A DNA stretch of 61,393 bases from a virus. The translations under genes were made by a program, and so were the position numbers. This document shows positions 1 to 61,393 of the stretch, in pieces. The notes beneath the pieces are model-generated. The model worked only from the letters and a program-made list of their open reading frames with translations. It was not told the origin of the DNA and did not search any database. How positions within the stretch are numbered: position 1 is the first letter of the stretch; each line of letters starts with the position of its first letter. Where the stretch lies: IMG/VR virus record IMGVR_UViG_3300044846_002156, positions 1 to 61,393 of that record. The stretch is one strand, 5' to 3'.

Positions 1-127
1 TTGGAATAAACAACATTACTACTTTAAGTGGTGGTACTTTAAATTGTGGTGTACAGTTTAATTCTACTTTTGGTGGTGGTTTACTTTATTCACAAGGTAC
101 TGCAATCCAATTTATAGGAAACTATAC
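1..127. repeat. Left copy of 127-bp terminal overlap
   Basis: Bases 1-127 are identical to bases 61267-61393. The reading frame of the fibre gene that starts at 60885 continues without a break through the overlap into this end. Together these show a circular or circularly permuted molecule of 61,266 bp rather than a biological terminal repeat. A 127-base overlap is what a de Bruijn assembler run with k=127 leaves at the ends of a circular contig. Confidence 0.95.
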
Positions 128-2585
128 CCAAGCGGCAGGTAGTACGTTTAACTTACGTGGTGCGACTATGCACTCAACAAAATCAACGCAAGCGGTTCAC
201 GAATTTAACGGAACTACTTTTGTTAGAAGTGGGTATTGGTTAGGGCAACCTGGAAACAATAGCAGATTAAGATTAAACGTAGCCACTTTTGATGTAGATG
301 GATTCTATGTTTATGGTGTTCAAGCCGACACGCTGATGACACCAACTGCTGGCACAATCATCAAAAATTACAAAGCTGTAAACGTAGGAGTTGGAATTGA
401 CAATGCCTTAGCAGGCGGTGGTGGACTTTCTACAGAATTTGTTTTTGATGGTGTACCTTCTACTATTGGAAATGTAAGCACAGGATATTCAAATTGGGTA
501 GGGCAAAATAACCTTGTATTTCTTAATTGTGAAGCTGGTTCACTTGAAATGGTTATGCCTGATAACTGCGGAAATTTTACAACTTCGGGTTTTGGTGGTA
601 GACTATATCAAAAATACCAAATATCAGTACAAAATACTTCTAGTGTAGCTATTCAAGGTGCAATTACATACTTAAAAGATACTAATAATGGATTTCGTAA
701 AGTTAAGAATGTAAGAAATGCTACGCCAATAGATAATATGGCAGACCAAATTCAAATACTAACAACTAATGCAAGTGGTTTAACACCTGTTACAAATGTA
801 TTAACAAGCTATATTTATCGAAATAATACAGTAGCTGATATTGGGCAACCTGATGGAAACGAAATTCGTGATTTAAGAGGTAAAATAAACACAGCAGGTT
901 CTGATTTGTTTGATGTAACTGTTTTTGAATACAATTATCAAATAACAAATATTTTTGATATTCCAATGAAAGGTTTATCAAATGTGGTTTCAGGAACTAA
1001 AATGTTAGCTGATACAAATGTAACATTAAGCAAAACCAATGCAGTTGCAAAATTAGCTTCAAGTTTTACAATAGATACAGCATCAAAAACAATAGTTGTA
1101 AGAGCCAATAGCACTTATGATGATTTATACGATGTGGTAAAAGCATTTAAATGTAATGCTACACAAGCAAACCTTGAAACACCAACTTTAAATAGTTTAA
1201 TTGTAAATGCTAACGGGTCTACTTTAACAGCTTATACAGGTTGGACTTTAGTTGTAAATACTGGTGTAACACTTACAACGGGTAGTGGAAACTTTACTAA
1301 ATTACAAGCACAAAACATTGTAATAGTAAACTCCGCTACAATGCCTTATTTATTTAATGCAGGTGGTGTATTACAAGCGACAGGATTTTTAGTACCGAGT
1401 ACGGTTTTAGGAGTACAAGATACTTATAGCGGAGCAGGAGCTATAACTGGTGTATATCAAGACAGCACAGGAACATCAACGGTATTACAACTTACAACGG
1501 TTGTAGATGGTTATTCATTATGTGTTTACAAGTCAGATGGAACTACTAAATATTTTGCTAGTAATGTTGCCACAGGAACTTATACTGTATATTTTAAACC
1601 AGATGAAGCTGGCAGTTATTTATTTGCAGCAGAAAGATATGGTGATAAAAGAATATCAGACACAATAGGTATAGCTGGCGGTATAGTTGGCTCTACATTA
1701 GTAAACCAAGAAGATGTAGGTATTGCTGTAACTAACAAAGCAACAGTAGCAGCTTACACTACAATAGATAATTATGATGAGTTTTATGACTATACGGCTT
1801 ACAAAAGGCTAGAAGAAACTTATATTAAGTTAGGTCAAATAGCTACAAGGGATGGTTTAAGCTTGAATATATCAGCTCCTTATAGTGTTAAGGTTAATCA
1901 ATCTGCTTCTTCTGTTTACAACTTAGCTAGTAATATATTTACCATAAAGACAAATACGTTTGCTAACGGAGTTAAGTTTACTAATATGATATTAGTACCA
2001 CCTGCAACGTTATCGCCAACTACTAATGAATTACTAACTGGTAACTGGGAAGATGCTAACGGAGATAGCTCTATTGATATTCTAGGTGCGCTTGCGCCAT
2101 TCTCAATTTATAAGTTTCCTATTACAACTCCATTTCCTTCTGGTTCTACGGATAACAGATTAGACCCTGCATTTTTAATAGCAACTATAACAGATAGAAG
2201 ATATAGATTTATTAATGACCCTGCGTATAACTACTTCGTGTGGTCTGCGTCTAAAAAATCTGGGGATAACATTCCTAATATATCAGAAGGTCAAACAGCA
2301 TTTGTATCTATGACTAAAGGAGCTTATACAGCATATTGTTTCCAAGGAGCAGAAATACAACTTGTACAAGCACCAAAAGTAGATTTGATTTACAATGATA
2401 TTCAGTCTGTTTTATTAGATACAGATGCTATTAAAGGAACAGGATTTACAAAAGATGTTAATTCATTAACAAACATAACAGAGGCTATTGAAACACAAGG
2501 AACTGATTTAACAGCAGATTTAACAATCATAAATAACGGAGTTAAGAAGGCTTCAATTTTTGTACCACACAACACTAGCTTATAA
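1..2585 (+). CDS. Large tail fibre/spike protein, C-terminal part (gene crosses the contig junction)
   Basis: This is the 3' part of a gene whose ATG is at 60885. Joined across the 127-bp overlap the protein has 988 residues, of which about 862 are encoded here. The sequence is rich in Gly, Thr, Asn and Val, with many short beta-strand-like runs and no catalytic motif I recognise, as expected for a beta-helical fibre or spike. The C-terminal 60 residues are more helical and could trimerise or anchor. Its stop codon overlaps the ATG of the next fibre gene by one base, so the two are probably translated together. The role (receptor binding or adsorption apparatus) is inferred from composition and from neighbours with collagen-like, C1q-like and S74 domains. 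The exact position in the virion is unknown. Confidence 0.8.
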   Translation, partial: GINNITTLSGGTLNCGVQFNSTFGGGLLYSQGTAIQFIGNYTQAAGSTFNLRGATMHSTKSTQAVHEFNGTTFVRSGYWLGQPGNNSRLRLNVATFDVDGFYVYGVQADTLMTPTAGTIIKNYKAVNVGVGIDNALAGGGGLSTEFVFDGVPSTIGNVSTGYSNWVGQNNLVFLNCEAGSLEMVMPDNCGNFTTSGFGGRLYQKYQISVQNTSSVAIQGAITYLKDTNNGFRKVKNVRNATPIDNMADQIQILTTNASGLTPVTNVLTSYIYRNNTVADIGQPDGNEIRDLRGKINTAGSDLFDVTVFEYNYQITNIFDIPMKGLSNVVSGTKMLADTNVTLSKTNAVAKLASSFTIDTASKTIVVRANSTYDDLYDVVKAFKCNATQANLETPTLNSLIVNANGSTLTAYTGWTLVVNTGVTLTTGSGNFTKLQAQNIVIVNSATMPYLFNAGGVLQATGFLVPSTVLGVQDTYSGAGAITGVYQDSTGTSTVLQLTTVVDGYSLCVYKSDGTTKYFASNVATGTYTVYFKPDEAGSYLFAAERYGDKRISDTIGIAGGIVGSTLVNQEDVGIAVTNKATVAAYTTIDNYDEFYDYTAYKRLEETYIKLGQIATRDGLSLNISAPYSVKVNQSASSVYNLASNIFTIKTNTFANGVKFTNMILVPPATLSPTTNELLTGNWEDANGDSSIDILGALAPFSIYKFPITTPFPSGSTDNRLDPAFLIATITDRRYRFINDPAYNYFVWSASKKSGDNIPNISEGQTAFVSMTKGAYTAYCFQGAEIQLVQAPKVDLIYNDIQSVLLDTDAIKGTGFTKDVNSLTNITEAIETQGTDLTADLTIINNGVKKASIFVPHNTSL

Positions 2586-5500
2586 TGGGAAAAACGAAAA
2601 AAACAGGAGATTTAGTAAACGTAGTAGTAACAGACGCTTCTAACAACGTAACGCTACCAAAGGCACTAACCATTGGAGAGCAACCGTTATTAACAGATGA
2701 TAGTTTGAAAGCTGCTAATACAGCGTGGGTAAACACTAAACTTGCAGGTAAGTTTGATAACCCTACTGGAGATACTACACAATATATTGCAGGAGATGGC
2801 TCTTTAATTACTTTCCCAACAGTAGGGGAAGCAGGAACATTAATAAGGCAAGTTAGGAATATTACTGGTGCTACCTTAACTAAAGGGACTGTTGTTTATA
2901 TTAATGGAGCTACTGGTAATAAGCCTACTGTAACTAAAGCAATAGCTACTGGAGATAGTACATCTGCTCAAACATTTGGTTTAATACAAGCTAATATAGC
3001 TAATAATGCTGTTGGTTATGTAGTTTGTGTGGGAGATATTATTGGATTAGATACAAGTTCTTTTACAGAGGGTGAGCAATTATACTTGTCATCTACTGTT
3101 GCTGGAACTTATACTTCTGTTAAACAATTAGCACCTGCTCACCTAGTTTATATAGGTATAATAACACGCTCACACCCAACTTTAGGGCAGATAGAAGTAA
3201 AGATACAGAACGGATATGAATTAGATGAAATACACGATGTAGCTATAAGTTCTAAATTAAATAATCAATTTTTAGTTTATGAAAGTGCATCTGACTTATG
3301 GAAGAATAAAAGCCTAGGAACTATTGTAGGCGGTACATCAAGTCAGTTTATTAAGGGAGATGGTAGCTTAGATAGTAATAGTTATGCTTTAGTATCACAA
3401 CTACACAACCCTGTAACACTAGGAACAGCTAATGGTCTTTCGTTAAGCACACAAGTATTATCATTAGGACTAGCAAGTGGGGCAGCTAACGGAGCTTTAA
3501 GTTCAACAGACTGGACTACATTTAATAATAAGCAAAATGCTTTAACATTAACTGTTACTGGTAATAGTGGAGCAGCTACTTTAGTAGGCTCTACACTAAA
3601 CATACCTACTTATACACTAGCAGGACTAGGAGGACAGACAGCCTTAAATGGAACAGGTTTTGTTAAGGTGAGCGGTACTACTGTAAGCTATGACAACTCT
3701 ACCTACCTAACTACAATTAGTGGAATAACAGCAGGGGGTGAGTTAGCTGGAACATACCCTAATCCTACCTTAGTAAATAGTGCTGTTATAGGTAAGCTAT
3801 TGAGTGGTGTAAACATTACTGGCGGCACTATATTAGCAACAGACAGTATATTAACAGCTTTTGGTAAGTTACAAAATCAAATCAACGGACTTATAGGTAG
3901 TACTATCTATCAAGGAACTTGGAACGCAAATACTAACACACCTACTTTAGCTAGTAGTGTAGGAGTAAAAGGACAGTACTATATTGTTAGTGTTGCTGGA
4001 ACTACAAACCTAAACGGAATTAATGATTGGCAGTTAGGTGATTGGGCTATTTATGACGGTGCTGCTTGGCAGAAAGTAGACAATACAGATAGCGTTGTTT
4101 CTGTTAATGGATTTACTGGTGCTGTAAGTTTAACTACAAGCAATATAAACGAGGGTACTAACCTTTACTTTACTAACGCTAGAGCTATTGCAAGTGCGCT
4201 TACTGGATATACAAGCGGTACTGGAACTATAACAGCAACAGACACTATATTACAAGCTATACAAAAGCTCAACGGAAACATAGGTGCGCTCACCACTACA
4301 AATGTTACGGAGGGTACAAGGCTGTATTTTACAGACGCTAGAGCAAGAGCTGCTGTAAGTGCTGGCACAGGTATTTCTTATAACAGTACAAGTGGCGTTA
4401 TAAGCTCTACAATAACACAATACACAGACGCTTTAGCTAGAGCCGCTATTAGCCTAACGGTAACAGGAAACAATGGGGCATCTACTTACAGTAGCACAAC
4501 TGGTATTTTAAACGTGCCTACTTACACGCTTGCTGGTTTAGGTGGACAAGCTGCATTAAGTGGTACAGGCTTTGTAAAGATTAGTGGAACTACTATTAGT
4601 TACGACAACTCTACTTATTACTTGGCATCAAACCCAAGTGGATATACAACTAATGTAGGCACAGTTACAAGCATAGGCTTAACATCAGCCACAAGCGGTG
4701 TTACTATTGGTTCAAGTCCAATTACAACAAGTGGTAACATTACTTTAGCTATTGTAACAGCAAGCGGAACACAACAAGGCTTATTATCAAGCACAGATTG
4801 GACTACATTTAACAATAAACAAAACGCCCTAACTAACCCAATTACAGGAACAGGAACAACAAACTATCTACCTAAATTTACAGGAGCAAGTACATTAGGA
4901 AATAGTATTATTTTTGAAAGTGGAAATAGCATTGGTATAGGAACTAATGCACCAACTTCATATACAAATTATAGTTTATTAGAAATAAACAATACGACAG
5001 GCGGTGGATTACGATTAAAAAATTCAGCAGCAACAGCACAATTTGAAGTTATAGCAAATAGTTCAGAAACCTACATTAAAAACGTAAACAATATACCATT
5101 ATGGTTTGGAACTAATAATACAGAAGCTCTCCGAATATTAGCCAATGGCAATGTAGGTATAGGAACAAATACACCAAGTTCAATATTACATATTGTAAAA
5201 GGAGGAGGCGCAAAAATTAATTTTGGAGATTCAAAAAATACTGTTACAATTGGATCTGTTGAAGAAACATACGATTCTGCTATTGGGTTTTTTACACAAA
5301 CAACTACGGAACGTATGCGTATCACTTCATCAGGCAATGTAGGTATCGGAACTACTTCGCCGAGTTACATTTTACAAACTAAAGCATCAAGTGGTTTTGT
5401 AGGAGCTGCATTTAGTAGTTCTTATGCTTCTACTGCAATAATAGGAACTGATAATAATGCAGTATGGTTTGGTCAAGGAAGTAATGGTTTGGGTGTTGCT

Positions 5501-6085
5501 TATGTAGCAAATAATACAAGTGGATTTGCGCAAATAGAGGTTGGTGGTTCTCCAAGATTTTATATTAACAGTTCAGGCAATGTAGGTATCGGAACAACAA
5601 GTCCGAGTGCTAGGTTATCGGTTATTGCACCATTTGGAGGCTCAACCCCAGCTGCCTATATAGAAGAAGGGGAATATAATCAAGTTACACTAAGAATTAA
5701 GAATACTAATGGAAGTGCAAGCGCAAATATATTTGAAGTAGCAAATTCAAGTACAAATGTATTTACAGTTAGTCCATCTGGTAATGGAGTTTTTAGTGGT
5801 TCAGTTACGGCTTCATCATTTTTCGCAAGTTCAGATATAACACTTAAAAACATAGTTAAAACAAATTACAATCCAATAGGAATTGAAGCTATAAGTTACA
5901 AATGGAAAGACCAAAGTAAAGGCTTAGGGATTAAGGTTGGTTACTCTGCTCAACAAGTGCAAGAATTTATGCCAGATGCAGTATCAACAGACGTAAATGG
6001 TAAGTTATCTGTTAATTATATAGATGTGCTTGTAGCTAAAGTGGCTGCATTAGAGGCTAGAGTTAAACAATTAGAATTAAACTAA
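2585..6085 (+). CDS. Tail fibre with C-terminal S74 intramolecular chaperone
   Basis: A 1166-residue receptor-binding fibre. Its first ~900 residues are repetitive: TGNSGAATLVGSTLNIPTYT near 320-345 recurs as a close copy near 625-645, and TDWTTFNNKQNALT occurs twice. A NVGIGTTSPS-type repeat occurs about four times between ~780 and ~1010, which is typical of beta-helical S74 fibres. The last ~80 residues (SDITLKN, then YKWKD, GYSAQQVQEFMPDAV, LSVNYIDVLVAKVAALE) match the Peptidase_S74 endosialidase chaperone. In that family the chaperone drives trimerisation and then cuts itself off before the Ser of the SD motif, which is present here. The start overlaps the stop of the upstream fibre gene. 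Assignment of the C-terminal domain is firm; the ligand is unknown. Confidence 0.93.
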   Translation: MGKTKKTGDLVNVVVTDASNNVTLPKALTIGEQPLLTDDSLKAANTAWVNTKLAGKFDNPTGDTTQYIAGDGSLITFPTVGEAGTLIRQVRNITGATLTKGTVVYINGATGNKPTVTKAIATGDSTSAQTFGLIQANIANNAVGYVVCVGDIIGLDTSSFTEGEQLYLSSTVAGTYTSVKQLAPAHLVYIGIITRSHPTLGQIEVKIQNGYELDEIHDVAISSKLNNQFLVYESASDLWKNKSLGTIVGGTSSQFIKGDGSLDSNSYALVSQLHNPVTLGTANGLSLSTQVLSLGLASGAANGALSSTDWTTFNNKQNALTLTVTGNSGAATLVGSTLNIPTYTLAGLGGQTALNGTGFVKVSGTTVSYDNSTYLTTISGITAGGELAGTYPNPTLVNSAVIGKLLSGVNITGGTILATDSILTAFGKLQNQINGLIGSTIYQGTWNANTNTPTLASSVGVKGQYYIVSVAGTTNLNGINDWQLGDWAIYDGAAWQKVDNTDSVVSVNGFTGAVSLTTSNINEGTNLYFTNARAIASALTGYTSGTGTITATDTILQAIQKLNGNIGALTTTNVTEGTRLYFTDARARAAVSAGTGISYNSTSGVISSTITQYTDALARAAISLTVTGNNGASTYSSTTGILNVPTYTLAGLGGQAALSGTGFVKISGTTISYDNSTYYLASNPSGYTTNVGTVTSIGLTSATSGVTIGSSPITTSGNITLAIVTASGTQQGLLSSTDWTTFNNKQNALTNPITGTGTTNYLPKFTGASTLGNSIIFESGNSIGIGTNAPTSYTNYSLLEINNTTGGGLRLKNSAATAQFEVIANSSETYIKNVNNIPLWFGTNNTEALRILANGNVGIGTNTPSSILHIVKGGGAKINFGDSKNTVTIGSVEETYDSAIGFFTQTTTERMRITSSGNVGIGTTSPSYILQTKASSGFVGAAFSSSYASTAIIGTDNNAVWFGQGSNGLGVAYVANNTSGFAQIEVGGSPRFYINSSGNVGIGTTSPSARLSVIAPFGGSTPAAYIEEGEYNQVTLRIKNTNGSASANIFEVANSSTNVFTVSPSGNGVFSGSVTASSFFASSDITLKNIVKTNYNPIGIEAISYKWKDQSKGLGIKVGYSAQQVQEFMPDAVSTDVNGKLSVNYIDVLVAKVAALEARVKQLELN

Positions 6086-6086
6086 A

Positions 6087-6809
6087 ATGGCATTTGTAGA
6101 TTTAGCATCAAATGAAATGGTTACGTTTACTAACGCAGCAACAGGTGGTTTTACGCTTAATGCGGGGCAAAGTAACGTTACATCAAATGAGTGTATGACT
6201 AAAACACAGGCATTAACTAAGTATAACCTAAGCTCAAGTGCTATGAGTGCTTATGCAAGCAATCAGTTAGTGCCTAAAAGTACTTGGGTTAATGGTATTA
6301 CTTATTATGATTTTTGTACACAATTTGCTAGCCAATCTACATCAAGCGCATCCTGCTCTACCGCTTTAGGCGATTACCCACTACAAACGACAAATAGTAG
6401 CGGTATAGTTAATGTTGGAGATATAGTGTACATAGCCGCAGACACTCCTTATCCAGCCACAGGTATTTACGGCAAGTACATAAGCTACAACGAGGGGTCA
6501 GTAAGAAAAGTATTAGAAATATCAACAAGTGGTTCTGGTGCTATTATTTCTAAAGCTAATTGTAGTAGTGGACCAACTTATGATTTATATAACGCAGACA
6601 TATACGATTGTACTTCATATACCTCAATAGGTACGGAAGTAGTTGCTTTCCCAACTGGAACTTCTGTTAGTTACTCATTATATTATGTAAATTCAGTAAC
6701 AGCAGGTGTGGTAGCTTATAAAGTAACATCAACCTCAACAACTGGACCAGGTACAGTTTTAGAAACCACAGGTTACACAACACTTGTAATAGCTTGTAGT
6801 TTTGTTTAA
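6087..6809 (+). CDS. Small fibre-associated protein, probable receptor-binding tip or adhesin
   Basis: 240 residues, one base after the S74 fibre stop. It is rich in Ser, Thr, Tyr and Gly with several Cys residues, and has no signal peptide. The N-terminal part contains TKTQALTKYNLSSSAMSAY and the rest looks like beta-strands. I do not recognise a named family. Position at the end of the receptor-binding cluster, and composition like the neighbouring fibres, suggest an accessory fibre tip or an adhesin. It is the last gene before a new promoter at 6811, so it closes the late operon. Confidence 0.7.
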   Translation: MAFVDLASNEMVTFTNAATGGFTLNAGQSNVTSNECMTKTQALTKYNLSSSAMSAYASNQLVPKSTWVNGITYYDFCTQFASQSTSSASCSTALGDYPLQTTNSSGIVNVGDIVYIAADTPYPATGIYGKYISYNEGSVRKVLEISTSGSGAIISKANCSSGPTYDLYNADIYDCTSYTSIGTEVVAFPTGTSVSYSLYYVNSVTAGVVAYKVTSTSTTGPGTVLETTGYTTLVIACSFV

Positions 6810-6810
6810 C

Positions 6811-6841
6811 TTGCAATTTTAAATTATATTACTTATATTTG
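6811..6841 (+). promoter_or_regulatory. Bacteroidota-type promoter for the 6862 gene
   Basis: TTG at 6811-6813, a 20-bp spacer and TATATTTG at 6834-6841 fit the Bacteroidota sigma consensus (TTG, 19-21 bp, TAnnTTTG). The next ATG follows about 20 bases after the -7 box. Confidence 0.75.
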
Positions 6842-6861
6842 TGTTATAAATATATTTAAAA

Positions 6862-7197
6862 ATGAAAGAATTAGAATTAAAAGTAACAAAAGAGGTTATA
6901 TCTGGACAAGATATTTACCTTACAACTTATGGTTTATTAAAGTCTGTTATTGATAACCCACCTAAAGATGGGTTTACAGTAGACGAAATGATTAAAAGAC
7001 TTAGGCTGTCAAACGGACTTGCAGAGTTTAAAGACAAGTTTGATGTTAAAGAATTTACTGATGAGCATTTGAGCTTAAAAGATAAATTTAAGGTTGAGGA
7101 TGCAGACTTTGTTAAACTAAAAGAATTATTTAATGATATGAAGTGGGGTTTACCTTCTACGACAATTATTGAATTAAGCAAAAAATTAAATAAATAA
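6862..7197 (+). CDS. Hypothetical protein, 111 aa
   Basis: A 111-residue soluble protein rich in Lys, Glu, Leu and Asp with helical patterning and no signal peptide or membrane segment. I recognise no family. It forms a one-gene transcription unit, between the promoter at 6811 and the strong terminator at 7222. Its central part (GFTVDEMIKRLRLSNGL) could be a helix-turn-helix, but this is weak. It resembles small tail-fibre-associated or regulatory proteins only by position. Confidence 0.75.
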   Translation: MKELELKVTKEVISGQDIYLTTYGLLKSVIDNPPKDGFTVDEMIKRLRLSNGLAEFKDKFDVKEFTDEHLSLKDKFKVEDADFVKLKELFNDMKWGLPSTTIIELSKKLNK

Positions 7198-7221
7198 TAA
7201 TTAAATTTTCGTTTTGTTTAG

Positions 7222-7253
7222 ACGCTTATACTATTTTGTATAGGCGTTTTTTG
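7222..7253 (+). terminator. Rho-independent terminator
   Basis: A 10-bp stem (ACGCTTATAC with GTATAGGCGT, one G-U pair), a 6-base loop and a run of six T. It lies 25 bases after the 6862 gene. Confidence 0.9.
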
Positions 7254-7278
7254 TTTAAAAACATTTGATATTTTTATT

Positions 7279-7286
7279 TATATTTG
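7279..7286 (+). promoter_or_regulatory. Promoter -7 box (TATATTTG)
   Basis: TATATTTG lies 21 bases before the ATG at 7308 and directly follows the terminator at 7222. I do not see a TTG at the right distance, so this is a -7-only prediction. Confidence 0.55.
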
Positions 7287-7307
7287 TAACCATATACTAA
7301 ATATGAA

Positions 7308-7595
7308 ATGACAACAGACTTCTTACTTCAATCAGCTTTATTAGTAGTTTCTAATACTGTTACAGCAATTATTACACATTTTTCTTCTAGGAAGAAACAA
7401 TCGGCAGAGGAAAATGAATTAATAGCTAAAAGTTATACAACTTTGGTTAAAGATTTACAGATGCAAATAGAGAGTATGAAGAAAGAGCTTGTGGAGCTTA
7501 GGGGCGAGATATTAGGTATGAGATTGAGAGAGGCAGAGATGAGTTTGAAGATTAGAAATTTAGAACACGAGAATAAATTGTTAAAAAAAATATAA
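7308..7595 (+). CDS. Membrane-anchored coiled-coil protein, holin/lysis-accessory candidate
   Basis: 95 residues. Residues ~4-24 (FLLQSALLVVSNTVTAIITH) form a single hydrophobic segment, followed by a basic stretch (RKKQ) and then a Lys/Glu/Leu-rich helix that looks like a coiled coil to the end. The preceding ATG at 7303 runs straight into a stop (ATG AAA TGA), so 7308 is the start. It is followed by another membrane protein (7647), as in many lysis cassettes. The role is inferred only from architecture; a membrane-bound scaffold is also possible. Confidence 0.75.
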   Translation: MTTDFLLQSALLVVSNTVTAIITHFSSRKKQSAEENELIAKSYTTLVKDLQMQIESMKKELVELRGEILGMRLREAEMSLKIRNLEHENKLLKKI

Positions 7596-7627
7596 TTAAT
7601 TTGTATAATTAATATAATATGTATATA

Positions 7628-7647
7628 TTAGCTGAAATTTTAGCTAA
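7628..7647. repeat. 20-bp near-perfect palindrome over a start codon
   Basis: TTAGCTGAAATTTTAGCTAA is self-complementary except for one pair. Its last base is the A of the ATG at 7647. It could be an operator or an RNA hairpin that hides the start codon. Confidence 0.5.
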
Positions 7648-8261
7648 TGAAACAACAATATTACCTACTACTTATAGGTTTATTTTTAATAACTATAAAC
7701 TACTACACTTGCTCTCACTATAAGAATAAGTACCAAGAGCAAACTAATGCAATAAAGGCTTATCAAGATACGATTAAGCGTATTAAAACAACAGACGGAA
7801 AGAATGGTGTACAGACTTCTGTCATTGTAAGCTCACCTAGTGCTATACCTAAAACAAGTATAGTATATAAACTAATTAAACAAGGAGCTACCTCTGGAAC
7901 TGTTATACAACAAGTAACTAAATACGATACGGTTACTCTAGTAAAGATAGATACAATAAAAAACAAACCTTATTTTTCTGATACAACAACTAACAAATGG
8001 CTTACTTTAAGGGTAACGCTAAATAATGATAGTTTAAGCAAGTCTGTTGAACTTAGAGATAGTATAAGTGTTTCATTCAAGAAAGTTAGAAGTGGCTTCC
8101 TAAAGCCTAAAAAGTATGTTGTAGAGGTTACTAATGCTAACCCCTATGTAAAGATTAATAACGTACAATCTTTTGAAGTTCCGCAAAAGAAAACAGACTT
8201 TAAGTTTTGGACTGGAGTTGCGGTAGGTGCTGTTGGTGGTTACTTATTGTTTAAGAAATAA
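7647..8261 (+). CDS. Membrane protein, spanin-like candidate
   Basis: 204 residues. An N-terminal hydrophobic helix (YLLLIGLFLITINYY, ~5-19) is followed by a helical stretch, a Ser/Thr/Val-rich beta-like middle part and a C-terminal glycine-rich hydrophobic segment (FWTGVAVGAVGGYLLF, ~187-202). With two ends able to touch membranes and a long middle part it could be a unimolecular spanin or another lysis accessory, but no lipobox or spanin motif is certain. A cysteine follows the first helix (NYYTCSHY), so a lipoprotein is not excluded. The stop ends one base before the ATG of the endonuclease I gene. Confidence 0.7.
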   Translation: MKQQYYLLLIGLFLITINYYTCSHYKNKYQEQTNAIKAYQDTIKRIKTTDGKNGVQTSVIVSSPSAIPKTSIVYKLIKQGATSGTVIQQVTKYDTVTLVKIDTIKNKPYFSDTTTNKWLTLRVTLNNDSLSKSVELRDSISVSFKKVRSGFLKPKKYVVEVTNANPYVKINNVQSFEVPQKKTDFKFWTGVAVGAVGGYLLFKK

Positions 8262-8262
8262 T

Positions 8263-8667
8263 ATGGCTAGAAAGAAAGTGTCTGTTGCTAAGAAGTTAGG
8301 ATTTAGGTCTGGCTTAGAGCATATCATATACAAGCAGATAGAGGATAGAGGAATTGCTCCCCAATACGAGAGCTTTAAGATAAGCTATGTAATACCACAG
8401 ACTAGCCACACCTACCTACCAGATTTTAAGCTCCCCAACGGAATAATAATAGAGAGTAAGGGTAGGTTTCTATTAGACGACAGAAAGAAGCATTTATACA
8501 TTAAGAAGCAACACCCACAATTAGATATAAGGTTTGTGTTTAGCAACAGCAAAACTAAGATTAGTAAAGGCTCTAAGACAAACTATGCGGACTGGTGTAA
8601 TAAAAATGGGTTCATGTATTCGGATAAATTAATACCTAAAGAATGGTTTAATGAAACAGCAAGATAA
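8263..8667 (+). CDS. T7-type endonuclease I (Holliday junction resolvase)
   Basis: 134 residues, closely matching phage T7 gp3 along its whole length: FRSGLE, YVIP, HTYLPDF, LPNGI, ESKG, DDRKKHL and DKLIP-EW all occur in order. The T7 catalytic residues E20, D55, E65 and K67 correspond to E19, D54, E64 and K66 here. The ATG at 8263 gives the T7-like N-terminus; an in-frame start 36 bases upstream would overlap the previous gene and adds unrelated residues. The enzyme resolves branched DNA before packaging. It fits the recombination module 6 kb downstream (ERF, YqaJ exonuclease). In T7 it also degrades host DNA, so that role is possible here. Confidence 0.95.
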   Translation: MARKKVSVAKKLGFRSGLEHIIYKQIEDRGIAPQYESFKISYVIPQTSHTYLPDFKLPNGIIIESKGRFLLDDRKKHLYIKKQHPQLDIRFVFSNSKTKISKGSKTNYADWCNKNGFMYSDKLIPKEWFNETAR

Positions 8668-8836
8668 CACCGAGCTAGGCACTACATACGTTGATGAAGA
8701 TGGTTGCTTTAAACACCCTTTATTTGAGCAGTATGGTGTTAGTGGTATATTTCAATGGGAGAATAATTTAGAGTTCTTTGCAGATATACTTTTAGATGAT
8801 GAGGATGATGATGAAGATTATTATGATGAATATTAA
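8651..8836 (+). CDS. Small acidic protein, 61 aa
   Basis: 61 residues ending in a long Asp/Glu/Tyr tail (DDEDDDEDYYDEY). The start overlaps the end of the endonuclease I gene by 17 bases, pointing to coupled translation. Strongly acidic tails of this sort are seen in DNA-mimic or inhibitor proteins and in proteins that bind SSB-like partners. I know no homologue, so function is unassigned. Confidence 0.7.
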   Translation: MKQQDNTELGTTYVDEDGCFKHPLFEQYGVSGIFQWENNLEFFADILLDDEDDDEDYYDEY

Positions 8837-8862
8837 ACAAAATGTAAATTAAAATATTAGTT

Positions 8863-10458
8863 ATGTTAAAAAAATGGAATGAATACTATGCAGATGAAAA
8901 TAAAAATTGTGTTTTATCCCTAGTAGAACAAGGCTACCAAACAACTACTGCTGTTCAATTAATGTGTGATAAATATGGTTTACCATACAAATCAACAGTA
9001 GAAAGGGTTTACAGAAGAAAGGTAAACAAACTAGGATTAAGTACGGTTGCTACTGGAATGGAAAATGCTGATGAGTTTAAAAAAGCTAAAGAGAAGGTAT
9101 TTAACTCTAAGAAGAAAAGATTTATTATTAGTTGGTGTCAGTCTGATACAGATATACATGAAGATTTTTTTACTAATATCGAAGCGTATGCTCAACATAT
9201 AAACGCTGACATACATATTATTGCAGGTAGATATAAGAACCCCAATTCATTAGAGGCATCAAAACAGCAAGAAAGTAAAGAAAAGAATAAAAACTATTGG
9301 CACAAAAGAGTGATACCATACTTAGATGCTAACAGACAAAACCTACACGAACTGCTTTGCGTGTTAAGCGATGTTAAGGTACAACCAACAGCATCAACTC
9401 CTTTAAGTGGGTTAAATAGCATTACCGCTTTAGAAAGTTGTATTGTGGGACATCCTAGAGTACACCTTAAATCTCTTGCGGTATTAAATGGTTATCCAAA
9501 TAAATTACTTCTTACAACTGGTGCTGTTTCAGCTCCTAATTATACCGACACAAAAATAGGTGTTAAAAGTGATTTTCACCACACATACGGATTTGTAATT
9601 GTTGAGCTTGATGATGATGTATTTCACGTAAGGCAGGTTCAATGCTCTGACGATGGAAGTTTCTATGATTTGAATACTTTTGTTGATAATGGTAAATGTG
9701 AAAGCAAAGTTAAAGAGAAATATCCTGCAATTATATTTGGTGATTTGCATTACGGCGAACATAGCGAAGTATCTTTGAAGGCTTCAATTAAAATGGCTGT
9801 TGATTTTGATGTAGATAATATTGTTTTGCACGATATTTTTAATGGGAAATCATTATCGCACCACGAACTTAACAATCCATTTTTACAAATGGAGAATGAA
9901 TTAACTGGGAAAGGTGATTTAGAAGCAGAGATACAAAGCGTTGTTAAATTTGTAAATGATAATAACGATTTTAATTTTATTGTTGTAAGCGCAAATCATA
10001 ACGATTTTGCTGATAGGTGGCTATGCAGTACCGATTGGAGGAAAGCCCCAAATAGGAGGGCATATTTAAAATATGCGAATATTGTAGCCGATGGATTAGC
10101 ACCTAAAGGGATTGTAGCTTATGTGTTAGAAAATGAAACTTATAACTGTGAATGTTTAGGAGTAAACGATAGTTATAGATTATTAGATTGGGAGCTTGCA
10201 ATGCACGGACACATAGGTACAAACGGAAGCAGGGGAAGTGTGGCGCAATTTAAAAACTTAAATACTAAAACAATTACAGGACATAGCCATACGCCAGCGA
10301 GAGAAGATGGTAGCGTTGTAGTTGGTACGCTAACTAATTTAAGATTAGGTTATAACAATGGCGCAAGCAGTTGGATGCACAGCAACGCTATAATGTACCC
10401 AAATGGCAAAGTATCACAATTAAATATAATTAAGGGTAGATATACTACATTACGTTAA
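8863..10458 (+). CDS. Metallophosphoesterase with N-terminal DNA-binding-like region
   Basis: 531 residues. The C-terminal half carries the calcineurin-like metallophosphoesterase signature in order: FGDLHYGEH (~290), LHDIFNG (~320), SANHNDFADR (GNH-like motif, ~376), MHGHIG (~449) and TGHSHTP (~472). The second motif has HDIFNG in place of the usual GD-x-x-D. The N-terminal ~65 residues (VLSLVEQGYQTTTAVQLMCDKYG, with a YRRK stretch) look like a helix-turn-helix. Proteins of this family include Mre11/SbcD nucleases and phage early proteins, and this position just after endonuclease I suggests a nuclease or phosphatase acting on DNA ends. No SbcC partner is visible. Substrate is unknown. Confidence 0.87.
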   Translation: MLKKWNEYYADENKNCVLSLVEQGYQTTTAVQLMCDKYGLPYKSTVERVYRRKVNKLGLSTVATGMENADEFKKAKEKVFNSKKKRFIISWCQSDTDIHEDFFTNIEAYAQHINADIHIIAGRYKNPNSLEASKQQESKEKNKNYWHKRVIPYLDANRQNLHELLCVLSDVKVQPTASTPLSGLNSITALESCIVGHPRVHLKSLAVLNGYPNKLLLTTGAVSAPNYTDTKIGVKSDFHHTYGFVIVELDDDVFHVRQVQCSDDGSFYDLNTFVDNGKCESKVKEKYPAIIFGDLHYGEHSEVSLKASIKMAVDFDVDNIVLHDIFNGKSLSHHELNNPFLQMENELTGKGDLEAEIQSVVKFVNDNNDFNFIVVSANHNDFADRWLCSTDWRKAPNRRAYLKYANIVADGLAPKGIVAYVLENETYNCECLGVNDSYRLLDWELAMHGHIGTNGSRGSVAQFKNLNTKTITGHSHTPAREDGSVVVGTLTNLRLGYNNGASSWMHSNAIMYPNGKVSQLNIIKGRYTTLR

Positions 10459-10484
10459 TTTAAAATCATTCTAAATTGAAAATA

Positions 10485-10492
10485 AATTTGGC
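10485..10492 (+). promoter_or_regulatory. Promoter -7 box (TAAATTTG)
   Basis: TAAATTTG lies 100 bases before the ATG at 10592. A strong hairpin (10545-10577) lies between the two, so transcripts starting here would have an attenuator-like leader of about 95 bases. No good -33 TTG is seen. Confidence 0.5.
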
Positions 10493-10544
10493 TTATTAAA
10501 AAACAATATATACCTTTACCAACGTAATGATATTGATGATGTGT

Positions 10545-10577
10545 GGGGAGCTTGTGGTGTTGACTTGCTCCCCTTTT
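10545..10577 (+). terminator. Leader hairpin or terminator/attenuator
   Basis: GGGGAGC pairs with GCTCCCC (7 bp, very GC-rich for this genome) and is followed by TTTT. It lies 15 bases before the ATG at 10592. It may end transcription of the 8863 gene or attenuate the transcript from 10485. A short ORF overlaps it (ATG at 10528, 22 codons) and could be a leader peptide. Confidence 0.65.
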
Positions 10578-10591
10578 AATTTAAAAAAAAT

Positions 10592-11218
10592 ATGAAAAAA
10601 GAATTAATTGGAAGAACAGTAAAGGGATTTTCCTTTAAAGATGGAAAGTATCATGGTTTAGGATATGGTAAACACATGAATAATTATATTGGTAAGGTTG
10701 GAGTAATTAAAGGGTATTTTAAATATACTAATTCTTATTTAGTACAATTTGAAACATTTTGTTCTTTTTATTACCCTGCCAAACTTATAGAACAATATAT
10801 AATTACAGAAGAACAATTTAAAACAACAGCAAAGAAAATAAGACGCTTCCCTAGTGGAGCAGTAAGAGGAGATAATACAGGTAGACCAAAGCCACATTGG
10901 GTAAGCCCATACGGAGTAGAAGAAATCTCTATGGTATTAGTAGATAATGAGAATGACTTTGGAGCTATGAATTATACATTAGGTATGCCAGAAGAAGTTT
11001 GTTTGGAGAGCTTATGTCGCCACGTTGAAGAATGCAAGGAGTACTGGTTCTTATACCAAAACACGAAAGATGATAGTTTCTACCAAAAGTTTAGGCTGTC
11101 TATGCGCTCTGCTGGGTTTAACACTATATCTGCTCTCCATACTATTGTATTGAAAGAGAGAGGTTACTACAAAGAGATACACAATCAAACAGAATTAGTA
11201 GATGTCAAAACTAACTAA
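10592..11218 (+). CDS. MazG-like/DUF5664 nucleotide pyrophosphohydrolase candidate
   Basis: 208 residues. The N-terminal ~75 residues look like a small beta-barrel (SH3-like: GKVGVIKGYFKYTNSYLVQFE). The C-terminal part has the pattern FPSGAVRGDNTGRPKPHWVSP, then FGAMNY--GMP and a SLCRHVEE helix. This is the layout of the DUF5664 family, linked to dATP/dGTP diphosphohydrolases. Those enzymes alter nucleotide pools, in some phages in connection with modified bases. Metal-binding acidic residues are not all obvious here, so activity is uncertain. The gene overlaps the next one by 17 bases. Confidence 0.7.
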   Translation: MKKELIGRTVKGFSFKDGKYHGLGYGKHMNNYIGKVGVIKGYFKYTNSYLVQFETFCSFYYPAKLIEQYIITEEQFKTTAKKIRRFPSGAVRGDNTGRPKPHWVSPYGVEEISMVLVDNENDFGAMNYTLGMPEEVCLESLCRHVEECKEYWFLYQNTKDDSFYQKFRLSMRSAGFNTISALHTIVLKERGYYKEIHNQTELVDVKTN

Positions 11219-11576
11219 AATGCAAGTGGAATTATTAAAGAAGTTTATAGATAGGTTTGAGCTTGATATAGTTTATGAGGGTGAGCATATAACCTTTGAT
11301 AATGCTGTTAGGATATTAGAGGGTGAGCGACCAACAAACAAAACTATTGAGCAAAGGAAAGAGGTCTTTATATCTACCATAAGACCTTACAAAGGTAAGT
11401 ATTCATCTGATATGCTCAACAAGTTTTACAGATATTGGACAGCAACAGACGGACACAAGATGAAGTTTGAGAAACAGAAAACTTGGGAGATAGAGTTAAG
11501 GCTAGGTAACTGGAAAAGAAACGAAGAAGAATTTGAAAGACAAAAGTATATTAACAATTTAAAAAACAGAATATAA
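11202..11576 (+). CDS. Replication accessory protein candidate, 124 aa
   Basis: 124 residues, basic. The C-terminal half has the pattern LNKFYRYWTATDGHKMKFE followed by QKTWEIELRLGNWKRNE. I associate this type of segment with primosome or DnaT/helicase-loader-like proteins of Bacteroidota phages and elements, but this is recall from pattern only. Its 5' end overlaps the DUF5664-like gene, and the helicase lies 1.9 kb downstream, consistent with a loader role. A plain hypothetical protein is the conservative reading. Confidence 0.7.
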   Translation: MSKLTKMQVELLKKFIDRFELDIVYEGEHITFDNAVRILEGERPTNKTIEQRKEVFISTIRPYKGKYSSDMLNKFYRYWTATDGHKMKFEKQKTWEIELRLGNWKRNEEEFERQKYINNLKNRI

Positions 11577-11591
11577 AAACAAAAACAAAAA

Positions 11592-12719
11592 ATGAAAAAC
11601 AGAATTTTAACAATCACAGCAACAATTTTAACAGTATTAACATTTAACGCAACAGCACAGACAACAGTAGGAACAGTAGGACAGAACTACACTATTATTG
11701 GGGCTACCACTAACATCAACACATCAAATGTAAACATCAACACAGCTGGCGGTACAGTAGGTATTAAAGCTAACACTACAACAATACAAGGCGGAAACCT
11801 TAATGTAACTGGTAATGCTACCAACATTAGTACATCTTACACTAACATCTCTGGTTACAACACAACAATCAACAGTACTTACACTACACTAGGTTCAGCT
11901 CAAACATTTATTACAGGAACAAAGGTTGAGTTGGGTTCTTCTGCTGTTGGTGCTGTAACTAATATTAAAAGCCAAGCTAACTTCTTGAATGGTGCTACTA
12001 TGAATGGCACTAAATTAACTGGTATTAGAGCTGATTATTCAGATGGCAATAGCGCTGTAAATGTTAATCAACTATTTGCTGTAAGAGATAATTTAAGAGC
12101 GGAAGCTAATGCTAATAAAACGCAATTAACAGCAGATATTGCTACGGCTAAAACAGAAGCTATTGAATCAGCGAACATTTACACAGATGGTAAATTTAAT
12201 GATTTGAGTGAATCACTTATAAGCGAAGCATCTCGTTTAGATAGCAGAATAGATGCTACAAATACTAATGTTACTAACTTGACTAATACAGTTGCTAATA
12301 ATAAAGCAGAAGCTAAGACATACACAGATGCAGAAACAACAAGAGCTATGTTGGCAGAGAAGAAACTTAGAGAGGATATTAGTTTCTATAATGACAGAGC
12401 AATGAAAGCAGAGGAGCAATTAAGAACAGACCTAAGAACAGAAACGGAAAGAGCATTAAAGGCAGAGCAAGACTTGAGTTATGAGATTAGCGGTGTTGGT
12501 GCAACAGTTATGGCTTTAGGTGCTTTGCAATCATCAACCCTTTACAACCCAGAGAAGAAAGGAAATATGTCTTTTGGTGTTGGAACTTATAAGAAGTCTG
12601 TTGCTTATGCTGTTGGTATGTCTTATTACACTACACCTAACACTAAGGTAAGCTTAAATATAGCTGGTGGTAACAATACTAAAATGGGTGGTGGTGTAGG
12701 AGTTTCATTTGGATTTTAA
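11592..12719 (+). CDS. YadA-type trimeric autotransporter adhesin
   Basis: 375 residues with the full order of a trimeric autotransporter. There is a signal peptide (MKNRILTITATILTVLTFNA, cleavage after AQ), a Thr/Asn-rich passenger with short repeats (NTSNVNINT, NISTSYTNIS), a neck (NGTKLTGIRADYSDGNSAVN, then VNQLF), a coiled-coil stalk (~175-300) and a C-terminal YadA_anchor barrel (VGATVMALGALQSS, FGVGTYK, AVGMSY, GGVGVSFGF with terminal Phe). Proteins of this family insert in the bacterial outer membrane as trimers and bind surfaces or cells. Here it would be made by the infected cell rather than be part of the virion. Many C-ending codons suggest good expression. Finding it inside a phage replication module is unusual. 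Confidence 0.92.
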   Translation: MKNRILTITATILTVLTFNATAQTTVGTVGQNYTIIGATTNINTSNVNINTAGGTVGIKANTTTIQGGNLNVTGNATNISTSYTNISGYNTTINSTYTTLGSAQTFITGTKVELGSSAVGAVTNIKSQANFLNGATMNGTKLTGIRADYSDGNSAVNVNQLFAVRDNLRAEANANKTQLTADIATAKTEAIESANIYTDGKFNDLSESLISEASRLDSRIDATNTNVTNLTNTVANNKAEAKTYTDAETTRAMLAEKKLREDISFYNDRAMKAEEQLRTDLRTETERALKAEQDLSYEISGVGATVMALGALQSSTLYNPEKKGNMSFGVGTYKKSVAYAVGMSYYTTPNTKVSLNIAGGNNTKMGGGVGVSFGF

Positions 12720-12730
12720 ACTATATAAAT

Positions 12731-13123
12731 ATGGAAGAATGTAAAGAATGCCAAGGCACAGGAGTAGTAGCTTACTCTTGTTGCGGAGATGTTATCTATG
12801 ATGACACAGAGCTATGTCCAACTTGCAATGATTATGTGGGTTATGAAGAAGAAGAATGTGAATGTGGTATAACAAATAAGATTATGGAAATTACAAATAA
12901 CAAAAAAGATTTTACTATTAGTAAAAAGAATGAATACTTAATAGATTTAATATCTAAGAAAAATTACGGAGGACACTTTACTATATTTTCTTTTACTAAA
13001 GGTTATTCATTTGGTTTTGGTACTGTAACAGAAAGAGAAGATATAGCAGAATTAGATACTTATGATGATATAAATGACGCTATTGAAAATGAAATACAAA
13101 CGTATTTAATTAGAAACAAATAA
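12731..13123 (+). CDS. Zinc-ribbon/DnaJ-type cysteine-motif protein
   Basis: 130 residues. The first ~45 residues have two CxxC-type pairs and more Cys (CKECQGTG, YSCCG, LCPTC, CECG), with CKECQGTG identical in style to the DnaJ central zinc repeat CxxCxGxG. The rest is a mixed alpha/beta domain with Phe/Gly-rich strands (FTIFSFTKGYSFGFGT). Zinc binding is likely; the target is unknown. It follows the autotransporter by 11 bases and precedes two more genes at short spacing, so it belongs to the same operon. Confidence 0.75.
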   Translation: MEECKECQGTGVVAYSCCGDVIYDDTELCPTCNDYVGYEEEECECGITNKIMEITNNKKDFTISKKNEYLIDLISKKNYGGHFTIFSFTKGYSFGFGTVTEREDIAELDTYDDINDAIENEIQTYLIRNK

Positions 13124-13127
13124 GATT

Positions 13128-13433
13128 ATGGAAAAAAAAGTAAAAGACTACACCGTTACACTATACACAGATAATGTTGAATTATCTATTTTTGTAGATA
13201 AAAATTTAAAAAAAAATAGTGAAAGTTTATCACATCCTTTCGGTCATATATGCGATTGTGTTAATTTAGATAGTAAGTTTGACTTTGAAAACTTAGAGTA
13301 CTTCTTAGATTATACAAAGGAAAAACAAAGAGAAACTAAGCACGAGTTGATAGAGAAAAAAGCGTGGCAATATGGAATGAACAAAGAAATAAAAGCTTTA
13401 ATTAAAGAAGCTAAACGTTTAAAATTAATGTAA
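13128..13433 (+). CDS. Hypothetical protein, 101 aa
   Basis: 101 residues. A beta-rich first half (DYTVTLYTDNVELSIFVDKN) is followed by a highly charged C-terminal helix (KEKQRETKHELIEKKAWQYG). No signal or membrane segment and no family recognised. It lies 4 bases after the zinc-motif gene and 3 bases before the helicase, and is probably co-translated with it. Confidence 0.75.
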   Translation: MEKKVKDYTVTLYTDNVELSIFVDKNLKKNSESLSHPFGHICDCVNLDSKFDFENLEYFLDYTKEKQRETKHELIEKKAWQYGMNKEIKALIKEAKRLKLM

Positions 13434-13436
13434 TCA

Positions 13437-14480
13437 ATGAAGAAATATTTTAAAGCTAATGAATTTAAGGATGAAGTTTTAGCATCTCAAAACGAAGTAT
13501 TTTCAAAAGGTTGGAGTTGCGGTTGGGATTGTGGTGATAGTTTTATTAGTTTTAAAAGAGGTTATACATCTTATATCTACTCGCACCCAGCGCAAGGAAA
13601 GACACTTATTGTTAATGAGATGTTGATGCACCTTGCTAAGAACTTAGGGCTTAACGTATGTATTTATTCACCTGAAACAGGCAGTAAGAAAGATATAGTT
13701 TGGAACTTGATACAGGTTTACTCTGGTAAGAAGATGTATGGTAGGGGAGCTTATAAGATAACTACCAAAGAAATAGAAACAGCCTTAGACTTCATTAATA
13801 AGCACTTTGTTATACTAGAACACAGTCCGTTTAATAAGGATGGTCTGTCAAGGTTTACTGTTAAAGACATATTTAATCAAGTACATTTAGCACAAATAGA
13901 ATATAAGACTTCTGTTGATGTGTTATGTATAGACCCCTTTAACTTATTAGATAGGGAGATTGAAGATGATAGAAAGCAGATACAAGACTATGTATTGAGT
14001 ACACTAAGTTTTATAAATGCAGCATCTAAGAAAATGAACTTACACACTATATTGGTTGCTCACCTTGCAGGAGATGAATTGATTGTAGATAAGGACACAG
14101 GCATAGAGTACAGCCCTAAACCACACCCAAGTAAGTTAGCTGGCGGTCAGAGTTTCTGGAGAGCAGGCTATCAAATGATTGGTATATGGCGACCACCATA
14201 CGGAGTTGTTAATAAGAAAACAGGACACACCTATCCAGAGAATGCAACGTGGGTTTTCTGCCAAAAAACAAAGCCAATAGGTACTGGCATGGTTGGTTAC
14301 TTTGAGTTGTTTTACGATGTAGATACGCACACCTTATATGAGCAGTATGGCAGTAAAAGATTTAGATGTGGAGATATGAGAAGTGATTTCAATAAGAGTA
14401 TGGCTTACAAAGAACCAGAGCAGTTGAAACATTTTGCAGATATATCTATAAAATCTTATGACGAAGAAGCACCTTTTTAG
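13437..14480 (+). CDS. DnaB-type (SF4) replicative helicase, short form
   Basis: 347 residues covering the RecA-like domain of DnaB/T7 gp4 helicases. A Walker A motif occurs as HPAQGKT (~48-54), slightly off the [AG]-x4-GK[ST] rule. ICIYSPETG follows at the position of the H1a motif, Walker B is VDVLCIDPFN (~160-170), and ILVAHLAGD (~205) is like motif H3. FWRAGYQMIGIWRP (~240) follows. The N-terminal DnaB domain is missing, so it relies on another protein for primase contact. The likely role is fork unwinding during phage replication. The VirE-N primase candidate is on the other strand at 26199. Confidence 0.88.
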   Translation: MKKYFKANEFKDEVLASQNEVFSKGWSCGWDCGDSFISFKRGYTSYIYSHPAQGKTLIVNEMLMHLAKNLGLNVCIYSPETGSKKDIVWNLIQVYSGKKMYGRGAYKITTKEIETALDFINKHFVILEHSPFNKDGLSRFTVKDIFNQVHLAQIEYKTSVDVLCIDPFNLLDREIEDDRKQIQDYVLSTLSFINAASKKMNLHTILVAHLAGDELIVDKDTGIEYSPKPHPSKLAGGQSFWRAGYQMIGIWRPPYGVVNKKTGHTYPENATWVFCQKTKPIGTGMVGYFELFYDVDTHTLYEQYGSKRFRCGDMRSDFNKSMAYKEPEQLKHFADISIKSYDEEAPF

Positions 14481-14482
14481 TT

Positions 14483-14659
14483 ATGGTAAAATACGGAAAC
14501 TCACTCATTTTGTGGAATAGGTTATACACACTAGGGGTAATGAAGAACAAAACAGACAAAGAAATAAAGGAGTTTACCTTATTGATTAGAAGGTTAATTC
14601 CAGAGGGTTTAGAAGGATTTAAACTTATAGATAACATAAATTATGATAGAGAAAATTAA
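14483..14659 (+). CDS. Small hypothetical protein, 58 aa
   Basis: An open frame of 58 codons starts two bases after the helicase stop and overlaps the exonuclease start by 17 bases. This is the same kind of tight overlap seen throughout this operon. The product is basic (MVKYGNSLILWNRLYTLGVM at its start) with no recognised domain. It fills the only gap in the replication operon, which supports its being real. Confidence 0.6.
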   Translation: MVKYGNSLILWNRLYTLGVMKNKTDKEIKEFTLLIRRLIPEGLEGFKLIDNINYDREN

Positions 14660-15683
14660 ATGGAGTAACAAAGGACACGAGGCGTGGCTTAAACAAAGAA
14701 GGTCTGTTGAAGGTTTTGGTAGCTTAGATACTGTTAGGTTTGGAGCTTCTGATGTAGGTACTATATTAGGTGTAAACAAATGGAAGTGTAAAAAAAGGTT
14801 GTTTGAGCACGTTATAGGCAGACACTCTACGGAATGGAGAACAGAAAGTAGTGTTGCTGGGCATTTGTTAGAGCCAGTTGTATCTAGTATGTGGGAGAGC
14901 TGGCAACACGACCAAGATGTATTCCTTGCTAATGTAGAGCAAGACATTAAGCTACGCAAGACTAAAAAAGCTAATTTTTTTTTATTGAATGATAAATATC
15001 CTAATATGTTTTGTTCTATTGATAGATTGCATAATGGAAAAACTTATTCACCTTTTACAGGTAAATTATATGAAGAATTAACGCCTATTGAATTGAAAAC
15101 CACTCAATCCGCATATTACAAATTATGGAATAACGGATTAACTGAGTCTTATCGTGCTCAACTACAATCACAAATGATGTTGTCAGAAACTAAAGTTGCA
15201 GTATTTGCTGTGCTTATTAGTGGTGTTCAATTTAAGGTTATAGAAGTAGAGTATGATAGTTTGCTTGCGGAGAGTATAGCTTATGAGGTTGATAAGTTTG
15301 CTCACCTATGTATAGCAGGAAAACAGTTAGTAGATTTAATCAACTTATCACAGACAGAAAGCGAGAGAGAGCAATACTTAGGAATGCTAGAAGATATAAG
15401 CCCAGAAGTATCAGCCTTAGAAGATGAGCAAGCATTATACAGAGAACTTAACCCTAACTCTAACGGCTCAATATTAGGTGATGAGAGCGACTTTCAGTTC
15501 TTATTAGACTATAACAACGCACACGAAATGATAAAGCAACACGAGGAGTTAAAACAGCTTGCTAAGAACAATATACTAAACATTATGGGTGATGCAGAGG
15601 TTTTAGATTTTGATGGTGGAAAGGTTATTTTTAGAAAAGCAGATGGTAAGAGAGATTTCTTTAGTGTTAAGCTATACAAATAA
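14643..15683 (+). CDS. YqaJ/lambda-type recombination exonuclease
   Basis: 346 residues. The N-terminal two thirds fit the YqaJ viral recombinase family: RFGASDVGTILGVNKWK (~32-48), AGHLLEPVV (~77-85, with the catalytic Glu), FCSIDRL (~120, Asp) and PIELKTT (~145, the E-x-K pair). The C-terminal third is a long helical extension (HEMIKQHEELKQLAKN). The enzyme would resect double-stranded DNA ends 5' to 3'. With the ERF protein encoded 260 bp downstream it makes a two-part recombinase of the lambda Exo/Beta kind, useful for recombination-driven replication and concatemer formation. Confidence 0.92.
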   Translation: MIEKIKWSNKGHEAWLKQRRSVEGFGSLDTVRFGASDVGTILGVNKWKCKKRLFEHVIGRHSTEWRTESSVAGHLLEPVVSSMWESWQHDQDVFLANVEQDIKLRKTKKANFFLLNDKYPNMFCSIDRLHNGKTYSPFTGKLYEELTPIELKTTQSAYYKLWNNGLTESYRAQLQSQMMLSETKVAVFAVLISGVQFKVIEVEYDSLLAESIAYEVDKFAHLCIAGKQLVDLINLSQTESEREQYLGMLEDISPEVSALEDEQALYRELNPNSNGSILGDESDFQFLLDYNNAHEMIKQHEELKQLAKNNILNIMGDAEVLDFDGGKVIFRKADGKRDFFSVKLYK

Positions 15684-15700
15684 ATTATTTTAAAATAAAT

Positions 15701-15731
15701 TTGCATATATGTTTATAAAGCATTACATTTG
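15701..15731 (+). promoter_or_regulatory. Bacteroidota-type promoter
   Basis: TTG at 15701-15703, exactly 20 bp and TACATTTG at 15724-15731. It lies 22 bases before the ATG at 15754 and should drive the 61-aa gene, ERF and the DnaA-IV gene. Confidence 0.85.
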
Positions 15732-15753
15732 TAAACATTAAAATTAAAACAAT

Positions 15754-15939
15754 ATGGAAGATTTAAAATTATTATTAGGTAAACCTCATAAGGAAAACAA
15801 AAATACTGGTGTTCATCGTATATATTATAAGAACAGTCCAATAATTGATGTGTGGTTTAGTGATTTATTTGGTATTAAGACTTCAAAAGAAGCAGCCGTA
15901 TTAGCCAACAAAATATTGCAAACATTAAAAAATAAATAA
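15754..15939 (+). CDS. Hypothetical protein, 61 aa
   Basis: 61 residues, basic, first gene behind the promoter at 15701. The pattern GVHRIYYKNSPIIDVWFSDLFG followed by a Lys/Ala-rich helix suggests a small alpha/beta fold. It lies 4 bases before the ERF gene. No family recognised. Confidence 0.75.
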   Translation: MEDLKLLLGKPHKENKNTGVHRIYYKNSPIIDVWFSDLFGIKTSKEAAVLANKILQTLKNK

Positions 15940-15943
15940 GATT

Positions 15944-16597
15944 ATGGAACAATTATTAGTTAAAATTCAAAATGAATTAAAAGTACCAAAGGGTAACTTA
16001 AATAAATTTGGTAATTATAAATATCGTTCATCAGAAGATATTTTAGAAGCAGTTAAACCATTACTTTTAAAATATGATTTAGTATTAACATTAAGCGACA
16101 GTATTATGTCTGTTGGTAATAAATATTTTTTATGTGCCGAGGCTGAATTAACAAGCGTAGATAAAGTTAGGGTAGTGCATGGATACGCTGAACTAGGTGA
16201 GCATAAAGGAATGTCATCAGAACAGACAACAGGAACAGCATCAAGTTATGCTCGTAAATATGCTCTAAATGGTCTGTTTTTAATTGATGAAACAGAATCA
16301 GATGCAGATAGTCAAAAACCACAAACAACATCTGCTCAACCTGTAAATAAAGTAACACCAACTGCTATCCAACCTAGTAAATCATTTGACAAACCAGATG
16401 AAAGGAAAACAAAGGCTTTAGAAACATTAAAGAAGCATAAGAGCCTATCTACTGTAAAAGATTTAATAGCTCAACAGAAAGCATTTAAAGACACACCAGA
16501 GGGTAAAGACTTCCAGAGTAGTGCAACAGTAGAGGATGTAGTTAAGAATAACACTATTGATTTAGTATTGAGTTTTTATAAGTTTGTAAGTAAGTAA
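15944..16597 (+). CDS. ERF-family single-strand annealing protein
   Basis: 217 residues. The first ~130 carry the ERF pattern: LNKFGNYKYRSSEDILEAVK, LLKYDLVLTLSD, then SSEQTTGTASSYARKYALNG and LFLIDETESDAD. The last part is a Gln/Thr/Pro linker followed by a charged helical tail. ERF proteins form rings that anneal complementary single strands. The partner is the YqaJ exonuclease upstream. Start chosen at the only ATG near the family N-terminus. Confidence 0.93.
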   Translation: MEQLLVKIQNELKVPKGNLNKFGNYKYRSSEDILEAVKPLLLKYDLVLTLSDSIMSVGNKYFLCAEAELTSVDKVRVVHGYAELGEHKGMSSEQTTGTASSYARKYALNGLFLIDETESDADSQKPQTTSAQPVNKVTPTAIQPSKSFDKPDERKTKALETLKKHKSLSTVKDLIAQQKAFKDTPEGKDFQSSATVEDVVKNNTIDLVLSFYKFVSK

Positions 16598-16598
16598 T

Positions 16599-17240
16599 AT
16601 GAGATACACTAAAGATAAGTTTACGGAAGAAGAAATTAAAGATATAATTAACGTAGCAGAAAAAGTCTGTTTGTTTTTAGGGGTGGAGATAGATGATTTG
16701 CTCTCCTCCTCTAGGAAAGCAGAAATAGTAAAGGCTAGAGTAATGATAGTTCATTACCAATTTCACAACATATTAGTTAGAAATTATAAGTTTAGAAAAA
16801 GTTATTCTTTAGCTTGTTGGTACTTAGGTAAAGACCATACTACTGGACTACACTCACTAGAAACTTGCGAAGATGAATATAGATTTAACAAGCAATTCAG
16901 ACATCATTACGAGTTGATTTCATTCTTTATACAAAACCCAGAGCAAGTAATGGGTAAGTCTGACCCAGATAAAAGGTGGGATAACATTAAGAAAGATACC
17001 TCTGTAAGCAACAAAGATAAATACTCGCAGATGCCACAGGATGTACACGAGGTGATAGAAAAGTATTTAGAGAAAAGATACAGCTATGGTTATATAGCAG
17101 ATAAGGTAGGTGTTAATGATTCCTTTATTGACCACTTTGTTATGGTTAATTCTATTAAGAAAGATGCTTCAAGGTCTTACGGACAGCAAGTAAGGGTTAG
17201 TAGTATAGGTACACAGCCTACGTTTATAGCAGGTAAATAG
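16599..17240 (+). CDS. DnaA domain IV-like DNA-binding protein
   Basis: 213 residues. Residues ~15-115 match the DNA-binding domain IV of DnaA: GVEIDDLLSSSRKAEIVKAR, then the shortened signature SYSLACWYLGKDHTTGLHSL in place of the usual IG--F-GRDHTTV-HA. There is no AAA+ domain, so it is not a full initiator. The C-terminal part (KYLEKRYSYGYIADKVGVND) may be a second helix-turn-helix. Such proteins may mark a replication origin or compete for host DnaA boxes. It sits next to the structured intergenic region 17283-17700. The ERF stop is one base away. Confidence 0.83.
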   Translation: MRYTKDKFTEEEIKDIINVAEKVCLFLGVEIDDLLSSSRKAEIVKARVMIVHYQFHNILVRNYKFRKSYSLACWYLGKDHTTGLHSLETCEDEYRFNKQFRHHYELISFFIQNPEQVMGKSDPDKRWDNIKKDTSVSNKDKYSQMPQDVHEVIEKYLEKRYSYGYIADKVGVNDSFIDHFVMVNSIKKDASRSYGQQVRVSSIGTQPTFIAGK

Positions 17241-17256
17241 TTGATTGCAGTAAAAG

Positions 17257-17282
17257 AGCCTATTAAGTTAGGCTTTTTTTTT
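17257..17282 (+). terminator. Rho-independent terminator
   Basis: AGCCTA pairs with TAGGCT (6 bp), loop of six, then eight T. Lies 17 bases after the DnaA-IV gene and ends the replication operon. Confidence 0.9.
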
Positions 17283-17700
17283 GTCTGTTTTGAACTTATC
17301 AAACAACAGCCTATTTGTATTAATACTAATGATTGTATTTAGATTATTCTGTATGTAACTACCCCCCCCCTATCAATTAATATTTTGATTGTGCCACAAA
17401 AATACAATAGGGGGAAAGCAAATTGATAAAGCTAACGATTGAAACGTTATATTGTATATCCTTATAGTGGCGTTTACCTGAACCAACTAGAGTTTACTAG
17501 AAGTTTAGATACTTTAAGAAAAAGTAACCGCCCCCTATGTGAAGAGTGCAAACCATAAACATAAGTAAGGTGGGGGTTGAAGTTACTTTATAATATTTTA
17601 ACTTACTTACTAATGTTATTGAAATGATTTGCAATACAAAGGTAAGTAAAAATACAATGCGTTTTTTAAGTTCTGCAAATATATATAAAAATATTGACTT
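17283..17700. other. Structured non-coding region (candidate ncRNA or origin)
   Basis: No gene is visible in over 400 bases. C/G runs stand out in an AT-rich genome. CCCCCTAT (17366-17373) pairs with ATAGGGGG (17407-17414), and CAATT in the loop (17374-17378) can pair with AATTG at 17421-17425, which is a pseudoknot layout. Further on, AAAGTAAC (17521-17528) pairs with GTTACTTT (17582-17589) and, inside it, CCCCC (17531) with GGGGG (17572), giving a 70-base hairpin. A minus-strand -7 box (TACCTTTG, 17637-17644) could drive a leftward RNA. An origin is also possible beside the DnaA-IV gene. Confidence 0.5.
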
Positions 17701-17708
17701 TATTATAT

Positions 17709-17716
17709 TAAATTTG
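17709..17716 (+). promoter_or_regulatory. Promoter -7 box (TAAATTTG)
   Basis: TAAATTTG ends 7 bases before the ATG at 17724, so the mRNA leader would be only a few bases. No TTG at the standard distance. Confidence 0.5.
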
Positions 17717-17723
17717 TTACTAT

Positions 17724-18152
17724 ATGATACAACCTAAACTAAAGACTTGCTCAACTTGTAAACAACAGACAATACTATGGAAAGCAAACCCACCCAGCTG
17801 TAAAACTTGTTGGCTTAAAATAAAGGCTTCTAACGAAGTTTCTAATGACAAACCATACAATATATCCAAAACAACTAAAAGTTCCGCAAAACGCATTAAA
17901 AGTGTATCAGATAAGATGCTAGGAAAACTAAAGGAGTATAGGATGTTAAGGGATGCTTATATGAGTGGTAATCCTATTTGTGAAGTTAGTGGTTGTGGTA
18001 GGGTTGCTAATGACTTGCATCACCGAAAGCCGAGAGCGCATCATTTGTGCGATGTAAGTATTTTTATGGCTGTTTGTCGTGGCTGTCATACTAAAATTGA
18101 GAGTGATGATATTTGGGCGAGGAGCAAAGGATATAAGTTAAACCACTTATAA
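17724..18152 (+). CDS. HNH endonuclease, NinG-like
   Basis: 142 residues. The N-terminus has a zinc ribbon (CSTC at ~9-12 and CKTC at ~27-30). The C-terminus has an HNH-type metal finger: CEVSGCGRVANDLHHRKPRA (~89-108), then CRGCHTKIE. Two Cys-x-x-Cys groups and the HH pair are those of NinG/Rap-like recombination nucleases and HNH enzymes. It may cut recombination intermediates or host DNA. It stands alone between two non-coding regions and is the last plus gene before the minus-strand block. Confidence 0.82.
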   Translation: MIQPKLKTCSTCKQQTILWKANPPSCKTCWLKIKASNEVSNDKPYNISKTTKSSAKRIKSVSDKMLGKLKEYRMLRDAYMSGNPICEVSGCGRVANDLHHRKPRAHHLCDVSIFMAVCRGCHTKIESDDIWARSKGYKLNHL

Positions 18153-18160
18153 GCCAAAAA

Positions 18161-18184
18161 CCACCACAAACTTAATTGTGATGG
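18161..18184 (-). terminator. Terminator of the 22.3-18.2 kb minus operon
   Basis: Read on the minus strand, CCATCACAA pairs with TTGTGGTGG (9 bp, one G-U pair), followed by TTTTT. It lies between converging genes (plus stop at 18152, minus stop at 18193). Confidence 0.8.
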
Positions 18185-18192
18185 CTTACTGG

Positions 18193-18264
18193 TTAATCAT
18201 ATTTCTTTTTTAAGTAAAACATTATTGTTAAATAAATTACATATACTCCTAGTATTATTGCCAT
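18193..18264 (-). CDS. Tiny membrane peptide, 23 aa
   Basis: MAIILGVYVIYLTIMFYLKK opens a 23-residue frame that is almost entirely one membrane helix with a basic C-terminus. It starts 3 bases after the stop of the 55-aa gene and lies before the operon terminator. Because it is so short, reality rests on context and its clean helix-plus-Lys end. Confidence 0.45.
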   Translation of the reverse strand: MAIILGVYVIYLTIMFYLKKKYD

Positions 18265-18267
18265 ATA

Positions 18268-18435
18268 TTATTTTATCCTCCTAAATTCATAAACAAATTT
18301 GTTTACACCTATTCCTAGTAGAGTTAGAACTATTGCGCTAGATAAGATAGGAGATGATAGTTTTGCTCCCCAGATTATCGTTACCAATAACAACACAGCC
18401 AAAAGAGATATAAGATACATTTCTATTTCTTTCAT
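18268..18435 (-). CDS. Small two-helix membrane protein, 55 aa
   Basis: 55 residues. Two hydrophobic segments (MYLISLLAVLLLVTIIW and SAIVLTLLGIGVNKFVY) are separated by a short polar turn, with a basic end (FRRIK). The ATG follows directly after the stop of the 76-aa gene with no gap. The layout is holin-like, but so are several neighbours, and the place in an early-type operon argues against a lysis role. Function unknown. Confidence 0.65.
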   Translation of the reverse strand: MKEIEMYLISLLAVLLLVTIIWGAKLSSPILSSAIVLTLLGIGVNKFVYEFRRIK

Positions 18436-18666
18436 CTATTTTCTGTTTAAATCGTTAAATAATACTTTAGGCTCTATAATACGCATATCCATATTGGAAA
18501 AGTATTGCTCAATAAATTGGGATGATTGGCACTCACTTATGTTGGCTATATACATTAATACTCTTTTAGCTACTGGTCTTAGCTTTTCTGACTGTACCAT
18601 ATTGGTAAACTTGTTTATTTGTTTAGTGTATGGTAATAATTCTTGATATTCAAATTCGTTAATCAT
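18436..18666 (-). CDS. Hypothetical protein, 76 aa
   Basis: 76 residues, soluble and mainly helical (ELLPYTKQINKFTNMVQSEK, then RVLMYIANISECQSSQFIEQ). No family recognised. It overlaps the upstream gene by 4 bases and touches the downstream one, so the three are one translational unit. Confidence 0.7.
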   Translation of the reverse strand: MINEFEYQELLPYTKQINKFTNMVQSEKLRPVAKRVLMYIANISECQSSQFIEQYFSNMDMRIIEPKVLFNDLNRK

Positions 18667-18929
18667 ATCTTTTGAATTTTAAATTCGTAATAGTTAGTTT
18701 CTTTTTTGATAAATGGATGTTCTCTACTTTGCACTAGCCAAGAGGATGCTTTCTGACTTGTTATGTTATCAATAACATTTTTGGCTGTTAATAGGTATTG
18801 CTCTCCGTTGTATTTTACTACATCACCTTCGCTCACCTGTGTATTAGCAAACAGACTAATATAAGAGTTTACAAACCATTTATGGAAGTTCGGATAGAGT
18901 TCCACGTTTAATACATTATGTGTTTTCAT
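18663..18929 (-). CDS. Hypothetical protein, 88 aa
   Basis: 88 residues starting MKTHNVLNVELYPNFHKWF. A start 60 bases further upstream is possible but would overlap the membrane-protein gene; the chosen ATG gives the ATGA overlap usual here. The middle (SEGDVVKYNGEQYLLTAKNV) resembles a small SH3-like barrel. No family recognised. Confidence 0.7.
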   Translation of the reverse strand: MKTHNVLNVELYPNFHKWFVNSYISLFANTQVSEGDVVKYNGEQYLLTAKNVIDNITSQKASSWLVQSREHPFIKKETNYYEFKIQKI

Positions 18930-19135
18930 TTTATAAAATAATCTTTTTGGTTTAAATGCTGTTGAATAAGTTTCATTAATAAGCCACAATCTAATAAGAT
19001 TAACACTCCATTAACTATTGCTAATATATGAATTAAATCTTTTAAAAAAAACATTGCAACTGTTATAGCTCCTATAAGCAAAGAAACTATCATAAATGCT
19101 ATTGATGTCTGTTGGTATTCTGTTTTGTTTTTCAT
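18926..19135 (-). CDS. Small membrane protein, 69 aa
   Basis: 69 residues with two membrane helices (SIAFMIVSLLIGAITVAMFF and ILAIVNGVLILLDCGLLM) and a polar, basic C-terminus. It overlaps the 88-aa gene by 4 bases (ATGA). No catalytic motif. Confidence 0.7.
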   Translation of the reverse strand: MKNKTEYQQTSIAFMIVSLLIGAITVAMFFLKDLIHILAIVNGVLILLDCGLLMKLIQQHLNQKDYFIK

Positions 19136-19136
19136 T

Positions 19137-19223
19137 TCATTTCTTATTAAAATTTTTATAATCTTTATGTGTTCTGTACATCCCGAAAAAAATAATGGTA
19201 ATTAGTACTGCTAATTCTTTCAT
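19137..19223 (-). CDS. Tiny membrane peptide, 28 aa
   Basis: MKELAVLITIIFFGMY followed by a basic tail, 28 residues in all. A 10-codon frame (19221-19253, MKMTTQELIL) ends within its start codon (TTATGA), suggesting a coupled mini-leader. Too short for homology; supported by operon position and the single clean helix. Confidence 0.5.
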   Translation of the reverse strand: MKELAVLITIIFFGMYRTHKDYKNFNKK

Positions 19224-19265
19224 AATATTAATTCTTGTGTTGTCATTTTCATTTTGTTTTTATTT

Positions 19266-19478
19266 TTAAATTTCACAAAGTCTTAAACCTAAATCTGTTT
19301 CTACTAAAATAACGTTTAGTTCGTTTTCTTTACAATACTCTAATTCTTCCAAAGGATAATCCCAAATAGTCCAATCTAAAAAATCTTCTGCGTATTCTTG
19401 CACTTGTTCTAAAGTTGTAGGATATTTTCCTTTGTAACCTACTGCTTTTGCATAATCTTGTAATGATATTGGTTTCAT
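19266..19478 (-). CDS. Hypothetical protein, 70 aa
   Basis: 70 residues, acidic. LQDYAKAVGYKGKYPTTLEQ is followed by VQEYAEDFLDWTIWDYP, and the end is beta-like (LNVILVETDLGLRL). No signal or membrane segment, no family recognised. It is 2 bases from the upstream gene's stop. Confidence 0.7.
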   Translation of the reverse strand: MKPISLQDYAKAVGYKGKYPTTLEQVQEYAEDFLDWTIWDYPLEELEYCKENELNVILVETDLGLRLCEI

Positions 19479-19480
19479 AA

Positions 19481-19705
19481 TTAATCTTCTTTTCTTGTTA
19501 AACCCATATATTCTGCTGAATCATCTATTGCCTCAAAAATCTGTTGTTGACTATAATCATTTGTTAATGCACCTTCTAAAACTTCCATAGCTTGTTCATC
19601 TGTACAATTATAGTTCTGTTGTACATCTTCTATGTGCCAAAGATTATCTACAAAATAACCTGCATCTCTTAATACTTGTTTTGCTTTTTCTATTTCTGGA
19701 TTCAT
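19481..19705 (-). CDS. Hypothetical protein, 74 aa
   Basis: 74 residues, acidic and helical (EKAKQVLRDAGYFVDNLWHI; DEQAMEVLEGALTNDY; FEAIDDSAEYMGL). This looks like a small helical protein common in Bacteroidota mobile elements and phages, but I cannot name a family. Confidence 0.72.
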   Translation of the reverse strand: MNPEIEKAKQVLRDAGYFVDNLWHIEDVQQNYNCTDEQAMEVLEGALTNDYSQQQIFEAIDDSAEYMGLTRKED

Positions 19706-19709
19706 AATG

Positions 19710-19904
19710 TTATTTTATTTTAAATTCATTTAAGTTATTACTAAACCTTTTTAAATTATCTATGTTATAACTAAATACACTACTGTCTACATAATCTAAT
19801 TGCTCACATATCTCATAAATTTCGTTTTCTAATTCAGCTTTAATGCTGTTTACTTTTTCTTTTAATGCGTCTATTTGCGCTTGTACTTGTTTTGTTGTTT
19901 TCAT
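19710..19904 (-). CDS. Short coiled-coil protein, 64 aa
   Basis: 64 residues. The first ~40 form one charged heptad-like helix (VQAQIDALKEKVNSIKAELE). It has the A-rich AAAACAAAATG leader shared by many genes of this operon. No family recognised. Confidence 0.68.
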   Translation of the reverse strand: MKTTKQVQAQIDALKEKVNSIKAELENEIYEICEQLDYVDSSVFSYNIDNLKRFSNNLNEFKIK

Positions 19905-19912
19905 TTTGTTTT

Positions 19913-20161
19913 TTATTTATAATTTGGAAATTGTTTTTTACTGCATTTATCAAAACCATAAAATTCTAAAAATGAATTAATATGTTTTGCTGTTGTCTGA
20001 CTAAACCAACCATAAACAGACATTTCGTTTTCTTTATGGTTATAACTTGCAACCCTTTTGCCGTATGAAATTAAGTCTGAATAGTGGTCGCCATCACTAT
20101 TAATATATTCGTTAACGTGATTATTTGCTGTTTTGTTGATGTAAAATGTTTTGTGTTGCAT
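19913..20161 (-). CDS. Hypothetical protein, 82 aa
   Basis: 82 residues, rich in His, Tyr and Asn. Beta-like first half (KTFYINKTANNHVNEYINSD), a helix near the end (FSQTTAKHINSFLEFYGFDK). It appears to be the first gene of a sub-block, with ~60 bases before the next gene. Confidence 0.7.
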   Translation of the reverse strand: MQHKTFYINKTANNHVNEYINSDGDHYSDLISYGKRVASYNHKENEMSVYGWFSQTTAKHINSFLEFYGFDKCSKKQFPNYK

Positions 20162-20225
20162 GATGTTTAATTTTGTAATGATTAATTGATTTTCAAATTT
20201 AATTTATTGTTTTGTTAATTACTAA

Positions 20226-20384
20226 TTATAAATATTCTTTTTTAAAATATGCAAATAAGCTGTCTATATCAAACTTTATTCTATATAAATTGCATTGGGT
20301 TACATAAGTGTTTTCGTCTAATTTTACCACGTTATCGGAGTTTATCCAGTCAATAAAATCTTTGTTGTTTTTAGTTATTTTCAT
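20226..20384 (-). CDS. Hypothetical protein, 52 aa
   Basis: An open frame of 52 codons (MKITKNNKDFIDWINSDNVV at its start, ending in FAYFKKEYL) fills an otherwise empty gap between two minus genes. No family recognised. Spacing and leader are like those of the neighbours. Confidence 0.6.
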   Translation of the reverse strand: MKITKNNKDFIDWINSDNVVKLDENTYVTQCNLYRIKFDIDSLFAYFKKEYL

Positions 20385-20427
20385 TTTCTTTTAATTTAAT
20401 TGTTTATAATTATTTTATTTGCTCTCC

Positions 20428-20544
20428 TTATAATGATGCTATATAAGCCAACATTAAAACTATCATTAGTAGTAATGTGTAGCTTAATGCTATGAATAGT
20501 AAGTCCACAGCATTAAGTTTTTTGTTTAAAAATTTCTTAATCAT
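20428..20544 (-). CDS. Tiny membrane peptide, 38 aa
   Basis: 38 residues: a basic N-terminus (MIKKFLNKK) followed by one long hydrophobic helix (LLFIALSYTLLLMIVLMLAY). Its start overlaps the end of the upstream 53-aa frame by 8 bases. Likely inserted in the inner membrane; function unknown. Confidence 0.58.
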   Translation of the reverse strand: MIKKFLNKKLNAVDLLFIALSYTLLLMIVLMLAYIASL

Positions 20545-20698
20545 TTTGTTTTAATTTGTTAAATAAATCATACATACCACTAACTGAAAAAAAGAATTGA
20601 TATTTATTTTGTCCGTTTTCCTGCCAGTTTACAAAAAAACTAGGCTTGTTATTAGTTGCTCTCCATTGACAAACGCCTTTATTTACTTTTGTTATCAT
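20537..20698 (-). CDS. Hypothetical protein, 53 aa
   Basis: 53 residues (MITKVNKGVCQWRATNNKPS at its start) with alternating aromatic and polar residues suggesting a small beta-sheet and a terminal helix (MYDLFNKLKQND). A-rich leader before the ATG. No family recognised. Confidence 0.6.
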   Translation of the reverse strand: MITKVNKGVCQWRATNNKPSFFVNWQENGQNKYQFFFSVSGMYDLFNKLKQND

Positions 20699-20705
20699 TT
20701 TGTTT

Positions 20706-20921
20706 TTAGTTTTTAATTTTTGTTAAATAGTATGGCTCTGCATCTAATCCGTAATCAAACTCATATCCTATTTTAGTTAATTCATTGTTAATCCTTTCAA
20801 GTTCTTTGTAGCCGCATAATTCGTAATCTCTAGTGTCTAAAATATTTTGTACTTGTTCGGGTATTAATTCGGGGTATAGAAATAAATCATCTATATCATT
20901 TATATTTTGCGTTGTATTCAT
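20706..20921 (-). CDS. Hypothetical acidic protein, 71 aa
   Basis: 71 residues starting MNTTQNINDIDDLFLYPELI. A longer frame upstream overlaps the secreted-protein gene and is less likely. The pattern LYPELIPEQVQNILDTRDYE followed by YKELERINNELTKIGYEFDY is helical. No family named. Confidence 0.7.
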   Translation of the reverse strand: MNTTQNINDIDDLFLYPELIPEQVQNILDTRDYELCGYKELERINNELTKIGYEFDYGLDAEPYYLTKIKN

Positions 20922-20925
20922 GATG

Positions 20926-21120
20926 TTATTTATTTTTAATGTACACTTTGTAAACGTTATTTGTTTTGGATGTTTTAAGGTAGTATCTACCACCTCTGCT
21001 CCCCTCATATAGTTTATACGTAACGGACTTAATAACTGTATCTTTTAATTGTTTTGGTTTATCTTTAGCCGATACTGTAAGGGCTGTTAATAGTAAGATA
21101 AGTGTTAATAGTTTTTTCAT
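20926..21120 (-). CDS. Small exported protein, 64 aa
   Basis: 64 residues with a clear N-terminal signal (MKKLLTLILLLTALTVSAKD, cleavage likely after SA). The mature part is ~45 residues, strongly basic, with Tyr/Gly (YKLYEGSRGGRYYLKTSK). It should reach the periplasm or outer side. A host-envelope role such as superinfection exclusion is possible but unproven. Confidence 0.7.
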   Translation of the reverse strand: MKKLLTLILLLTALTVSAKDKPKQLKDTVIKSVTYKLYEGSRGGRYYLKTSKTNNVYKVYIKNK

Positions 21121-21133
21121 TGCGCTTTTGTTT

Positions 21134-21481
21134 TTAAATTTCTACTTCGTTTAATTCGTATATCTCTAAAGTTGTATTATCAGAATATAATTTATATTTG
21201 CCCTTTTTCCAAAGCTCAATCTCTCCTTTTGAAGCTTCGCTATTTTCTTCGTCAACTAAATTAGAATAATGTAATACATTTTTATATTCATCATCAACTT
21301 GCGCATATTCAAATTCAAAACTTAAATATAATGTATTTTGAAAATATTTACTTATTGCTTCTTTTGCATTATTTCCTGTAATACGTTTTTCATTAGTATA
21401 AAAATTAACGTTTTCAAGTTCTCCTTTGTTGTAGTCATCAACATAAATATCATGTGTTGATTTAATAAAATAAGTTTTCAT
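21134..21481 (-). CDS. Hypothetical protein, 115 aa
   Basis: 115 residues, acidic, mixed alpha/beta. The middle has NAKEAISKYFQNTLYLSFEF and the end is beta-like (KYKLYSDNTTLEIYELNEVE). A-rich leader before the ATG. No family recognised. Confidence 0.7.
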   Translation of the reverse strand: MKTYFIKSTHDIYVDDYNKGELENVNFYTNEKRITGNNAKEAISKYFQNTLYLSFEFEYAQVDDEYKNVLHYSNLVDEENSEASKGEIELWKKGKYKLYSDNTTLEIYELNEVEI

Positions 21482-21525
21482 TTTGTTTTTAATTAAGTTT
21501 ATAAATTAGTTGGTTTGCTCACCTA

Positions 21526-21621
21526 TTACAGCCAAAAGGCTAAGGGATAAACAAGTATTGAAACTACAATTACTATAAGAGTAGCTATAATAATATCTTT
21601 GTGTTTTTCTATTGTGCGCAT
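21526..21621 (-). CDS. Tiny membrane peptide, 31 aa
   Basis: MRTIEKHKDIIIATLIVIVV begins a 31-residue frame that is one membrane helix ending in a Trp-Leu. It overlaps the end of the upstream 92-aa gene by 13 bases. Fits the set of tiny membrane proteins in this operon. Confidence 0.52.
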   Translation of the reverse strand: MRTIEKHKDIIIATLIVIVVSILVYPLAFWL

Positions 21622-21887
21622 AAATCCCATTTATTTAAAGATTTTAATTTTTTAGGCGTTAATTCTAATTGATTAATAATAAACATTGCAAGCCTTTTAT
21701 TAACTATTGGCTTCTCTATATCACTAGAGCCTATCTGCTCAACTATATACGAAGGACTCATGCCCAATACCCTATTGCAAAACTTAACGTCTTGCCCTAA
21801 GTAATAATTATCTGTTTCATTTATTACTAAATTCCAGTCGTGTCCGAAGCCATAAGGGCCAGTTGATATTACAATTTTTGCTTTCAT
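21609..21887 (-). CDS. Hypothetical protein, 92 aa
   Basis: 92 residues. The start (KIVISTGPYGFGHDWNLVIN) is beta-like and glycine-rich; the rest has helices (NKRLAMFIINQLELTPKKLK). There is no Walker motif. No family recognised. Confidence 0.7.
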   Translation of the reverse strand: MKAKIVISTGPYGFGHDWNLVINETDNYYLGQDVKFCNRVLGMSPSYIVEQIGSSDIEKPIVNKRLAMFIINQLELTPKKLKSLNKWDLCAQ

Positions 21888-21922
21888 TTTATTTGTTTTT
21901 AAATTATGTTTATATAAATTGA

Positions 21923-22297
21923 TTAAATGTAAATAGTTTCTTTATTTGTATTATTAAAATAAGCTAATTGCTCGTTATCTTTAGCCATTTTAATAGCTTC
22001 CGTTTCTGTATCAACTAAAAAAGATACGTCTAAATATAACAAGCCATTATCTATCCACCCGCCCAAAAATATTTTATCATAATTTTCAGATATGCCCGAT
22101 AGTAATAAAATTGCTTTGCCATTAATAAAGTCGGCTATCTCATAATTAAAACTATTTTTGTCGGTATTATATGTTTTTTCATGCCCCTTAATGCTTACCA
22201 TAAAGCCATGATTAGGGTTAAATTCGCCAGTCAACATATTGTAACTAGCACCGCCATCGTTTATAATACCTTTGTTAAAATTTACTAAATTTGCCAT
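21923..22297 (-). CDS. Hypothetical protein, 124 aa
   Basis: 124 residues, first gene behind the 46-bp promoter repeat at 22339. Mixed alpha/beta; KGIINDGGASYNMLTGEFNP near the start and LYLDVSFLVDTETEAIKMAK near the end. No family recognised. Its position makes it a likely early or immediate-early product. Confidence 0.72.
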   Translation of the reverse strand: MANLVNFNKGIINDGGASYNMLTGEFNPNHGFMVSIKGHEKTYNTDKNSFNYEIADFINGKAILLLSGISENYDKIFLGGWIDNGLLYLDVSFLVDTETEAIKMAKDNEQLAYFNNTNKETIYI

Positions 22298-22338
22298 TTT
22301 GTTTTTTGTTTAAATTGTTAATAATTAATTTGATAATG

Positions 22339-22384
22339 CAATAGTAAGGACTATAATTTAATTAATTGTCATAGAATTGTCATA
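22339..22384 (-). promoter_or_regulatory. 46-bp promoter repeat, copy A
   Basis: Copy A of an imperfect direct repeat (other copy 24631-24676). On the minus strand it has two ATGACA boxes 11 bp apart, then 20 bp, then TACTATTG as a -7-like box. It lies 42 bases upstream of the 22297 start. Both copies stand in front of minus operons, so this is probably a regulated early promoter. Confidence 0.65.
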
Positions 22385-22391
22385 TTTGTTT

Positions 22392-22595
22392 TTATCTTTC
22401 GTAATGTATTGTTAAGCCTCCATTATTTAAAAATGGTTTAATAGTTTTTAAATTATCTATTCTTTTCTGCATAGCCTCAAAATATTTTCTAATATTTCCA
22501 GCGCCTAAATAATTTAGATTTGAATTAATAATAATCGTAAAGTCAGAGCCTATTAATTGCTTATCGTTTTGGCGAACTGTAATGTAGTGTTTCAT
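22392..22595 (-). CDS. Hypothetical protein, 67 aa
   Basis: 67 residues, basic. MKHYITVRQNDKQLIGSDFT then a helix (NIRKYFEAMQKRIDNLKTIK) and a short strand. It is the first minus gene left of the divergent region. A TACTATTG -7-like box lies 40 bases upstream (22641-22648 on the plus strand). Confidence 0.68.
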   Translation of the reverse strand: MKHYITVRQNDKQLIGSDFTIIINSNLNYLGAGNIRKYFEAMQKRIDNLKTIKPFLNNGGLTIHYER

Positions 22596-22684
22596 TGTTT
22601 TAAAGTTTAAATAATTAATAATTGTTTTGTTTTCGTTTACAATAGTACAAAGGTTAATTTAATAACAAAGAATTTATTTTATCT

Positions 22685-22703
22685 AATGACATTAATATGA
22701 CAA
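22685..22703 (+). promoter_or_regulatory. Third ATGACA box pair
   Basis: ATGACA at 22686-22691 and again at 22697-22702, with the same 11-bp spacing as in copies A and B, but facing right. No clear -7 box follows at 20 bp. Possible binding site for the same regulator. Confidence 0.4.
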
Positions 22704-23258
22704 AAGTAGTTAAAATAGGGATGTATATACTCATAAGCTCACCGTATAGTAGTGAAACAGTAAAGAGTAACATAACAGAATAACAAGTAATAATGTATAA
22801 CATAATAAACAACTAAACACTATTAAGCAGTTAAGTAAGTTATAAGGAAATAACTACATAAAAGGTTATAACATATCAACTTAATAAAGTTAAGCCAACA
22901 CAAGGCTTTAAATCAAGCAACAAAGGGAAGGGCAAAGTTATTTAGTCCCGATAAACAATAAATTAAGGTTATTAAAAGAGGTTATTCTAACTTTCTAAAC
23001 ATACATAAATCAACCACTAAAACACCAAAAACCCCCTAAATGACGCATTCCACCGACAAAACAACCAAACCAAAAAACAAAATGTGCTTTTAAAGTGGTT
23101 TAAACGTAGGTAGTAAAACAGGTAAAGCATTAAAAAGGAGTAAGTAAGACAAAACAGCCAATAAAACAGCCAAAATATAGCCTAATTTAAGGGCAAAAAG
23201 TGCCAAAATGAAGCGTTTACACGGGTTTATAGATTAAAAACAATAAACATATTTTAGT
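22704..23258. other. A-rich intergenic region at divergent strand switch (candidate origin)
   Basis: About 550 bases without a gene. The plus strand is strikingly A-rich and T-poor. It holds repeated ATAAC words (22768-22815) and a 12-bp tandem repeat AAAACAGCCAAW at 23151-23174. Genes point away on both sides. Skewed AT-rich DNA with iteron-like repeats at a divergence is typical of replication origins, but no DnaA box cluster is obvious. Confidence 0.4.
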
Positions 23259-23266
23259 TAAATTTG
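23259..23266 (+). promoter_or_regulatory. Promoter -7 box (TAAATTTG), leaderless layout
   Basis: TAAATTTG ends three bases before the ATG at 23270, so transcription would start at or next to the A of the ATG. No TTG at the standard distance. Confidence 0.55.
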
Positions 23267-23269
23267 AGT

Positions 23270-23677
23270 ATGAAAGAAATAATTATTAAAGACGGTATTA
23301 AATATTTTAAACCTAAAAAAGGTGGTTTATTAAGGTATCAAAAAAGTATTGAGATGTTTGCTGGTGTTTATTGTTTAACAGACTTATCAAACGGAAAAAA
23401 ATACGTTGGAAGTTCTAAGCACGTTTTAAGAAGAATTAACGGATATAAGAACCTTAATAATAAAAAAGGTGTTATTAGACTAATAAAAGACGTTAATAAT
23501 ATTAAAATGGAAGTTATAGAAAGAATAACAGACGAAAAAATACTACTTGAGCGTGAATTGTTTTGGATAAAAGAATTAAACAGCGTTTATCCTTATGGAT
23601 ATAATAAAAGATGCCCAATAATGCAAAATTATATTAATGATGATTGTTATTCTAATTCTAAAAAGATAAGAAAGTAA
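23270..23677 (+). CDS. GIY-YIG endonuclease
   Basis: 135 residues. The GIY-YIG domain spans ~30-110: GVYCLTDLSNGKKYVGSS gives the GVY and YVG halves, followed by RRINGY with the conserved Arg, and ERELFWIKELN has the metal-binding Glu. I chose the ATG at 23270 over an upstream TTG. It is the only plus-strand gene in a 12-kb minus block and has its own promoter, which is what a homing-type insertion looks like. A host-DNA nuclease is the alternative. Confidence 0.88.
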   Translation: MKEIIIKDGIKYFKPKKGGLLRYQKSIEMFAGVYCLTDLSNGKKYVGSSKHVLRRINGYKNLNNKKGVIRLIKDVNNIKMEVIERITDEKILLERELFWIKELNSVYPYGYNKRCPIMQNYINDDCYSNSKKIRK

Positions 23678-23723
23678 TGTTAATTTATATTATATGCTCA
23701 ACAAATAACAGAATATAAGGCAT

Positions 23724-23750
23724 AAAAAAAGCCTGCAAAATGCAAGCTTT
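23724..23750 (-). terminator. Terminator of the 24.6-23.8 kb minus operon
   Basis: On the minus strand AAAGC and TGCA pair with TGCA and GCTTT (one mismatch), followed by seven T. It lies just past the stop of the 23773 gene. Confidence 0.85.
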
Positions 23751-23772
23751 GTAAGGTGTTTGGTCTGTTTAA

Positions 23773-24069
23773 TTAAGAATAAGTATTCAAATAAAAATTA
23801 TTGCTTACATGCTCTGTATGCCCAAATATATTTTGATATATATCTTTGTCAATATCTAAATTAAGCTTGTTGTTTTTAGCGTACAAAGTTTTAATGTCTT
23901 GAATATAATCTTTAATACTTTTATTTATCCTATCAAGTATAAATTCATTAAGTCCGTTAGGATTTTGAACATATATTTTTAAATACTTATCCTTTAATTT
24001 TCTTTGCGATAAATACAGGTCATAAATAAAAGCTATTTCGGTTTCAATTTGTTGTTTACGTGTTGTCAT
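23773..24069 (-). CDS. Helical hypothetical protein, 98 aa
   Basis: 98 residues, almost all helical and charged (RKQQIETEIAFIYDLYLSQR; IQDIKTLYAKNNKLNLDID). Last gene of a four-gene minus operon. No family recognised. Confidence 0.7.
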   Translation of the reverse strand: MTTRKQQIETEIAFIYDLYLSQRKLKDKYLKIYVQNPNGLNEFILDRINKSIKDYIQDIKTLYAKNNKLNLDIDKDIYQNIFGHTEHVSNNFYLNTYS

Positions 24070-24098
24070 GTGTCTAAGTTTTAAAGTTTATAATTTAA

Positions 24099-24203
24099 TT
24101 AATATTTGTCGGACTTGTTAGCCATATAATCTATAAATACAGCTACCAATATAAGAGCCACAAAGGGCGCAAAGCAAAATGCTAATAGTTCTAGTTGTTG
24201 CAT
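24099..24203 (-). CDS. Tiny membrane peptide, 34 aa
   Basis: 34 residues beginning MQQLELLAFCFAPFVALILV: one membrane helix and a polar end. It starts one base after the stop of the 60-aa gene. Fits the pattern of tiny membrane products in this strand block. Confidence 0.55.
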   Translation of the reverse strand: MQQLELLAFCFAPFVALILVAVFIDYMANKSDKY

Positions 24204-24204
24204 A

Positions 24205-24387
24205 TTATTTTTCTTTTAAAAGTTTATATTTTGTTGGCCACGCCTCAAGAGCCTCAAAACCTCTATCTATAAAGTAATGCCCTAATGTGCTTTTTAATAA
24301 TTGACATTTAACTTTTGATTTATTAAACGCCCTAATGGCCTCAGCCTCGTTATTGAATATATCAATATTTTTGTTGATTGTTTTCAT
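24205..24387 (-). CDS. Hypothetical protein, 60 aa
   Basis: 60 residues starting MKTINKNIDIFNNEAEAIRA. An alternative ATG 18 bases upstream overlaps the previous gene. It has a helix then beta-like part with aromatic residues (HYFIDRGFEALEAWPTKY). No family recognised. Confidence 0.65.
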   Translation of the reverse strand: MKTINKNIDIFNNEAEAIRAFNKSKVKCQLLKSTLGHYFIDRGFEALEAWPTKYKLLKEK

Positions 24388-24394
24388 ATATATA

Positions 24395-24580
24395 TTAATA
24401 TTCAAAGTTTACAAAAACATCCTTGCCTTTTTTTAGGTATATAAAGTCGCTTATATCATCCCAGTTTTGGCATTCATAGGCTTTATTTGTGCGGCAATAA
24501 CCTTTTACAATAAATACTTTTTTAGCTCCTTCTTTACGTTTAAAAAAGTCGTTTTTCTTTAGTTCATTAATCTTTTTCAT
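24395..24580 (-). CDS. Small basic protein, 61 aa
   Basis: 61 residues, basic and aromatic-rich: KKNDFFKRKEGAKKVFIVKG, then YLKKGKDVFVNFEY. A small beta-barrel is likely. First gene behind promoter copy B at 24631. No family recognised. Confidence 0.68.
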   Translation of the reverse strand: MKKINELKKNDFFKRKEGAKKVFIVKGYCRTNKAYECQNWDDISDFIYLKKGKDVFVNFEY

Positions 24581-24630
24581 AATTGCTAATATTTTTAGTA
24601 TTGCGATTTTGCTTCATTGCTATCGCCATA

Positions 24631-24676
24631 CAATAGTAAGAACAATAGTTAAAACATTTGTCATAGAATTGTCATA
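24631..24676 (-). promoter_or_regulatory. 46-bp promoter repeat, copy B
   Basis: Second copy of the repeat at 22339. It starts with CAATAGTAAG and ends with TTGTCATAGAATTGTCATA, both identical between copies, with ~17 diverged bases between. It lies 50 bases upstream of the minus gene at 24580. Confidence 0.65.
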
Positions 24677-25225
24677 AGATAAATTAGCTACATATATATA
24701 AATAAAGCCCTCTAAGCGAAGCGAAAAGAAAAGAGATAATTATATGCAGTTAGTATATGATAAGGCAATACAAGTAAGCTAATGAAGCGACAAATCTTTT
24801 TGTGTATCGTAGCGTAAACAGATAGCTAACAGGCGAGCAAGTGAAACGGAACGTGTAGGGGGGCGGGGTTAGGGAAATCGGGTTATCTTTGAGAGGGGAG
24901 TGGGTTGTTTGGTAGGTATAACCCCCAGTCCATATAACCATACAATATTTTTACCCATCCTATATAACCACAATAAATTATTTAACCCCCGAATTATTAT
25001 TATTTTTGTTACAAATTTTGTAAAGAAGTCTGTTGTTATTCGGATTTGTTATTTGCGAATTATTGTTACGATTATACGAATAAGTGTGATATAATGCACT
25101 AATTTGGTGCATATTTGTTATTATGTTTAAAAATTCGTGTTAATGTGTTATATAATGCACTATACTATGTATTTTTGGATATATGACTTGTTATGGTCTG
25201 TTGGATTATAACGGACTAAACTAAA
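24677..25225. other. Long intergenic region with G-tracts and palindromes
   Basis: About 550 bases without a credible gene, between a tRNA terminator and promoter copy B. It contains a quadruplex-type G array (24858-24882), C-tracts near 24920 and 24985, four ATTCG/CGAAT sites (25038, 25056, 25077, 25133), ATATAATGCACTA twice (25089-25101 and 25150-25162), and a palindrome ATGCAC...GTGCAT (25094-25112). Possible regulatory or replication function. Confidence 0.5.
24858..24882 (+). other. G-quadruplex-type motif
   Basis: Four G-runs (6, 4, 3 and 3 G) with loops C, TTA and AAATC fit the G3+N1-7 rule. Further G-runs follow to 24919. Rare for an AT-rich genome. Confidence 0.6.
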
Positions 25226-25251
25226 AAAGCCTAGGATTTACCCTAAGCTTT
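25226..25251 (-). terminator. Terminator of the tRNA operon
   Basis: On the minus strand AAAGC-TAGG pairs with CCTA-GCTTT (one mismatch) and is followed by six T. It begins three bases after the 132-nt tRNA-like gene. Confidence 0.85.
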
Positions 25252-25253
25252 AA

Positions 25254-25385
25254 ATTGTAGACAGGATTCGAACCTGTAACAGGGTCACCAAGTTGTTTTA
25301 TAAGGCTGTGCCACCCCTTACCACCTTCAGTTAATAATAGCGTCTACCACGACTGGGGACACCCCAATCCTTCCGCCACTACAAT
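25254..25385 (-). tRNA. Atypical tRNA-Leu-like gene, 132 nt, with inserted hairpin
   Basis: The ends form a perfect 7-bp acceptor stem (ATTGTAG with CTACAAT). A perfect T-arm (ACAGG-TTCGAAT-CCTGT) is present. The D-arm has the Leu style TGGCGGAA...TGGTAGACGC, but its loop is interrupted by ~20 bases that form an 8-bp hairpin (25351-25369). The anticodon arm cannot be drawn with a normal 7-base loop: TATTA/TGGTA leaves 11 bases. More stems lie in an enlarged variable region. CCA is not encoded. It could be a Leu tRNA with inserts, a degenerate tRNA or a tRNA-like regulatory RNA. It shares a promoter (25529) and terminator (25226) with tRNA-Gln. Confidence 0.6.
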
Positions 25386-25440
25386 TATTTTAAAAAGACC
25401 TATTGGCTGTTCTTATGGTAAGCGTATAGGTACGTTTTAC

Positions 25441-25514
25441 TGGTTACCCAACATAGACTCGAACTATGAATAACAGAATCAAAGTCTGTTGTGTTACCAT
25501 TACACTATTAGGTA
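25441..25514 (-). tRNA. tRNA-Gln (UUG)
   Basis: 74 nt including encoded CCA. The acceptor is TACCTAA with TTGGGTA (one G-U), and U1-A72 is as usual in tRNA-Gln. D-stem GTG/CAC. The anticodon stem ACAGA/TCTGT has loop CTTTGAT, so the anticodon is TTG. The T-arm is CATAG-TTCGAGT-CTATG. It reads CAA, a frequent codon in this phage's Gln-rich virion proteins. Confidence 0.95.
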
Positions 25515-25528
25515 ATTATTCTATAATC

Positions 25529-25559
25529 CAAATATACAAATAAGTTGTTAGATTACCAA
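25529..25559 (-). promoter_or_regulatory. Promoter of the tRNA operon
   Basis: On the minus strand: TTG (25557-25559), exactly 20 bp, TATATTTG (25529-25536). Transcription would begin about 10 bases before the tRNA-Gln 5' end. Confidence 0.88.
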
Positions 25560-25565
25560 ATTTAA

Positions 25566-25808
25566 TTAAAAAAATTCACTAACTAATTTATCTCTCATTT
25601 CTCTTTGAAAACCCCATATATATTGACAGTAAAATGCTTGTCTTACAAAAGCTATTAATTTCAAATCTTCTTTTACTGGAAGTTTTTTTCTTCTTCTTTT
25701 ATTTAAGTATCTTATATATTTCTCTTTCAATAATTCTTTTGGTATAGATATTTTTATTTTTCTTGAATTATTAAATAACGACGTGCATTCTATTTTTGTA
25801 CTTTTCAT
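25566..25808 (-). CDS. Small basic protein, 80 aa
   Basis: 80 residues, strongly basic (KIKISIPKELLKEKYIRYLN; KRRRKKLPV). The N-terminal strand followed by helices could be a ribbon-helix-helix-like DNA binder. The ATG overlaps the preceding stop (ATGA). No firm family. Confidence 0.7.
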   Translation of the reverse strand: MKSTKIECTSLFNNSRKIKISIPKELLKEKYIRYLNKRRRKKLPVKEDLKLIAFVRQAFYCQYIWGFQREMRDKLVSEFF

Positions 25809-25918
25809 ATTATATTAGTTTTAATAATTTCAAAATAACAAGGGGAGCAGATAAGGTAAAACTTCCTTTTATAAGTCTTTATATCATCCCTTAAAAATCT
25901 TTTATCTATGTTTTTCAT
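25805..25918 (-). CDS. Small basic protein, 37 aa
   Basis: A 37-codon frame beginning MKNIDKRFLRDDIKTYKRKF with two Cys (CSPC). It starts one base after the stop of the 74-aa gene and ends in an ATGA overlap with the next. This tight coupling supports it. Confidence 0.58.
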   Translation of the reverse strand: MKNIDKRFLRDDIKTYKRKFYLICSPCYFEIIKTNII

Positions 25919-25919
25919 A

Positions 25920-26144
25920 TTAATCAATATTTATTCCTTCTAAATTTAATAATTCATAAAAATAATCTCTGCATTTTTGATATGCTTCATAAGTATCACT
26001 ACTCATAGTATCTGGTGCGTGTTTAATATTGTACCTTAGCCACCTATCCATTTCCAATAAAACGGACTTCATTTTACCTGCATTGTTTGCAGTTTGAAAC
26101 TCTACATCTTCTTCTGGTAGGTTAAATTCTAATATTGCTTTCAT
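25920..26144 (-). CDS. Hypothetical protein, 74 aa
   Basis: 74 residues, acidic. FNLPEEDVEFQTANNAGKMK followed by a helix (LLEMDRWLRYNIKHAPD), which resembles the many small phage proteins of unknown role with an E/D-rich helical core. Not assigned. Confidence 0.72.
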   Translation of the reverse strand: MKAILEFNLPEEDVEFQTANNAGKMKSVLLEMDRWLRYNIKHAPDTMSSDTYEAYQKCRDYFYELLNLEGINID

Positions 26145-26198
26145 TGTTATTTTTCTTTATTTTATGAATAATACTTATTTTGCGTGAAAAACACTTAT

Positions 26199-27116
26199 TT
26201 ATTTGTGTTTATCTAGTAATACTGGAGAGCTTATCCCCTTTTCTAACATTGTCATTGCTGTCTTTATATATCCGTTTGTTCCTTTTGATAAGTATTGGTT
26301 GGAGCGAATGATGTTTTGGAGAGCATACTCTGCATCTGACCTACTTATATATCCAGAGCCTACAAAACCGCCTATTAGGCTTGATGCTGCTACCACTTGA
26401 CCATGACCGTTGTCTGTTATTTTGTTAATGATGTTTGTTATTATGTTTACACACCATTTAGCATCATCTTCTGTTATGTTTTCAATAGGCTTATATTCTG
26501 TTAGTGGTTTAGTGCTAAACTCATTTAACTGCAATCCTTTTTTATCCCATACATTAGCGTTTAATCGGTAGAGCAGTTGTTCGTCATAGGTAAGGTAGTT
26601 AGCTAACACGCAATTCTTAGATGTGAAGTCTATCCCTTGGTAGTACTGGAAGTTATCCATAAGTCCGTAGAAGTAAGCCTTAAACTCATCTATTGTACTA
26701 CAAACAGGTATTCTAGCTATACACTTAATGCCTTTTTTAGATGCAGATAAGAATACAGCAACCATAAAGTCATAAGTTTCAAATAGGTATTGCTTAAATT
26801 CAACAGCAAAATCTTTATCTAGTCCGTCAAAATCTATAACCATTAATCCAGTCCAAGATGTTATATTTTCGTATGTTCTACCATTACCATCGCTATAAAT
26901 ACAAGGAGTAAAATAGTATAACTTACTTTTAAGCCTTGCTTTTTCTTTTAAATCGCCATTTAAGCTCGCTAGTTCAATCTTTTTGAATACAGCCAGTATT
27001 TCTTCCTTTGGATGTTTAATTGCGTTTAAATAGCTTAAAAGCGATATAGAGCCAATAGGTTTAGTCTGTTTGATATTAGCAGGATAATACTGAAAGGTTG
27101 TATCTAAGTAGCTCAC
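26199..27116 (-). CDS. VirE N-terminal/BT4734-like primase domain protein
   Basis: 305 residues. The first ~200 match the VirE-N/BT4734 family: LYYFTPCIYSDGNGR (~67-81), GLMVIDFDGLD (~90-100, the D-x-D pair), LSASKKGIKCIARIP (~123-137) and FDIDFTS-like GIDFTSKNC (~162-170, Asp). The family belongs to the archaeo-eukaryotic primase superfamily, and these are its expected metal and nucleotide residues. The C-terminus is helical. Likely role: primer synthesis for the DnaB helicase at 13437. The start is a GTG that overlaps the preceding stop by one base; no ATG fits. Confidence 0.86.
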   Translation of the reverse strand: MSYLDTTFQYYPANIKQTKPIGSISLLSYLNAIKHPKEEILAVFKKIELASLNGDLKEKARLKSKLYYFTPCIYSDGNGRTYENITSWTGLMVIDFDGLDKDFAVEFKQYLFETYDFMVAVFLSASKKGIKCIARIPVCSTIDEFKAYFYGLMDNFQYYQGIDFTSKNCVLANYLTYDEQLLYRLNANVWDKKGLQLNEFSTKPLTEYKPIENITEDDAKWCVNIITNIINKITDNGHGQVVAASSLIGGFVGSGYISRSDAEYALQNIIRSNQYLSKGTNGYIKTAMTMLEKGISSPVLLDKHK

Positions 27117-27358
27117 TATTTTAAGAATGTTTTATCTTTATCTGTTACAACTATAATATCAAACTTATTATTATAATAATTAAATGCCATTTCAAAACAG
27201 CCCCTTATATCCATAAGCAATTTTAATTTATGTAAAAAATCTACTTTATCTAATAAAGGTTTATGTTTTGTGCTATCAAACCTCTCTAAATAGAACTGAT
27301 AAAGTATTTCTTCTCCATTTTGTGCTTCAAAGTGAGCTATATATAATTCTTTTGTCAT
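27116..27358 (-). CDS. Hypothetical protein, 80 aa
   Basis: 80 residues, charged. MTKELYIAHFEAQNGEEILY then VDFLHKLKLLMDIRG and a C-terminal strand (KFDIIVVTDKDKTFLK). It overlaps the primase gene at its end and the 48-aa frame at its start. Possibly a primase partner; no family recognised. Confidence 0.7.
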   Translation of the reverse strand: MTKELYIAHFEAQNGEEILYQFYLERFDSTKHKPLLDKVDFLHKLKLLMDIRGCFEMAFNYYNNKFDIIVVTDKDKTFLK

Positions 27359-27501
27359 TTGATGTGTTTAATTATTGCGTTAGGAGTAATATGCCTCATA
27401 AAGTTTGCTTCTGAATAAGTCATCAATTTAGATGTGTAGTATGGGCTTACTACCTTAAACTTCTTTGCGTCTATTATTATGTGCCAAATATACTTTAACA
27501 T
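27355..27501 (-). CDS. Small basic protein, 48 aa
   Basis: 48 codons, beginning MLKYIWHIIIDAKKFKVVSP and ending IIKHIK, with an ATGA overlap to the next gene and one base from the endolysin stop. Fills the gap completely. No family recognised. Confidence 0.6.
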   Translation of the reverse strand: MLKYIWHIIIDAKKFKVVSPYYTSKLMTYSEANFMRHITPNAIIKHIK

Positions 27502-27502
27502 A

Positions 27503-27943
27503 TTACATTAGGTTTTTTTGTATTTTACTTACGTAGTTTTTATCTTCTGCGTACAATGCTAAATATTTTAAGTATTGCCTTTTTGTCTTGTACTTCTTAG
27601 CGTATGTGTCTTGCCATATTTTATAATCTTCAACGGACTTCCTCCACGATGAATAAACAGAATGATTTTTATTTACACCTATTGCTGTTGTTTTTCTTTT
27701 CTCTGGGAAGCGCATACCAAAAATATTCCTATTGCTCTTGAATATACTTGACTTAAAGTTTCCGCTCTCTAATTTAGCTTGTGTTATTACTATTTTTGGG
27801 TGAGCAATCTTTAGTTGTTTAATATAGCTTAACAGCTTTTCTTCTGTTATTATGTCTGGTAGCTGCTTGTATTTGTACTTGTTGTTTTTAATTTGACTAA
27901 CACAAAACAGACTTATTAAAAGTGTTATTGTGGTTATTTTCAT
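27503..27943 (-). CDS. Endolysin: glucosaminidase (GH73-like)
   Basis: 146 residues. A hydrophobic N-terminus (MKITTITLLISLFCVSQIK) acts as signal or anchor, with a Cys that could make it a lipoprotein. The domain has IVITQAKLESGNFKSS with the catalytic Glu (~57-72), NIFGMRF, YSSWRKSVEDYKIWQ and a YAEDKNYVSKIQ end. This is the order of the FlgJ/GH73 N-acetylglucosaminidase family. It cleaves glycan strands of peptidoglycan. Its partner is the M15 peptidase at 29120. Both lie on the minus strand, away from the late structural genes. Confidence 0.9.
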   Translation of the reverse strand: MKITTITLLISLFCVSQIKNNKYKYKQLPDIITEEKLLSYIKQLKIAHPKIVITQAKLESGNFKSSIFKSNRNIFGMRFPEKRKTTAIGVNKNHSVYSSWRKSVEDYKIWQDTYAKKYKTKRQYLKYLALYAEDKNYVSKIQKNLM

Positions 27944-28149
27944 TTATCGTATGTTTCTTTGTAATACTGCTCTGCTAATTCTGGTAAAAACTCAATGTTG
28001 TCGTATGGTTTTGGCATCCATTGAGCTGCTTTTATAATCTCTTGCTTATGTATTTCTTTAGTTTGTTTATATGCTTCTAACATATCATTGCCTATAAAGT
28101 ATTGCATTCTTTTTAGTTCATTTAATAACCACTCTATTGATGTTTCCAT
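27940..28149 (-). CDS. Hypothetical protein, 69 aa
   Basis: 69 residues, helical. IEWLLNELKRMQYFIGNDML then YKQTKEIHKQEIIKAAQWMP. Overlaps the endolysin gene by 4 bases (ATGA). Similar helical proteins occur widely in Bacteroidota phages, but no function is known to me. Confidence 0.72.
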   Translation of the reverse strand: METSIEWLLNELKRMQYFIGNDMLEAYKQTKEIHKQEIIKAAQWMPKPYDNIEFLPELAEQYYKETYDK

Positions 28150-28151
28150 AT

Positions 28152-28382
28152 TTATATATTGTTAAACGCATCTTCGTAACTTCCAAAGAAAGCGCAGTTA
28201 ATGTAATCTTTTGCGTTAGGGTTTAGGTTGTCAAAACCATTGTAGTATTCTTCTATTAAACCAATAGACTGGTTCAAGTCAACTATAATATCCTCTTCTG
28301 TTACTATGCCATCATACTTATCGAAAGTTGCGTTTGGCAATTCGTTTTTTATTGCTTGTATTCTGTACATTAAATTTTCCAT
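28152..28382 (-). CDS. Hypothetical acidic protein, 76 aa
   Basis: 76 residues starting MENLMYRIQAIKNELPNATF, acidic, ending FFGSYEDAFNNI. The ATG at 28382 lies three bases after a -7 box, so the mRNA may be leaderless. A TTG two codons upstream is inside that box and is rejected as start. No family recognised. Confidence 0.72.
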   Translation of the reverse strand: MENLMYRIQAIKNELPNATFDKYDGIVTEEDIIVDLNQSIGLIEEYYNGFDNLNPNAKDYINCAFFGSYEDAFNNI

Positions 28383-28385
28383 AAA

Positions 28386-28415
28386 CAAATGTAGGAATTA
28401 ATAATTACTTTGCAA
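28386..28415 (-). promoter_or_regulatory. Promoter with leaderless layout
   Basis: On the minus strand: TTG (28413-28415), 19 bp, TACATTTG (28386-28393), then three bases and the ATG at 28382. Drives the 28382 gene, 69-aa gene, endolysin and probably primase. Confidence 0.82.
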
Positions 28416-28457
28416 GTATTATTTGGTATTTGGAATTAGTCTAAATTATAACTATAC

Positions 28458-28484
28458 CTATACGCCATTAAAACGAGCGTATAG
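28458..28484 (-). terminator. Hairpin after the 28492 gene
   Basis: CTATACGC pairs with GCGTATAG (8 bp). It follows the stop at 28492 and precedes the promoter at 28386. There is no T-run, so it may be a weak terminator or mRNA end stabiliser. Confidence 0.5.
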
Positions 28485-28491
28485 CTATTAG

Positions 28492-28836
28492 TTACAACTC
28501 TCTAGCCTTTTTAAGTATATCTCTATACTTTTCTATCTCTTGTATGAGAGCTTCTGTTGTTTCTAATTCGTGTATCTTTTCAATTATATTTTCAATATAA
28601 CTGCATAAAGACAATTTAAAGTATTTTATTTCTTTTTCCATAATATTATTATTTTTATAAATATGTAACTCTTTGGTTGTAGCAGGTATTCCTATACCAA
28701 CATATCCATCTAAAGTAAAACCAAATAAACACCTATGGTCTGCATCAGTTGTATAAGATGGAATATTTAACTTTTCATTTGGATTTAGGCAAGCAAGAGT
28801 AATATTATCCTCGACATTCATAAGTGTATCTTTCAT
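28492..28836 (-). CDS. Hypothetical protein, 114 aa
   Basis: 114 residues. The first ~55 residues contain GYVGIGIPATTKELHIYKNN, like the GIGT-type phrases of phage fibres. The last ~60 are a charged coiled coil (NIIEKIHELETTEALIQEIE). Four bases from the upstream stop. Function unknown. Confidence 0.68.
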   Translation of the reverse strand: MKDTLMNVEDNITLACLNPNEKLNIPSYTTDADHRCLFGFTLDGYVGIGIPATTKELHIYKNNNIMEKEIKYFKLSLCSYIENIIEKIHELETTEALIQEIEKYRDILKKAREL

Positions 28837-28839
28837 ATT

Positions 28840-29067
28840 TTATATTTTGTTTTTAAATTTTTCAATTTCAAAATGATGTTGTAACATATCTGGTTTAATA
28901 TTCCAAAACCAAAGATTATCTTCATTATGATTTTCACTTGCTGTAATAGCTTCTGTCATTACTGATAAATAATAATGTATATTATCATCTATATAACAAT
29001 CGCCCTCCATTGGCTGTGTGTTTGCAGCACATAAAATTTCTCCTGTTTTTCTAATTCTTAAAGACAT
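28840..29067 (-). CDS. Hypothetical protein, 75 aa
   Basis: 75 residues (RIRKTGEILCAANTQPMEGD, then a helical, His-rich end). It resembles a small beta-barrel followed by a helix. No family recognised; about 50 bases separate it from the M15 peptidase gene. Confidence 0.68.
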   Translation of the reverse strand: MSLRIRKTGEILCAANTQPMEGDCYIDDNIHYYLSVMTEAITASENHNEDNLWFWNIKPDMLQHHFEIEKFKNKI

Positions 29068-29119
29068 AATTTTTACTAAAATATATATTTCATTTATATT
29101 CCAATCTCAAAGTGCATCT

Positions 29120-29590
29120 TTAATGACCGATTTCGAAATGTTGGAAATCAAAATCTCGCTCTATCCCATAGTTTATAAACCCATGCTTATAAAATATATC
29201 CATTAAAGGCTTGTATTCAATTCTAGCAAACCTTGCTGTGGTTTTGTTTTCGTGGAGCATATTTCTGTCAACGTCTAGGTCGACTGCTATACCCCAACTA
29301 TGCCTTGAAAGTTTAGTTTTACTACCTCTCATTAGCCTATAATTAAAACAGCCTCCAAAATCGTTTAATTGTAGCCTTTTAATCTCTGCTAAACCATAAT
29401 GCTTTAATAAATCATTAAACACATTTGTTAATGGCTCTTTTATCAGCTTGTGGCATTCAAAGCTATTTACATACTCTGATGTTTTCCAATTTAGGAACAT
29501 AGGGTACGGTAATTGTATTCTTGTTAGGTAGCCAGCACCAGTTTTGTTAGGCTTACCATATTTTTTAATTATCTGTTCGTCTGTTAGCAT
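29120..29590 (-). CDS. Endolysin: M15 (VanY/DD- or LD-type) peptidase
   Basis: 156 residues starting MLTDEQIIKKYG. The zinc-site motifs of the M15 family are clear: SRHSWGIAVDLD (S-x-H-x-x-G-x-A-x-D, ~90-101) and DFQHFEIG (H-x-E type, ~147-154). There is no signal peptide, so it needs a holin. The ATG lies one base after the upstream stop; a TTG three codons earlier overlaps it. It would cut peptide bridges in the wall and complement the glucosaminidase. Confidence 0.92.
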   Translation of the reverse strand: MLTDEQIIKKYGKPNKTGAGYLTRIQLPYPMFLNWKTSEYVNSFECHKLIKEPLTNVFNDLLKHYGLAEIKRLQLNDFGGCFNYRLMRGSKTKLSRHSWGIAVDLDVDRNMLHENKTTARFARIEYKPLMDIFYKHGFINYGIERDFDFQHFEIGH

Positions 29591-29591
29591 A

Positions 29592-29954
29592 TTATTCAAA
29601 TATTATTTCTGCTGATTTATTAATTAATTCTGTTGATTTCTTATCTATGTTTTCTAATTCATCCATATAGCTGTTTATTTGTTCTGCATCTAGGAGAGCA
29701 AACCATTTAAACAGCCTGTGCATTGCAGAGCTATGTTCATACTCCATATACTCCTCATCCTTAACAACGGTAAATGCTGCAAATGCTTTTTTAATATCTT
29801 CGCTATACTCTCTAATGCGTTTTGCTTTTTGATTTAATACTGGTATTTTAAACCTCGAATCAATTAAATCGTTTTGATGTTCTATGATAATGCAGTTTGC
29901 TAGAGCAGATATTGTTTGTACTGAATGTAGTACATCTTTCACTTTCTTGTTCAT
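29592..29954 (-). CDS. Hypothetical helical protein, 120 aa
   Basis: 120 residues, helical (DVLHSVQTISALANCIIIEH; MHRLFKWFALLDAEQINSYM; ENIDKKSTELINKSAEIIF). First minus gene at the divergent point 29955-30061. No family recognised. Confidence 0.72.
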   Translation of the reverse strand: MNKKVKDVLHSVQTISALANCIIIEHQNDLIDSRFKIPVLNQKAKRIREYSEDIKKAFAAFTVVKDEEYMEYEHSSAMHRLFKWFALLDAEQINSYMDELENIDKKSTELINKSAEIIFE

Positions 29955-30001
29955 AACTTGGTGTTTAATATTTTAACATAAGCGCAAGGTAAGAATTAAT
30001 T

Positions 30002-30032
30002 TTGTAATATCAAAAAGTTTTGCATACATTTG
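30002..30032 (+). promoter_or_regulatory. Bacteroidota-type promoter
   Basis: TTG (30002-30004), exactly 20 bp, TACATTTG (30025-30032). It opens the plus-strand right arm, 30 bases before the ATG at 30062. Confidence 0.87.
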
Positions 30033-30061
30033 TATAATTTATAACCATTCTAAATAAAACT

Positions 30062-30325
30062 ATGAATATTAAACAAAGTGTTGAATATGTTATGATGCAC
30101 CCTTATACTAAAAAGGCTGTTGAAGAATATAACAACGGAAACCCAGATATGTTAGCTCAACTAATATTTGAGATACACTTCCATACATTTGACAAAACAG
30201 CCATACTATGCTCACAGGTGTACGGTCTAAATCGCTGGAATAATACGGTCGTAATTAAAGATTTATTGCGAAACGTAGAGCCACCAAAGAATTTATCTAT
30301 ATCTTTAAGCATACCAAAAATATAG
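30062..30325 (+). CDS. Hypothetical protein, 87 aa
   Basis: 87 residues, helical (SVEYVMMHPYTKKAVEEYNN; LAQLIFEIHFHTFDKTA). First gene of the rightward block. No family recognised. Confidence 0.72.
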   Translation: MNIKQSVEYVMMHPYTKKAVEEYNNGNPDMLAQLIFEIHFHTFDKTAILCSQVYGLNRWNNTVVIKDLLRNVEPPKNLSISLSIPKI

Positions 30326-30338
30326 TTTAATAATTATT

Positions 30339-30346
30339 TATCTTTG
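30339..30346 (+). promoter_or_regulatory. Promoter -7 box (TATCTTTG)
   Basis: TATCTTTG lies 26 bases before the ATG at 30373. No TTG at the standard distance. Confidence 0.5.
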
Positions 30347-30372
30347 TATATTAATTATTTAAAATTATAATA

Positions 30373-30729
30373 ATGGCAAAAAATCAATCAGACCCTAAAC
30401 CTAAAAAAACCAAAGGAAGTGCTATTGTAGCTTCTACATTAAAAGTATCTAAGGATAAAACTATTGATGGAGGTACTTTAAAAGAAGTAGAGGTTAAAGG
30501 TTACAAGGCTAAACCAAAAGAAGAAGAAAAAGTATCTTATGGTGCTTATACTGAAAAAAACAAATTCTTACTTCCTTCAAGACCTCAAATGTCTAAAGAG
30601 GATTATGCTACTGTAAAGAAAAGATTATTGATTAGAGATAATGAAAGTGATGATGCTGCTCAATACAAAGTATTAGAGAATATGGATTTAGTTAGAAAAA
30701 TCTTAAAAGAAAAAACTATTAAAAAATAA
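30373..30729 (+). CDS. Basic protein, 118 aa
   Basis: 118 residues, Lys-rich with a disordered N-terminal third (KNQSDPKPKKTKGSAIVAST), then KEVEVKGYKAKPKEEEKVSY and a helical end (YKVLENMDLVRKILKEK). It may bind DNA or an internal head surface. Two more Lys-rich small genes follow, forming a cluster of basic proteins ahead of the morphogenesis genes. Confidence 0.72.
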   Translation: MAKNQSDPKPKKTKGSAIVASTLKVSKDKTIDGGTLKEVEVKGYKAKPKEEEKVSYGAYTEKNKFLLPSRPQMSKEDYATVKKRLLIRDNESDDAAQYKVLENMDLVRKILKEKTIKK

Positions 30730-30733
30730 AAAT

Positions 30734-30892
30734 ATGAAAACTAAAGGAACACCAGTAAGTAAGGTTGTTAAAACAACAAAACCAATGTTGGGGAAACAAG
30801 TGGGAACAGTAGAAGATTTTAAATCTACATCAGGTAAAAAATTAGGAACTTTAACTAAAACTTATAAAAGCGTAAGTGTAAAAAAATCTTAA
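30734..30892 (+). CDS. Small basic protein, 52 aa
   Basis: 52 residues, Lys/Thr/Val-rich (MKTKGTPVSKVVKTTKPMLG at its start), 4 bases after the previous gene and before a terminator. Low complexity, similar in style to the 118-aa gene product. Function unknown. Confidence 0.65.
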   Translation: MKTKGTPVSKVVKTTKPMLGKQVGTVEDFKSTSGKKLGTLTKTYKSVSVKKS

Positions 30893-30914
30893 TTAAATAA
30901 ATTTCCATAAATCA

Positions 30915-30941
30915 GCTCACCAAAAAGGTGGGCTTTTTTTT
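30915..30941 (+). terminator. Rho-independent terminator
   Basis: GCTCACC pairs with GGTGGGC (7 bp, one G-U), loop AAAAA, then eight T. Confidence 0.9.
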
Positions 30942-30944
30942 ATT

Positions 30945-30952
30945 TATTTTTG
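30945..30952 (+). promoter_or_regulatory. Promoter -7 box (TATTTTTG)
   Basis: TATTTTTG lies 18 bases before the ATG at 30971, right behind the terminator. Confidence 0.5.
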
Positions 30953-30970
30953 TGTTATATATTATATGAT

Positions 30971-31111
30971 ATGGCAAAAGCTAAAACACAATCAGTAGTA
31001 AAGAAAGTAGAAAAGAAAAAAGTTAATAGAAAGGGCGTACACGCTAAAACCAAATCTAGTCAACTTAAAACATCTAAGCTTTACAAAAAGAAAAATAAGG
31101 GGCAAGGTTAG
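30971..31111 (+). CDS. Highly basic peptide, 46 aa
   Basis: 46 residues, about 40 percent Lys/Arg: NRKGVHAKTKSSQLKTSKLY then KKKNKGQG. Peptides with this GVHAKTK...KSSKLYKKK...GQG pattern recur in Bacteroidota phages, where they are unassigned. Nucleic-acid binding is likely. Its stop overlaps the stop of a converging minus gene by four bases. Confidence 0.7.
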   Translation: MAKAKTQSVVKKVEKKKVNRKGVHAKTKSSQLKTSKLYKKKNKGQG

Positions 31112-31266
31112 TTTTTGCATTTAATGTGGGTGTATATGTTTATACTATTCCATTGAGTAGCAACAGTACCACTTTCAATAATCCATCCGCACCTAGCGCA
31201 TTTTTTACACTTCTTTAGTTTCTTATTTTTATAAGTAGCTTTCTTTATTTTAAGTTCGTTTTCCAT
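31108..31266 (-). CDS. Small zinc-finger-like protein, 52 aa
   Basis: 52 residues. A basic first third (KKATYKNKKLKKCKKCARCG) gives C-x-x-C-x-x-C, and the end has H-x-x-C (THIKC), so one metal site is plausible. It converges with the basic-peptide gene and would be read from the strong minus promoter at 31766 after a 500-base leader. It resembles a DNA-binding regulator, but no family is certain. Confidence 0.62.
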   Translation of the reverse strand: MENELKIKKATYKNKKLKKCKKCARCGWIIESGTVATQWNSINIYTHIKCKN

Positions 31267-31762
31267 ATTATATTGTTAATAACTTTATTGATTTAAAAAT
31301 AGCAGAGCCATTATACTGCATTAGTATCAAACTAACTTAGCATCTATATTAAACCCTTTATTAATATCTAGCAACAATAGTAGTTCCGTCTGCGACCCCC
31401 CCTTCTTATGTATTCTACATTAACTATTAAATTAATGTAAGGGCATTTTCGTTTACTTATACGGTTGACCTAATTAAAGGAATGCAGTACCAGTTACTTG
31501 GCTTGAAGTAGAGCTGGATTTTTTGTATAAGCACCTATTGCACTATTTGAGTTACCTCGTTTTTTTTTACGGGCTATATTGCAGTACTACAATAAACCGA
31601 ACACATTTTTGAAAAGTATGTATGCACCAACTTTCGGAAATTCTTTAAAAAAAAAGAAAACCCTCAATACATAAGGAGCGGAAAACTTATGGATTAAGGG
31701 TTAATATCTTATCAATATATACATTAAATCAGACATCAATCCGATTTTCCGCTCGTATCGAT
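31267..31762 (-). ncRNA. Long structured leader or candidate ncRNA
   Basis: About 495 bases without a gene downstream of a good minus promoter (31766). Long-range pairing is visible: GAGCGGAAAA (31676-31685) with TTTTCCGCTC (31745-31754), CATAAG with CTTATG around 31670-31691, AACCCT with AGGGTT (31659 and 31697), and ACATTAA (31417) with TTAATGT (31432). CCAG-TACTT pairs with AAGTA-CTGG (31489-31514) and is followed by TTTTTT on the plus strand. TGCAGTAC recurs near 31484 and 31580. A seven-C run is at 31396. It may be a regulatory or large phage ncRNA; family unknown. Confidence 0.45.
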
Positions 31763-31765
31763 ACG
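31754..31765. promoter_or_regulatory. 12-bp perfect palindrome at a transcription start
   Basis: CGTATCGATACG is fully self-complementary and covers the predicted start site of the minus promoter at 31766. An operator is likely. Confidence 0.55.
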
Positions 31766-31796
31766 CAAATATACAAATAATATTCGATAATTACAA
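31766..31796 (-). promoter_or_regulatory. Bacteroidota-type promoter, leftward
   Basis: On the minus strand: TTG (31794-31796), exactly 20 bp, TATATTTG (31766-31773). Confidence 0.87.
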
Positions 31797-31822
31797 CAAA
31801 CAAAAAATATTTTTTAATTTAT

Positions 31823-31853
31823 TTGCAATTTACAATTATTATACTTAGATTTG
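31823..31853 (+). promoter_or_regulatory. Bacteroidota-type promoter, rightward
   Basis: TTG (31823-31825), exactly 20 bp, TAGATTTG (31846-31853), 25 bases before the ATG at 31879. Back-to-back with the minus promoter at 31766. Confidence 0.87.
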
Positions 31854-31878
31854 GATATAAATTTTAAATGATTATATT

Positions 31879-32154
31879 ATGAGTGAACAACAACAAAAGA
31901 CTTATGTTAATGGGATTTTTATTAAGACCCAACAAACAGCCTATGGCGACATCTTAAAGCTATCTATTAAAACAGACGATTTAGTAGAGTTCTTTAAACA
32001 ACATCAAAACAATGGATGGGTTAATATTGACCTATTGAAAAAAAGAGAGGTTGATGAAAAAGGAAGAACGCATACCGCTGTATTAAATACTTGGAATGCA
32101 AACAAAGGGGTTGATACCAACAGCCAATCTAGCTCAAGCGATTTGCCGTTTTAA
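31879..32154 (+). CDS. SSB-like single-stranded DNA-binding protein candidate
   Basis: 91 residues. A short OB-fold-like beta pattern (TYVNGIFIKTQQTAYGDILK; LSIKTDDLVEFF; GWVNIDLLKKRE) is followed by a Ser-rich linker and a C-terminal SSDLPF. That tail matches the acidic DDLPF end with which SSB proteins recruit partners. It is shorter than cellular SSB. It would serve the ERF/DnaB replication system, yet is encoded in the right arm under its own strong promoter. Confidence 0.72.
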   Translation: MSEQQQKTYVNGIFIKTQQTAYGDILKLSIKTDDLVEFFKQHQNNGWVNIDLLKKREVDEKGRTHTAVLNTWNANKGVDTNSQSSSSDLPF

Positions 32155-32166
32155 TCTAATTAAATT

Positions 32167-32397
32167 ATGAAGATAAAGAAGTCAGTTTTAATAAAACAGA
32201 AGAAAGAAAGAGAGAAAACGATAAGAGAGGTTAATGAGGTGGTAAGAAACGCTGTAAAGAACTTTGACTTCTTATCTACATTAATTGTTGAGGGAGATGC
32301 AGAGGCTACTTACCATAACATACAGGATTTTAGAGATGCTGTTGAGCGAATGGTAGAGGAGATAAATGAAGAGAATAAAAAAAGGGAAGCTGTTTAG
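32167..32397 (+). CDS. Short coiled-coil protein, 76 aa
   Basis: 76 residues, highly charged helix (KKEREKTIREVNEVVRNAVK; FRDAVERMVEEINEENKKR). It follows the SSB-like gene by 12 bases. Its 3' end lies inside the bidirectional terminator. Function unknown. Confidence 0.7.
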   Translation: MKIKKSVLIKQKKEREKTIREVNEVVRNAVKNFDFLSTLIVEGDAEATYHNIQDFRDAVERMVEEINEENKKREAV

Positions 32398-32411
32398 CCT
32401 CCCTTTTCTTT
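32378..32411. terminator. Bidirectional terminator
   Basis: AAGGGA-GCT pairs with AGC-TCCCTT (one mismatch). It is followed by T-runs on both strands and stands between converging genes ending at 32397 and 32428. Confidence 0.85.
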
Positions 32412-32427
32412 TTAATACCAATTAGTA

Positions 32428-32667
32428 TTAAGCGTTTGATGCAGTTACAAGAGCAGCAGCGGTTTCAGTAACCCAGAAATCTCCAGATTTTAAAGCGTTG
32501 TCTTCATTGTAAGCGTAAGTAATTGCAGTAACAGCAGCAGGGAAAGCAGCATTAGTAGCAGATTTAATACCTAAGATGTTTTTTACATTAATTACACGAG
32601 CAGCATTTGCAGCTAATTTGCCCTCTGATGGAGTGGCAACTGCGGTAACAGAAATAACGTTAGCCAT
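32428..32667 (-). CDS. Ala-rich protein, 79 aa; probable abundant virion (decoration) protein
   Basis: 79 residues, one third Ala, with Val, Thr and Asn: MANVISVTAVATPSEGKLAA at the start and TETAAALVTASNA at the end. It is alone on the minus strand among plus genes, and nothing overlaps it. Its codons (AAC, TTC, TAC, CGT, GCT) are those of the capsid gene at 40475, not the AAT/TTT/TAT/AGA style of its neighbours, which suggests very high expression. A minus -7 box (TAAATTTG, 32709-32716) lies upstream. The role as head-decoration or cement protein is inferred. Confidence 0.7.
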   Translation of the reverse strand: MANVISVTAVATPSEGKLAANAARVINVKNILGIKSATNAAFPAAVTAITYAYNEDNALKSGDFWVTETAAALVTASNA

Positions 32668-32770
32668 TTTAAATTGTTTTTAAGTTAATTAATAAATATT
32701 TATTAATGCAAATTTAAGTATAATAAAAATATGTTTTTGAGCATTGTAAAAACTGCATTAATTTAATACA

Positions 32771-32778
32771 TACATTTG
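32771..32778 (+). promoter_or_regulatory. Promoter -7 box (TACATTTG)
   Basis: TACATTTG lies 28 bases before the GroES ATG. The nearest TTG upstream leaves a 24-bp spacer, longer than usual. Confidence 0.5.
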
Positions 32779-32806
32779 TATATTCAAAAAAATATAAATT
32801 AAAGAT

Positions 32807-33079
32807 ATGAGTATTAAACCAATATTAAACAGACTAATAATTAGACCAATTAAAAAAGAGAGTATAACTAACTCTGGAATATATATACCAGAAAGCATAG
32901 TATTAACACACACAGAAGAAGCAGAGGTTGTTTCTGTTGGAGAGGGTAGAGATGTAGAGCCAATGGTAGTAAAGAAAGGTGATAAAATTTTATACAATAA
33001 ACACACAGGCACAAAGGTAACAGACAATGGAGAGGAACTTGTATTACTGTTTCAGTCTGATATTTATGCAATAATTTAA
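32807..33079 (+). CDS. GroES-type co-chaperonin
   Basis: 90 residues spanning the whole Cpn10 fold: IKPILNRLIIRPI, then SGIYIPES (start of the mobile-loop region), AEVVSVGEGRDVEPMVVKKG, GDKILYNKHTGTKV and a final LFQSDIYAI strand. This is normal GroES length and order. Phage co-chaperonins (T4 gp31 is the classic case) replace GroES so that the host GroEL folds the capsid protein. It lies 5 bp before an RHH-like gene and ahead of the terminase-capsid operon. Confidence 0.92.
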   Translation: MSIKPILNRLIIRPIKKESITNSGIYIPESIVLTHTEEAEVVSVGEGRDVEPMVVKKGDKILYNKHTGTKVTDNGEELVLLFQSDIYAII

Positions 33080-33083
33080 AGAT

Positions 33084-33284
33084 ATGGGTTGGAAAACAAA
33101 CAACAGCACAATGTACCCTTTAAGAATTAAAAACTCACAAAGGCATAAAATGGAGATAGTTGCAGCAAGCAAAGGAAGAAAGCTATCTGAACATATCCAT
33201 TGGTTAATATCCGCAAGTATAAATAACTACGAGATAGAGTATGGAGAAATATATATAACAGCAAAAAAGGAAGATAATGAATAG
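33084..33284 (+). CDS. Ribbon-helix-helix (Arc-like) protein, 66 aa
   Basis: 66 residues. MYPLRIKNSQRHKMEIVAAS gives a strand followed by a helix, and RKLSEHIHWLISASINNYE the second helix, as in Arc/MetJ DNA-binding proteins. It sits between the two GroES-like genes. A transcriptional regulator of the morphogenesis block is plausible. Confidence 0.68.
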   Translation: MGWKTNNSTMYPLRIKNSQRHKMEIVAASKGRKLSEHIHWLISASINNYEIEYGEIYITAKKEDNE

Positions 33285-33837
33285 TATAGGGGATAATTTA
33301 ATAGTTAAGTACGAGGTAGGACATAATAGAAATGTTAAAATAGGAGATGTTACTATTGAAATTTCAAGGGAATGTAATATTGATTTAAAAGAAGGTAACG
33401 ACCAAAAGTGTGTTATTATTGGAATACCTAAAAACGAAAGATGGCTAAAACAAGGAGATGTAGTATTTACACATTATTTAGGTTCTGACAAATCTAATGT
33501 GTTTGAGTACAAAGGGGAGAAGTACTGGAGAATACCAAGAAGGAATGTATTTTTCAGAATTAATGAGGGTGGCGATATTGAAACTAATGAGGATGTTTTT
33601 TTATGTGAGCAAATTGTATCAGAAGCACCAAAGACAGAAAGTGGTATATTTTTAACTCCATTTGAAGAACAGGAAGAAACAATGAAGTTAATTGTTTTAC
33701 ACACACCAAAAAATAATAAAGCGATTAAGGTTGGAGATAAAATAATCTCTGATGATGCCTATAACTATGTACTTAATTATGATGGTGTAAAAATGGTTAA
33801 GATAGAATACAATTACATTGCAGGTTTTTATGGCTAA
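33277..33837 (+). CDS. Double-barrel GroES-like protein
   Basis: 186 residues that read as two GroES-like halves. First half: GDNLIVKYEVG ... KCVIIGIPKNERWLKQGDVVFTHY ... FFRIN. Second half: EDVFLCEQIV ... ESGIFLTPFEE ... KAIKVGDKIISDDA ... VKMVKIEYNYIAGF. Each half has the lead strand, a VGD/QGD hinge and a closing strand, and the second keeps the SGI of the mobile loop. Divergence is too large for a simple GroES call. It may form a mixed ring with the 32807 protein or adapt GroEL to a special client. Confidence 0.65.
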   Translation: MNSIGDNLIVKYEVGHNRNVKIGDVTIEISRECNIDLKEGNDQKCVIIGIPKNERWLKQGDVVFTHYLGSDKSNVFEYKGEKYWRIPRRNVFFRINEGGDIETNEDVFLCEQIVSEAPKTESGIFLTPFEEQEETMKLIVLHTPKNNKAIKVGDKIISDDAYNYVLNYDGVKMVKIEYNYIAGFYG

Positions 33838-34480
33838 GAAAGAACTGCCTAAATCATTAAAGGAAATAGAGTTTGTTCCTTATGTTGGTAGAGATATAGA
33901 TTTAAAAACTAAGGGTAAGCCCTCTGTATATTTAAAGAATGTAATAATACCGCATTATAGGGCTGTTATAAGGAGTTTGGAAGCACAGATAGCAGAACTA
34001 AGGGAATCAAAGAAAGCGTTGCTTGTAAGGAAGGACAAGCAGTTGCAAGCAAAAAGATGGCTAACATACAAGAGTAATCAGAAGAAGTACGCAGTACAGC
34101 AGCGTAAGGTAAATGAAAAGGCTGTTGAACTTTTAGAGGGTAAAATTAAGAAAGCTAGATTTGCACTAGGAGATGTGCCAAACAGCTTATTTGTTTTACC
34201 TATTATGGAAAAAATTGCAATAGATAATAATATGAAATTAGAAGATTTAACTTATGTGATTTATACATCATTATTTCACTCGCTCAACATATCAGATTAT
34301 AAAACTTATTTTAAAGAAAAGTTTAGTTTAGCTAGATTAAAAAAATTAACTACCTCTGATATAATAAGTGTTTTTAGGGGCATACCAAGTACATATACTT
34401 TATCTATTAAAGGTAAGCAGTTGATAAAAGAATTAAAACAAAGAATAAGCGATGAAGCGACCAGAGATAAAGGGAATTAA
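33830..34480 (+). CDS. Hypothetical basic protein, 216 aa, possible packaging accessory
   Basis: 216 residues starting MAKKELPKSLKEIEFVPYVG (ATG at 33830; a TTG four codons earlier is less likely). Residues ~45-110 form a long Lys/Arg/Glu coiled coil, and the end is helical with a winged-helix feel (LKKLTTSDIISVFRGIPSTYT). It overlaps the previous gene by 8 bases and the next by 29. Position suggests DNA packaging or terminase small-subunit-like work. Confidence 0.65.
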   Translation: MAKKELPKSLKEIEFVPYVGRDIDLKTKGKPSVYLKNVIIPHYRAVIRSLEAQIAELRESKKALLVRKDKQLQAKRWLTYKSNQKKYAVQQRKVNEKAVELLEGKIKKARFALGDVPNSLFVLPIMEKIAIDNNMKLEDLTYVIYTSLFHSLNISDYKTYFKEKFSLARLKKLTTSDIISVFRGIPSTYTLSIKGKQLIKELKQRISDEATRDKGN

Positions 34481-34796
34481 GAAAGAAGTATTAGAGTACA
34501 TAGAACATATAGAAACTGAATTAGCTTCTTTTAAAAACGATGGAGCTAAAAGGCTGTTATTTGAATTGTCTGGAATAGCAGGTGATTTTGCAAATGATAT
34601 ATCCTCAATTAGGGGTGGAGCAATAGCTGGTAAATATATCAACGATGACAAGAGCGACGCTATGATTGATAAGGTTATGAAGCTAGTTGATAAAATGGAC
34701 AAATTCAAAATGCTCGCTCAACTAACAACAGACGAAGAAACAACTAAGGTTACTAAGAAAATAGTAAAAAGACCAGAGGATTTAATTAAAGGATAA
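34452..34796 (+). CDS. Terminase small subunit candidate
   Basis: 114 residues, mainly helical: KKEVLEYIEHIETELASFKN and DAMIDKVMKLVDKMDKFKML, ending in a Lys-rich, Pro-containing tail. Its stop overlaps the large-terminase start by one base, the classic place for TerS. I see no clear helix-turn-helix, so the call is from position. Confidence 0.62.
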   Translation: MKRPEIKGIKKEVLEYIEHIETELASFKNDGAKRLLFELSGIAGDFANDISSIRGGAIAGKYINDDKSDAMIDKVMKLVDKMDKFKMLAQLTTDEETTKVTKKIVKRPEDLIKG

Positions 34797-36796
34797 TGGC
34801 ATTAAACAGAGAGTTTATAGATGATGCTTTAAATAAGTTTGAACGCAAGAAGTTATGCGGAGAGGTTACTGTTACACTACCAACCCCACCATTGTTTAGG
34901 CAAATAGATAACTTTGACAAAGACAAGGCAAAGCAGAAGTTTAACTATACAGATATACCAGAGGATTTAGATGACCTTAGTGATGAAGAACAGAATGAAA
35001 TAGTTGTAAGAGAATACGACAGAATTAAGAATGGCTACTGGTTTTTTTGTGATGGCAATTTAGAATATGTAACAGGTTATCATTATGCTTTTTTAAACTA
35101 TATGATAATAGACGGACAGAAGCCGTTGTTTACAGATTCACAAAGAGATTTCTTTTATGTGTGGGATGCTGCTGAAAAAGACCCTAGTTGTTTTGGGCTT
35201 TGCTTAACAACTCCTAGACGATGGGGCAAAGGAGAGGTGTCTATTATTATAGCCTATTTAAGGACTATACTTAGCCAATACTCACATTGTGGAATACAAT
35301 CAAAAACAGCAGATGATGCAAAGGGATTATATTCTAAGCTAGTACAAAGGTGGCAGCGTATGCCAGAGTTTTTAAAGCCAATAGACGAGGGTGAATCTAA
35401 CCCTAAGTCTGCTCTCCGTTTCTTTGAAGCAGGAAAGAGAAGCTCTAAAGTAACAAAGAAAGAATACAGTAAAGCATTAAATAGTTGGATAGACTTTGCA
35501 GCAACAGTAAAAACAGCCTATGACGGACAGAAGTTAAAAACCTATATATTTGATGAGGCAGCAAAAGCAGAGGGAGTAGATGTGGAAGAATGCTGGAACG
35601 TTGTTAGGTTTTGTTTACTAAACGGAAGTAGTATTATAGGAAAGGCTTTAATCACAACAACAGTTGAGGATGGTGATTCATTTACTGCATCAGTACAATA
35701 TAAAAACATTTGGGATAAATCTAACCCACAAGAAAAGCTAGAAAGCGGTAAAACGCAAAGTGGATTGTGGAGATACTTTAACCCTGCGTTTATGGGTTAC
35801 TACGGTGAAGACGATATAACTGGTGTTTCTTTTATTGATGACTACGGATATTCAAGACAAGAGCTTGCTAAAGACTACATATTAAGGAATAGGGTAGGAT
35901 TAGACGACAGACAGTTGGCGTCAGAGAAACGTAAGCTCCCCTTAACAGTAGAAGAAGCATTCCAAACAGATGCGAGTTTATGCCACTTTAACGCTATTAA
36001 CTTACAGGACCAACATACATATCTAAAAGAGTACGCACCTAAAGGATTAGTAAATAGAGTTACCTTTTACAGAAAGCCAGATGGAACAGTAACTTGGAGA
36101 GCAGACCCTAAAGGAAAGATGCAAATGTGTTGGGATTTTAAATCTCCAGCAGAGGCAAATAAAAACATCATCGAGAATGGCATTAAGAAGCCAGCTAACA
36201 CATCTTCTTTTGCAATAGGCATTGACCCCTTTGCATCAACTATTATTACAGGAGAACAAGGCTCAAACGGTGTGGCGTATGTATATAGAAAGCACGACAC
36301 TAATGACCCAGAAGATAGCGGATTAGTAGTGTGTAGATATGCAGACAGACCGCCTCTTAAATCTATATTCCACGACCAAGTAATAATGATGTGTGAGTAT
36401 TATGGCTGTAAGGCTAACTACGAAAGTGATGTTGAGGATTACTATGAATACTTTATAGGTAGAGGTTATAAGAACTATGTAATGTGGCGACCTAAATCTA
36501 CAATAGACCCTAACAGAAAAAATAAAAAGGTTAAGTATGGTACACCATCAAAAGACCCATTTGCTCTCCAAAAACATTTTGATACAGTATTTGACTATGT
36601 AGAGTTGCATTGTAACAAGATATACTTTATAGAGCTTATAGAGGACTTAATGGCTTATAAGCATTTAAAGAGAACAAAGTACGATGATACAGTTGCTTTT
36701 GGAATGAGCCTACTTGCAGGAACAGAAAATGTAAAGGCGGAAGCCAAAGACAATAAATTAGTTTTTATGAAATACGCTAATCCAGTTAGGGTTTAG
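34796..36796 (+). CDS. Terminase large subunit (TerL)
   Basis: 666 residues. ATPase half: CLTTPRRWGKGEVSII (~138-153, a Walker A variant) and LKTYIFDEAAKAEG (~245-258, Walker B with catalytic Glu), then coupling motif-like LITTTVEDGDS (~285). Nuclease half: SFAIGIDPFAST (~470-481, first RNase H-like Asp) and later acidic residues (NYESDVEDYYEYF, ~540; YDDTVAFGMSLLAG, ~640). It pumps DNA through the portal encoded next. The size is at the upper end for the family, as in other large-headed phages. Confidence 0.93.
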   Translation: MALNREFIDDALNKFERKKLCGEVTVTLPTPPLFRQIDNFDKDKAKQKFNYTDIPEDLDDLSDEEQNEIVVREYDRIKNGYWFFCDGNLEYVTGYHYAFLNYMIIDGQKPLFTDSQRDFFYVWDAAEKDPSCFGLCLTTPRRWGKGEVSIIIAYLRTILSQYSHCGIQSKTADDAKGLYSKLVQRWQRMPEFLKPIDEGESNPKSALRFFEAGKRSSKVTKKEYSKALNSWIDFAATVKTAYDGQKLKTYIFDEAAKAEGVDVEECWNVVRFCLLNGSSIIGKALITTTVEDGDSFTASVQYKNIWDKSNPQEKLESGKTQSGLWRYFNPAFMGYYGEDDITGVSFIDDYGYSRQELAKDYILRNRVGLDDRQLASEKRKLPLTVEEAFQTDASLCHFNAINLQDQHTYLKEYAPKGLVNRVTFYRKPDGTVTWRADPKGKMQMCWDFKSPAEANKNIIENGIKKPANTSSFAIGIDPFASTIITGEQGSNGVAYVYRKHDTNDPEDSGLVVCRYADRPPLKSIFHDQVIMMCEYYGCKANYESDVEDYYEYFIGRGYKNYVMWRPKSTIDPNRKNKKVKYGTPSKDPFALQKHFDTVFDYVELHCNKIYFIELIEDLMAYKHLKRTKYDDTVAFGMSLLAGTENVKAEAKDNKLVFMKYANPVRV

Positions 36797-36825
36797 TATG
36801 TTAAAAACTAAAACGTTTAATTAGT

Positions 36826-36833
36826 TAATTTTG
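36826..36833 (+). promoter_or_regulatory. Promoter -7 box (TAATTTTG)
   Basis: TAATTTTG lies 21 bases before the portal ATG. No TTG at the standard distance. Confidence 0.5.
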
Positions 36834-36854
36834 TAAAGAATTTTAATATACCTT

Positions 36855-39332
36855 ATGTCAGAAAATATTTTTAGTTTTCCAAATCCGTTGTCCGCTGATG
36901 CAACGAAAGATAGCGCAGATTATGGTTTAAAAATAATGAAAACCGCTTATTTTCAATGGTTGAGTGGTACTGGTGGCTTTAGTCAAAAACAAAGACAAGT
37001 AAGGTTTGATTATAACAGAGCTTATGCTACTGGTATGCAACCTATGCAAGAGTTCTTAGACTACCTTGATATTAACGGACAACAGCCGTATTCTAATTTA
37101 GACTTTACACCACTACCTGTTGCTATGCCTATTATACAAAGGATTAAAGATAGGTTTAATCAGAGGGTAGAAAAGATTAAGTGTAATGCTGTTGACCCTA
37201 TAAGTGTTTCTAAAAAGAATAAAGAGAAACTTGATTCTAAATTTAGAATGGAGTTTAAAGATGATATACAACAATTACAACAAGAAAGTGGTTTACAGTT
37301 AGAAGACCCAGATGCTTTCACTCCAGATGACAACGAGGAGAATGAAATTTATTATGGCTTTACATATAAGCAACGTGAAGAAGTAATGATGGAGCAAGGC
37401 ATAGACCTTGTAATGTATGACAACGATTGGTCGGAAGTAAAAGATGCTATCTTAGATGATTTAATTGTTTTTGGTATATCTGGAACTAAAACATATATTG
37501 ACGCCAACGGAAGAATTAGAGTTAGAAAAGTAAATCCTTACAATCTTATATTAAGTTATAGTGAGCGTAATGATATGAAGGATTTAGAGTGGGTTGGAGA
37601 GGTTGTGTACACAAGTATTGCAGAAGTTAGACTTGCATATCCTGGAAAAGTATCAGAAGAAGAACTATATAACATAGCTAAAAATTCTGCTGGTAAATAT
37701 TCAAACCCTGCTTCTTGGGCTTTCACTTGGAACTACCAATATGCAAATGCTTTTTCAAGACCTTACGATTCATTTAGAGTTCCAGTTTTAAATTTATCAT
37801 TTAAGACTTTATACAATTTAAAATACGAAAAGAATCAAGATAGATTTGGTAAAACTATTTTAGACAAATCAAATAAAGTAAAAGAAGGAAAAGAATATAT
37901 ACAATCAAAACCTTACTATGTAGAATATCAAGGAGCTTGGATTTGCGACACTACACATTTACTTGAATGGAAGTTGGCTGAAAATATGATTAAGCCACAA
38001 GATAATTTGCAAGAGTGTATTTTGCCGTTTACTATATATATGTATAGCAATAATAGAATGACTAACAAGCCTATTATTGAAACAATGATACCATCTATTA
38101 AGCAAATGCAGCTTGCTCACTTACAAATGCAAAAAATAATTGCACAAGCAGCACCAGACGGATATACTGTTGATGTTGCAGGAATGAGTGATGTAGATTT
38201 AGGAAATGGTAAAGGGGCGTTACAGCCAATGGAGCTTATCCGTATCTATAAACAAACTGGTGTTATTTTCTATAAAGGTCAAGTTGATGATATGGAGGGC
38301 AATAGTAAACCGCCAATTACTCCGCTCAACGTGCCATTTACATCTAAGCTACAAGCATTTATTGAGATATATAATTTTGAGTTAAACAAGCTAGAAAGAA
38401 TGATTGGCTCTAACTCATTAGACCAAGGTATGATTTCAAATCAAGCTGTTGGGGCAAAGGTATTAGAAACAGCAAGACAGATTGGTGAAAGCTCTATCAA
38501 CTACATTTACAATGCCTACATAAACATTTACGAAAGAACAGCCAAGTTAGCACAAATGAGATTGTGGGATATATTGGTGTTTGGTAAAAAAGGATATGGC
38601 GGTTATAAGTATGCTTTAAACTCTGATAGGGTTGAGTATATTAAATTGAATGCAGAAGATGGATTTGAAGTTACAAACTTTGATGTTAAGATAGAGGCTA
38701 CTGTTGATGAGGGTGAAAAACAAATGTTAGAGAATAACATTCAGCAAGCACTTGCTCAACAAAGCATAGAGCTAGAAGACGCTATTCAAATTAGAATGTT
38801 AGACAATGTAAAAGCTGCTAATTACTATTTAGTATCTGCTCAAAAGAAAAGACGCAAGCTTAGAATGGAAGAAGCTAAACAAAATAGTGAGATGCAAATG
38901 CAACAAGCAGTACAAGCAGCACAAGCTAAATCACAAGGAGAGCTACAACTAGAACAAGCAAAAGCACAGTTTAAATTACAGCAATACGAAGAAGAATTAG
39001 AGAACGATAAGGAAAGAGAAACCTTAAAGTACTTTAATATACTAAGAGTAAAAACATTAGAAAAGCTGTTAGAACAAGGTAAGTCTATTGAAGAAATGCC
39101 ATCGTTTATATTTGACGGTATTGATGGTGTTGTTCAAACTCAAAAACAAATAGTGTTAGAGGATTTAAGCGATATGCAAGAAAAGCAAGCGCAAGAACAA
39201 CAAATGCAGGAGCAACAAATGCAAGCTCAACAACAACAAGAAGGAGGAGAGCAAATGCAACTGTCAGAAGAAGAACAAGCACAAATGATGGATGCTCAAC
39301 AACAAGAACAAGAACAAGGAATGGCTATGTAA
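36855..39332 (+). CDS. Portal protein
   Basis: 825 residues, directly after TerL. The N-terminal half has portal-like helices and strands (LDFTPLPVAMPIIQRIKDRF; KDAILDDLIVFGISGTKTYI). The middle carries SSINYIYNAYINIYERTAKL. The last ~200 residues are a very long Gln/Glu/Met-rich helix (EMQMQQAVQAAQAKSQGELQ; QQQMQAQQQQEGGEQMQ) that looks like an extended barrel. Such long C-termini are found in podovirus portals, where the barrel projects into the head. Identity rests on order, size and fold pattern. Confidence 0.85.
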   Translation: MSENIFSFPNPLSADATKDSADYGLKIMKTAYFQWLSGTGGFSQKQRQVRFDYNRAYATGMQPMQEFLDYLDINGQQPYSNLDFTPLPVAMPIIQRIKDRFNQRVEKIKCNAVDPISVSKKNKEKLDSKFRMEFKDDIQQLQQESGLQLEDPDAFTPDDNEENEIYYGFTYKQREEVMMEQGIDLVMYDNDWSEVKDAILDDLIVFGISGTKTYIDANGRIRVRKVNPYNLILSYSERNDMKDLEWVGEVVYTSIAEVRLAYPGKVSEEELYNIAKNSAGKYSNPASWAFTWNYQYANAFSRPYDSFRVPVLNLSFKTLYNLKYEKNQDRFGKTILDKSNKVKEGKEYIQSKPYYVEYQGAWICDTTHLLEWKLAENMIKPQDNLQECILPFTIYMYSNNRMTNKPIIETMIPSIKQMQLAHLQMQKIIAQAAPDGYTVDVAGMSDVDLGNGKGALQPMELIRIYKQTGVIFYKGQVDDMEGNSKPPITPLNVPFTSKLQAFIEIYNFELNKLERMIGSNSLDQGMISNQAVGAKVLETARQIGESSINYIYNAYINIYERTAKLAQMRLWDILVFGKKGYGGYKYALNSDRVEYIKLNAEDGFEVTNFDVKIEATVDEGEKQMLENNIQQALAQQSIELEDAIQIRMLDNVKAANYYLVSAQKKRRKLRMEEAKQNSEMQMQQAVQAAQAKSQGELQLEQAKAQFKLQQYEEELENDKERETLKYFNILRVKTLEKLLEQGKSIEEMPSFIFDGIDGVVQTQKQIVLEDLSDMQEKQAQEQQMQEQQMQAQQQQEGGEQMQLSEEEQAQMMDAQQQEQEQGMAM

Positions 39333-39352
39333 AATAGCATTATTATATTAAT

Positions 39353-39360
39353 TAATTTTG
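39353..39360 (+). promoter_or_regulatory. Promoter -7 box (TAATTTTG)
   Basis: TAATTTTG lies 22 bases before the ATG at 39383. Confidence 0.5.
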
Positions 39361-39382
39361 TAAACAATAAAGGAAGAAGAAA

Positions 39383-40444
39383 ATGGAAGTAAACAAGGTA
39401 AGCTCTTGGGAGGATGTATTGTCGGATAATTACAATGCACCACCAGTAGAGCAAGAAGTAATCGCAGAAGAACAAGAGGCTGTTGTAGAAACACCACAAG
39501 AAGAAGTAGTAGTAACTGATGAAGTTGTGCCTACCGAGCAAGTTACCGACCAAGTAACCGAGCAAGTAGAACAACCAGTTGTTAAAGAAAACTTACAAGT
39601 TGAAACAAATGTAGGTTTGGATGAAGATGCTTTATATGAGTATTTGCAAATCAAAAGAACCAACTACAATGAAATATCTGATTTAGATATTGTTTCTGGC
39701 TTTATATCTAACGACCACCCTAGTTGGGATGAGAGTGATGTAGAGTTTGAATTAGAGCAAAAGTATGGCTCTGCATTGTTTCAAGAAAAAATTAATTTGG
39801 ATGATATAGATAAAGAAATCTATCCAGATGAATATAAAGAAGCCTTATCTTTAAATAAAGAAATAGATAAAGCACAAAAACTACTTAGGAGAGATGCGTT
39901 AGAAAAGCGCAACGAACTTGAGGAAATTAAAAATAACATACAATTACCAACATCAGCCAGTAAAAAGGGTGATGATAGTTTAGTAGAAACCCAAGCAACA
40001 GAAGAAGTTTTGCAAAAGTTATCTCAAGAAGATTTGGAAAAGCTCCAAAAAGAATGGGAAGCTGTTGTAGAAAAAGATGTACCATCTGTAAGCGAGTTTA
40101 AGTTTAAATTAGGCGACGAGGAAGTTTCCTATAAAATAACAGATGACGAGCAAAAACAAATGGTTGACAAAATGAAACAATTTAATGCTGAAAGTTTCTT
40201 AGTTGAACGTGGCTGGCTAAAAGCAGACGGAACTCCAAATGTAAAGAAGATTACCGAGGATGTGTATATTCTTGAGAATACGGAGAAGATGTTAAAATCA
40301 AGCTGGACACAAGCAAAGGAAAAAGCTAAAATTGATATTATCGGAAAAGATATTAAGAACATCAATCTTGGCTCAACCAATGAAACGGTAGACTTAAAAG
40401 CTAACAATCCTTATGGATTTGGTGATTATGTGTTGAGCTTATAA
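39383..40444 (+). CDS. Scaffold or internal head protein candidate
   Basis: 353 residues, very acidic. The first ~75 residues are a low-complexity Glu/Val/Thr/Gln stretch (EQEAVVETPQEEVVVTDEVV), followed by charged helices (ALSLNKEIDKAQKLLRRDAL; EDLEKLQKEWEAVVEKDVPS). It lies between portal and capsid genes, where scaffolding proteins sit. A helical, acidic, low-complexity protein fits that role. No protease motif is seen. Confidence 0.72.
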   Translation: MEVNKVSSWEDVLSDNYNAPPVEQEVIAEEQEAVVETPQEEVVVTDEVVPTEQVTDQVTEQVEQPVVKENLQVETNVGLDEDALYEYLQIKRTNYNEISDLDIVSGFISNDHPSWDESDVEFELEQKYGSALFQEKINLDDIDKEIYPDEYKEALSLNKEIDKAQKLLRRDALEKRNELEEIKNNIQLPTSASKKGDDSLVETQATEEVLQKLSQEDLEKLQKEWEAVVEKDVPSVSEFKFKLGDEEVSYKITDDEQKQMVDKMKQFNAESFLVERGWLKADGTPNVKKITEDVYILENTEKMLKSSWTQAKEKAKIDIIGKDIKNINLGSTNETVDLKANNPYGFGDYVLSL

Positions 40445-40474
40445 ATTAAATATTAACAATTAAAAATTAAAATT

Positions 40475-41812
40475 ATGCCTACTACTCCAAGTGCATTTAG
40501 TTCGTCAACCGTAACCAGAGCTGGTTCGTTGATTTCAGAACTTAACATCGTTGTACCTCGTGCCTACAAAGAGTTTATCGACAAGTTTCAATTCGTTCCT
40601 TATGTAATGATGAATGAACTTGCTGGAAACACTTTGGCAACAGACAACAAATTATTTTATCACTACGAATCAAAAGGTCGTCAAATGTCATTTGTAACTG
40701 CAAATGCTACGGTAGCTGGTGCTAACGGTGCTGCTGTTGTTGTTACTTTGTCTGCTGCTGATACTTATGCTTCTGGTACTAAATCATTACCTGAAATTGG
40801 TATGATTGTTTACAATGCAAGAACAGGTGTTGAATCTCGTGTAACTGCTGTGAACAAAGCTACTCCATCTGCTCACACTATGACTATTGTTCCAGTAATC
40901 GCTGCTACAAGTGCTGCTGTAACTGCTGGTGATGAGTTGCAAGGTAGAGGTTACAAATACGTTGGAGAAGCATCTGACTATACTGCAACCACTATCCAAA
41001 CTATTGACAAGTACACTAACTATTGTACTCAAATCCGTATTGATAGTAAATTTACTGACTTAACTTTAGCAGAAGCTATTGACTTTGAATATGACGGTCA
41101 ACGTTATTACAAATACAAACAATTAGCTGATGACAACAAAAAGTTTATGTTGCAAAAAGAGTTAATGTTAATGGATTCAAACTTAACTGACAACTTAGGT
41201 TATTCTGAAAGTGGTTCTGCTGGTGTTATCCAACAAACTCAAGCTAATGGCTTAAACATCGGTTATGGTTCATTCAGCGCACAAACTACATTTGCTAACG
41301 TAGAGCGTCAGTTGGATAGTCAAGGTGCTCCACAAGAATATGATTGGTTGTGTGATGTTCAACAACACATTGCTATTCAAAACTCTTTGGGTAATGATTT
41401 CAACAACGGTGCTGTATTATATGCTCAAAACCAAGATTCGGCTAACTTAGATTTAGCTCGTGGTTTTAAATCATTTGCTCCTTACCAACGTAAGTTTAAC
41501 TTCACTCGTTACTTGCCATTCTCTGAATCTGCTTTCTATGGTTCTACTGGTACTGGTACTACTCGTGCTAACTTCGGATTGTTAATCCCTAAAGGTTCTC
41601 AAACTGATGCTAAAACTCGTAACGTTGTACCTCGTTTCAATGTAAGATACCAAGATGTGTTAGGTAACGGACAGAAAGTTCAAATCGCTGAAACTGGTGG
41701 TTTAGCAAAAGTACCAACCTCTGCTAAAATGGAGCTTGTTGTATCTCAAGTTGCTTACTACGGTGTTCAAGTTATGGGCGCAAACCAATATGCTATTGTA
41801 AAAGGTAGCTAG
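40475..41812 (+). CDS. Major capsid protein
   Basis: 445 residues. An N-terminal region (SSTVTRAGSLISELNIVVPR; YKEFIDKFQFVPYVMMNELA) is followed by the mixed alpha/beta body expected of an HK97-fold capsid protein. The N-terminal extension is short. Codon use differs sharply from neighbours: Arg is mostly CGT and Asn/Phe/Ile often end in C, a sign of very high expression. It follows the scaffold-like gene and is followed by a GC-rich hairpin. Identity by order, size and codon bias; I cannot align it to a named capsid. Confidence 0.85.
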   Translation: MPTTPSAFSSSTVTRAGSLISELNIVVPRAYKEFIDKFQFVPYVMMNELAGNTLATDNKLFYHYESKGRQMSFVTANATVAGANGAAVVVTLSAADTYASGTKSLPEIGMIVYNARTGVESRVTAVNKATPSAHTMTIVPVIAATSAAVTAGDELQGRGYKYVGEASDYTATTIQTIDKYTNYCTQIRIDSKFTDLTLAEAIDFEYDGQRYYKYKQLADDNKKFMLQKELMLMDSNLTDNLGYSESGSAGVIQQTQANGLNIGYGSFSAQTTFANVERQLDSQGAPQEYDWLCDVQQHIAIQNSLGNDFNNGAVLYAQNQDSANLDLARGFKSFAPYQRKFNFTRYLPFSESAFYGSTGTGTTRANFGLLIPKGSQTDAKTRNVVPRFNVRYQDVLGNGQKVQIAETGGLAKVPTSAKMELVVSQVAYYGVQVMGANQYAIVKGS

Positions 41813-41819
41813 AATAAAC

Positions 41820-41845
41820 TAAGGGGAGGGTTCGCTCTCCCCTTA
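41820..41845 (+). terminator. Strong hairpin after the capsid gene
   Basis: TAAGGGGAG pairs with CTCCCCTTA (9 bp). There is only a weak T-run, so it may end part of the transcripts or protect the capsid mRNA 3' end. Confidence 0.7.
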
Positions 41846-41881
41846 TTAATATTAAACAAAGGATAAAATCAGAAAGAAGAA

Positions 41882-42766
41882 ATGGAAACAACATTAGAAA
41901 AGAAAAAAGGTAATCCTAACTTTGGTAAAAAACCAATTAAAGAGGAATTTAATGATGAAATTAGTGATGTTAATAAAATACATCATTTTGTATTAACTAA
42001 TACTTGGGAAAAGTATAAGCCAGTAGATAACGAAAGCGGTAGATTAAATTCAGCCCCTTACCCACCAATATTTCAAGTGCCATCAGAAGGTATTACCGTT
42101 GATGATGAAACTAAGAAAAGTAGAAAGTGGAGATGTTTAAAAGGCATAGATAGTATTTGGGTTGATGACCAAGATGGTTTAGAGCCAAATGGTTTTGAAG
42201 ATTATGAGGAAATCATATTTGTAAACGGACATTTAAAAATTCGTGGATATGAAACTAATAAACTTGCTGCATTAAAAGCATTAGATTTATTTGAGGGTAA
42301 GAAAATTAAGAAAGTAGATTCTAAGCCAGCATATAGATTAATTGATGTTGATGCAGATTTGAATACAGCTTTAGATAATTTAGATTTTGAATACGAGGCA
42401 TTAAAAACAGCCAAAGAATGTTCAGATGAAGAAATGCTTGCTTTTGCTTATGTATTAGGTTTAAATGTAGACCAACAACTTAGAGGAGTTAGAAAAGACT
42501 TTATTATGAAGGCTAAAGCTAACCCAAGATATTTTATTAAGTATTTTGTAGACCCTAAAAATGAAATTGCATATAGGGTTCATAAAGCACTAACAGGAAA
42601 TATTTTATCGACAACGTCAATAGAAGGTAAACTTGTATGGGCGGAGTCTGGAAAAGTGATAATGGATGCCCCTAAAGGAGCGGATATTGCTCAAGACATT
42701 GCTAAATTAGTTATGAAGAATAACGAAGAAGCAACCAAATTGTTTGAGCAGTTGAAGAAAATGTAA
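41882..42766 (+). CDS. Capsid-adjacent structural protein, 294 aa
   Basis: 294 residues. KKGNPNFGKKPIKEEF at the start, then SGRLNSAPYPPIFQVPSEG and a central DVDADLNTALDNLDFEYEAL. The C-terminal ~100 residues are helical and end in NNEEATKLFEQLKKM. Not a recognised family. Its position right after the capsid gene suggests a minor head, vertex or head-completion protein. Confidence 0.7.
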   Translation: METTLEKKKGNPNFGKKPIKEEFNDEISDVNKIHHFVLTNTWEKYKPVDNESGRLNSAPYPPIFQVPSEGITVDDETKKSRKWRCLKGIDSIWVDDQDGLEPNGFEDYEEIIFVNGHLKIRGYETNKLAALKALDLFEGKKIKKVDSKPAYRLIDVDADLNTALDNLDFEYEALKTAKECSDEEMLAFAYVLGLNVDQQLRGVRKDFIMKAKANPRYFIKYFVDPKNEIAYRVHKALTGNILSTTSIEGKLVWAESGKVIMDAPKGADIAQDIAKLVMKNNEEATKLFEQLKKM

Positions 42767-42794
42767 GGGCTTCCTGATTCCTTCTCTTGTTTAG

Positions 42795-42826
42795 CCATCT
42801 GCCCTTAATTGGGTGGGTGGTTTTTT
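42795..42826 (+). terminator. Rho-independent terminator
   Basis: CCATCTGCCC pairs with GGGTGGGTGG (10 bp with G-U pairs), loop TTAATT, then six T. Confidence 0.85.
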
Positions 42827-42856
42827 GTTATTAAAAAATCGCCTTGATATTTTAAG

Positions 42857-42864
42857 TATTTTTG
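42857..42864 (+). promoter_or_regulatory. Promoter -7 box (TATTTTTG)
   Basis: TATTTTTG lies 27 bases before the ATG at 42892, directly behind the terminator at 42795. Confidence 0.5.
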
Positions 42865-42891
42865 CATTGTAGATAATTAACAAAGCTCATA

Positions 42892-43575
42892 ATGGACATA
42901 AATCAAGCTCATAAATATATAGACTTTATTGTTAAAAAGTCAAATGCAGGTGGGTATATCTCTCCTGCTGAAAAGGACTTGGTATTAAATAGAGCGCAAA
43001 TACAGTATTTTAATAAGCTATACGGCAATCAAAATGATTATAGGTACGACAGACCAGTTCCTAAAATAACTTATGCTGTAACGGAGAAAATAAGCAATAG
43101 TTTAAGTGTGTTTATATCCGATTCAACTACGCTCACCATAGATGCTAACGGACAAGCTACAATACCAACAGACTTGTTTCAAACAGTATCTATTACTAAG
43201 ACATTAAACGGAATAGAGAACGAAGTAACAAGAGTAGAACACGATAGAGTTGCTAATAATTTAAGTAGTTATTATGATGCTCCAGATACAAACTTTCCAA
43301 TATACTCACAGCTAAAAACTAAATACCAATTCTATCCTAAGAATTTGGCTAGTGCTAATTTAATTTATTTAAAGCAGCCTACTGAAATGGTTTGGGGTTA
43401 TACTACTGGCGGTACTGGAAGACCAGTTTATAATCCATCTACAAGCACACAACCACAATGGAAAGATATGGATATGAATGAAATTATATACTTAGCTTTA
43501 AGCTATATTGGTGTGAATTTGAAAGACCCAGAAGTTTCTCAATTTGCTAATGTTAAAACACAAACTGGATTATAA
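42892..43575 (+). CDS. Head-tail connector/ring protein, 227 aa
   Basis: 227 residues. A helical start (ISPAEKDLVLNRAQIQYFNK), a beta-rich middle and the C-terminal phrase QWKDMDMNEIIYLALSYIG followed by VNLKDPEV. I associate this ending with ring proteins in the neck of podovirus-like Bacteroidota phages. It is the first of three similar-sized genes before the nozzle gene, as in gp11/gp12-type tails. Confidence 0.7.
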   Translation: MDINQAHKYIDFIVKKSNAGGYISPAEKDLVLNRAQIQYFNKLYGNQNDYRYDRPVPKITYAVTEKISNSLSVFISDSTTLTIDANGQATIPTDLFQTVSITKTLNGIENEVTRVEHDRVANNLSSYYDAPDTNFPIYSQLKTKYQFYPKNLASANLIYLKQPTEMVWGYTTGGTGRPVYNPSTSTQPQWKDMDMNEIIYLALSYIGVNLKDPEVSQFANVKTQTGL

Positions 43576-43577
43576 TA

Positions 43578-44219
43578 ATGGCAATTACAACATACGGATA
43601 TTTAGCAGAGCAAATATTAACAACCTACTATAAGGGTGTAAGGAGTGATGACAGCCAATATTCTTTAAGGCACATAGCGTCAATGATAGCCCAAGAGGTT
43701 GCGTTTATGGCTAGGAAGAATGCTTTTGAGAATGGCAACAATGGAGATACTGCATATATTAATGATACATTTATTTCTACATTTAAAAATATTGCTGTAT
43801 CAACAGATGCAGTTAGTGGAGATAAATATGCTGCATTACCAGCCATACCAACTGCTCTCCCTAATAATCAAGAAATAGTATCTGTATCATTAGGTAAAAA
43901 GACCAACAAGACATTTATCCCTATGAAGAATAAAGATAGGTTTGCACAATCTTTTTTACCTTGTATTAGAGGAACTGTATTTTATTATATAGAAGATGGT
44001 AAGTTGTTTTTTGACAACCCAGAGAATTTTCAGTTTAATAATTTAACTATTAAAATGGCAGGAGCAGTACCAGGTGGAAATATATTGGATGCTCAACTTA
44101 ATATACCTAAAAATTACGAAACGGAAATAATAGATAAGGTATTACAAAGACTATTAGCTGTATCAAGATTAGGTAGAGATAACACTAATGATGGAAATGA
44201 TATATCCAATACCATATAA
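43578..44219 (+). CDS. Head-tail connector/ring protein, 213 aa
   Basis: 213 residues, two bases after the previous gene. RHIASMIAQEVAFMARKNAF near the start and PAIPTALPNNQEIVSVSLGK in the middle give a helix plus jelly-roll-like beta part. A turn with PCIRGTVFYYIEDGKLFFDN follows. A ring or adaptor in the neck is likely from position. Confidence 0.68.
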   Translation: MAITTYGYLAEQILTTYYKGVRSDDSQYSLRHIASMIAQEVAFMARKNAFENGNNGDTAYINDTFISTFKNIAVSTDAVSGDKYAALPAIPTALPNNQEIVSVSLGKKTNKTFIPMKNKDRFAQSFLPCIRGTVFYYIEDGKLFFDNPENFQFNNLTIKMAGAVPGGNILDAQLNIPKNYETEIIDKVLQRLLAVSRLGRDNTNDGNDISNTI

Positions 44220-44263
44220 TATATTAAAATAACAGTTAAATACTTGCGATAGCATATAAAAAT

Positions 44264-45034
44264 ATGAAAATACCTTTAAAACAAATAATAGCTGAATTAA
44301 TAGACAGCAAGGATTCTAGCTCACACGAGTTTAGGAGGTTATATAATATTGGTGTTAGAGGCATTAGAGAGTTTAACACAGATGTTGTAGGAACATTTAC
44401 AACTAAGCTACTTGATGTAAACGCAAATAAGACTGTTGATTTACCAGATGACTATATTACATATTCTAAGATAGGTATTATTAACGAGAAAGGCGAGATA
44501 GTAACATTGAGGTTAAACAATCAATTATCTGGCTATAATGATACACACGATTTAAAGGCGGATAGATTTGAGGGTGTACCTAAAATAACAGCCGTAACCA
44601 ATCCATCTATACCATACAGTTATCCATTTGTATTTTATAACTTCTTTATATCTAACCAATCTTACAATTTATTTGGTTTAGGTGGAGGAGGTCAAAATAT
44701 AGGCGACTATAAAGTAGATGATGAGCATGGTGTTATCATATTAGGACCACACTTTCAGTATGACAAAATATTATTAGAATATTTAGGTGATGGAATGGAT
44801 TGCGATGCTAATGACTATATGGTTGATAGCAGAGCAGCAGAGGCTATACTTGCTTATGTAAGATGGAAAAGCTCACTAGATATGCCTAAAAAATACGGAC
44901 AAGGAATTATAAGAGAATATAAAGCAGAGTTTAAATCAGAACGATTAAAAGCTAAGATGCGTATAAATAAAATAAACGTATCAGATTTTGACGATATACA
45001 CAGAGTTACAAGCAAACTAGCACCTAGAGCATAA
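44264..45034 (+). CDS. Tail tubular protein A-like adaptor, 256 aa
   Basis: 256 residues. KTVDLPDDYITYSKIGIINE (~75-94) followed by GEIVTLRLNNQ is the strand-turn pattern of gp11-type adaptors and podovirus ring proteins. The C-terminal helices (SRAAEAILAYVRWKSSLDMP; EYKAEFKSERLKAKMRI) fit too. It overlaps the nozzle gene by one base. Role: joining portal complex and nozzle. Confidence 0.76.
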   Translation: MKIPLKQIIAELIDSKDSSSHEFRRLYNIGVRGIREFNTDVVGTFTTKLLDVNANKTVDLPDDYITYSKIGIINEKGEIVTLRLNNQLSGYNDTHDLKADRFEGVPKITAVTNPSIPYSYPFVFYNFFISNQSYNLFGLGGGGQNIGDYKVDDEHGVIILGPHFQYDKILLEYLGDGMDCDANDYMVDSRAAEAILAYVRWKSSLDMPKKYGQGIIREYKAEFKSERLKAKMRINKINVSDFDDIHRVTSKLAPRA

Positions 45035-48000
45035 TGGTAGAAAATAAAGTATTTACTAACGGTGGACTTAACCAAGATGTAGATGAAAGTTTATTAAAGC
45101 CTAACGATTGGGATTATGCTTTAAACATTCGTAATACAGATAGGCTAGAGTTTTCTGATGGAGTTTTAAGTAACCTTAAAGGAAATACTTTGGTAACGTA
45201 TGCTCTCCCTACTGGAACAAATAAATGTATAGGGAGTTATGCAAATGAATCTAGTGCAAAGTTTTATTCTTTTATATATAATTCTTTAGGCAACCACACA
45301 ATAACAGAATATGATAATGCTACTGGTGTAATTACAAAAGTATTACAAGCTAGTTATTTAAACTTTCAGCCATTTGAATATATAAATGGCGTTGGAATAA
45401 TAGATAATAAGTTTTTATATTGGACAGATGGTTTTAACCCACCAAGAAATATTGATATAGAAAAGGCTAAGGCTTCCATTACCTATTACACAGACGCAAC
45501 AAGTATATCATTAGCCAAGCCAGCTCCACAAGATATTATAGATAGTGCTTATGCTAACGACCCTATAAACACAACATCATCAAACAGACTAAAAAACCAA
45601 CTGTTTCAGTTTAGGTATTTATATATCTATGAAGATGGAAGTAGAAGTGCGTGGAGTTCGTGTAGTGAAGTTCCCTTACCTAATTTAGAGATAACCTCAT
45701 CAATAAATACAGCAGCATATAGAAACAACCACATTACATTACAGTTTAATGTAGGAACTAAATTTGTTAAATCTATTGAGATTGCAGCGCAAGTAAAAGG
45801 AGTTGCTGTAAATAACACACAAGATTGGTTTTCTATATTGACAATAAATAGAGCAGAAGCTATTGCTAATTCACAATATGAATATAATTTAACAACAAAT
45901 AAAGCTACATTTCAATTTTACAATGACGGGCTGTACCAGTCTGTTGATATAAACGAAATTGATTTAGCTTACGATTACGTTCCTTTAAAATCTAAAGCAT
46001 TAGATATTGTTAATGGAAATGTTTTAGTATTAGGTAACAATACAGAGGGCTACGACAATATAGCTTTAAATGCTAATATAACAGTTGGCACAATAATAGA
46101 AACAAACTCTGGAAGATTAACTTGGGTTAGTGAATTTGATGATGTAGCAAATCAAACATATTCAGTTATATTTACAGGAACACCGATTGTAGGAGATACC
46201 GTTGGTTGGACTGCATTTGTTACAGAAACAATGCCATACGGTGTTATTAGTTATAGTGGTATTTATACGGTTACAGATGATGTAATGCCATCTATTACCG
46301 CATTTGCAGATGCTTTAGGTAATAGTATTATGGGTGATATACCTTATTACTGGTTTTATGATGGATATGAGATAATTCCAAATGGAGTTAAAATATTCAT
46401 GAGAACAAGCCAACAACTTGGCACAGAAGCAGGAATGCAAATTGAAGCACCAACACTAGCTGTTGGATTTAGTAATGCAGGAAATAGATATAAAACAAAT
46501 TCTAAATATCAATTTGGATTAGTTTATTACGATGAGTTTAACAGAAGCTCTTATGTACAAACAAACACAGACCTAATAAAATCAACTAAATCTTGGGGAG
46601 CATTAGCTGCTCAATCACCTAAATTTGACTGGGTTATTAATCACTCTGCTCCACTATGGGCTAAAAAATACCAATGGGTAAGAACAGAACAACTAACACA
46701 TAAAACATTTTTATTTTGGAACGCATCTGCTGTTACAGTAAACTCTGCTAATGCTAATTATTACGACTTAAACATAAGCTCATTTAATACATACAATACA
46801 AACAATAAAGATAGTATTTTAGCTTATGATTTTAGCAAAGGGGATAGATGTACTATACATAAAGACAATGGTGGATTTATAACTGGATATGATGTATCTA
46901 TTGTTGGATATAATCCAACTACTGGAATACTTACAATAGATAAAAAGGGAACGTTGACAGTAGGAGTAGATAATATATTATTAGAAATATATACACCTAA
47001 AACACGCTCAAACCAACCACAAGAACAATTTTTTTATGAGTTTGGAGAAGTTTACAGTTGCAATAATGGAGTGCATTCGGTTACAAGCGGCTCTTTAAGA
47101 GAGGGTGATATATATGTAAAAGGTAGGGTAATAAACGGAACTACATCAACAATAGTTGAAGACCCCAACTTTAGTGATTTCTATAAATCTAATTATAGTT
47201 CTAACGGCAGAGTTAATGTATTCGCTCCACAAGCCAAACAGCTCACTCTACCGACAGATATTAGGTATAGTGATACATACGTTCCAAACACAAATATAAA
47301 TGGCTTAAATCGCTTCTATGGAGATGCTTTTGAAACATACGACAGAGTAAATGGCTCAATACAAAAATTGGCTGTAAGGGATAACTATTTAGTTACTTTC
47401 CAAGAATTAAAAACTGGTTACATTCCAATACAACAAAGTATCATTGAAGACCAAGGAAGTGGTGGTTCAGCTAATGTGGCTATATCTAACAAGCTATTAA
47501 ATAAGATTAGATACTTTGCTGGAGATTACGGCATAGGCTTAAACCCTGAAAGCTTTGCAAGGTTTGCAGGTACAATGTATTTTGCAGACCCTAATAGAGC
47601 TGCTGTTTTAAAACTTACAAGTGGCTTACAGCAAATTAGTGGTATTGGTATGGATAGTTATTTCACTAGAACATTAAGTGGTGTAAGGAATATAGTTAAT
47701 ACAAAACTAATAGGAAGCTACGACCCAAGGAATGATGAGTATATTTTAACTATTAACAAGGTAAGTGGAGATAGTGAAACGATTGCTTTTAACGAAGCGA
47801 TTAATAGGTGGACTTCATTTTACTCGTTTATACCAGAACACGCAAATTACATATTTAATAAATATATGTCGTTTAAGGGTGGCTCTATGTGGGAGCATAA
47901 CACTAATACAACATTTAATTCATTTTACGGAATAAATTATTATTCTTATATAGACTTAGTGTTTAACGCCAATCCTTTGCTCATCAAAACATTTGTAGGA

Positions 48001-48276
48001 TTAATGCAAAAGAGTAATACATTATGGACTTCTCTTGAAATAGTTACAAGCACACCTAACCAACTATCTAGTTTAAATGGAGATGACTTCTTACAGAAAG
48101 AAGGAGTATGGTTTGCAAGCTTTTTAAGAGATATTAATAGCCCAGAAGGACTTTACGGTGGTGATGATTTAAAAGGTAACTGGATTAAGGTTAAGCTAAC
48201 TAATAGTGCTAACGTTAGGATTAATACACTTGCTATGAGCGTTAGAGATATACCTTCATACCAAGGTATAAAATAG
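45034..48276 (+). CDS. Tail nozzle/stabilisation protein (gp12/tail tubular B-like)
   Basis: 1080 residues. The start FTNGGLNQDVDESLLKPNDW, then YALNIRN and DGVLSNLKGNT has the signature order of tail tubular protein B and related nozzle proteins (GG-N-D, DA-N, G----GN). The remainder is beta-rich with a propeller-like spread and includes FYGDAFETYDRV and SFARFAGTMYFADPNRAAVL. It would form the open end of the short tail. This gene is the best sign that the phage is podovirus-like; no tape measure or tube gene is present. Confidence 0.83.
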   Translation: MVENKVFTNGGLNQDVDESLLKPNDWDYALNIRNTDRLEFSDGVLSNLKGNTLVTYALPTGTNKCIGSYANESSAKFYSFIYNSLGNHTITEYDNATGVITKVLQASYLNFQPFEYINGVGIIDNKFLYWTDGFNPPRNIDIEKAKASITYYTDATSISLAKPAPQDIIDSAYANDPINTTSSNRLKNQLFQFRYLYIYEDGSRSAWSSCSEVPLPNLEITSSINTAAYRNNHITLQFNVGTKFVKSIEIAAQVKGVAVNNTQDWFSILTINRAEAIANSQYEYNLTTNKATFQFYNDGLYQSVDINEIDLAYDYVPLKSKALDIVNGNVLVLGNNTEGYDNIALNANITVGTIIETNSGRLTWVSEFDDVANQTYSVIFTGTPIVGDTVGWTAFVTETMPYGVISYSGIYTVTDDVMPSITAFADALGNSIMGDIPYYWFYDGYEIIPNGVKIFMRTSQQLGTEAGMQIEAPTLAVGFSNAGNRYKTNSKYQFGLVYYDEFNRSSYVQTNTDLIKSTKSWGALAAQSPKFDWVINHSAPLWAKKYQWVRTEQLTHKTFLFWNASAVTVNSANANYYDLNISSFNTYNTNNKDSILAYDFSKGDRCTIHKDNGGFITGYDVSIVGYNPTTGILTIDKKGTLTVGVDNILLEIYTPKTRSNQPQEQFFYEFGEVYSCNNGVHSVTSGSLREGDIYVKGRVINGTTSTIVEDPNFSDFYKSNYSSNGRVNVFAPQAKQLTLPTDIRYSDTYVPNTNINGLNRFYGDAFETYDRVNGSIQKLAVRDNYLVTFQELKTGYIPIQQSIIEDQGSGGSANVAISNKLLNKIRYFAGDYGIGLNPESFARFAGTMYFADPNRAAVLKLTSGLQQISGIGMDSYFTRTLSGVRNIVNTKLIGSYDPRNDEYILTINKVSGDSETIAFNEAINRWTSFYSFIPEHANYIFNKYMSFKGGSMWEHNTNTTFNSFYGINYYSYIDLVFNANPLLIKTFVGLMQKSNTLWTSLEIVTSTPNQLSSLNGDDFLQKEGVWFASFLRDINSPEGLYGGDDLKGNWIKVKLTNSANVRINTLAMSVRDIPSYQGIK

Positions 48277-48291
48277 AGATGTAATTTTAAC

Positions 48292-48299
48292 TATTTTTG
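48292..48299 (+). promoter_or_regulatory. Promoter -7 box (TATTTTTG)
   Basis: TATTTTTG lies 23 bases before the ATG at 48323. Confidence 0.5.
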
Positions 48300-48322
48300 T
48301 ATATATATTAAAAAATAAAATA

Positions 48323-48886
48323 ATGGCTGACAGTTTTGTAGATAAACTTGGTGGCGTTGGCTCTGTAATAGGAATTGGCGCAGGAATACTAAAAGGTATT
48401 GGTGGATTAATTCAACAAGGTAAAGCAAATAGAATGCTTAAAAAGTTGAAAGACCCAGGTTATGAAATACCAGATGAGTATAAGCAAAACTTAGGTATTG
48501 CTGAAAATATGGCTCGTACAGGTTTGCCATCAGAGCAATATAATCAAGCCTCAACAAACATACAAAGAGGAACACAAGCAGGGCTAAGACAGCTTGGTAG
48601 AATGAGTAACCCATTTGCAGCTATACAAGGGTTGTCTAGAGGACAGTCAGATGCTTTTGCTGGCTTAGACGCAAACAATGCAGCAACACGCAGACAGAAC
48701 ATATTACAAGCTATGGGCGCAAGGAGAGAGCTTGCAGGACAAAGACTTGCTCAACAACAATACGCACAGCAAAGATATATGGATAAAGTAAATGAAGCTA
48801 ACGCATTAAAGGGAGCAGGTTTACAGAATATGGGCGGTGGATTAAGTGATATTGGTAGGGTTGCTATGAGTAGTAGTAAAAAATAA
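48323..48886 (+). CDS. Small internal virion protein, 187 aa
   Basis: 187 residues. The first ~30 are a glycine-rich hydrophobic segment (GGVGSVIGIGAGILKGIGGL) able to enter a membrane. The rest is helical and Gln/Ala/Arg-rich (AIQGLSRGQSDAFAGLDANN; RLAQQQYAQQRYMDKVNEAN). This is the layout of small ejected proteins like T7 gp14 and similar proteins in other short-tailed phages. It precedes two larger internal proteins. Confidence 0.76.
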   Translation: MADSFVDKLGGVGSVIGIGAGILKGIGGLIQQGKANRMLKKLKDPGYEIPDEYKQNLGIAENMARTGLPSEQYNQASTNIQRGTQAGLRQLGRMSNPFAAIQGLSRGQSDAFAGLDANNAATRRQNILQAMGARRELAGQRLAQQQYAQQRYMDKVNEANALKGAGLQNMGGGLSDIGRVAMSSSKK

Positions 48887-48897
48887 AACAGTTTAAT

Positions 48898-48928
48898 TTG
48901 GTTATTAAAAATAAAATAGTTACATTTG
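48898..48928 (+). promoter_or_regulatory. Bacteroidota-type promoter, near-leaderless
   Basis: TTG (48898-48900), exactly 20 bp, TACATTTG (48921-48928), and only four bases to the ATG at 48933. Confidence 0.87.
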
Positions 48929-48932
48929 AATA

Positions 48933-50201
48933 ATGGCAATTAAAACAGGAATAGGGGTAGGCGGTGCGCAGATATTTGATACTTCTGGTATTATGAATGC
49001 TTATAATAACCAAGTTGCTCAAAGACAAAAAGCACAAGCGTTACAAGCTGAAAAGGAAGCTAAGGCATCTCAAAAGTTTGATGAGGATTTAGCTACATCT
49101 ATGGCTGGCATTAAAACAAATGGAGTTGACCCAAAAACAGCCGAATACATACAGAATGAATATCTTAAAGTAAAAGGATTAAGGTCGGAAGCTGAAAAAC
49201 TAAACCCATCACAAAGACCATTGTTCTTACAGGGAATAAAAGATAAGATGGATGGGTTAAGAGATTTTGCTTTAAATGCAAAAGACCACGGTAGTAAATT
49301 GTTTACTTTAGGCAGTAAGCTTAACCCTTATGATTATGATGAATCGACATTGGGTAGATATAAAAAACTTTCAGAAACTCCGTATTATCAGCTAACTCCA
49401 GAAGAAAAATCTTTGAACCCTACAATGTTTCCTAAGAGAGCTAAGTTTGAGTTAATAGACGATATAATAAACGATACATATAAGTTAGCAGAAGAAAAGG
49501 CAGAATTTAAGGGTGAGATAAAAAAAGGTGGTAAAAGAGCTAATTACAAACAAGTAAGTCCTGAAATTGTAAATCAAATATTAGACCAAAAGTTTAGTTA
49601 CCAACCAGAGGCGCAAGCCGCTCTCCAACAACTTTATATTAATACAACAGGAGATAAACAGCCTACACCAGAAAAAGTTTCTAAATTTAGAAACGATGTG
49701 TATTTAAAACAACATGGACTTGAATATACTGGAGAGTATAGAGATTTAAAAGAAAAGAAAAGTGGTGGTAGCGGTAGTAATCAAGAAGATAAATTTAGTT
49801 ACAGACAGCAAATTATTGGAGGTGCTTTACAAAAAGACCCTAAATCCATAGAAAAAATAAGGGCGCAATTACCTTCTGGAACTACAATAACTCCTATGAC
49901 TAGTAAAGCTATATCTGGAAAATCAACAGGGGGCTATCCAATGTTAAAAATTAAAATACCTTCAACAGATAAACTAGATGGTGTTACTGAAACTATTGAC
50001 TTATCTACTGGAGAGCCAGGAATTAGATTAAACCAATTATTAAATCAATATTCTGGTGAAAATGTACAGTATAGTAAATTTGGTATAGAGGGGGCTAAAG
50101 CTCGTGGAAAACAATTTGAACCCAAAAAACCAAATGTTAAACCAGCTACACAAAGTAGTAATAAAAAAGTTGTAAAAGGTGTAAAGGATAATAAACTATA
50201 A
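48933..50201 (+). CDS. Internal (ejected) virion protein, 422 aa
   Basis: 422 residues. A long helical first half (NQVAQRQKAQALQAEKEAKA; YLKVKGLRSEAEKLNPSQRP) and a Lys/Ser/Asn-rich C-terminal tail. The start IGVGGAQIFDTSGIMNAYNN has a short Gly/Ile part. It lies 4 bases before the large polyvalent protein gene, as expected for a set of DNA-ejection proteins. Membrane role is inferred. Confidence 0.72.
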   Translation: MAIKTGIGVGGAQIFDTSGIMNAYNNQVAQRQKAQALQAEKEAKASQKFDEDLATSMAGIKTNGVDPKTAEYIQNEYLKVKGLRSEAEKLNPSQRPLFLQGIKDKMDGLRDFALNAKDHGSKLFTLGSKLNPYDYDESTLGRYKKLSETPYYQLTPEEKSLNPTMFPKRAKFELIDDIINDTYKLAEEKAEFKGEIKKGGKRANYKQVSPEIVNQILDQKFSYQPEAQAALQQLYINTTGDKQPTPEKVSKFRNDVYLKQHGLEYTGEYRDLKEKKSGGSGSNQEDKFSYRQQIIGGALQKDPKSIEKIRAQLPSGTTITPMTSKAISGKSTGGYPMLKIKIPSTDKLDGVTETIDLSTGEPGIRLNQLLNQYSGENVQYSKFGIEGAKARGKQFEPKKPNVKPATQSSNKKVVKGVKDNKL

Positions 50202-50204
50202 GAT

Positions 50205-53200
50205 ATGCCAGATTTTAACGAATTAGTAAAAAATTTATATACTTCTAAAAACAGAGAATTAACTCCAGAAAAACTAGATTACATAACTAAAAATTATAGT
50301 GGAAAGGAAGAGGAATTTGTTAAGAATTTTTATACTACTATTAATGAATCATTAACGGAAGATAAATTAAGTTATATAAAAGATACTTATTTAAAAAAAA
50401 AAGAACCTACTACAAAAGATTTGCAGAGTGGCTCTCCAATATCTACAAAGCCATTCGATGTTTTCCAGACTGAAAGCAATAAGAAAAACACTTTCAATGT
50501 AACTACTGGTGAGGTTAAGCCTTATGTTGAACCTAAAGAGGAAAAACCTAAATTTGATTTTAATAAAATTGAAAAAATAGGTGATTACGAATTAAGGAAA
50601 AAATTATTAAAAGAAAAAGTAAATAAAGTAGAAAGCAAAGGAACTGACGTTGCTAATACTTTAGGTGTTAGTTTAAATGATTTATATTCTGGTATTGCAA
50701 AAACACCAAGGTATGTATATGAATTATTTTCTGTTCCTCAAAATTTAATTTCAGATATTACTAATTCTCCAAAAGTAAAAGCTGATTATGATGATTTTTT
50801 AAGATTATCAGATTTAGGTACTGTTACATCTCCATTTTCTCCATTAACATTATTAGATAGATTAGGAGATTATTATAACGGTGAGGCTAACAAGTTTAAA
50901 GAAAAACAAATTAAATATGATAATGATGTTTTTAATAGCTTAAAGAATGGGGATATAGATAATGCGGCAAGTCAAATTGTAAACAACATTGTTGGTTCAG
51001 CACCATCAATAGCCTTAATGGTTGGCACTAGTGGGGTTGGAAACGCAGCTAAATTAGGGGCTGTTTCAAAAACTATGTTAACAGCACTCCCATTTGCTTC
51101 ATCAAACGCTAATGAAATAAGAGATAACAAAGATATTAAAGATTGGGCTAAACCATTAGCGTCTGGTTTAAATGGTCTTTCAGAAGTTGTATTAGACCAA
51201 AGCTTTGGTGCTTCCGCTGCTGTTAATACAATAATAAATAAATTTAAAAATGCAGGAGTTAAAGAGGCTGAAATTTTAGCTAAAGATTTAGCTCAAGGTT
51301 ATTTAAAGTCTGCTCTAAGTAAAACAAAAACTGTTTTAACTCCAATAGCTAAAGGTGCTTTAGAAGAAGGTTCAACTAGATGGTCACAAAATCTTATTAA
51401 AAAAATAAGTGGAGAAAATCCAAATCAAGATTTAATGGAAGGAGTTCCAGATGCAATGATTATTGGTGGTGTGACTACTGGTTCTATTGAAAATATAGGC
51501 GCAATAACAAATCCATCGGTTAAAAGTTCTGTTGAAAGTAAAGTAAAAGATATAGAGAATTTATCTAATGATTTAGATAATAAAAATATACCCAAAAATA
51601 CTAAACAAGCAATAGAAAATAAAATAAATGATTTAAAAGAACAAGCACAAAAAGAAATTGAATTAAATCAAATTGAGTTTGAAAAACTACCAGAGAACAA
51701 ACAGGAAAAGGCGATAGAGCTTTCCTCTAATTTAGATGCAATAGAAAAGTCATTACAACAAACAGACCTATCAGATGTAACTAAAAATGAATTAGAGCAA
51801 CAGAAAATAAAAATAAACGAGGAGCTACAAACAACATTAAAACCAGAAGAAAATGCCATACAAAAGCCAAGCACAAGCAGCCAAGTTTCACCTACTGGAG
51901 AAACAGGGCAAGTTATCACCGAAAGTGGTGAAGGAGTACGACCAAGCGAGCAAGGGAAAGAAACTACCCAAAAAGTTAGTAAAGAAGAAGATTTAAAAGA
52001 TGTAGAGAGTACAGCTAAGGCTTTGGATGGCAAACTTGAAAATATACCTTTATCATTTGATTATAATGCTAAAAGTGCTCAATCAGTATCAGAAGCCTAC
52101 CACAAAGCTAAATTAGAAAACAATAATCCTAAATTAGTAGAAGCAGTAGAGAATTTATTAGGTAAAGAAAAAACCCCTACACAACAAGTAGAGCAACTAA
52201 GAGCAGACGAACAAGCCGAACTTAATAACGCAATACCTAATGTAGAACAATACAAAACAGATGGTAAGGTAGATAGGGCAAAAATTACTGACCCTAATGA
52301 TTTAAAAGCATTTGATGAAATATATGATAAGTATGATAAACTTATTACTCCTTTGTTAGAGCAGGGTAAAACAAAAGCATTAAAAAGTAAAAAAGATGTA
52401 GTTATTACACCAGATACATCATCTAACTATGCCAACATGACCGAGGATAATAAAGGTAACTTTGTTTTCTTTCATGTAGGTAATAAAGGTTATGATAAAA
52501 TTAAAACAGGAATTGGAGGGTCTACTGTAACCTCAAGAGAAGAAGCGTCAGCATTATCTAAGGTTGGTGGTCTTGGAATGTATTATACAGACTTAAACCA
52601 ATCCGAAAGACAAAGTGCATCTGGGGCTAAGTACGCTGTTAAGATTCCTAAAGAAAAAGTTTATGATTTCAATACAGATAAATTAAATTTTATTGAAGAA
52701 GCTAAATCTAGGCATGAAGCCGAGAATCCTGGTAAATCATTTGATACTAATTCTCAACTTGCATATGTAACTAAAATAGCTGGAGAGAATGGTTTTGATA
52801 TGGTTGTTGCTCAATGGAATGGCATGACAAGAGCGCAAACAACAAAAGAGTTGATACCAACAGACATACAAGAATCAGATGGAGATGTTATAAAGAAGGA
52901 TTTTAACGAAAAATACGAATCTAATAAACAAAAAGGATTTAAACCATTAATACCAGTTTCAAAATCTGAAAAGTTAGCTAATGTCTATAAAAAGATTAAT
53001 GAGATAAGAAATAAAGAAAATAATTACGACAAACTTTATCACTTATACGAAGATAGTAATAAACTAGACCAAAATAGTATTACTAAAATAATAAACGAAT
53101 CAAATCTTCCACAAGATATAAAAGATGAATATAAAAAAATACTTGATTCTAATGAGGATTATAGAAGGTCAGTTAAAATAGCAGGTAAAAAAGTATCTTT

Positions 53201-53828
53201 TAAAAACGCACCTAAAGGCAATCATTTGAATATAGGGCTAATTGAAGGTAGAACAGGTAAAGAAATGTCATCCGATGATATTTTATCTAAATTACCAAAA
53301 GACGTACAAGTTGTTAATTTCGTAAAAGTTAAAGGAAAAATAGAAGAAACTCTTGTTATAGAAACAGATAGACCGCTTACAGATTCAGAGATGATTAAGT
53401 TACTGGGCGACACTAAGCAACAAGCTATACCTCAACTATCTAGCGGTGATGGTATTTTATATGACACAGAAAGAGGTACTAATGAAGCTTGGGGTGAATT
53501 TGACCCAGAGCAATTTATTTTACAAGATGGTACAGTTTTAAGTGAATATTTAATAAAAAATAAAACAGAAGTAAAGTCTGTTGAAAACTTAAACGAAGAT
53601 AATTTAGAAACTTCAATAGAGCTATTAGACGATATAGAAGCTAATAAGAAAAAAGCATCAAGAGCTAGTAAGCAAAAGAAAGCTGAATTAGAAGAAAAGA
53701 TAGCCAAAGACGAAGCTGAATTAGCTAATATTTCAAATGAAGCTAACGTTGTTAAAGCTATAAACGATAATTTTGATGAAATTAAAAAAGATTTAAAAGA
53801 TAAAGGATTACTTAAAATAAACTGTTAA
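50205..53828 (+). CDS. Large polyvalent internal protein with ART-like domain
   Basis: 1207 residues. N-terminal repeats (YTSKNRELTPEKLDYITKNY, again as YTTINESLTEDKLSYIKDTY), then a hydrophobic/helical zone (~240-330: PSIALMVGTSGVGNAAKLGA; LPFASSNANE), a long charged coiled coil and a domain at ~750-890. That domain has FVFFHVGNKGYDKI, GGLGMYYTDLNQSER, KYAVKIPKEKVYDFN and NGFDMVVAQWNGMTR, matching the layout of ADP-ribosyltransferase-type domains in phage polyvalent proteins (H, Y and G/D motifs). Probably ejected with DNA to act on the host. The third catalytic residue is unclear. Confidence 0.75.
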   Translation: MPDFNELVKNLYTSKNRELTPEKLDYITKNYSGKEEEFVKNFYTTINESLTEDKLSYIKDTYLKKKEPTTKDLQSGSPISTKPFDVFQTESNKKNTFNVTTGEVKPYVEPKEEKPKFDFNKIEKIGDYELRKKLLKEKVNKVESKGTDVANTLGVSLNDLYSGIAKTPRYVYELFSVPQNLISDITNSPKVKADYDDFLRLSDLGTVTSPFSPLTLLDRLGDYYNGEANKFKEKQIKYDNDVFNSLKNGDIDNAASQIVNNIVGSAPSIALMVGTSGVGNAAKLGAVSKTMLTALPFASSNANEIRDNKDIKDWAKPLASGLNGLSEVVLDQSFGASAAVNTIINKFKNAGVKEAEILAKDLAQGYLKSALSKTKTVLTPIAKGALEEGSTRWSQNLIKKISGENPNQDLMEGVPDAMIIGGVTTGSIENIGAITNPSVKSSVESKVKDIENLSNDLDNKNIPKNTKQAIENKINDLKEQAQKEIELNQIEFEKLPENKQEKAIELSSNLDAIEKSLQQTDLSDVTKNELEQQKIKINEELQTTLKPEENAIQKPSTSSQVSPTGETGQVITESGEGVRPSEQGKETTQKVSKEEDLKDVESTAKALDGKLENIPLSFDYNAKSAQSVSEAYHKAKLENNNPKLVEAVENLLGKEKTPTQQVEQLRADEQAELNNAIPNVEQYKTDGKVDRAKITDPNDLKAFDEIYDKYDKLITPLLEQGKTKALKSKKDVVITPDTSSNYANMTEDNKGNFVFFHVGNKGYDKIKTGIGGSTVTSREEASALSKVGGLGMYYTDLNQSERQSASGAKYAVKIPKEKVYDFNTDKLNFIEEAKSRHEAENPGKSFDTNSQLAYVTKIAGENGFDMVVAQWNGMTRAQTTKELIPTDIQESDGDVIKKDFNEKYESNKQKGFKPLIPVSKSEKLANVYKKINEIRNKENNYDKLYHLYEDSNKLDQNSITKIINESNLPQDIKDEYKKILDSNEDYRRSVKIAGKKVSFKNAPKGNHLNIGLIEGRTGKEMSSDDILSKLPKDVQVVNFVKVKGKIEETLVIETDRPLTDSEMIKLLGDTKQQAIPQLSSGDGILYDTERGTNEAWGEFDPEQFILQDGTVLSEYLIKNKTEVKSVENLNEDNLETSIELLDDIEANKKKASRASKQKKAELEEKIAKDEAELANISNEANVVKAINDNFDEIKKDLKDKGLLKINC

Positions 53829-53832
53829 AATT

Positions 53833-54327
53833 ATGAAACAAAAAATATTATCTACTCAAATAGAAGAAAAGCTAAACGGTCTAATAGGGCAAGAACTGTA
53901 CGCTATGTACGCATACAAAGCTATGGCTAACTGGTGTCAAAACGCTGGATTTTTAGATGCTTATAAATTCTTTTTAGAAGAAAGCTCTGACGAAAAATCA
54001 CACGCAGAAATATTAGAGCAATATATACTTGATATGGGTTGTGTTCCAAAACTAGAAAAGATAGACAAGCCAGATAGCTCATTTAAAACTCTATATGACG
54101 TTATCTATGAAGCTTATGATATGGAAGTAGCGTTAGGAGAAAAGTACTCCGATATGGCTTTGAATTGCGTTAAGGAAGACGCTATAACATTAACTAAAAT
54201 ACAAGAATTTATTAAGATACAAACTAAATCTATCGGATTTTTTGGCGATATTTGTGGTGTAGCAAAAGGATTGTCAGACAATAAGTTTGAGCAATTAATG
54301 TTAGAGAAGATTTTAGTTAAAGGATAA
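53833..54327 (+). CDS. Ferritin-like iron-storage protein
   Basis: 164 residues with a four-helix ferritin fold. The di-iron ligands of E. coli FtnA (E17, E50, H53, E94) have exact counterparts at E21, E54, H57 and E98, with the same 33-3-41 spacing (GQELYAMYAY; DEKSHAE; DMEVALGEKY). Q130 matches the conserved Gln, but the last Glu is replaced (TKSIGF). LEKIDKPDSSFKTL is the usual inter-helix link. It lies 4 bases after the ART-like gene and 10 before the LPD38-like gene, inside the virion operon, which is unusual. It may store iron in the host or be packaged. Confidence 0.9.
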   Translation: MKQKILSTQIEEKLNGLIGQELYAMYAYKAMANWCQNAGFLDAYKFFLEESSDEKSHAEILEQYILDMGCVPKLEKIDKPDSSFKTLYDVIYEAYDMEVALGEKYSDMALNCVKEDAITLTKIQEFIKIQTKSIGFFGDICGVAKGLSDNKFEQLMLEKILVKG

Positions 54328-54337
54328 TAAATAATTT

Positions 54338-57300
54338 ATGGGTAATTGCAGGTTTACATTAACCAATAATAAAGGTAATATTATATTAGACGGTATTTCT
54401 GAACAAGAGTTTAAGAAGTATATTGCTATGAACCCTACTAACAGTAGTGTGTTGATGGAATCTCTTAATATACCTGCTCCAGTACCTAGTGCTACAACTG
54501 CTAGCGCAACAGCTCAACCAACAACATCAACGCCATCGTCTGTTCCTAATAAAACAGTAGAGGATATGTTTAGAGAAACAGCACAAGCACCATTCAGAAA
54601 CGCAAACAAGATACAGGCAACAACTAAGAGCTGGGTATCTAGATTTATGACTGCTTTATTTGAATCTCAAAGAGATGTTATAAAGAAGATGTTAAAAGAC
54701 CTAAAATACCCTGGACAAGTTGCTGTTGCTGCTTTACAAAATAGAAAAGGTTATACTGGAGTATCTTCTTTATTTATAAGGAGTTTTAACAAAGAAATAT
54801 TTGATGATTTAAAAATAACCCCAAATATTGATATAGCTGGAATGAAGCATTCTGAAAGAACTTTGTTTGATATGTTTTTAGATTTAAGTCGTGTAATAAA
54901 TATTGACGAAAGAATAGGTGTTAAGTTTTATAATTTTACTCAATTAAGAGAGAAGCTAAAGAATGACACTTCATTAACATTAGAGCAGAAAAAACAAATA
55001 AGAAATGAGAAAAATAACCTTTTAGATTATTTAAAAGATAGAAATGCTATTGATATAGTTGATGGTAAATATGTTCAAAAACAATACGTACACTCTAGAA
55101 AATTAACTGCCGAAACAGCACAAGAGCAATTAGATTTAATTAAAAAAACACACCCAGAAGTATTTAAAAAATTAGAAGATAAAGCCAATAAATATTATAA
55201 TACATATAAAACACTTTTAACAGAGCAGTTTAATAATGGTATGTTAAGTAAGGAGGTTTATGATGAATTGCTCTCCTATAACTACATACCAAGTAAGTTT
55301 ATTCATTACATAGTAGAAGCTGAATTAGCGGAGTCTGCATCCCCAAACGGTTCTAAATTAAAAAACACAATAAGAACATTAACTGGCGGTAGCGACCAAG
55401 ATGTACTAACTAATTTCCAACAGATACTAGAACTAGCAGCTAATAGCACATACAGACAAATATTTGAAAACACATCAGCTAATTCATTAGCAAGAGCTGT
55501 TGAGGCTAATGCAAAATCATTACAATCACAAGGTGGTGTTTCACCAGAGTTTGATATGTATGTAGATAAGCCAATAGGAGTTGATGGTAACGGACAACCT
55601 AAATACAATCCAATACCAGCAGGTAAAGATGTAATATATTTTTATAGAGATAATGGAGTAAGAGAAAGAATAGTAGCTCCAAAAGACTTTGTAGATGTTT
55701 ATTATGAAAGAAATAAATTGTTAAACCAAAAAGGAGAAGATATACTAAGTAAATTATCTACTCTTACATTTGTGAATATTTTTAAGTCTTTAATTACAAA
55801 GAACAACCCTGCGTTTGGTATTTATCAGCTAACAATGGATGCTCCACAAGCTATTATAGCCACTAGGGCTTATCCCGATTTCTTTTTAGGTAGCTTTTTA
55901 TTAGCTAAAGATTATGCCTCTGTAACAAAAGATATTAAGAACTTTATATTAAAAGACAAACTTAGTCCTTTATTTAAAGAAGCTATATCTGCTGGTATAT
56001 TTTCAGACTTCTTATCTACTGAAACAGATGTAAATAAACTTACCCCTATAACAAATATACAAGGAGAAGCTGGAATAAAAGCAGCTGCTAAACTATTAAA
56101 GTATAAAGCAGGTAAATCTGCAAGTGCGGTACTTGATGGTATAGCAAAAATGAATGAGGGTATTGAATATGCTACAAGACTTGCTGTATTTAAAAGAATG
56201 AAAGATAAACTTACAGCAGAATACACAAAAAATAATAAGGGAGCTAAATTAACTCCAGACCAAGAGTTTGAGGTTTTACAACTAGCAGCATTAGAGGCAA
56301 GAAAGGTGGTTGATTTTTCACGTTCAGGTACATTGGTTAAGCCTTTAAACAAAGTATTAGCTTATCTAAACGCTGGTATGAGAGGTTTCTATTCATCTGC
56401 TCAATCATTAAAAAATAACCCTACAAAAGCAGCTATGCTGTTTGGGGAAATAGGAACAGCAGCTACAATGCTATTTGCTTATTCAATAGGCGATTTTGGT
56501 GGAGATGAAGAAGAAAAGAAAAAACGACTAAACAAATATATGTCCTTACCAGAATACCAAAGAACCAACTACTTTAATATATATAATCCATTTAGTAAAG
56601 AGGGTTCTGATTATGAATGGATAAGACTATATAAACCACAGACATTTAGAGGGTATATAAACTTTTTAGAGCAAGGTTATTTAAAAGTTGTTAAAGGTCA
56701 AGATATAAATGAAGGGGAAATTTATGAGGCGTTTAAGGCTGATTTACCAGTAGACCCTACTTCGTTTGCTATATTTACAAGAAACCCATTGTTTAATGGA
56801 ATAGTTAAGTATAGCTTAAATAAAGATGCTTACAAAAAAAGTGAGATAGTTAGAAATGAAGAAAGAATTGAGGACTGGGCTGAATATGATAAGAAAACAC
56901 CAAAGATATATAAAAAAATAGGTGAATACTCAAGGGATTTAACAGGAACAGAGGGTGTATCACCTAAAAGAGCAGAAGCATTAATTGCATCATTAATAGG
57001 CGACCCAAGTAAAAACACAACAACAGCTCTCCTTGATAAATCTGGAAGGGTTATGTACTACGGAGCTATGGGTGATAAGGAGGGATTGAAAAGTGAATTA
57101 CCAACACCAGGAGAAGAAGCAGATTGGCTGTTTAAATTATCTGGATTAAAAGGCAGAATTTTCACTAAAACCCCAGATATTGACTTTGAGGCGATGAAAG
57201 AATATAAAGACGCTGAAAAGAAAGAGTACACTAAGAACCAAATTATCAAAACAGAAGTTGATGAGATATATGAAAACGAACCCAATAAAAAGGAAGCTGA

Positions 57301-57601
57301 AAAATTGGTTGTAGAATTGTTAAATGATAATGTTAATAATGGAATAATAGATAGAGATGATAAAAAGCGTATTCTTAATGTGCAAAATAAAAGAGAGTTT
57401 ATAAAGGATAAACCTAGATATTATGGTACTCTACTTTATATGAAAAGCAATGATATTAAGGCATCGGTACTTTACGACCAAACACAAAAGTTAGATGATG
57501 ATAAATACAAAGAAGTGGCTAGAGAATTATATAAAAACAAAATAATTAGCGAAGAAGTACTAAATATAGTTAGAAGAAAAAGAAATGCAACAAAAAAGTA
57601 A
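54338..57601 (+). CDS. Large internal virion protein with LPD38-like domain
   Basis: 1087 residues. The N-terminus has a Ser/Thr/Ala/Pro linker (~45-75) after a short domain (FTLTNNKGNIILDG). The middle to C-terminal part matches the large polyvalent protein domain 38: KNNPAFGIYQLTMDAPQAII (~487-506), MNEGIEYATRLAVFKRMKDK (~605-625), LEARKVVDFSRSGTLVKPLN (~655-675) and LAYLNAGMRGFYSSAQSLKN. This domain is found in phage internal proteins ejected with DNA. A hydrophobic segment lies near ~700 (AAMLFGEIGTAATMLFAYSI). The C-terminus is Lys/Glu helical. Confidence 0.83.
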   Translation: MGNCRFTLTNNKGNIILDGISEQEFKKYIAMNPTNSSVLMESLNIPAPVPSATTASATAQPTTSTPSSVPNKTVEDMFRETAQAPFRNANKIQATTKSWVSRFMTALFESQRDVIKKMLKDLKYPGQVAVAALQNRKGYTGVSSLFIRSFNKEIFDDLKITPNIDIAGMKHSERTLFDMFLDLSRVINIDERIGVKFYNFTQLREKLKNDTSLTLEQKKQIRNEKNNLLDYLKDRNAIDIVDGKYVQKQYVHSRKLTAETAQEQLDLIKKTHPEVFKKLEDKANKYYNTYKTLLTEQFNNGMLSKEVYDELLSYNYIPSKFIHYIVEAELAESASPNGSKLKNTIRTLTGGSDQDVLTNFQQILELAANSTYRQIFENTSANSLARAVEANAKSLQSQGGVSPEFDMYVDKPIGVDGNGQPKYNPIPAGKDVIYFYRDNGVRERIVAPKDFVDVYYERNKLLNQKGEDILSKLSTLTFVNIFKSLITKNNPAFGIYQLTMDAPQAIIATRAYPDFFLGSFLLAKDYASVTKDIKNFILKDKLSPLFKEAISAGIFSDFLSTETDVNKLTPITNIQGEAGIKAAAKLLKYKAGKSASAVLDGIAKMNEGIEYATRLAVFKRMKDKLTAEYTKNNKGAKLTPDQEFEVLQLAALEARKVVDFSRSGTLVKPLNKVLAYLNAGMRGFYSSAQSLKNNPTKAAMLFGEIGTAATMLFAYSIGDFGGDEEEKKKRLNKYMSLPEYQRTNYFNIYNPFSKEGSDYEWIRLYKPQTFRGYINFLEQGYLKVVKGQDINEGEIYEAFKADLPVDPTSFAIFTRNPLFNGIVKYSLNKDAYKKSEIVRNEERIEDWAEYDKKTPKIYKKIGEYSRDLTGTEGVSPKRAEALIASLIGDPSKNTTTALLDKSGRVMYYGAMGDKEGLKSELPTPGEEADWLFKLSGLKGRIFTKTPDIDFEAMKEYKDAEKKEYTKNQIIKTEVDEIYENEPNKKEAEKLVVELLNDNVNNGIIDRDDKKRILNVQNKREFIKDKPRYYGTLLYMKSNDIKASVLYDQTQKLDDDKYKEVARELYKNKIISEEVLNIVRRKRNATKK

Positions 57602-57872
57602 ACGCAACAGCCTAGCTGGCAAGCACCCTTCTTATGATAGTTTGAATATGTCAGAGGAGCGCAGAAAGAAAAAGATAGCTTACGACAAAGCATATCACGC
57701 TACAACAGAACGCAAGAAGTATAGAGCTGAATTAAACAAGGCTAATAAAACCAAAGGTGCTAAAGGAGATGGTAAAGATATGTCGCACACTAAAAGCGGC
57801 AAGCTAGTGTTGGAAAGTGCAAAAACCAATAGAGCTAGAAATAAAGCTAATGGTAAAAGCACATTAAAATAA
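57585..57872 (+). CDS. Small basic HNH-related phage protein, 95 aa
   Basis: 95 residues, Lys/Arg-rich. The line KKKIAYDKAYHATTERKKYR followed by GDGKDMSHTKSGKLV and NRARNKANG is the pattern of a small phage protein related to HNH nucleases (GDGKD-SH in place of HHK and an N-R end). Similar proteins are common in marine and Bacteroidota phages. It overlaps the LPD38-like gene by 17 bases. Nuclease activity is not assured. Confidence 0.72.
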   Translation: MQQKSKRNSLAGKHPSYDSLNMSEERRKKKIAYDKAYHATTERKKYRAELNKANKTKGAKGDGKDMSHTKSGKLVLESAKTNRARNKANGKSTLK

Positions 57873-57876
57873 ATAT

Positions 57877-57884
57877 TAACTTTG
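57877..57884 (+). promoter_or_regulatory. Promoter -7 box (TAACTTTG)
   Basis: TAACTTTG lies 6 bases before the ATG at 57891, so the leader is at most a few bases. Confidence 0.5.
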
Positions 57885-57890
57885 TATATT

Positions 57891-58079
57891 ATGGATAAAG
57901 ACTTAAAAGAATTAATAAGCAACATTAAACAGACAAGTTGGAAAACTAGCTTGTTAGGATTTCTATTGTTTATAGCTGCTACTGCTTCTGTTTTAACAGG
58001 GAAAGCAACATGGTCAGACGCTATGATTGCGCTTACAGCAGGAGTTGCCTTTATCTATTCTAAAGACGCAGATAAATAA
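57891..58079 (+). CDS. Holin-like membrane protein, 62 aa
   Basis: 62 residues. A polar N-terminus, one helix (SLLGFLLFIAATASVLTGKA), a turn (TWSD) and a second helix (AMIALTAGVAFIYS), ending in a charged tail. Two helices, small size and late position suit a class II holin. The ATG at 57891 is preferred to a TTG inside the -7 box. Its partners would be the minus-strand endolysins. Confidence 0.72.
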   Translation: MDKDLKELISNIKQTSWKTSLLGFLLFIAATASVLTGKATWSDAMIALTAGVAFIYSKDADK

Positions 58080-58102
58080 TTAACATTTAGATACTGTATT
58101 AG

Positions 58103-58132
58103 CCCTATTGTTTAATTACGATAGGGTTTTTT
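58103..58132 (+). terminator. Rho-independent terminator
   Basis: CCCTAT pairs with ATAGGG (6 bp), loop of 12, then six T. Ends the morphogenesis operon. Confidence 0.8.
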
Positions 58133-58162
58133 ATTGTGTAAAAATCGCCTTTATATATTGGC

Positions 58163-58170
58163 TATCTTTG
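58163..58170 (+). promoter_or_regulatory. Promoter -7 box (TATCTTTG)
   Basis: TATCTTTG lies 18 bases before the ATG at 58189 and starts the receptor-binding operon. No TTG at the standard distance. Confidence 0.5.
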
Positions 58171-58188
58171 TTAAAAATATAATTCATT

Positions 58189-58701
58189 ATGGCAGTATTT
58201 GCAGCATCATTTACAGTTAATCAAAGTGCTGATTGCACTATGCTTACATTAACAGATACATCTAACTACACAAGTAACGATAGTGGAGTAACATTATCTT
58301 CATTTGAAAGTAGACAGTTTATCATATCAAACTCTGTTGGAGGGGTTATAAGCACTATTCCTTTAGCTACTGGAATACTTGTGGCTACTTATGCTATTAC
58401 TAAAGATGCTTGGCTAAGTGTTGAGCTTAGATTAACAGATGATACAGGACCAGACTTTACTAAAACAAACAGCGTATTATCAACTTGCTTTTTAGAGGTT
58501 TGCTACTCTGAATTGGTAGCTAAGACAGATTGCGATTGTCAGTCTAGTGGATGTGGCTGTGGTTCTGTTGAGAACGACAAGGTTAAGTTATTAGAGTATA
58601 TTAAGGCTGCTGAAATATTTTCTGAATATTCTAATCCTATTTTAGCACAAAAACAATTAGATGCTGGTACAGTAGTATGTGAAGCTAATAATGATAAATA
58701 A
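58189..58701 (+). CDS. Cys-rich structural protein, 170 aa
   Basis: 170 residues. The first ~110 residues are beta-strand-like with Ser/Thr/Leu (MAVFAASFTVNQSADCTMLT). Then comes a Cys cluster (CYSELVAKTDCDCQSSGCGC) and a helical end. It overlaps the next gene by one base. The Cys cluster could bind metal or form disulphides in the virion. It may be a fibre-base protein; the family is unknown to me. Confidence 0.7.
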   Translation: MAVFAASFTVNQSADCTMLTLTDTSNYTSNDSGVTLSSFESRQFIISNSVGGVISTIPLATGILVATYAITKDAWLSVELRLTDDTGPDFTKTNSVLSTCFLEVCYSELVAKTDCDCQSSGCGCGSVENDKVKLLEYIKAAEIFSEYSNPILAQKQLDAGTVVCEANNDK

Positions 58702-58994
58702 TGCCTACAAGAGTTCAGATAGAGAATAACTTAGAAAATGCAAAAAGATATTTTGCAAATAAAATGGATAAGCTTGTGGATAAAGGCTTAGAGCTAAATC
58801 CAGAAGAAATATCATTTGAAAATGCAGTAAATAACCTTTTCTATATAATAGAGGCGAATGAGTTTATGTTGAAAAATAATATAGACACAGACAATGAAAC
58901 ATTTTTAAGTGTATATAAAAAGATGATGTACATTATAGGTGTTTACGCTAATAATTTAACAAAGGATAATTCATTAATAATAATAGGAGCATAA
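58701..58994 (+). CDS. Fibre-assembly protein, 97 aa (paralogue of the next fibre's N-terminus)
   Basis: 97 residues, helical. It clearly resembles the first ~95 residues of the following fibre: ENAKRYFANKMDKLVDKGLE here and QQANLYFANLMDEYVD there, followed by NNLFYIIEANEF versus DNLFHLLEAIQY and matching Tyr/Ile ends. A duplication of an attachment domain is the simple reading. It probably sits at the base of the fibre or in the tail. Stop and next start overlap by one base. Confidence 0.75.
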   Translation: MPTRVQIENNLENAKRYFANKMDKLVDKGLELNPEEISFENAVNNLFYIIEANEFMLKNNIDTDNETFLSVYKKMMYIIGVYANNLTKDNSLIIIGA

Positions 58995-60301
58995 TGCCTA
59001 GTAACATAGATTTAATCTCAAAGATACAGCAAGCAAATTTGTATTTTGCTAACTTAATGGATGAGTATGTAGATTCGTTTACATTCTCCATTGAGAGAGA
59101 TAAAAATCTAAAGTGCAAGGTAGATAATTTATTTCACTTATTAGAGGCTATACAATATCAAATTGCTAAAGGGTTATATTACGATGATGAAGTAACTAGA
59201 CTACTTTACGATAAGATAGACTGTATAACTCCAATTTATAACTCTGTAATAGTTATTGATACAACCTTAATACAGCCATTTATATCTAATATGTCTGTTA
59301 TTTATGGACCTCCAGGACCTGCAGGACCACAAGGTGAGCAAGGGTTAAAGGGAGATAAAGGAGATAAAGGAGATAAGGGTGATACTGGAGCAGGTGTTGT
59401 AAGCGGAGGAACTACTGGACAAGCATTAGTAAAAAAATCTAACACAGATTACGATACAGAGTGGGTAGATGTACCACCGCCAGACTGGGGTAATATAGGT
59501 GGTATTATAACAAACCAAACAGACTTAATAGCTTTACTAGATGGTAAGCAAGATGATATAACGCTAACCACTATTGGAACAAGCGGAGCTGCCACTTTTA
59601 ACTCCCTTACAAGCACGTTAAATATACCACAATACCAAGGTGGCGTAACAAGTTTTAACACCCGTACAGGAGCTATAACGCTTACTAGCGGAGATGTTAC
59701 AACTGCATTAGGATATATACCAGTAACGCAAGCTAGAACCATTACTATTAATGGAGTTACTTATGATTTAAGTCAGAATAGAGAATGGACTATAAGTGGA
59801 GCAACTAGTGCAAGAACAATAGAAACGTTTACCGCTACGGCAGGACAAACGGTATTTACTACTGGAGGATATACTGTTGGAGGAATAGATGTTTACTTAA
59901 ATGGAGCTAAATTACAAAATACAGAATACACAGCTAGTAATGGCACTACGGTTGTATTTCCTAGTGGGTTAGTTGTTGGAGATATAGTAGAAGTAGTTAT
60001 TTGGAATATAAGTAGTGTAGTTATTACTTTTAGTGTAAACACAAGTGGTTTTGGAGAAGATATAAGCTATAATAGTATAACAAATACTTTAACTATTGAT
60101 AAGTATAATTGGATGGATTTAGCTAGAGGTTACACAGTAATACCTACTTTGCTCACCTCAACAGCAACATACGATGTTTATACTTACACATATAGTAGTA
60201 TAACATTATATAGAAAAATAATGAATGATAATAGTGAAGATGCCTTTTATAGTGAAAGCGCATTAACTAATAAACTTTGTGAAAAGAAAATAATATTATA
60301 A
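58994..60301 (+). CDS. Tail fibre with collagen-like repeat, 435 aa
   Basis: 435 residues. An N-terminal helical anchor (~1-95, paralogous to the upstream protein) is followed by a collagen-like repeat GPPGPAGPQGEQGLKGDKGD (~110-135) extended by more GDK units. Then a beta-rich shaft (GGTTGQALVKKSNTDYDTEW; GVTSFNTRTGAITL) resembles parts of the 2585 fibre (TLNIPQYQGG versus TLNIPTYTLAG). The C-terminal part is a beta domain. Collagen repeats in phage fibres form triple helices. It is a likely receptor-binding or connecting fibre. Confidence 0.86.
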   Translation: MPSNIDLISKIQQANLYFANLMDEYVDSFTFSIERDKNLKCKVDNLFHLLEAIQYQIAKGLYYDDEVTRLLYDKIDCITPIYNSVIVIDTTLIQPFISNMSVIYGPPGPAGPQGEQGLKGDKGDKGDKGDTGAGVVSGGTTGQALVKKSNTDYDTEWVDVPPPDWGNIGGIITNQTDLIALLDGKQDDITLTTIGTSGAATFNSLTSTLNIPQYQGGVTSFNTRTGAITLTSGDVTTALGYIPVTQARTITINGVTYDLSQNREWTISGATSARTIETFTATAGQTVFTTGGYTVGGIDVYLNGAKLQNTEYTASNGTTVVFPSGLVVGDIVEVVIWNISSVVITFSVNTSGFGEDISYNSITNTLTIDKYNWMDLARGYTVIPTLLTSTATYDVYTYTYSSITLYRKIMNDNSEDAFYSESALTNKLCEKKIIL

Positions 60302-60320
60302 ATAATTAAAAAATAAAATT

Positions 60321-60872
60321 ATGCCAGTAAATAATTGGACAGCAGGAACAACAACAGGAACGGTAATGGCTACTGAATTTAATAAGGTAGCAACAGCCTT
60401 AAACACTATTGGGCAGTACTCACATAACGCAACGGTAGCTTTAACAACCACACCGAGTGCGCTTGCGGTAAGCACAAACGACTTGCAAGCAGGTAATATT
60501 TCACATAGCACATCAACCAACACAAGTAGGTTTACTGCTTCGGCAGAGGGCGATTATGTGTTTATTGTACAACCACAAATTTCACACTTAACAACTGGTA
60601 CTGGTAACTGTACTTTTTGGCTAAGAAAGAATGGAACTACACCTGTATCAAATAGCGGTGCAATCTTCCAAATGGGTGCAGTTGTAGGTTCGGATGTATT
60701 AGTTATTACTTCTGTTATTCCTTTAGTAGCAAATGATTACATTGAAGTTATGGCGGTTGCAAGTGCAAATAGTGAGCATCAAATTACTTTTACAGCAACA
60801 AGTGGATCGGGTGCAACAGCAGTACCAAATATTCCATCAATGATTGTAACAGTTACTCAATTACCTTTATAA
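60321..60872 (+). CDS. C1q/TNF-like receptor-binding protein, 183 aa
   Basis: 183 residues. After a short helical start (MATEFNKVATALNTIG) the domain shows the C1q-like jelly-roll pattern: SRFTASAEGDYVFIVQPQIS, FWLRKNGTTPVSNSG, then ITSVIPLVANDYIEVMAVAS and a closing strand. C1q-like trimers form phage fibre heads. It sits between the collagen-like fibre and the 988-residue fibre. Confidence 0.74.
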   Translation: MPVNNWTAGTTTGTVMATEFNKVATALNTIGQYSHNATVALTTTPSALAVSTNDLQAGNISHSTSTNTSRFTASAEGDYVFIVQPQISHLTTGTGNCTFWLRKNGTTPVSNSGAIFQMGAVVGSDVLVITSVIPLVANDYIEVMAVASANSEHQITFTATSGSGATAVPNIPSMIVTVTQLPL

Positions 60873-60884
60873 AAAAAATAAGAT

Positions 60885-61393
60885 ATGGCATTCGCATTTT
60901 CATACGTCGGTACTGAATACCGTTTAGACCAAACTGGTACTGATGCCAACTTAACAAGTCTTGCTACGGCTGTAAATGCGGTTGCTACCGTAGCACGTTT
61001 GACGTCTTATACAGTAGGTACAATAATAAAACCACCTACTAAAAATGGTATGTGGTATAGATGTTCGGTTGCAGGTACAACAGCAGCTACAGCACCTACT
61101 TATAACCTTACAGCAGGAACTACAACTACAGATGGTACTGCTCAATTTTTTGCTTTTATTCAGCCTGAAATTTATGTTGAAGGTGTTTGTACGGTTTATG
61201 AAATAACAAACTTTAACCTACGTGTAAATGGAACGCTGACTATTGACCCAAGAATTAATGCTTTTTTTGGAATAAACAACATTACTACTTTAAGTGGTGG
61301 TACTTTAAATTGTGGTGTACAGTTTAATTCTACTTTTGGTGGTGGTTTACTTTATTCACAAGGTACTGCAATCCAATTTATAGGAAACTATAC
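60885..61393 (+). CDS. Large tail fibre/spike protein, N-terminal part (continues at 1-2585)
   Basis: The ATG at 60885 opens the frame that runs off the window end. Because 61267-61393 repeats 1-127, the frame continues at base 1 and ends at 2585, for 988 residues in total. This segment begins MAFAFSYVGTEYRLDQTGTD and is rich in Thr, Ala and Gly, with helix-then-strand patterning near the start (an anchor) and then beta-helix-like strands. It begins 12 bases after the C1q-like gene. Confidence 0.85.
   Translation, partial: MAFAFSYVGTEYRLDQTGTDANLTSLATAVNAVATVARLTSYTVGTIIKPPTKNGMWYRCSVAGTTAATAPTYNLTAGTTTTDGTAQFFAFIQPEIYVEGVCTVYEITNFNLRVNGTLTIDPRINAFFGINNITTLSGGTLNCGVQFNSTFGGGLLYSQGTAIQFIGNY
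61267..61393. repeat. Right copy of 127-bp terminal overlap
   Basis: Identical to bases 1-127 (see that entry). Only one copy exists in the closed circle. Confidence 0.95.

Follow-up and report, generated by a model that had tools for sequence, protein, structure and literature searches.

Sequence analysis supports the reading of positions 11592–12719 (+ strand) as a real, intact gene for a phage-encoded trimeric autotransporter-type protein, referred to here as the adhesin. The window, a stretch of 61,393 nucleotides, comprises an entire virus record. What is new is the location of the adhesin gene in an accessory slot which, judged by gene order, is empty or nearly so in two sister phages. 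The kind itself is already known, as YadA-anchor genes occur in lytic phages that infect Enterobacteriaceae and other Gammaproteobacteria. It is proposed, with a probability of roughly 40%, that the adhesin forms a coat of stalks that would remodel the already infected cell's surface and so hamper adsorption or injection by further phages (superinfection exclusion).

The gene is an uninterrupted open reading frame with exactly these bounds and encodes 375 amino acids. A Pfam profile search placed a YadA_anchor β-barrel segment (PF03895) on residues 319–375 (12546–12716), with an E value of 8.8e-11 and a score of 42.2 bits. As this score exceeds the curated cut-off of 22.7 bits and the anchor was also recovered by a DNA-level search, the match is not a chance one. 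The segment ends in ...VGVSFGF, the last residue of the product being phenylalanine. At the opposite end, residues 1–22 (11592–11657) have the features of a Sec signal peptide: the N-terminal sequence MKNRILTITATILTVLTFNATA, followed by Q, contains n-, h- and c-regions and an AxA-type site, with predicted cleavage between ATA and Q. The start, MKNRILTITATILTVLTFNATAQ, was judged by eye to be a good Sec signal peptide. Among the 62 window genes, the adhesin alone combined a signal-like start with an aromatic, outer-membrane-type C-terminus in a simple hydropathy scan, a heuristic that was used in place of SignalP.

The first-pass annotation had described a phage-encoded trimeric autotransporter with signal peptide, passenger repeats, neck, stalk and anchor barrel in order. 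The identity is supported, and the anatomy is right at both ends, whereas the middle is plausible but unproven. Residues 23–150 (11658–12041) would form the passenger, or head, a Thr/Asn/Gly-rich β-region by composition, for which a low-confidence model shows sparse strands. The repeats claimed for the passenger amount to a few short, degenerate DNA repeats inside the gene. Pfam returned no YadA_head or other known head family in the passenger at E values of up to 10, and no recognised binding domain in the head. A neck-like motif (SAVNVNQL...) at approximately residues 154–177 (12051–12122) scored 16 bits against PF05662 YadA_stalk, below the curated cut-off of 28.4 bits, and only when the fragment was scanned by itself. 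Thus, of the two profile matches anticipated, the anchor was above its cut-off and the stalk below.

A helical stalk is predicted at residues 158–309 (12063–12518; approximately 150 residues) in a low-confidence monomer model built without an alignment; with a mean pLDDT of 47, this model was left out of fold comparison and cannot confirm the barrel. The helix region has a hydrophobic periodicity of 3.6, with an equally strong signal in 2 of 2000 shuffles and several periods tried, and a 3.5 period was not seen over the whole predicted helical stretch. The claimed order of domains holds for the signal peptide and the anchor, with a sub-threshold neck and weak repeats between them. Given this domain order, the adhesin should be displayed on the outside of infected cells.

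The ends of the record form an exact 127-bp direct repeat (1–127 and 61267–61393), which makes it very probable that the phage genome is complete, at 61,266 bp. The terminase and portal are distantly related to their counterparts in Flavobacterium elemoviruses (26.5% identity for the terminase; PHROG matches), and terminases 81–88% identical were found in 13 IMG/VR contigs. From this kinship and these related contigs, the host is probably a member of the Bacteroidota, from among the flavobacteria. The genes that were scanned included neither an integrase nor a repressor, which suggests a lytic life style. Two further genes of the window may be mentioned. A GroES-like co-chaperonin gene (33277–33837) adjoins the terminase region, as in elemoviruses, and an endolysin-like protein whose N-terminus is hydrophobic and signal-like is encoded at 27503–27943 (− strand).

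By the identity of its neighbours, the adhesin gene is placed in the middle/replication module and outside the structural block, in agreement with the position first assigned to it, away from the fibres. Upstream lie a gene for a DNA-transfer (A1-like) protein (phrog_1745) and two small genes, and downstream lie the genes for a DnaB-like helicase, a YqaJ exonuclease and an Erf annealing protein. No envelope gene stands directly beside the adhesin. Tail-fibre-type genes occupy 2585–6809, only approximately 5 kb upstream, and are separated from the adhesin side by a terminator-like hairpin (7220–7249), although terminator-like sites in the window are no more numerous than in shuffles. This position bears on a further reading, in which the adhesin is a virion or lysis-debris protein, either a fibre-like part or a decoy on membrane fragments. 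Coiled-coil stalks are common to phage fibres, certain homologues carry a tail-protein annotation, and a YadA-type domain is present at the C-terminus of one pelagiphage tail fibre (PMC3909814). However, neither a signal peptide nor an outer-membrane anchor is a feature of fibres, the gene lies outside the structural block, and the sequence in common with the phage's own fibres that would suit a decoy was not found; this reading is improbable.

Comparison with sister phages delimits an accessory block of 1.86 kb (11577–13436, + strand) between two core genes. The upstream core gene is a phrog_19415-like middle gene (11202–11576, + strand), with orthologues 52–54% identical in sisters G009 and G013; the downstream core gene is the DnaB-like helicase (13437–14480, + strand), which is 71–72% identical in the sisters. 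In the window, these genes are separated by 1,860 bp with three open reading frames: the adhesin, a small frame with a cysteine-rich, zinc-ribbon-like N-terminus (12731–13123, + strand; with a weak Pfam hit at E 0.043 and, in L026, a 47% relative) and a 101-residue frame (13128–13433, + strand; 83% identical to a gene in phage L002/L016). In G013, the orthologues of the two core genes overlap by 1 bp, and in G009 they are separated by one 77-residue frame alone. Because the slot is empty or nearly empty in these sisters, the block is considered accessory, and its absence from them shows, at the level of gene content, that the adhesin is dispensable for the phage lineage. The comparison gives presence or absence and not direction; with two sisters lacking the block, a gain in the lineage of the window is the simpler reading.

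As the adhesin gene occurs in one record only, a bacterial gene joined onto a phage contig during assembly was also considered. Such a chimera is largely refuted, and is rated as extremely improbable, on account of the 127-bp terminal repeat, the phage genes on either side with short intergenic gaps, and the orthology and colinearity of the flanking genes with those of the sister phages. A genuine but recent acquisition from a bacterium, carried as transient cargo with little or no phage role, would fit an accessory gene that is absent from the sisters and, in a PF03895 search, from 111 related records (14 + 51 + 46), many of which are fragments; the same search was positive in 8/8 named control phages. 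Nevertheless, cargo of this type is unlikely: the frame is intact, the G+C and G+C3 of the gene resemble those of neighbouring genes, it is tightly packed with phage genes, no close bacterial relative was found, and such genes occur repeatedly in other phages.

Close relatives of the adhesin were found in neither phages, viral contigs nor genome contigs, in searches whose pattern-based scans reach close relatives only. A tblastn search against 50,697 phage records gave no relevant match, PHROGs and NCBIfam gave no useful match, and solved structures gave chance matches only. The best plasmid match had an E value of 5e-5 over residues 176–358. Homology to known phage adhesins was not found beyond the anchor, which bars the adhesin from their sequence family, although homology beyond the anchor is not defining for the kind. 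By sequence, the adhesin is a divergent member of the kind, in a lineage with no other YadA-anchor gene found.

The novelty implied by the first-pass annotation did not hold, as YadA-anchor genes at similar non-tail sites are known in lytic phages. A 2013 Salmonella phage paper noted yadA homologues away from tail genes and listed other such genes (PMC3728262), and a 2023 paper counted PF03895 in the genomes of 19 N4-like phages and speculated about a role in virulence (PMC10654107). Furthermore, a YadA-anchor-like frame lies within a region deleted in escape mutants of a T4-like phage (PMC5449768). No functional test of a phage-encoded YadA-type protein was found in the open-access literature searched. 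With the Erwinia phage S6 adhesin as the tblastn query, 72 phage records were matched, some over the coiled coil only. Eight phage YadA regions were inspected, S6 among them, and six lie amid small accessory or nucleotide-metabolism genes.

The nearest known counterpart is gp046 of Erwinia phage vB_EamP-S6 (AEJ81565.1; Schitoviridae relatives), which at 379 residues is nearly of the adhesin's length. It has a signal-peptide-like start, a coiled-coil-like middle and a PF03895 anchor (E 6.1e-13), and its gene, flanked by protease and dUTPase genes, is among early/middle genes away from the tail genes. In contrast to these likenesses, the two proteins match weakly over the anchor only (28% over 47 residues, E 0.012), and S6 belongs to a different phage family and infects a different host. 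Phage-encoded YadA_anchor proteins are also found in phiEco32 (gp119), Salmonella FSL SP-076 (an 'agglutinating adhesin'), GAP32, Munch, XbC2 and AAM22, mostly in accessory or middle regions. They differ from the present case in that the hosts are Gammaproteobacteria and, in phiEco32, SP-076 and Munch, the passengers are collagen-like (GxD/GxG). In Pantoea phage AAM22, the gene adjoins a dUTPase gene, and structural genes on the other strand. The YadA protein of Aeromonas phage D6 is much longer and is annotated as recognising the host receptor. The phiEco32 gene gp119 (L145, 3039–3836) appears to be annotated from too far upstream: translation from an internal start yields MKAIVLSSILALSVMASPVFA, a signal peptide, ahead of the collagen-like passenger. 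Among bacterial proteins, the trimeric autotransporter adhesins (type Vc; YadA) and the YadA-like proteins of E. coli plasmids have the same order of signal peptide, passenger, stalk and anchor, whereas the adhesin is phage-borne and short, with a neck below the cut-off and no recognised YadA head.

Sec export and insertion as a trimeric barrel are established for the trimeric autotransporter family. Correspondingly, the adhesin would be made mid-infection and exported through Sec; three chains would form a 12-stranded outer-membrane barrel, with BAM assisting, and the stalk and head would project outside the cell. Superinfection exclusion is the best fit for such a product, since a surface protein made by a lytic phage in mid-infection can matter only before or at lysis. 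Surface remodelling is further supported by the recurrence of the pattern in unrelated lytic phages (S6, phiEco32, SP-076, GAP32, Munch and XbC2). A change in surface receptors is a common phage route to superinfection exclusion (PMC11436027), and action at the outer membrane may be common to the adhesin and to superinfection-exclusion proteins such as Cor of phi80/N15 (others in PMC11436027), although no homology between Cor and the adhesin is known. Being accessory and seated in a slot prone to swapping, the adhesin gene may be a 'moron', retained for an advantage in certain settings only.

The main rival of superinfection exclusion is adhesion or aggregation. Trimeric adhesins often autoagglutinate. 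A displayed adhesin could make infected cells clump, or attach them to surfaces or uninfected cells, with progeny released near new hosts. Trimeric adhesins have this domain order, and phage homologues are annotated as agglutinating adhesins, but that annotation is based on similarity alone. The head also contains no recognised binding domain, and middle-phase expression leaves a short time until lysis; adhesion is thus a possible, though rather doubtful, role.

Host virulence is of little gain to a lytic phage. Despite this, YadA-anchor genes in lytic phages have been catalogued among putative virulence genes; the present divergent example from another phage lineage, together with an empty slot in sisters, points instead to a use during infection itself. 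A broader and more speculative proposal is that distant lytic lineages have repeatedly and independently taken trimeric autotransporter genes into replication slots as outer-membrane devices for superinfection exclusion or surface remodelling, a class that this phage would extend to viruses of Bacteroidota.

The empty sister slot provides a clean plus/minus comparison. The region around the adhesin gene is mosaic, because both the 101-residue frame and the A1 gene (84% identical) have close relatives in L002, an otherwise different phage. Relatives of the A1-like protein were sought in bacterial genomes as a pointer to the host, and none were found. The corresponding stretch of L002 (4626–4883) encodes a small putative lipoprotein (MKKLLTLAIVALALGSC...), another candidate surface or exclusion protein. 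The A1-like slot itself (window 8863–10458) holds different proteins in G009 (57765–59021) and G013 (8146–9132, reverse complement), which are phosphoesterase-like by their sequence motifs.
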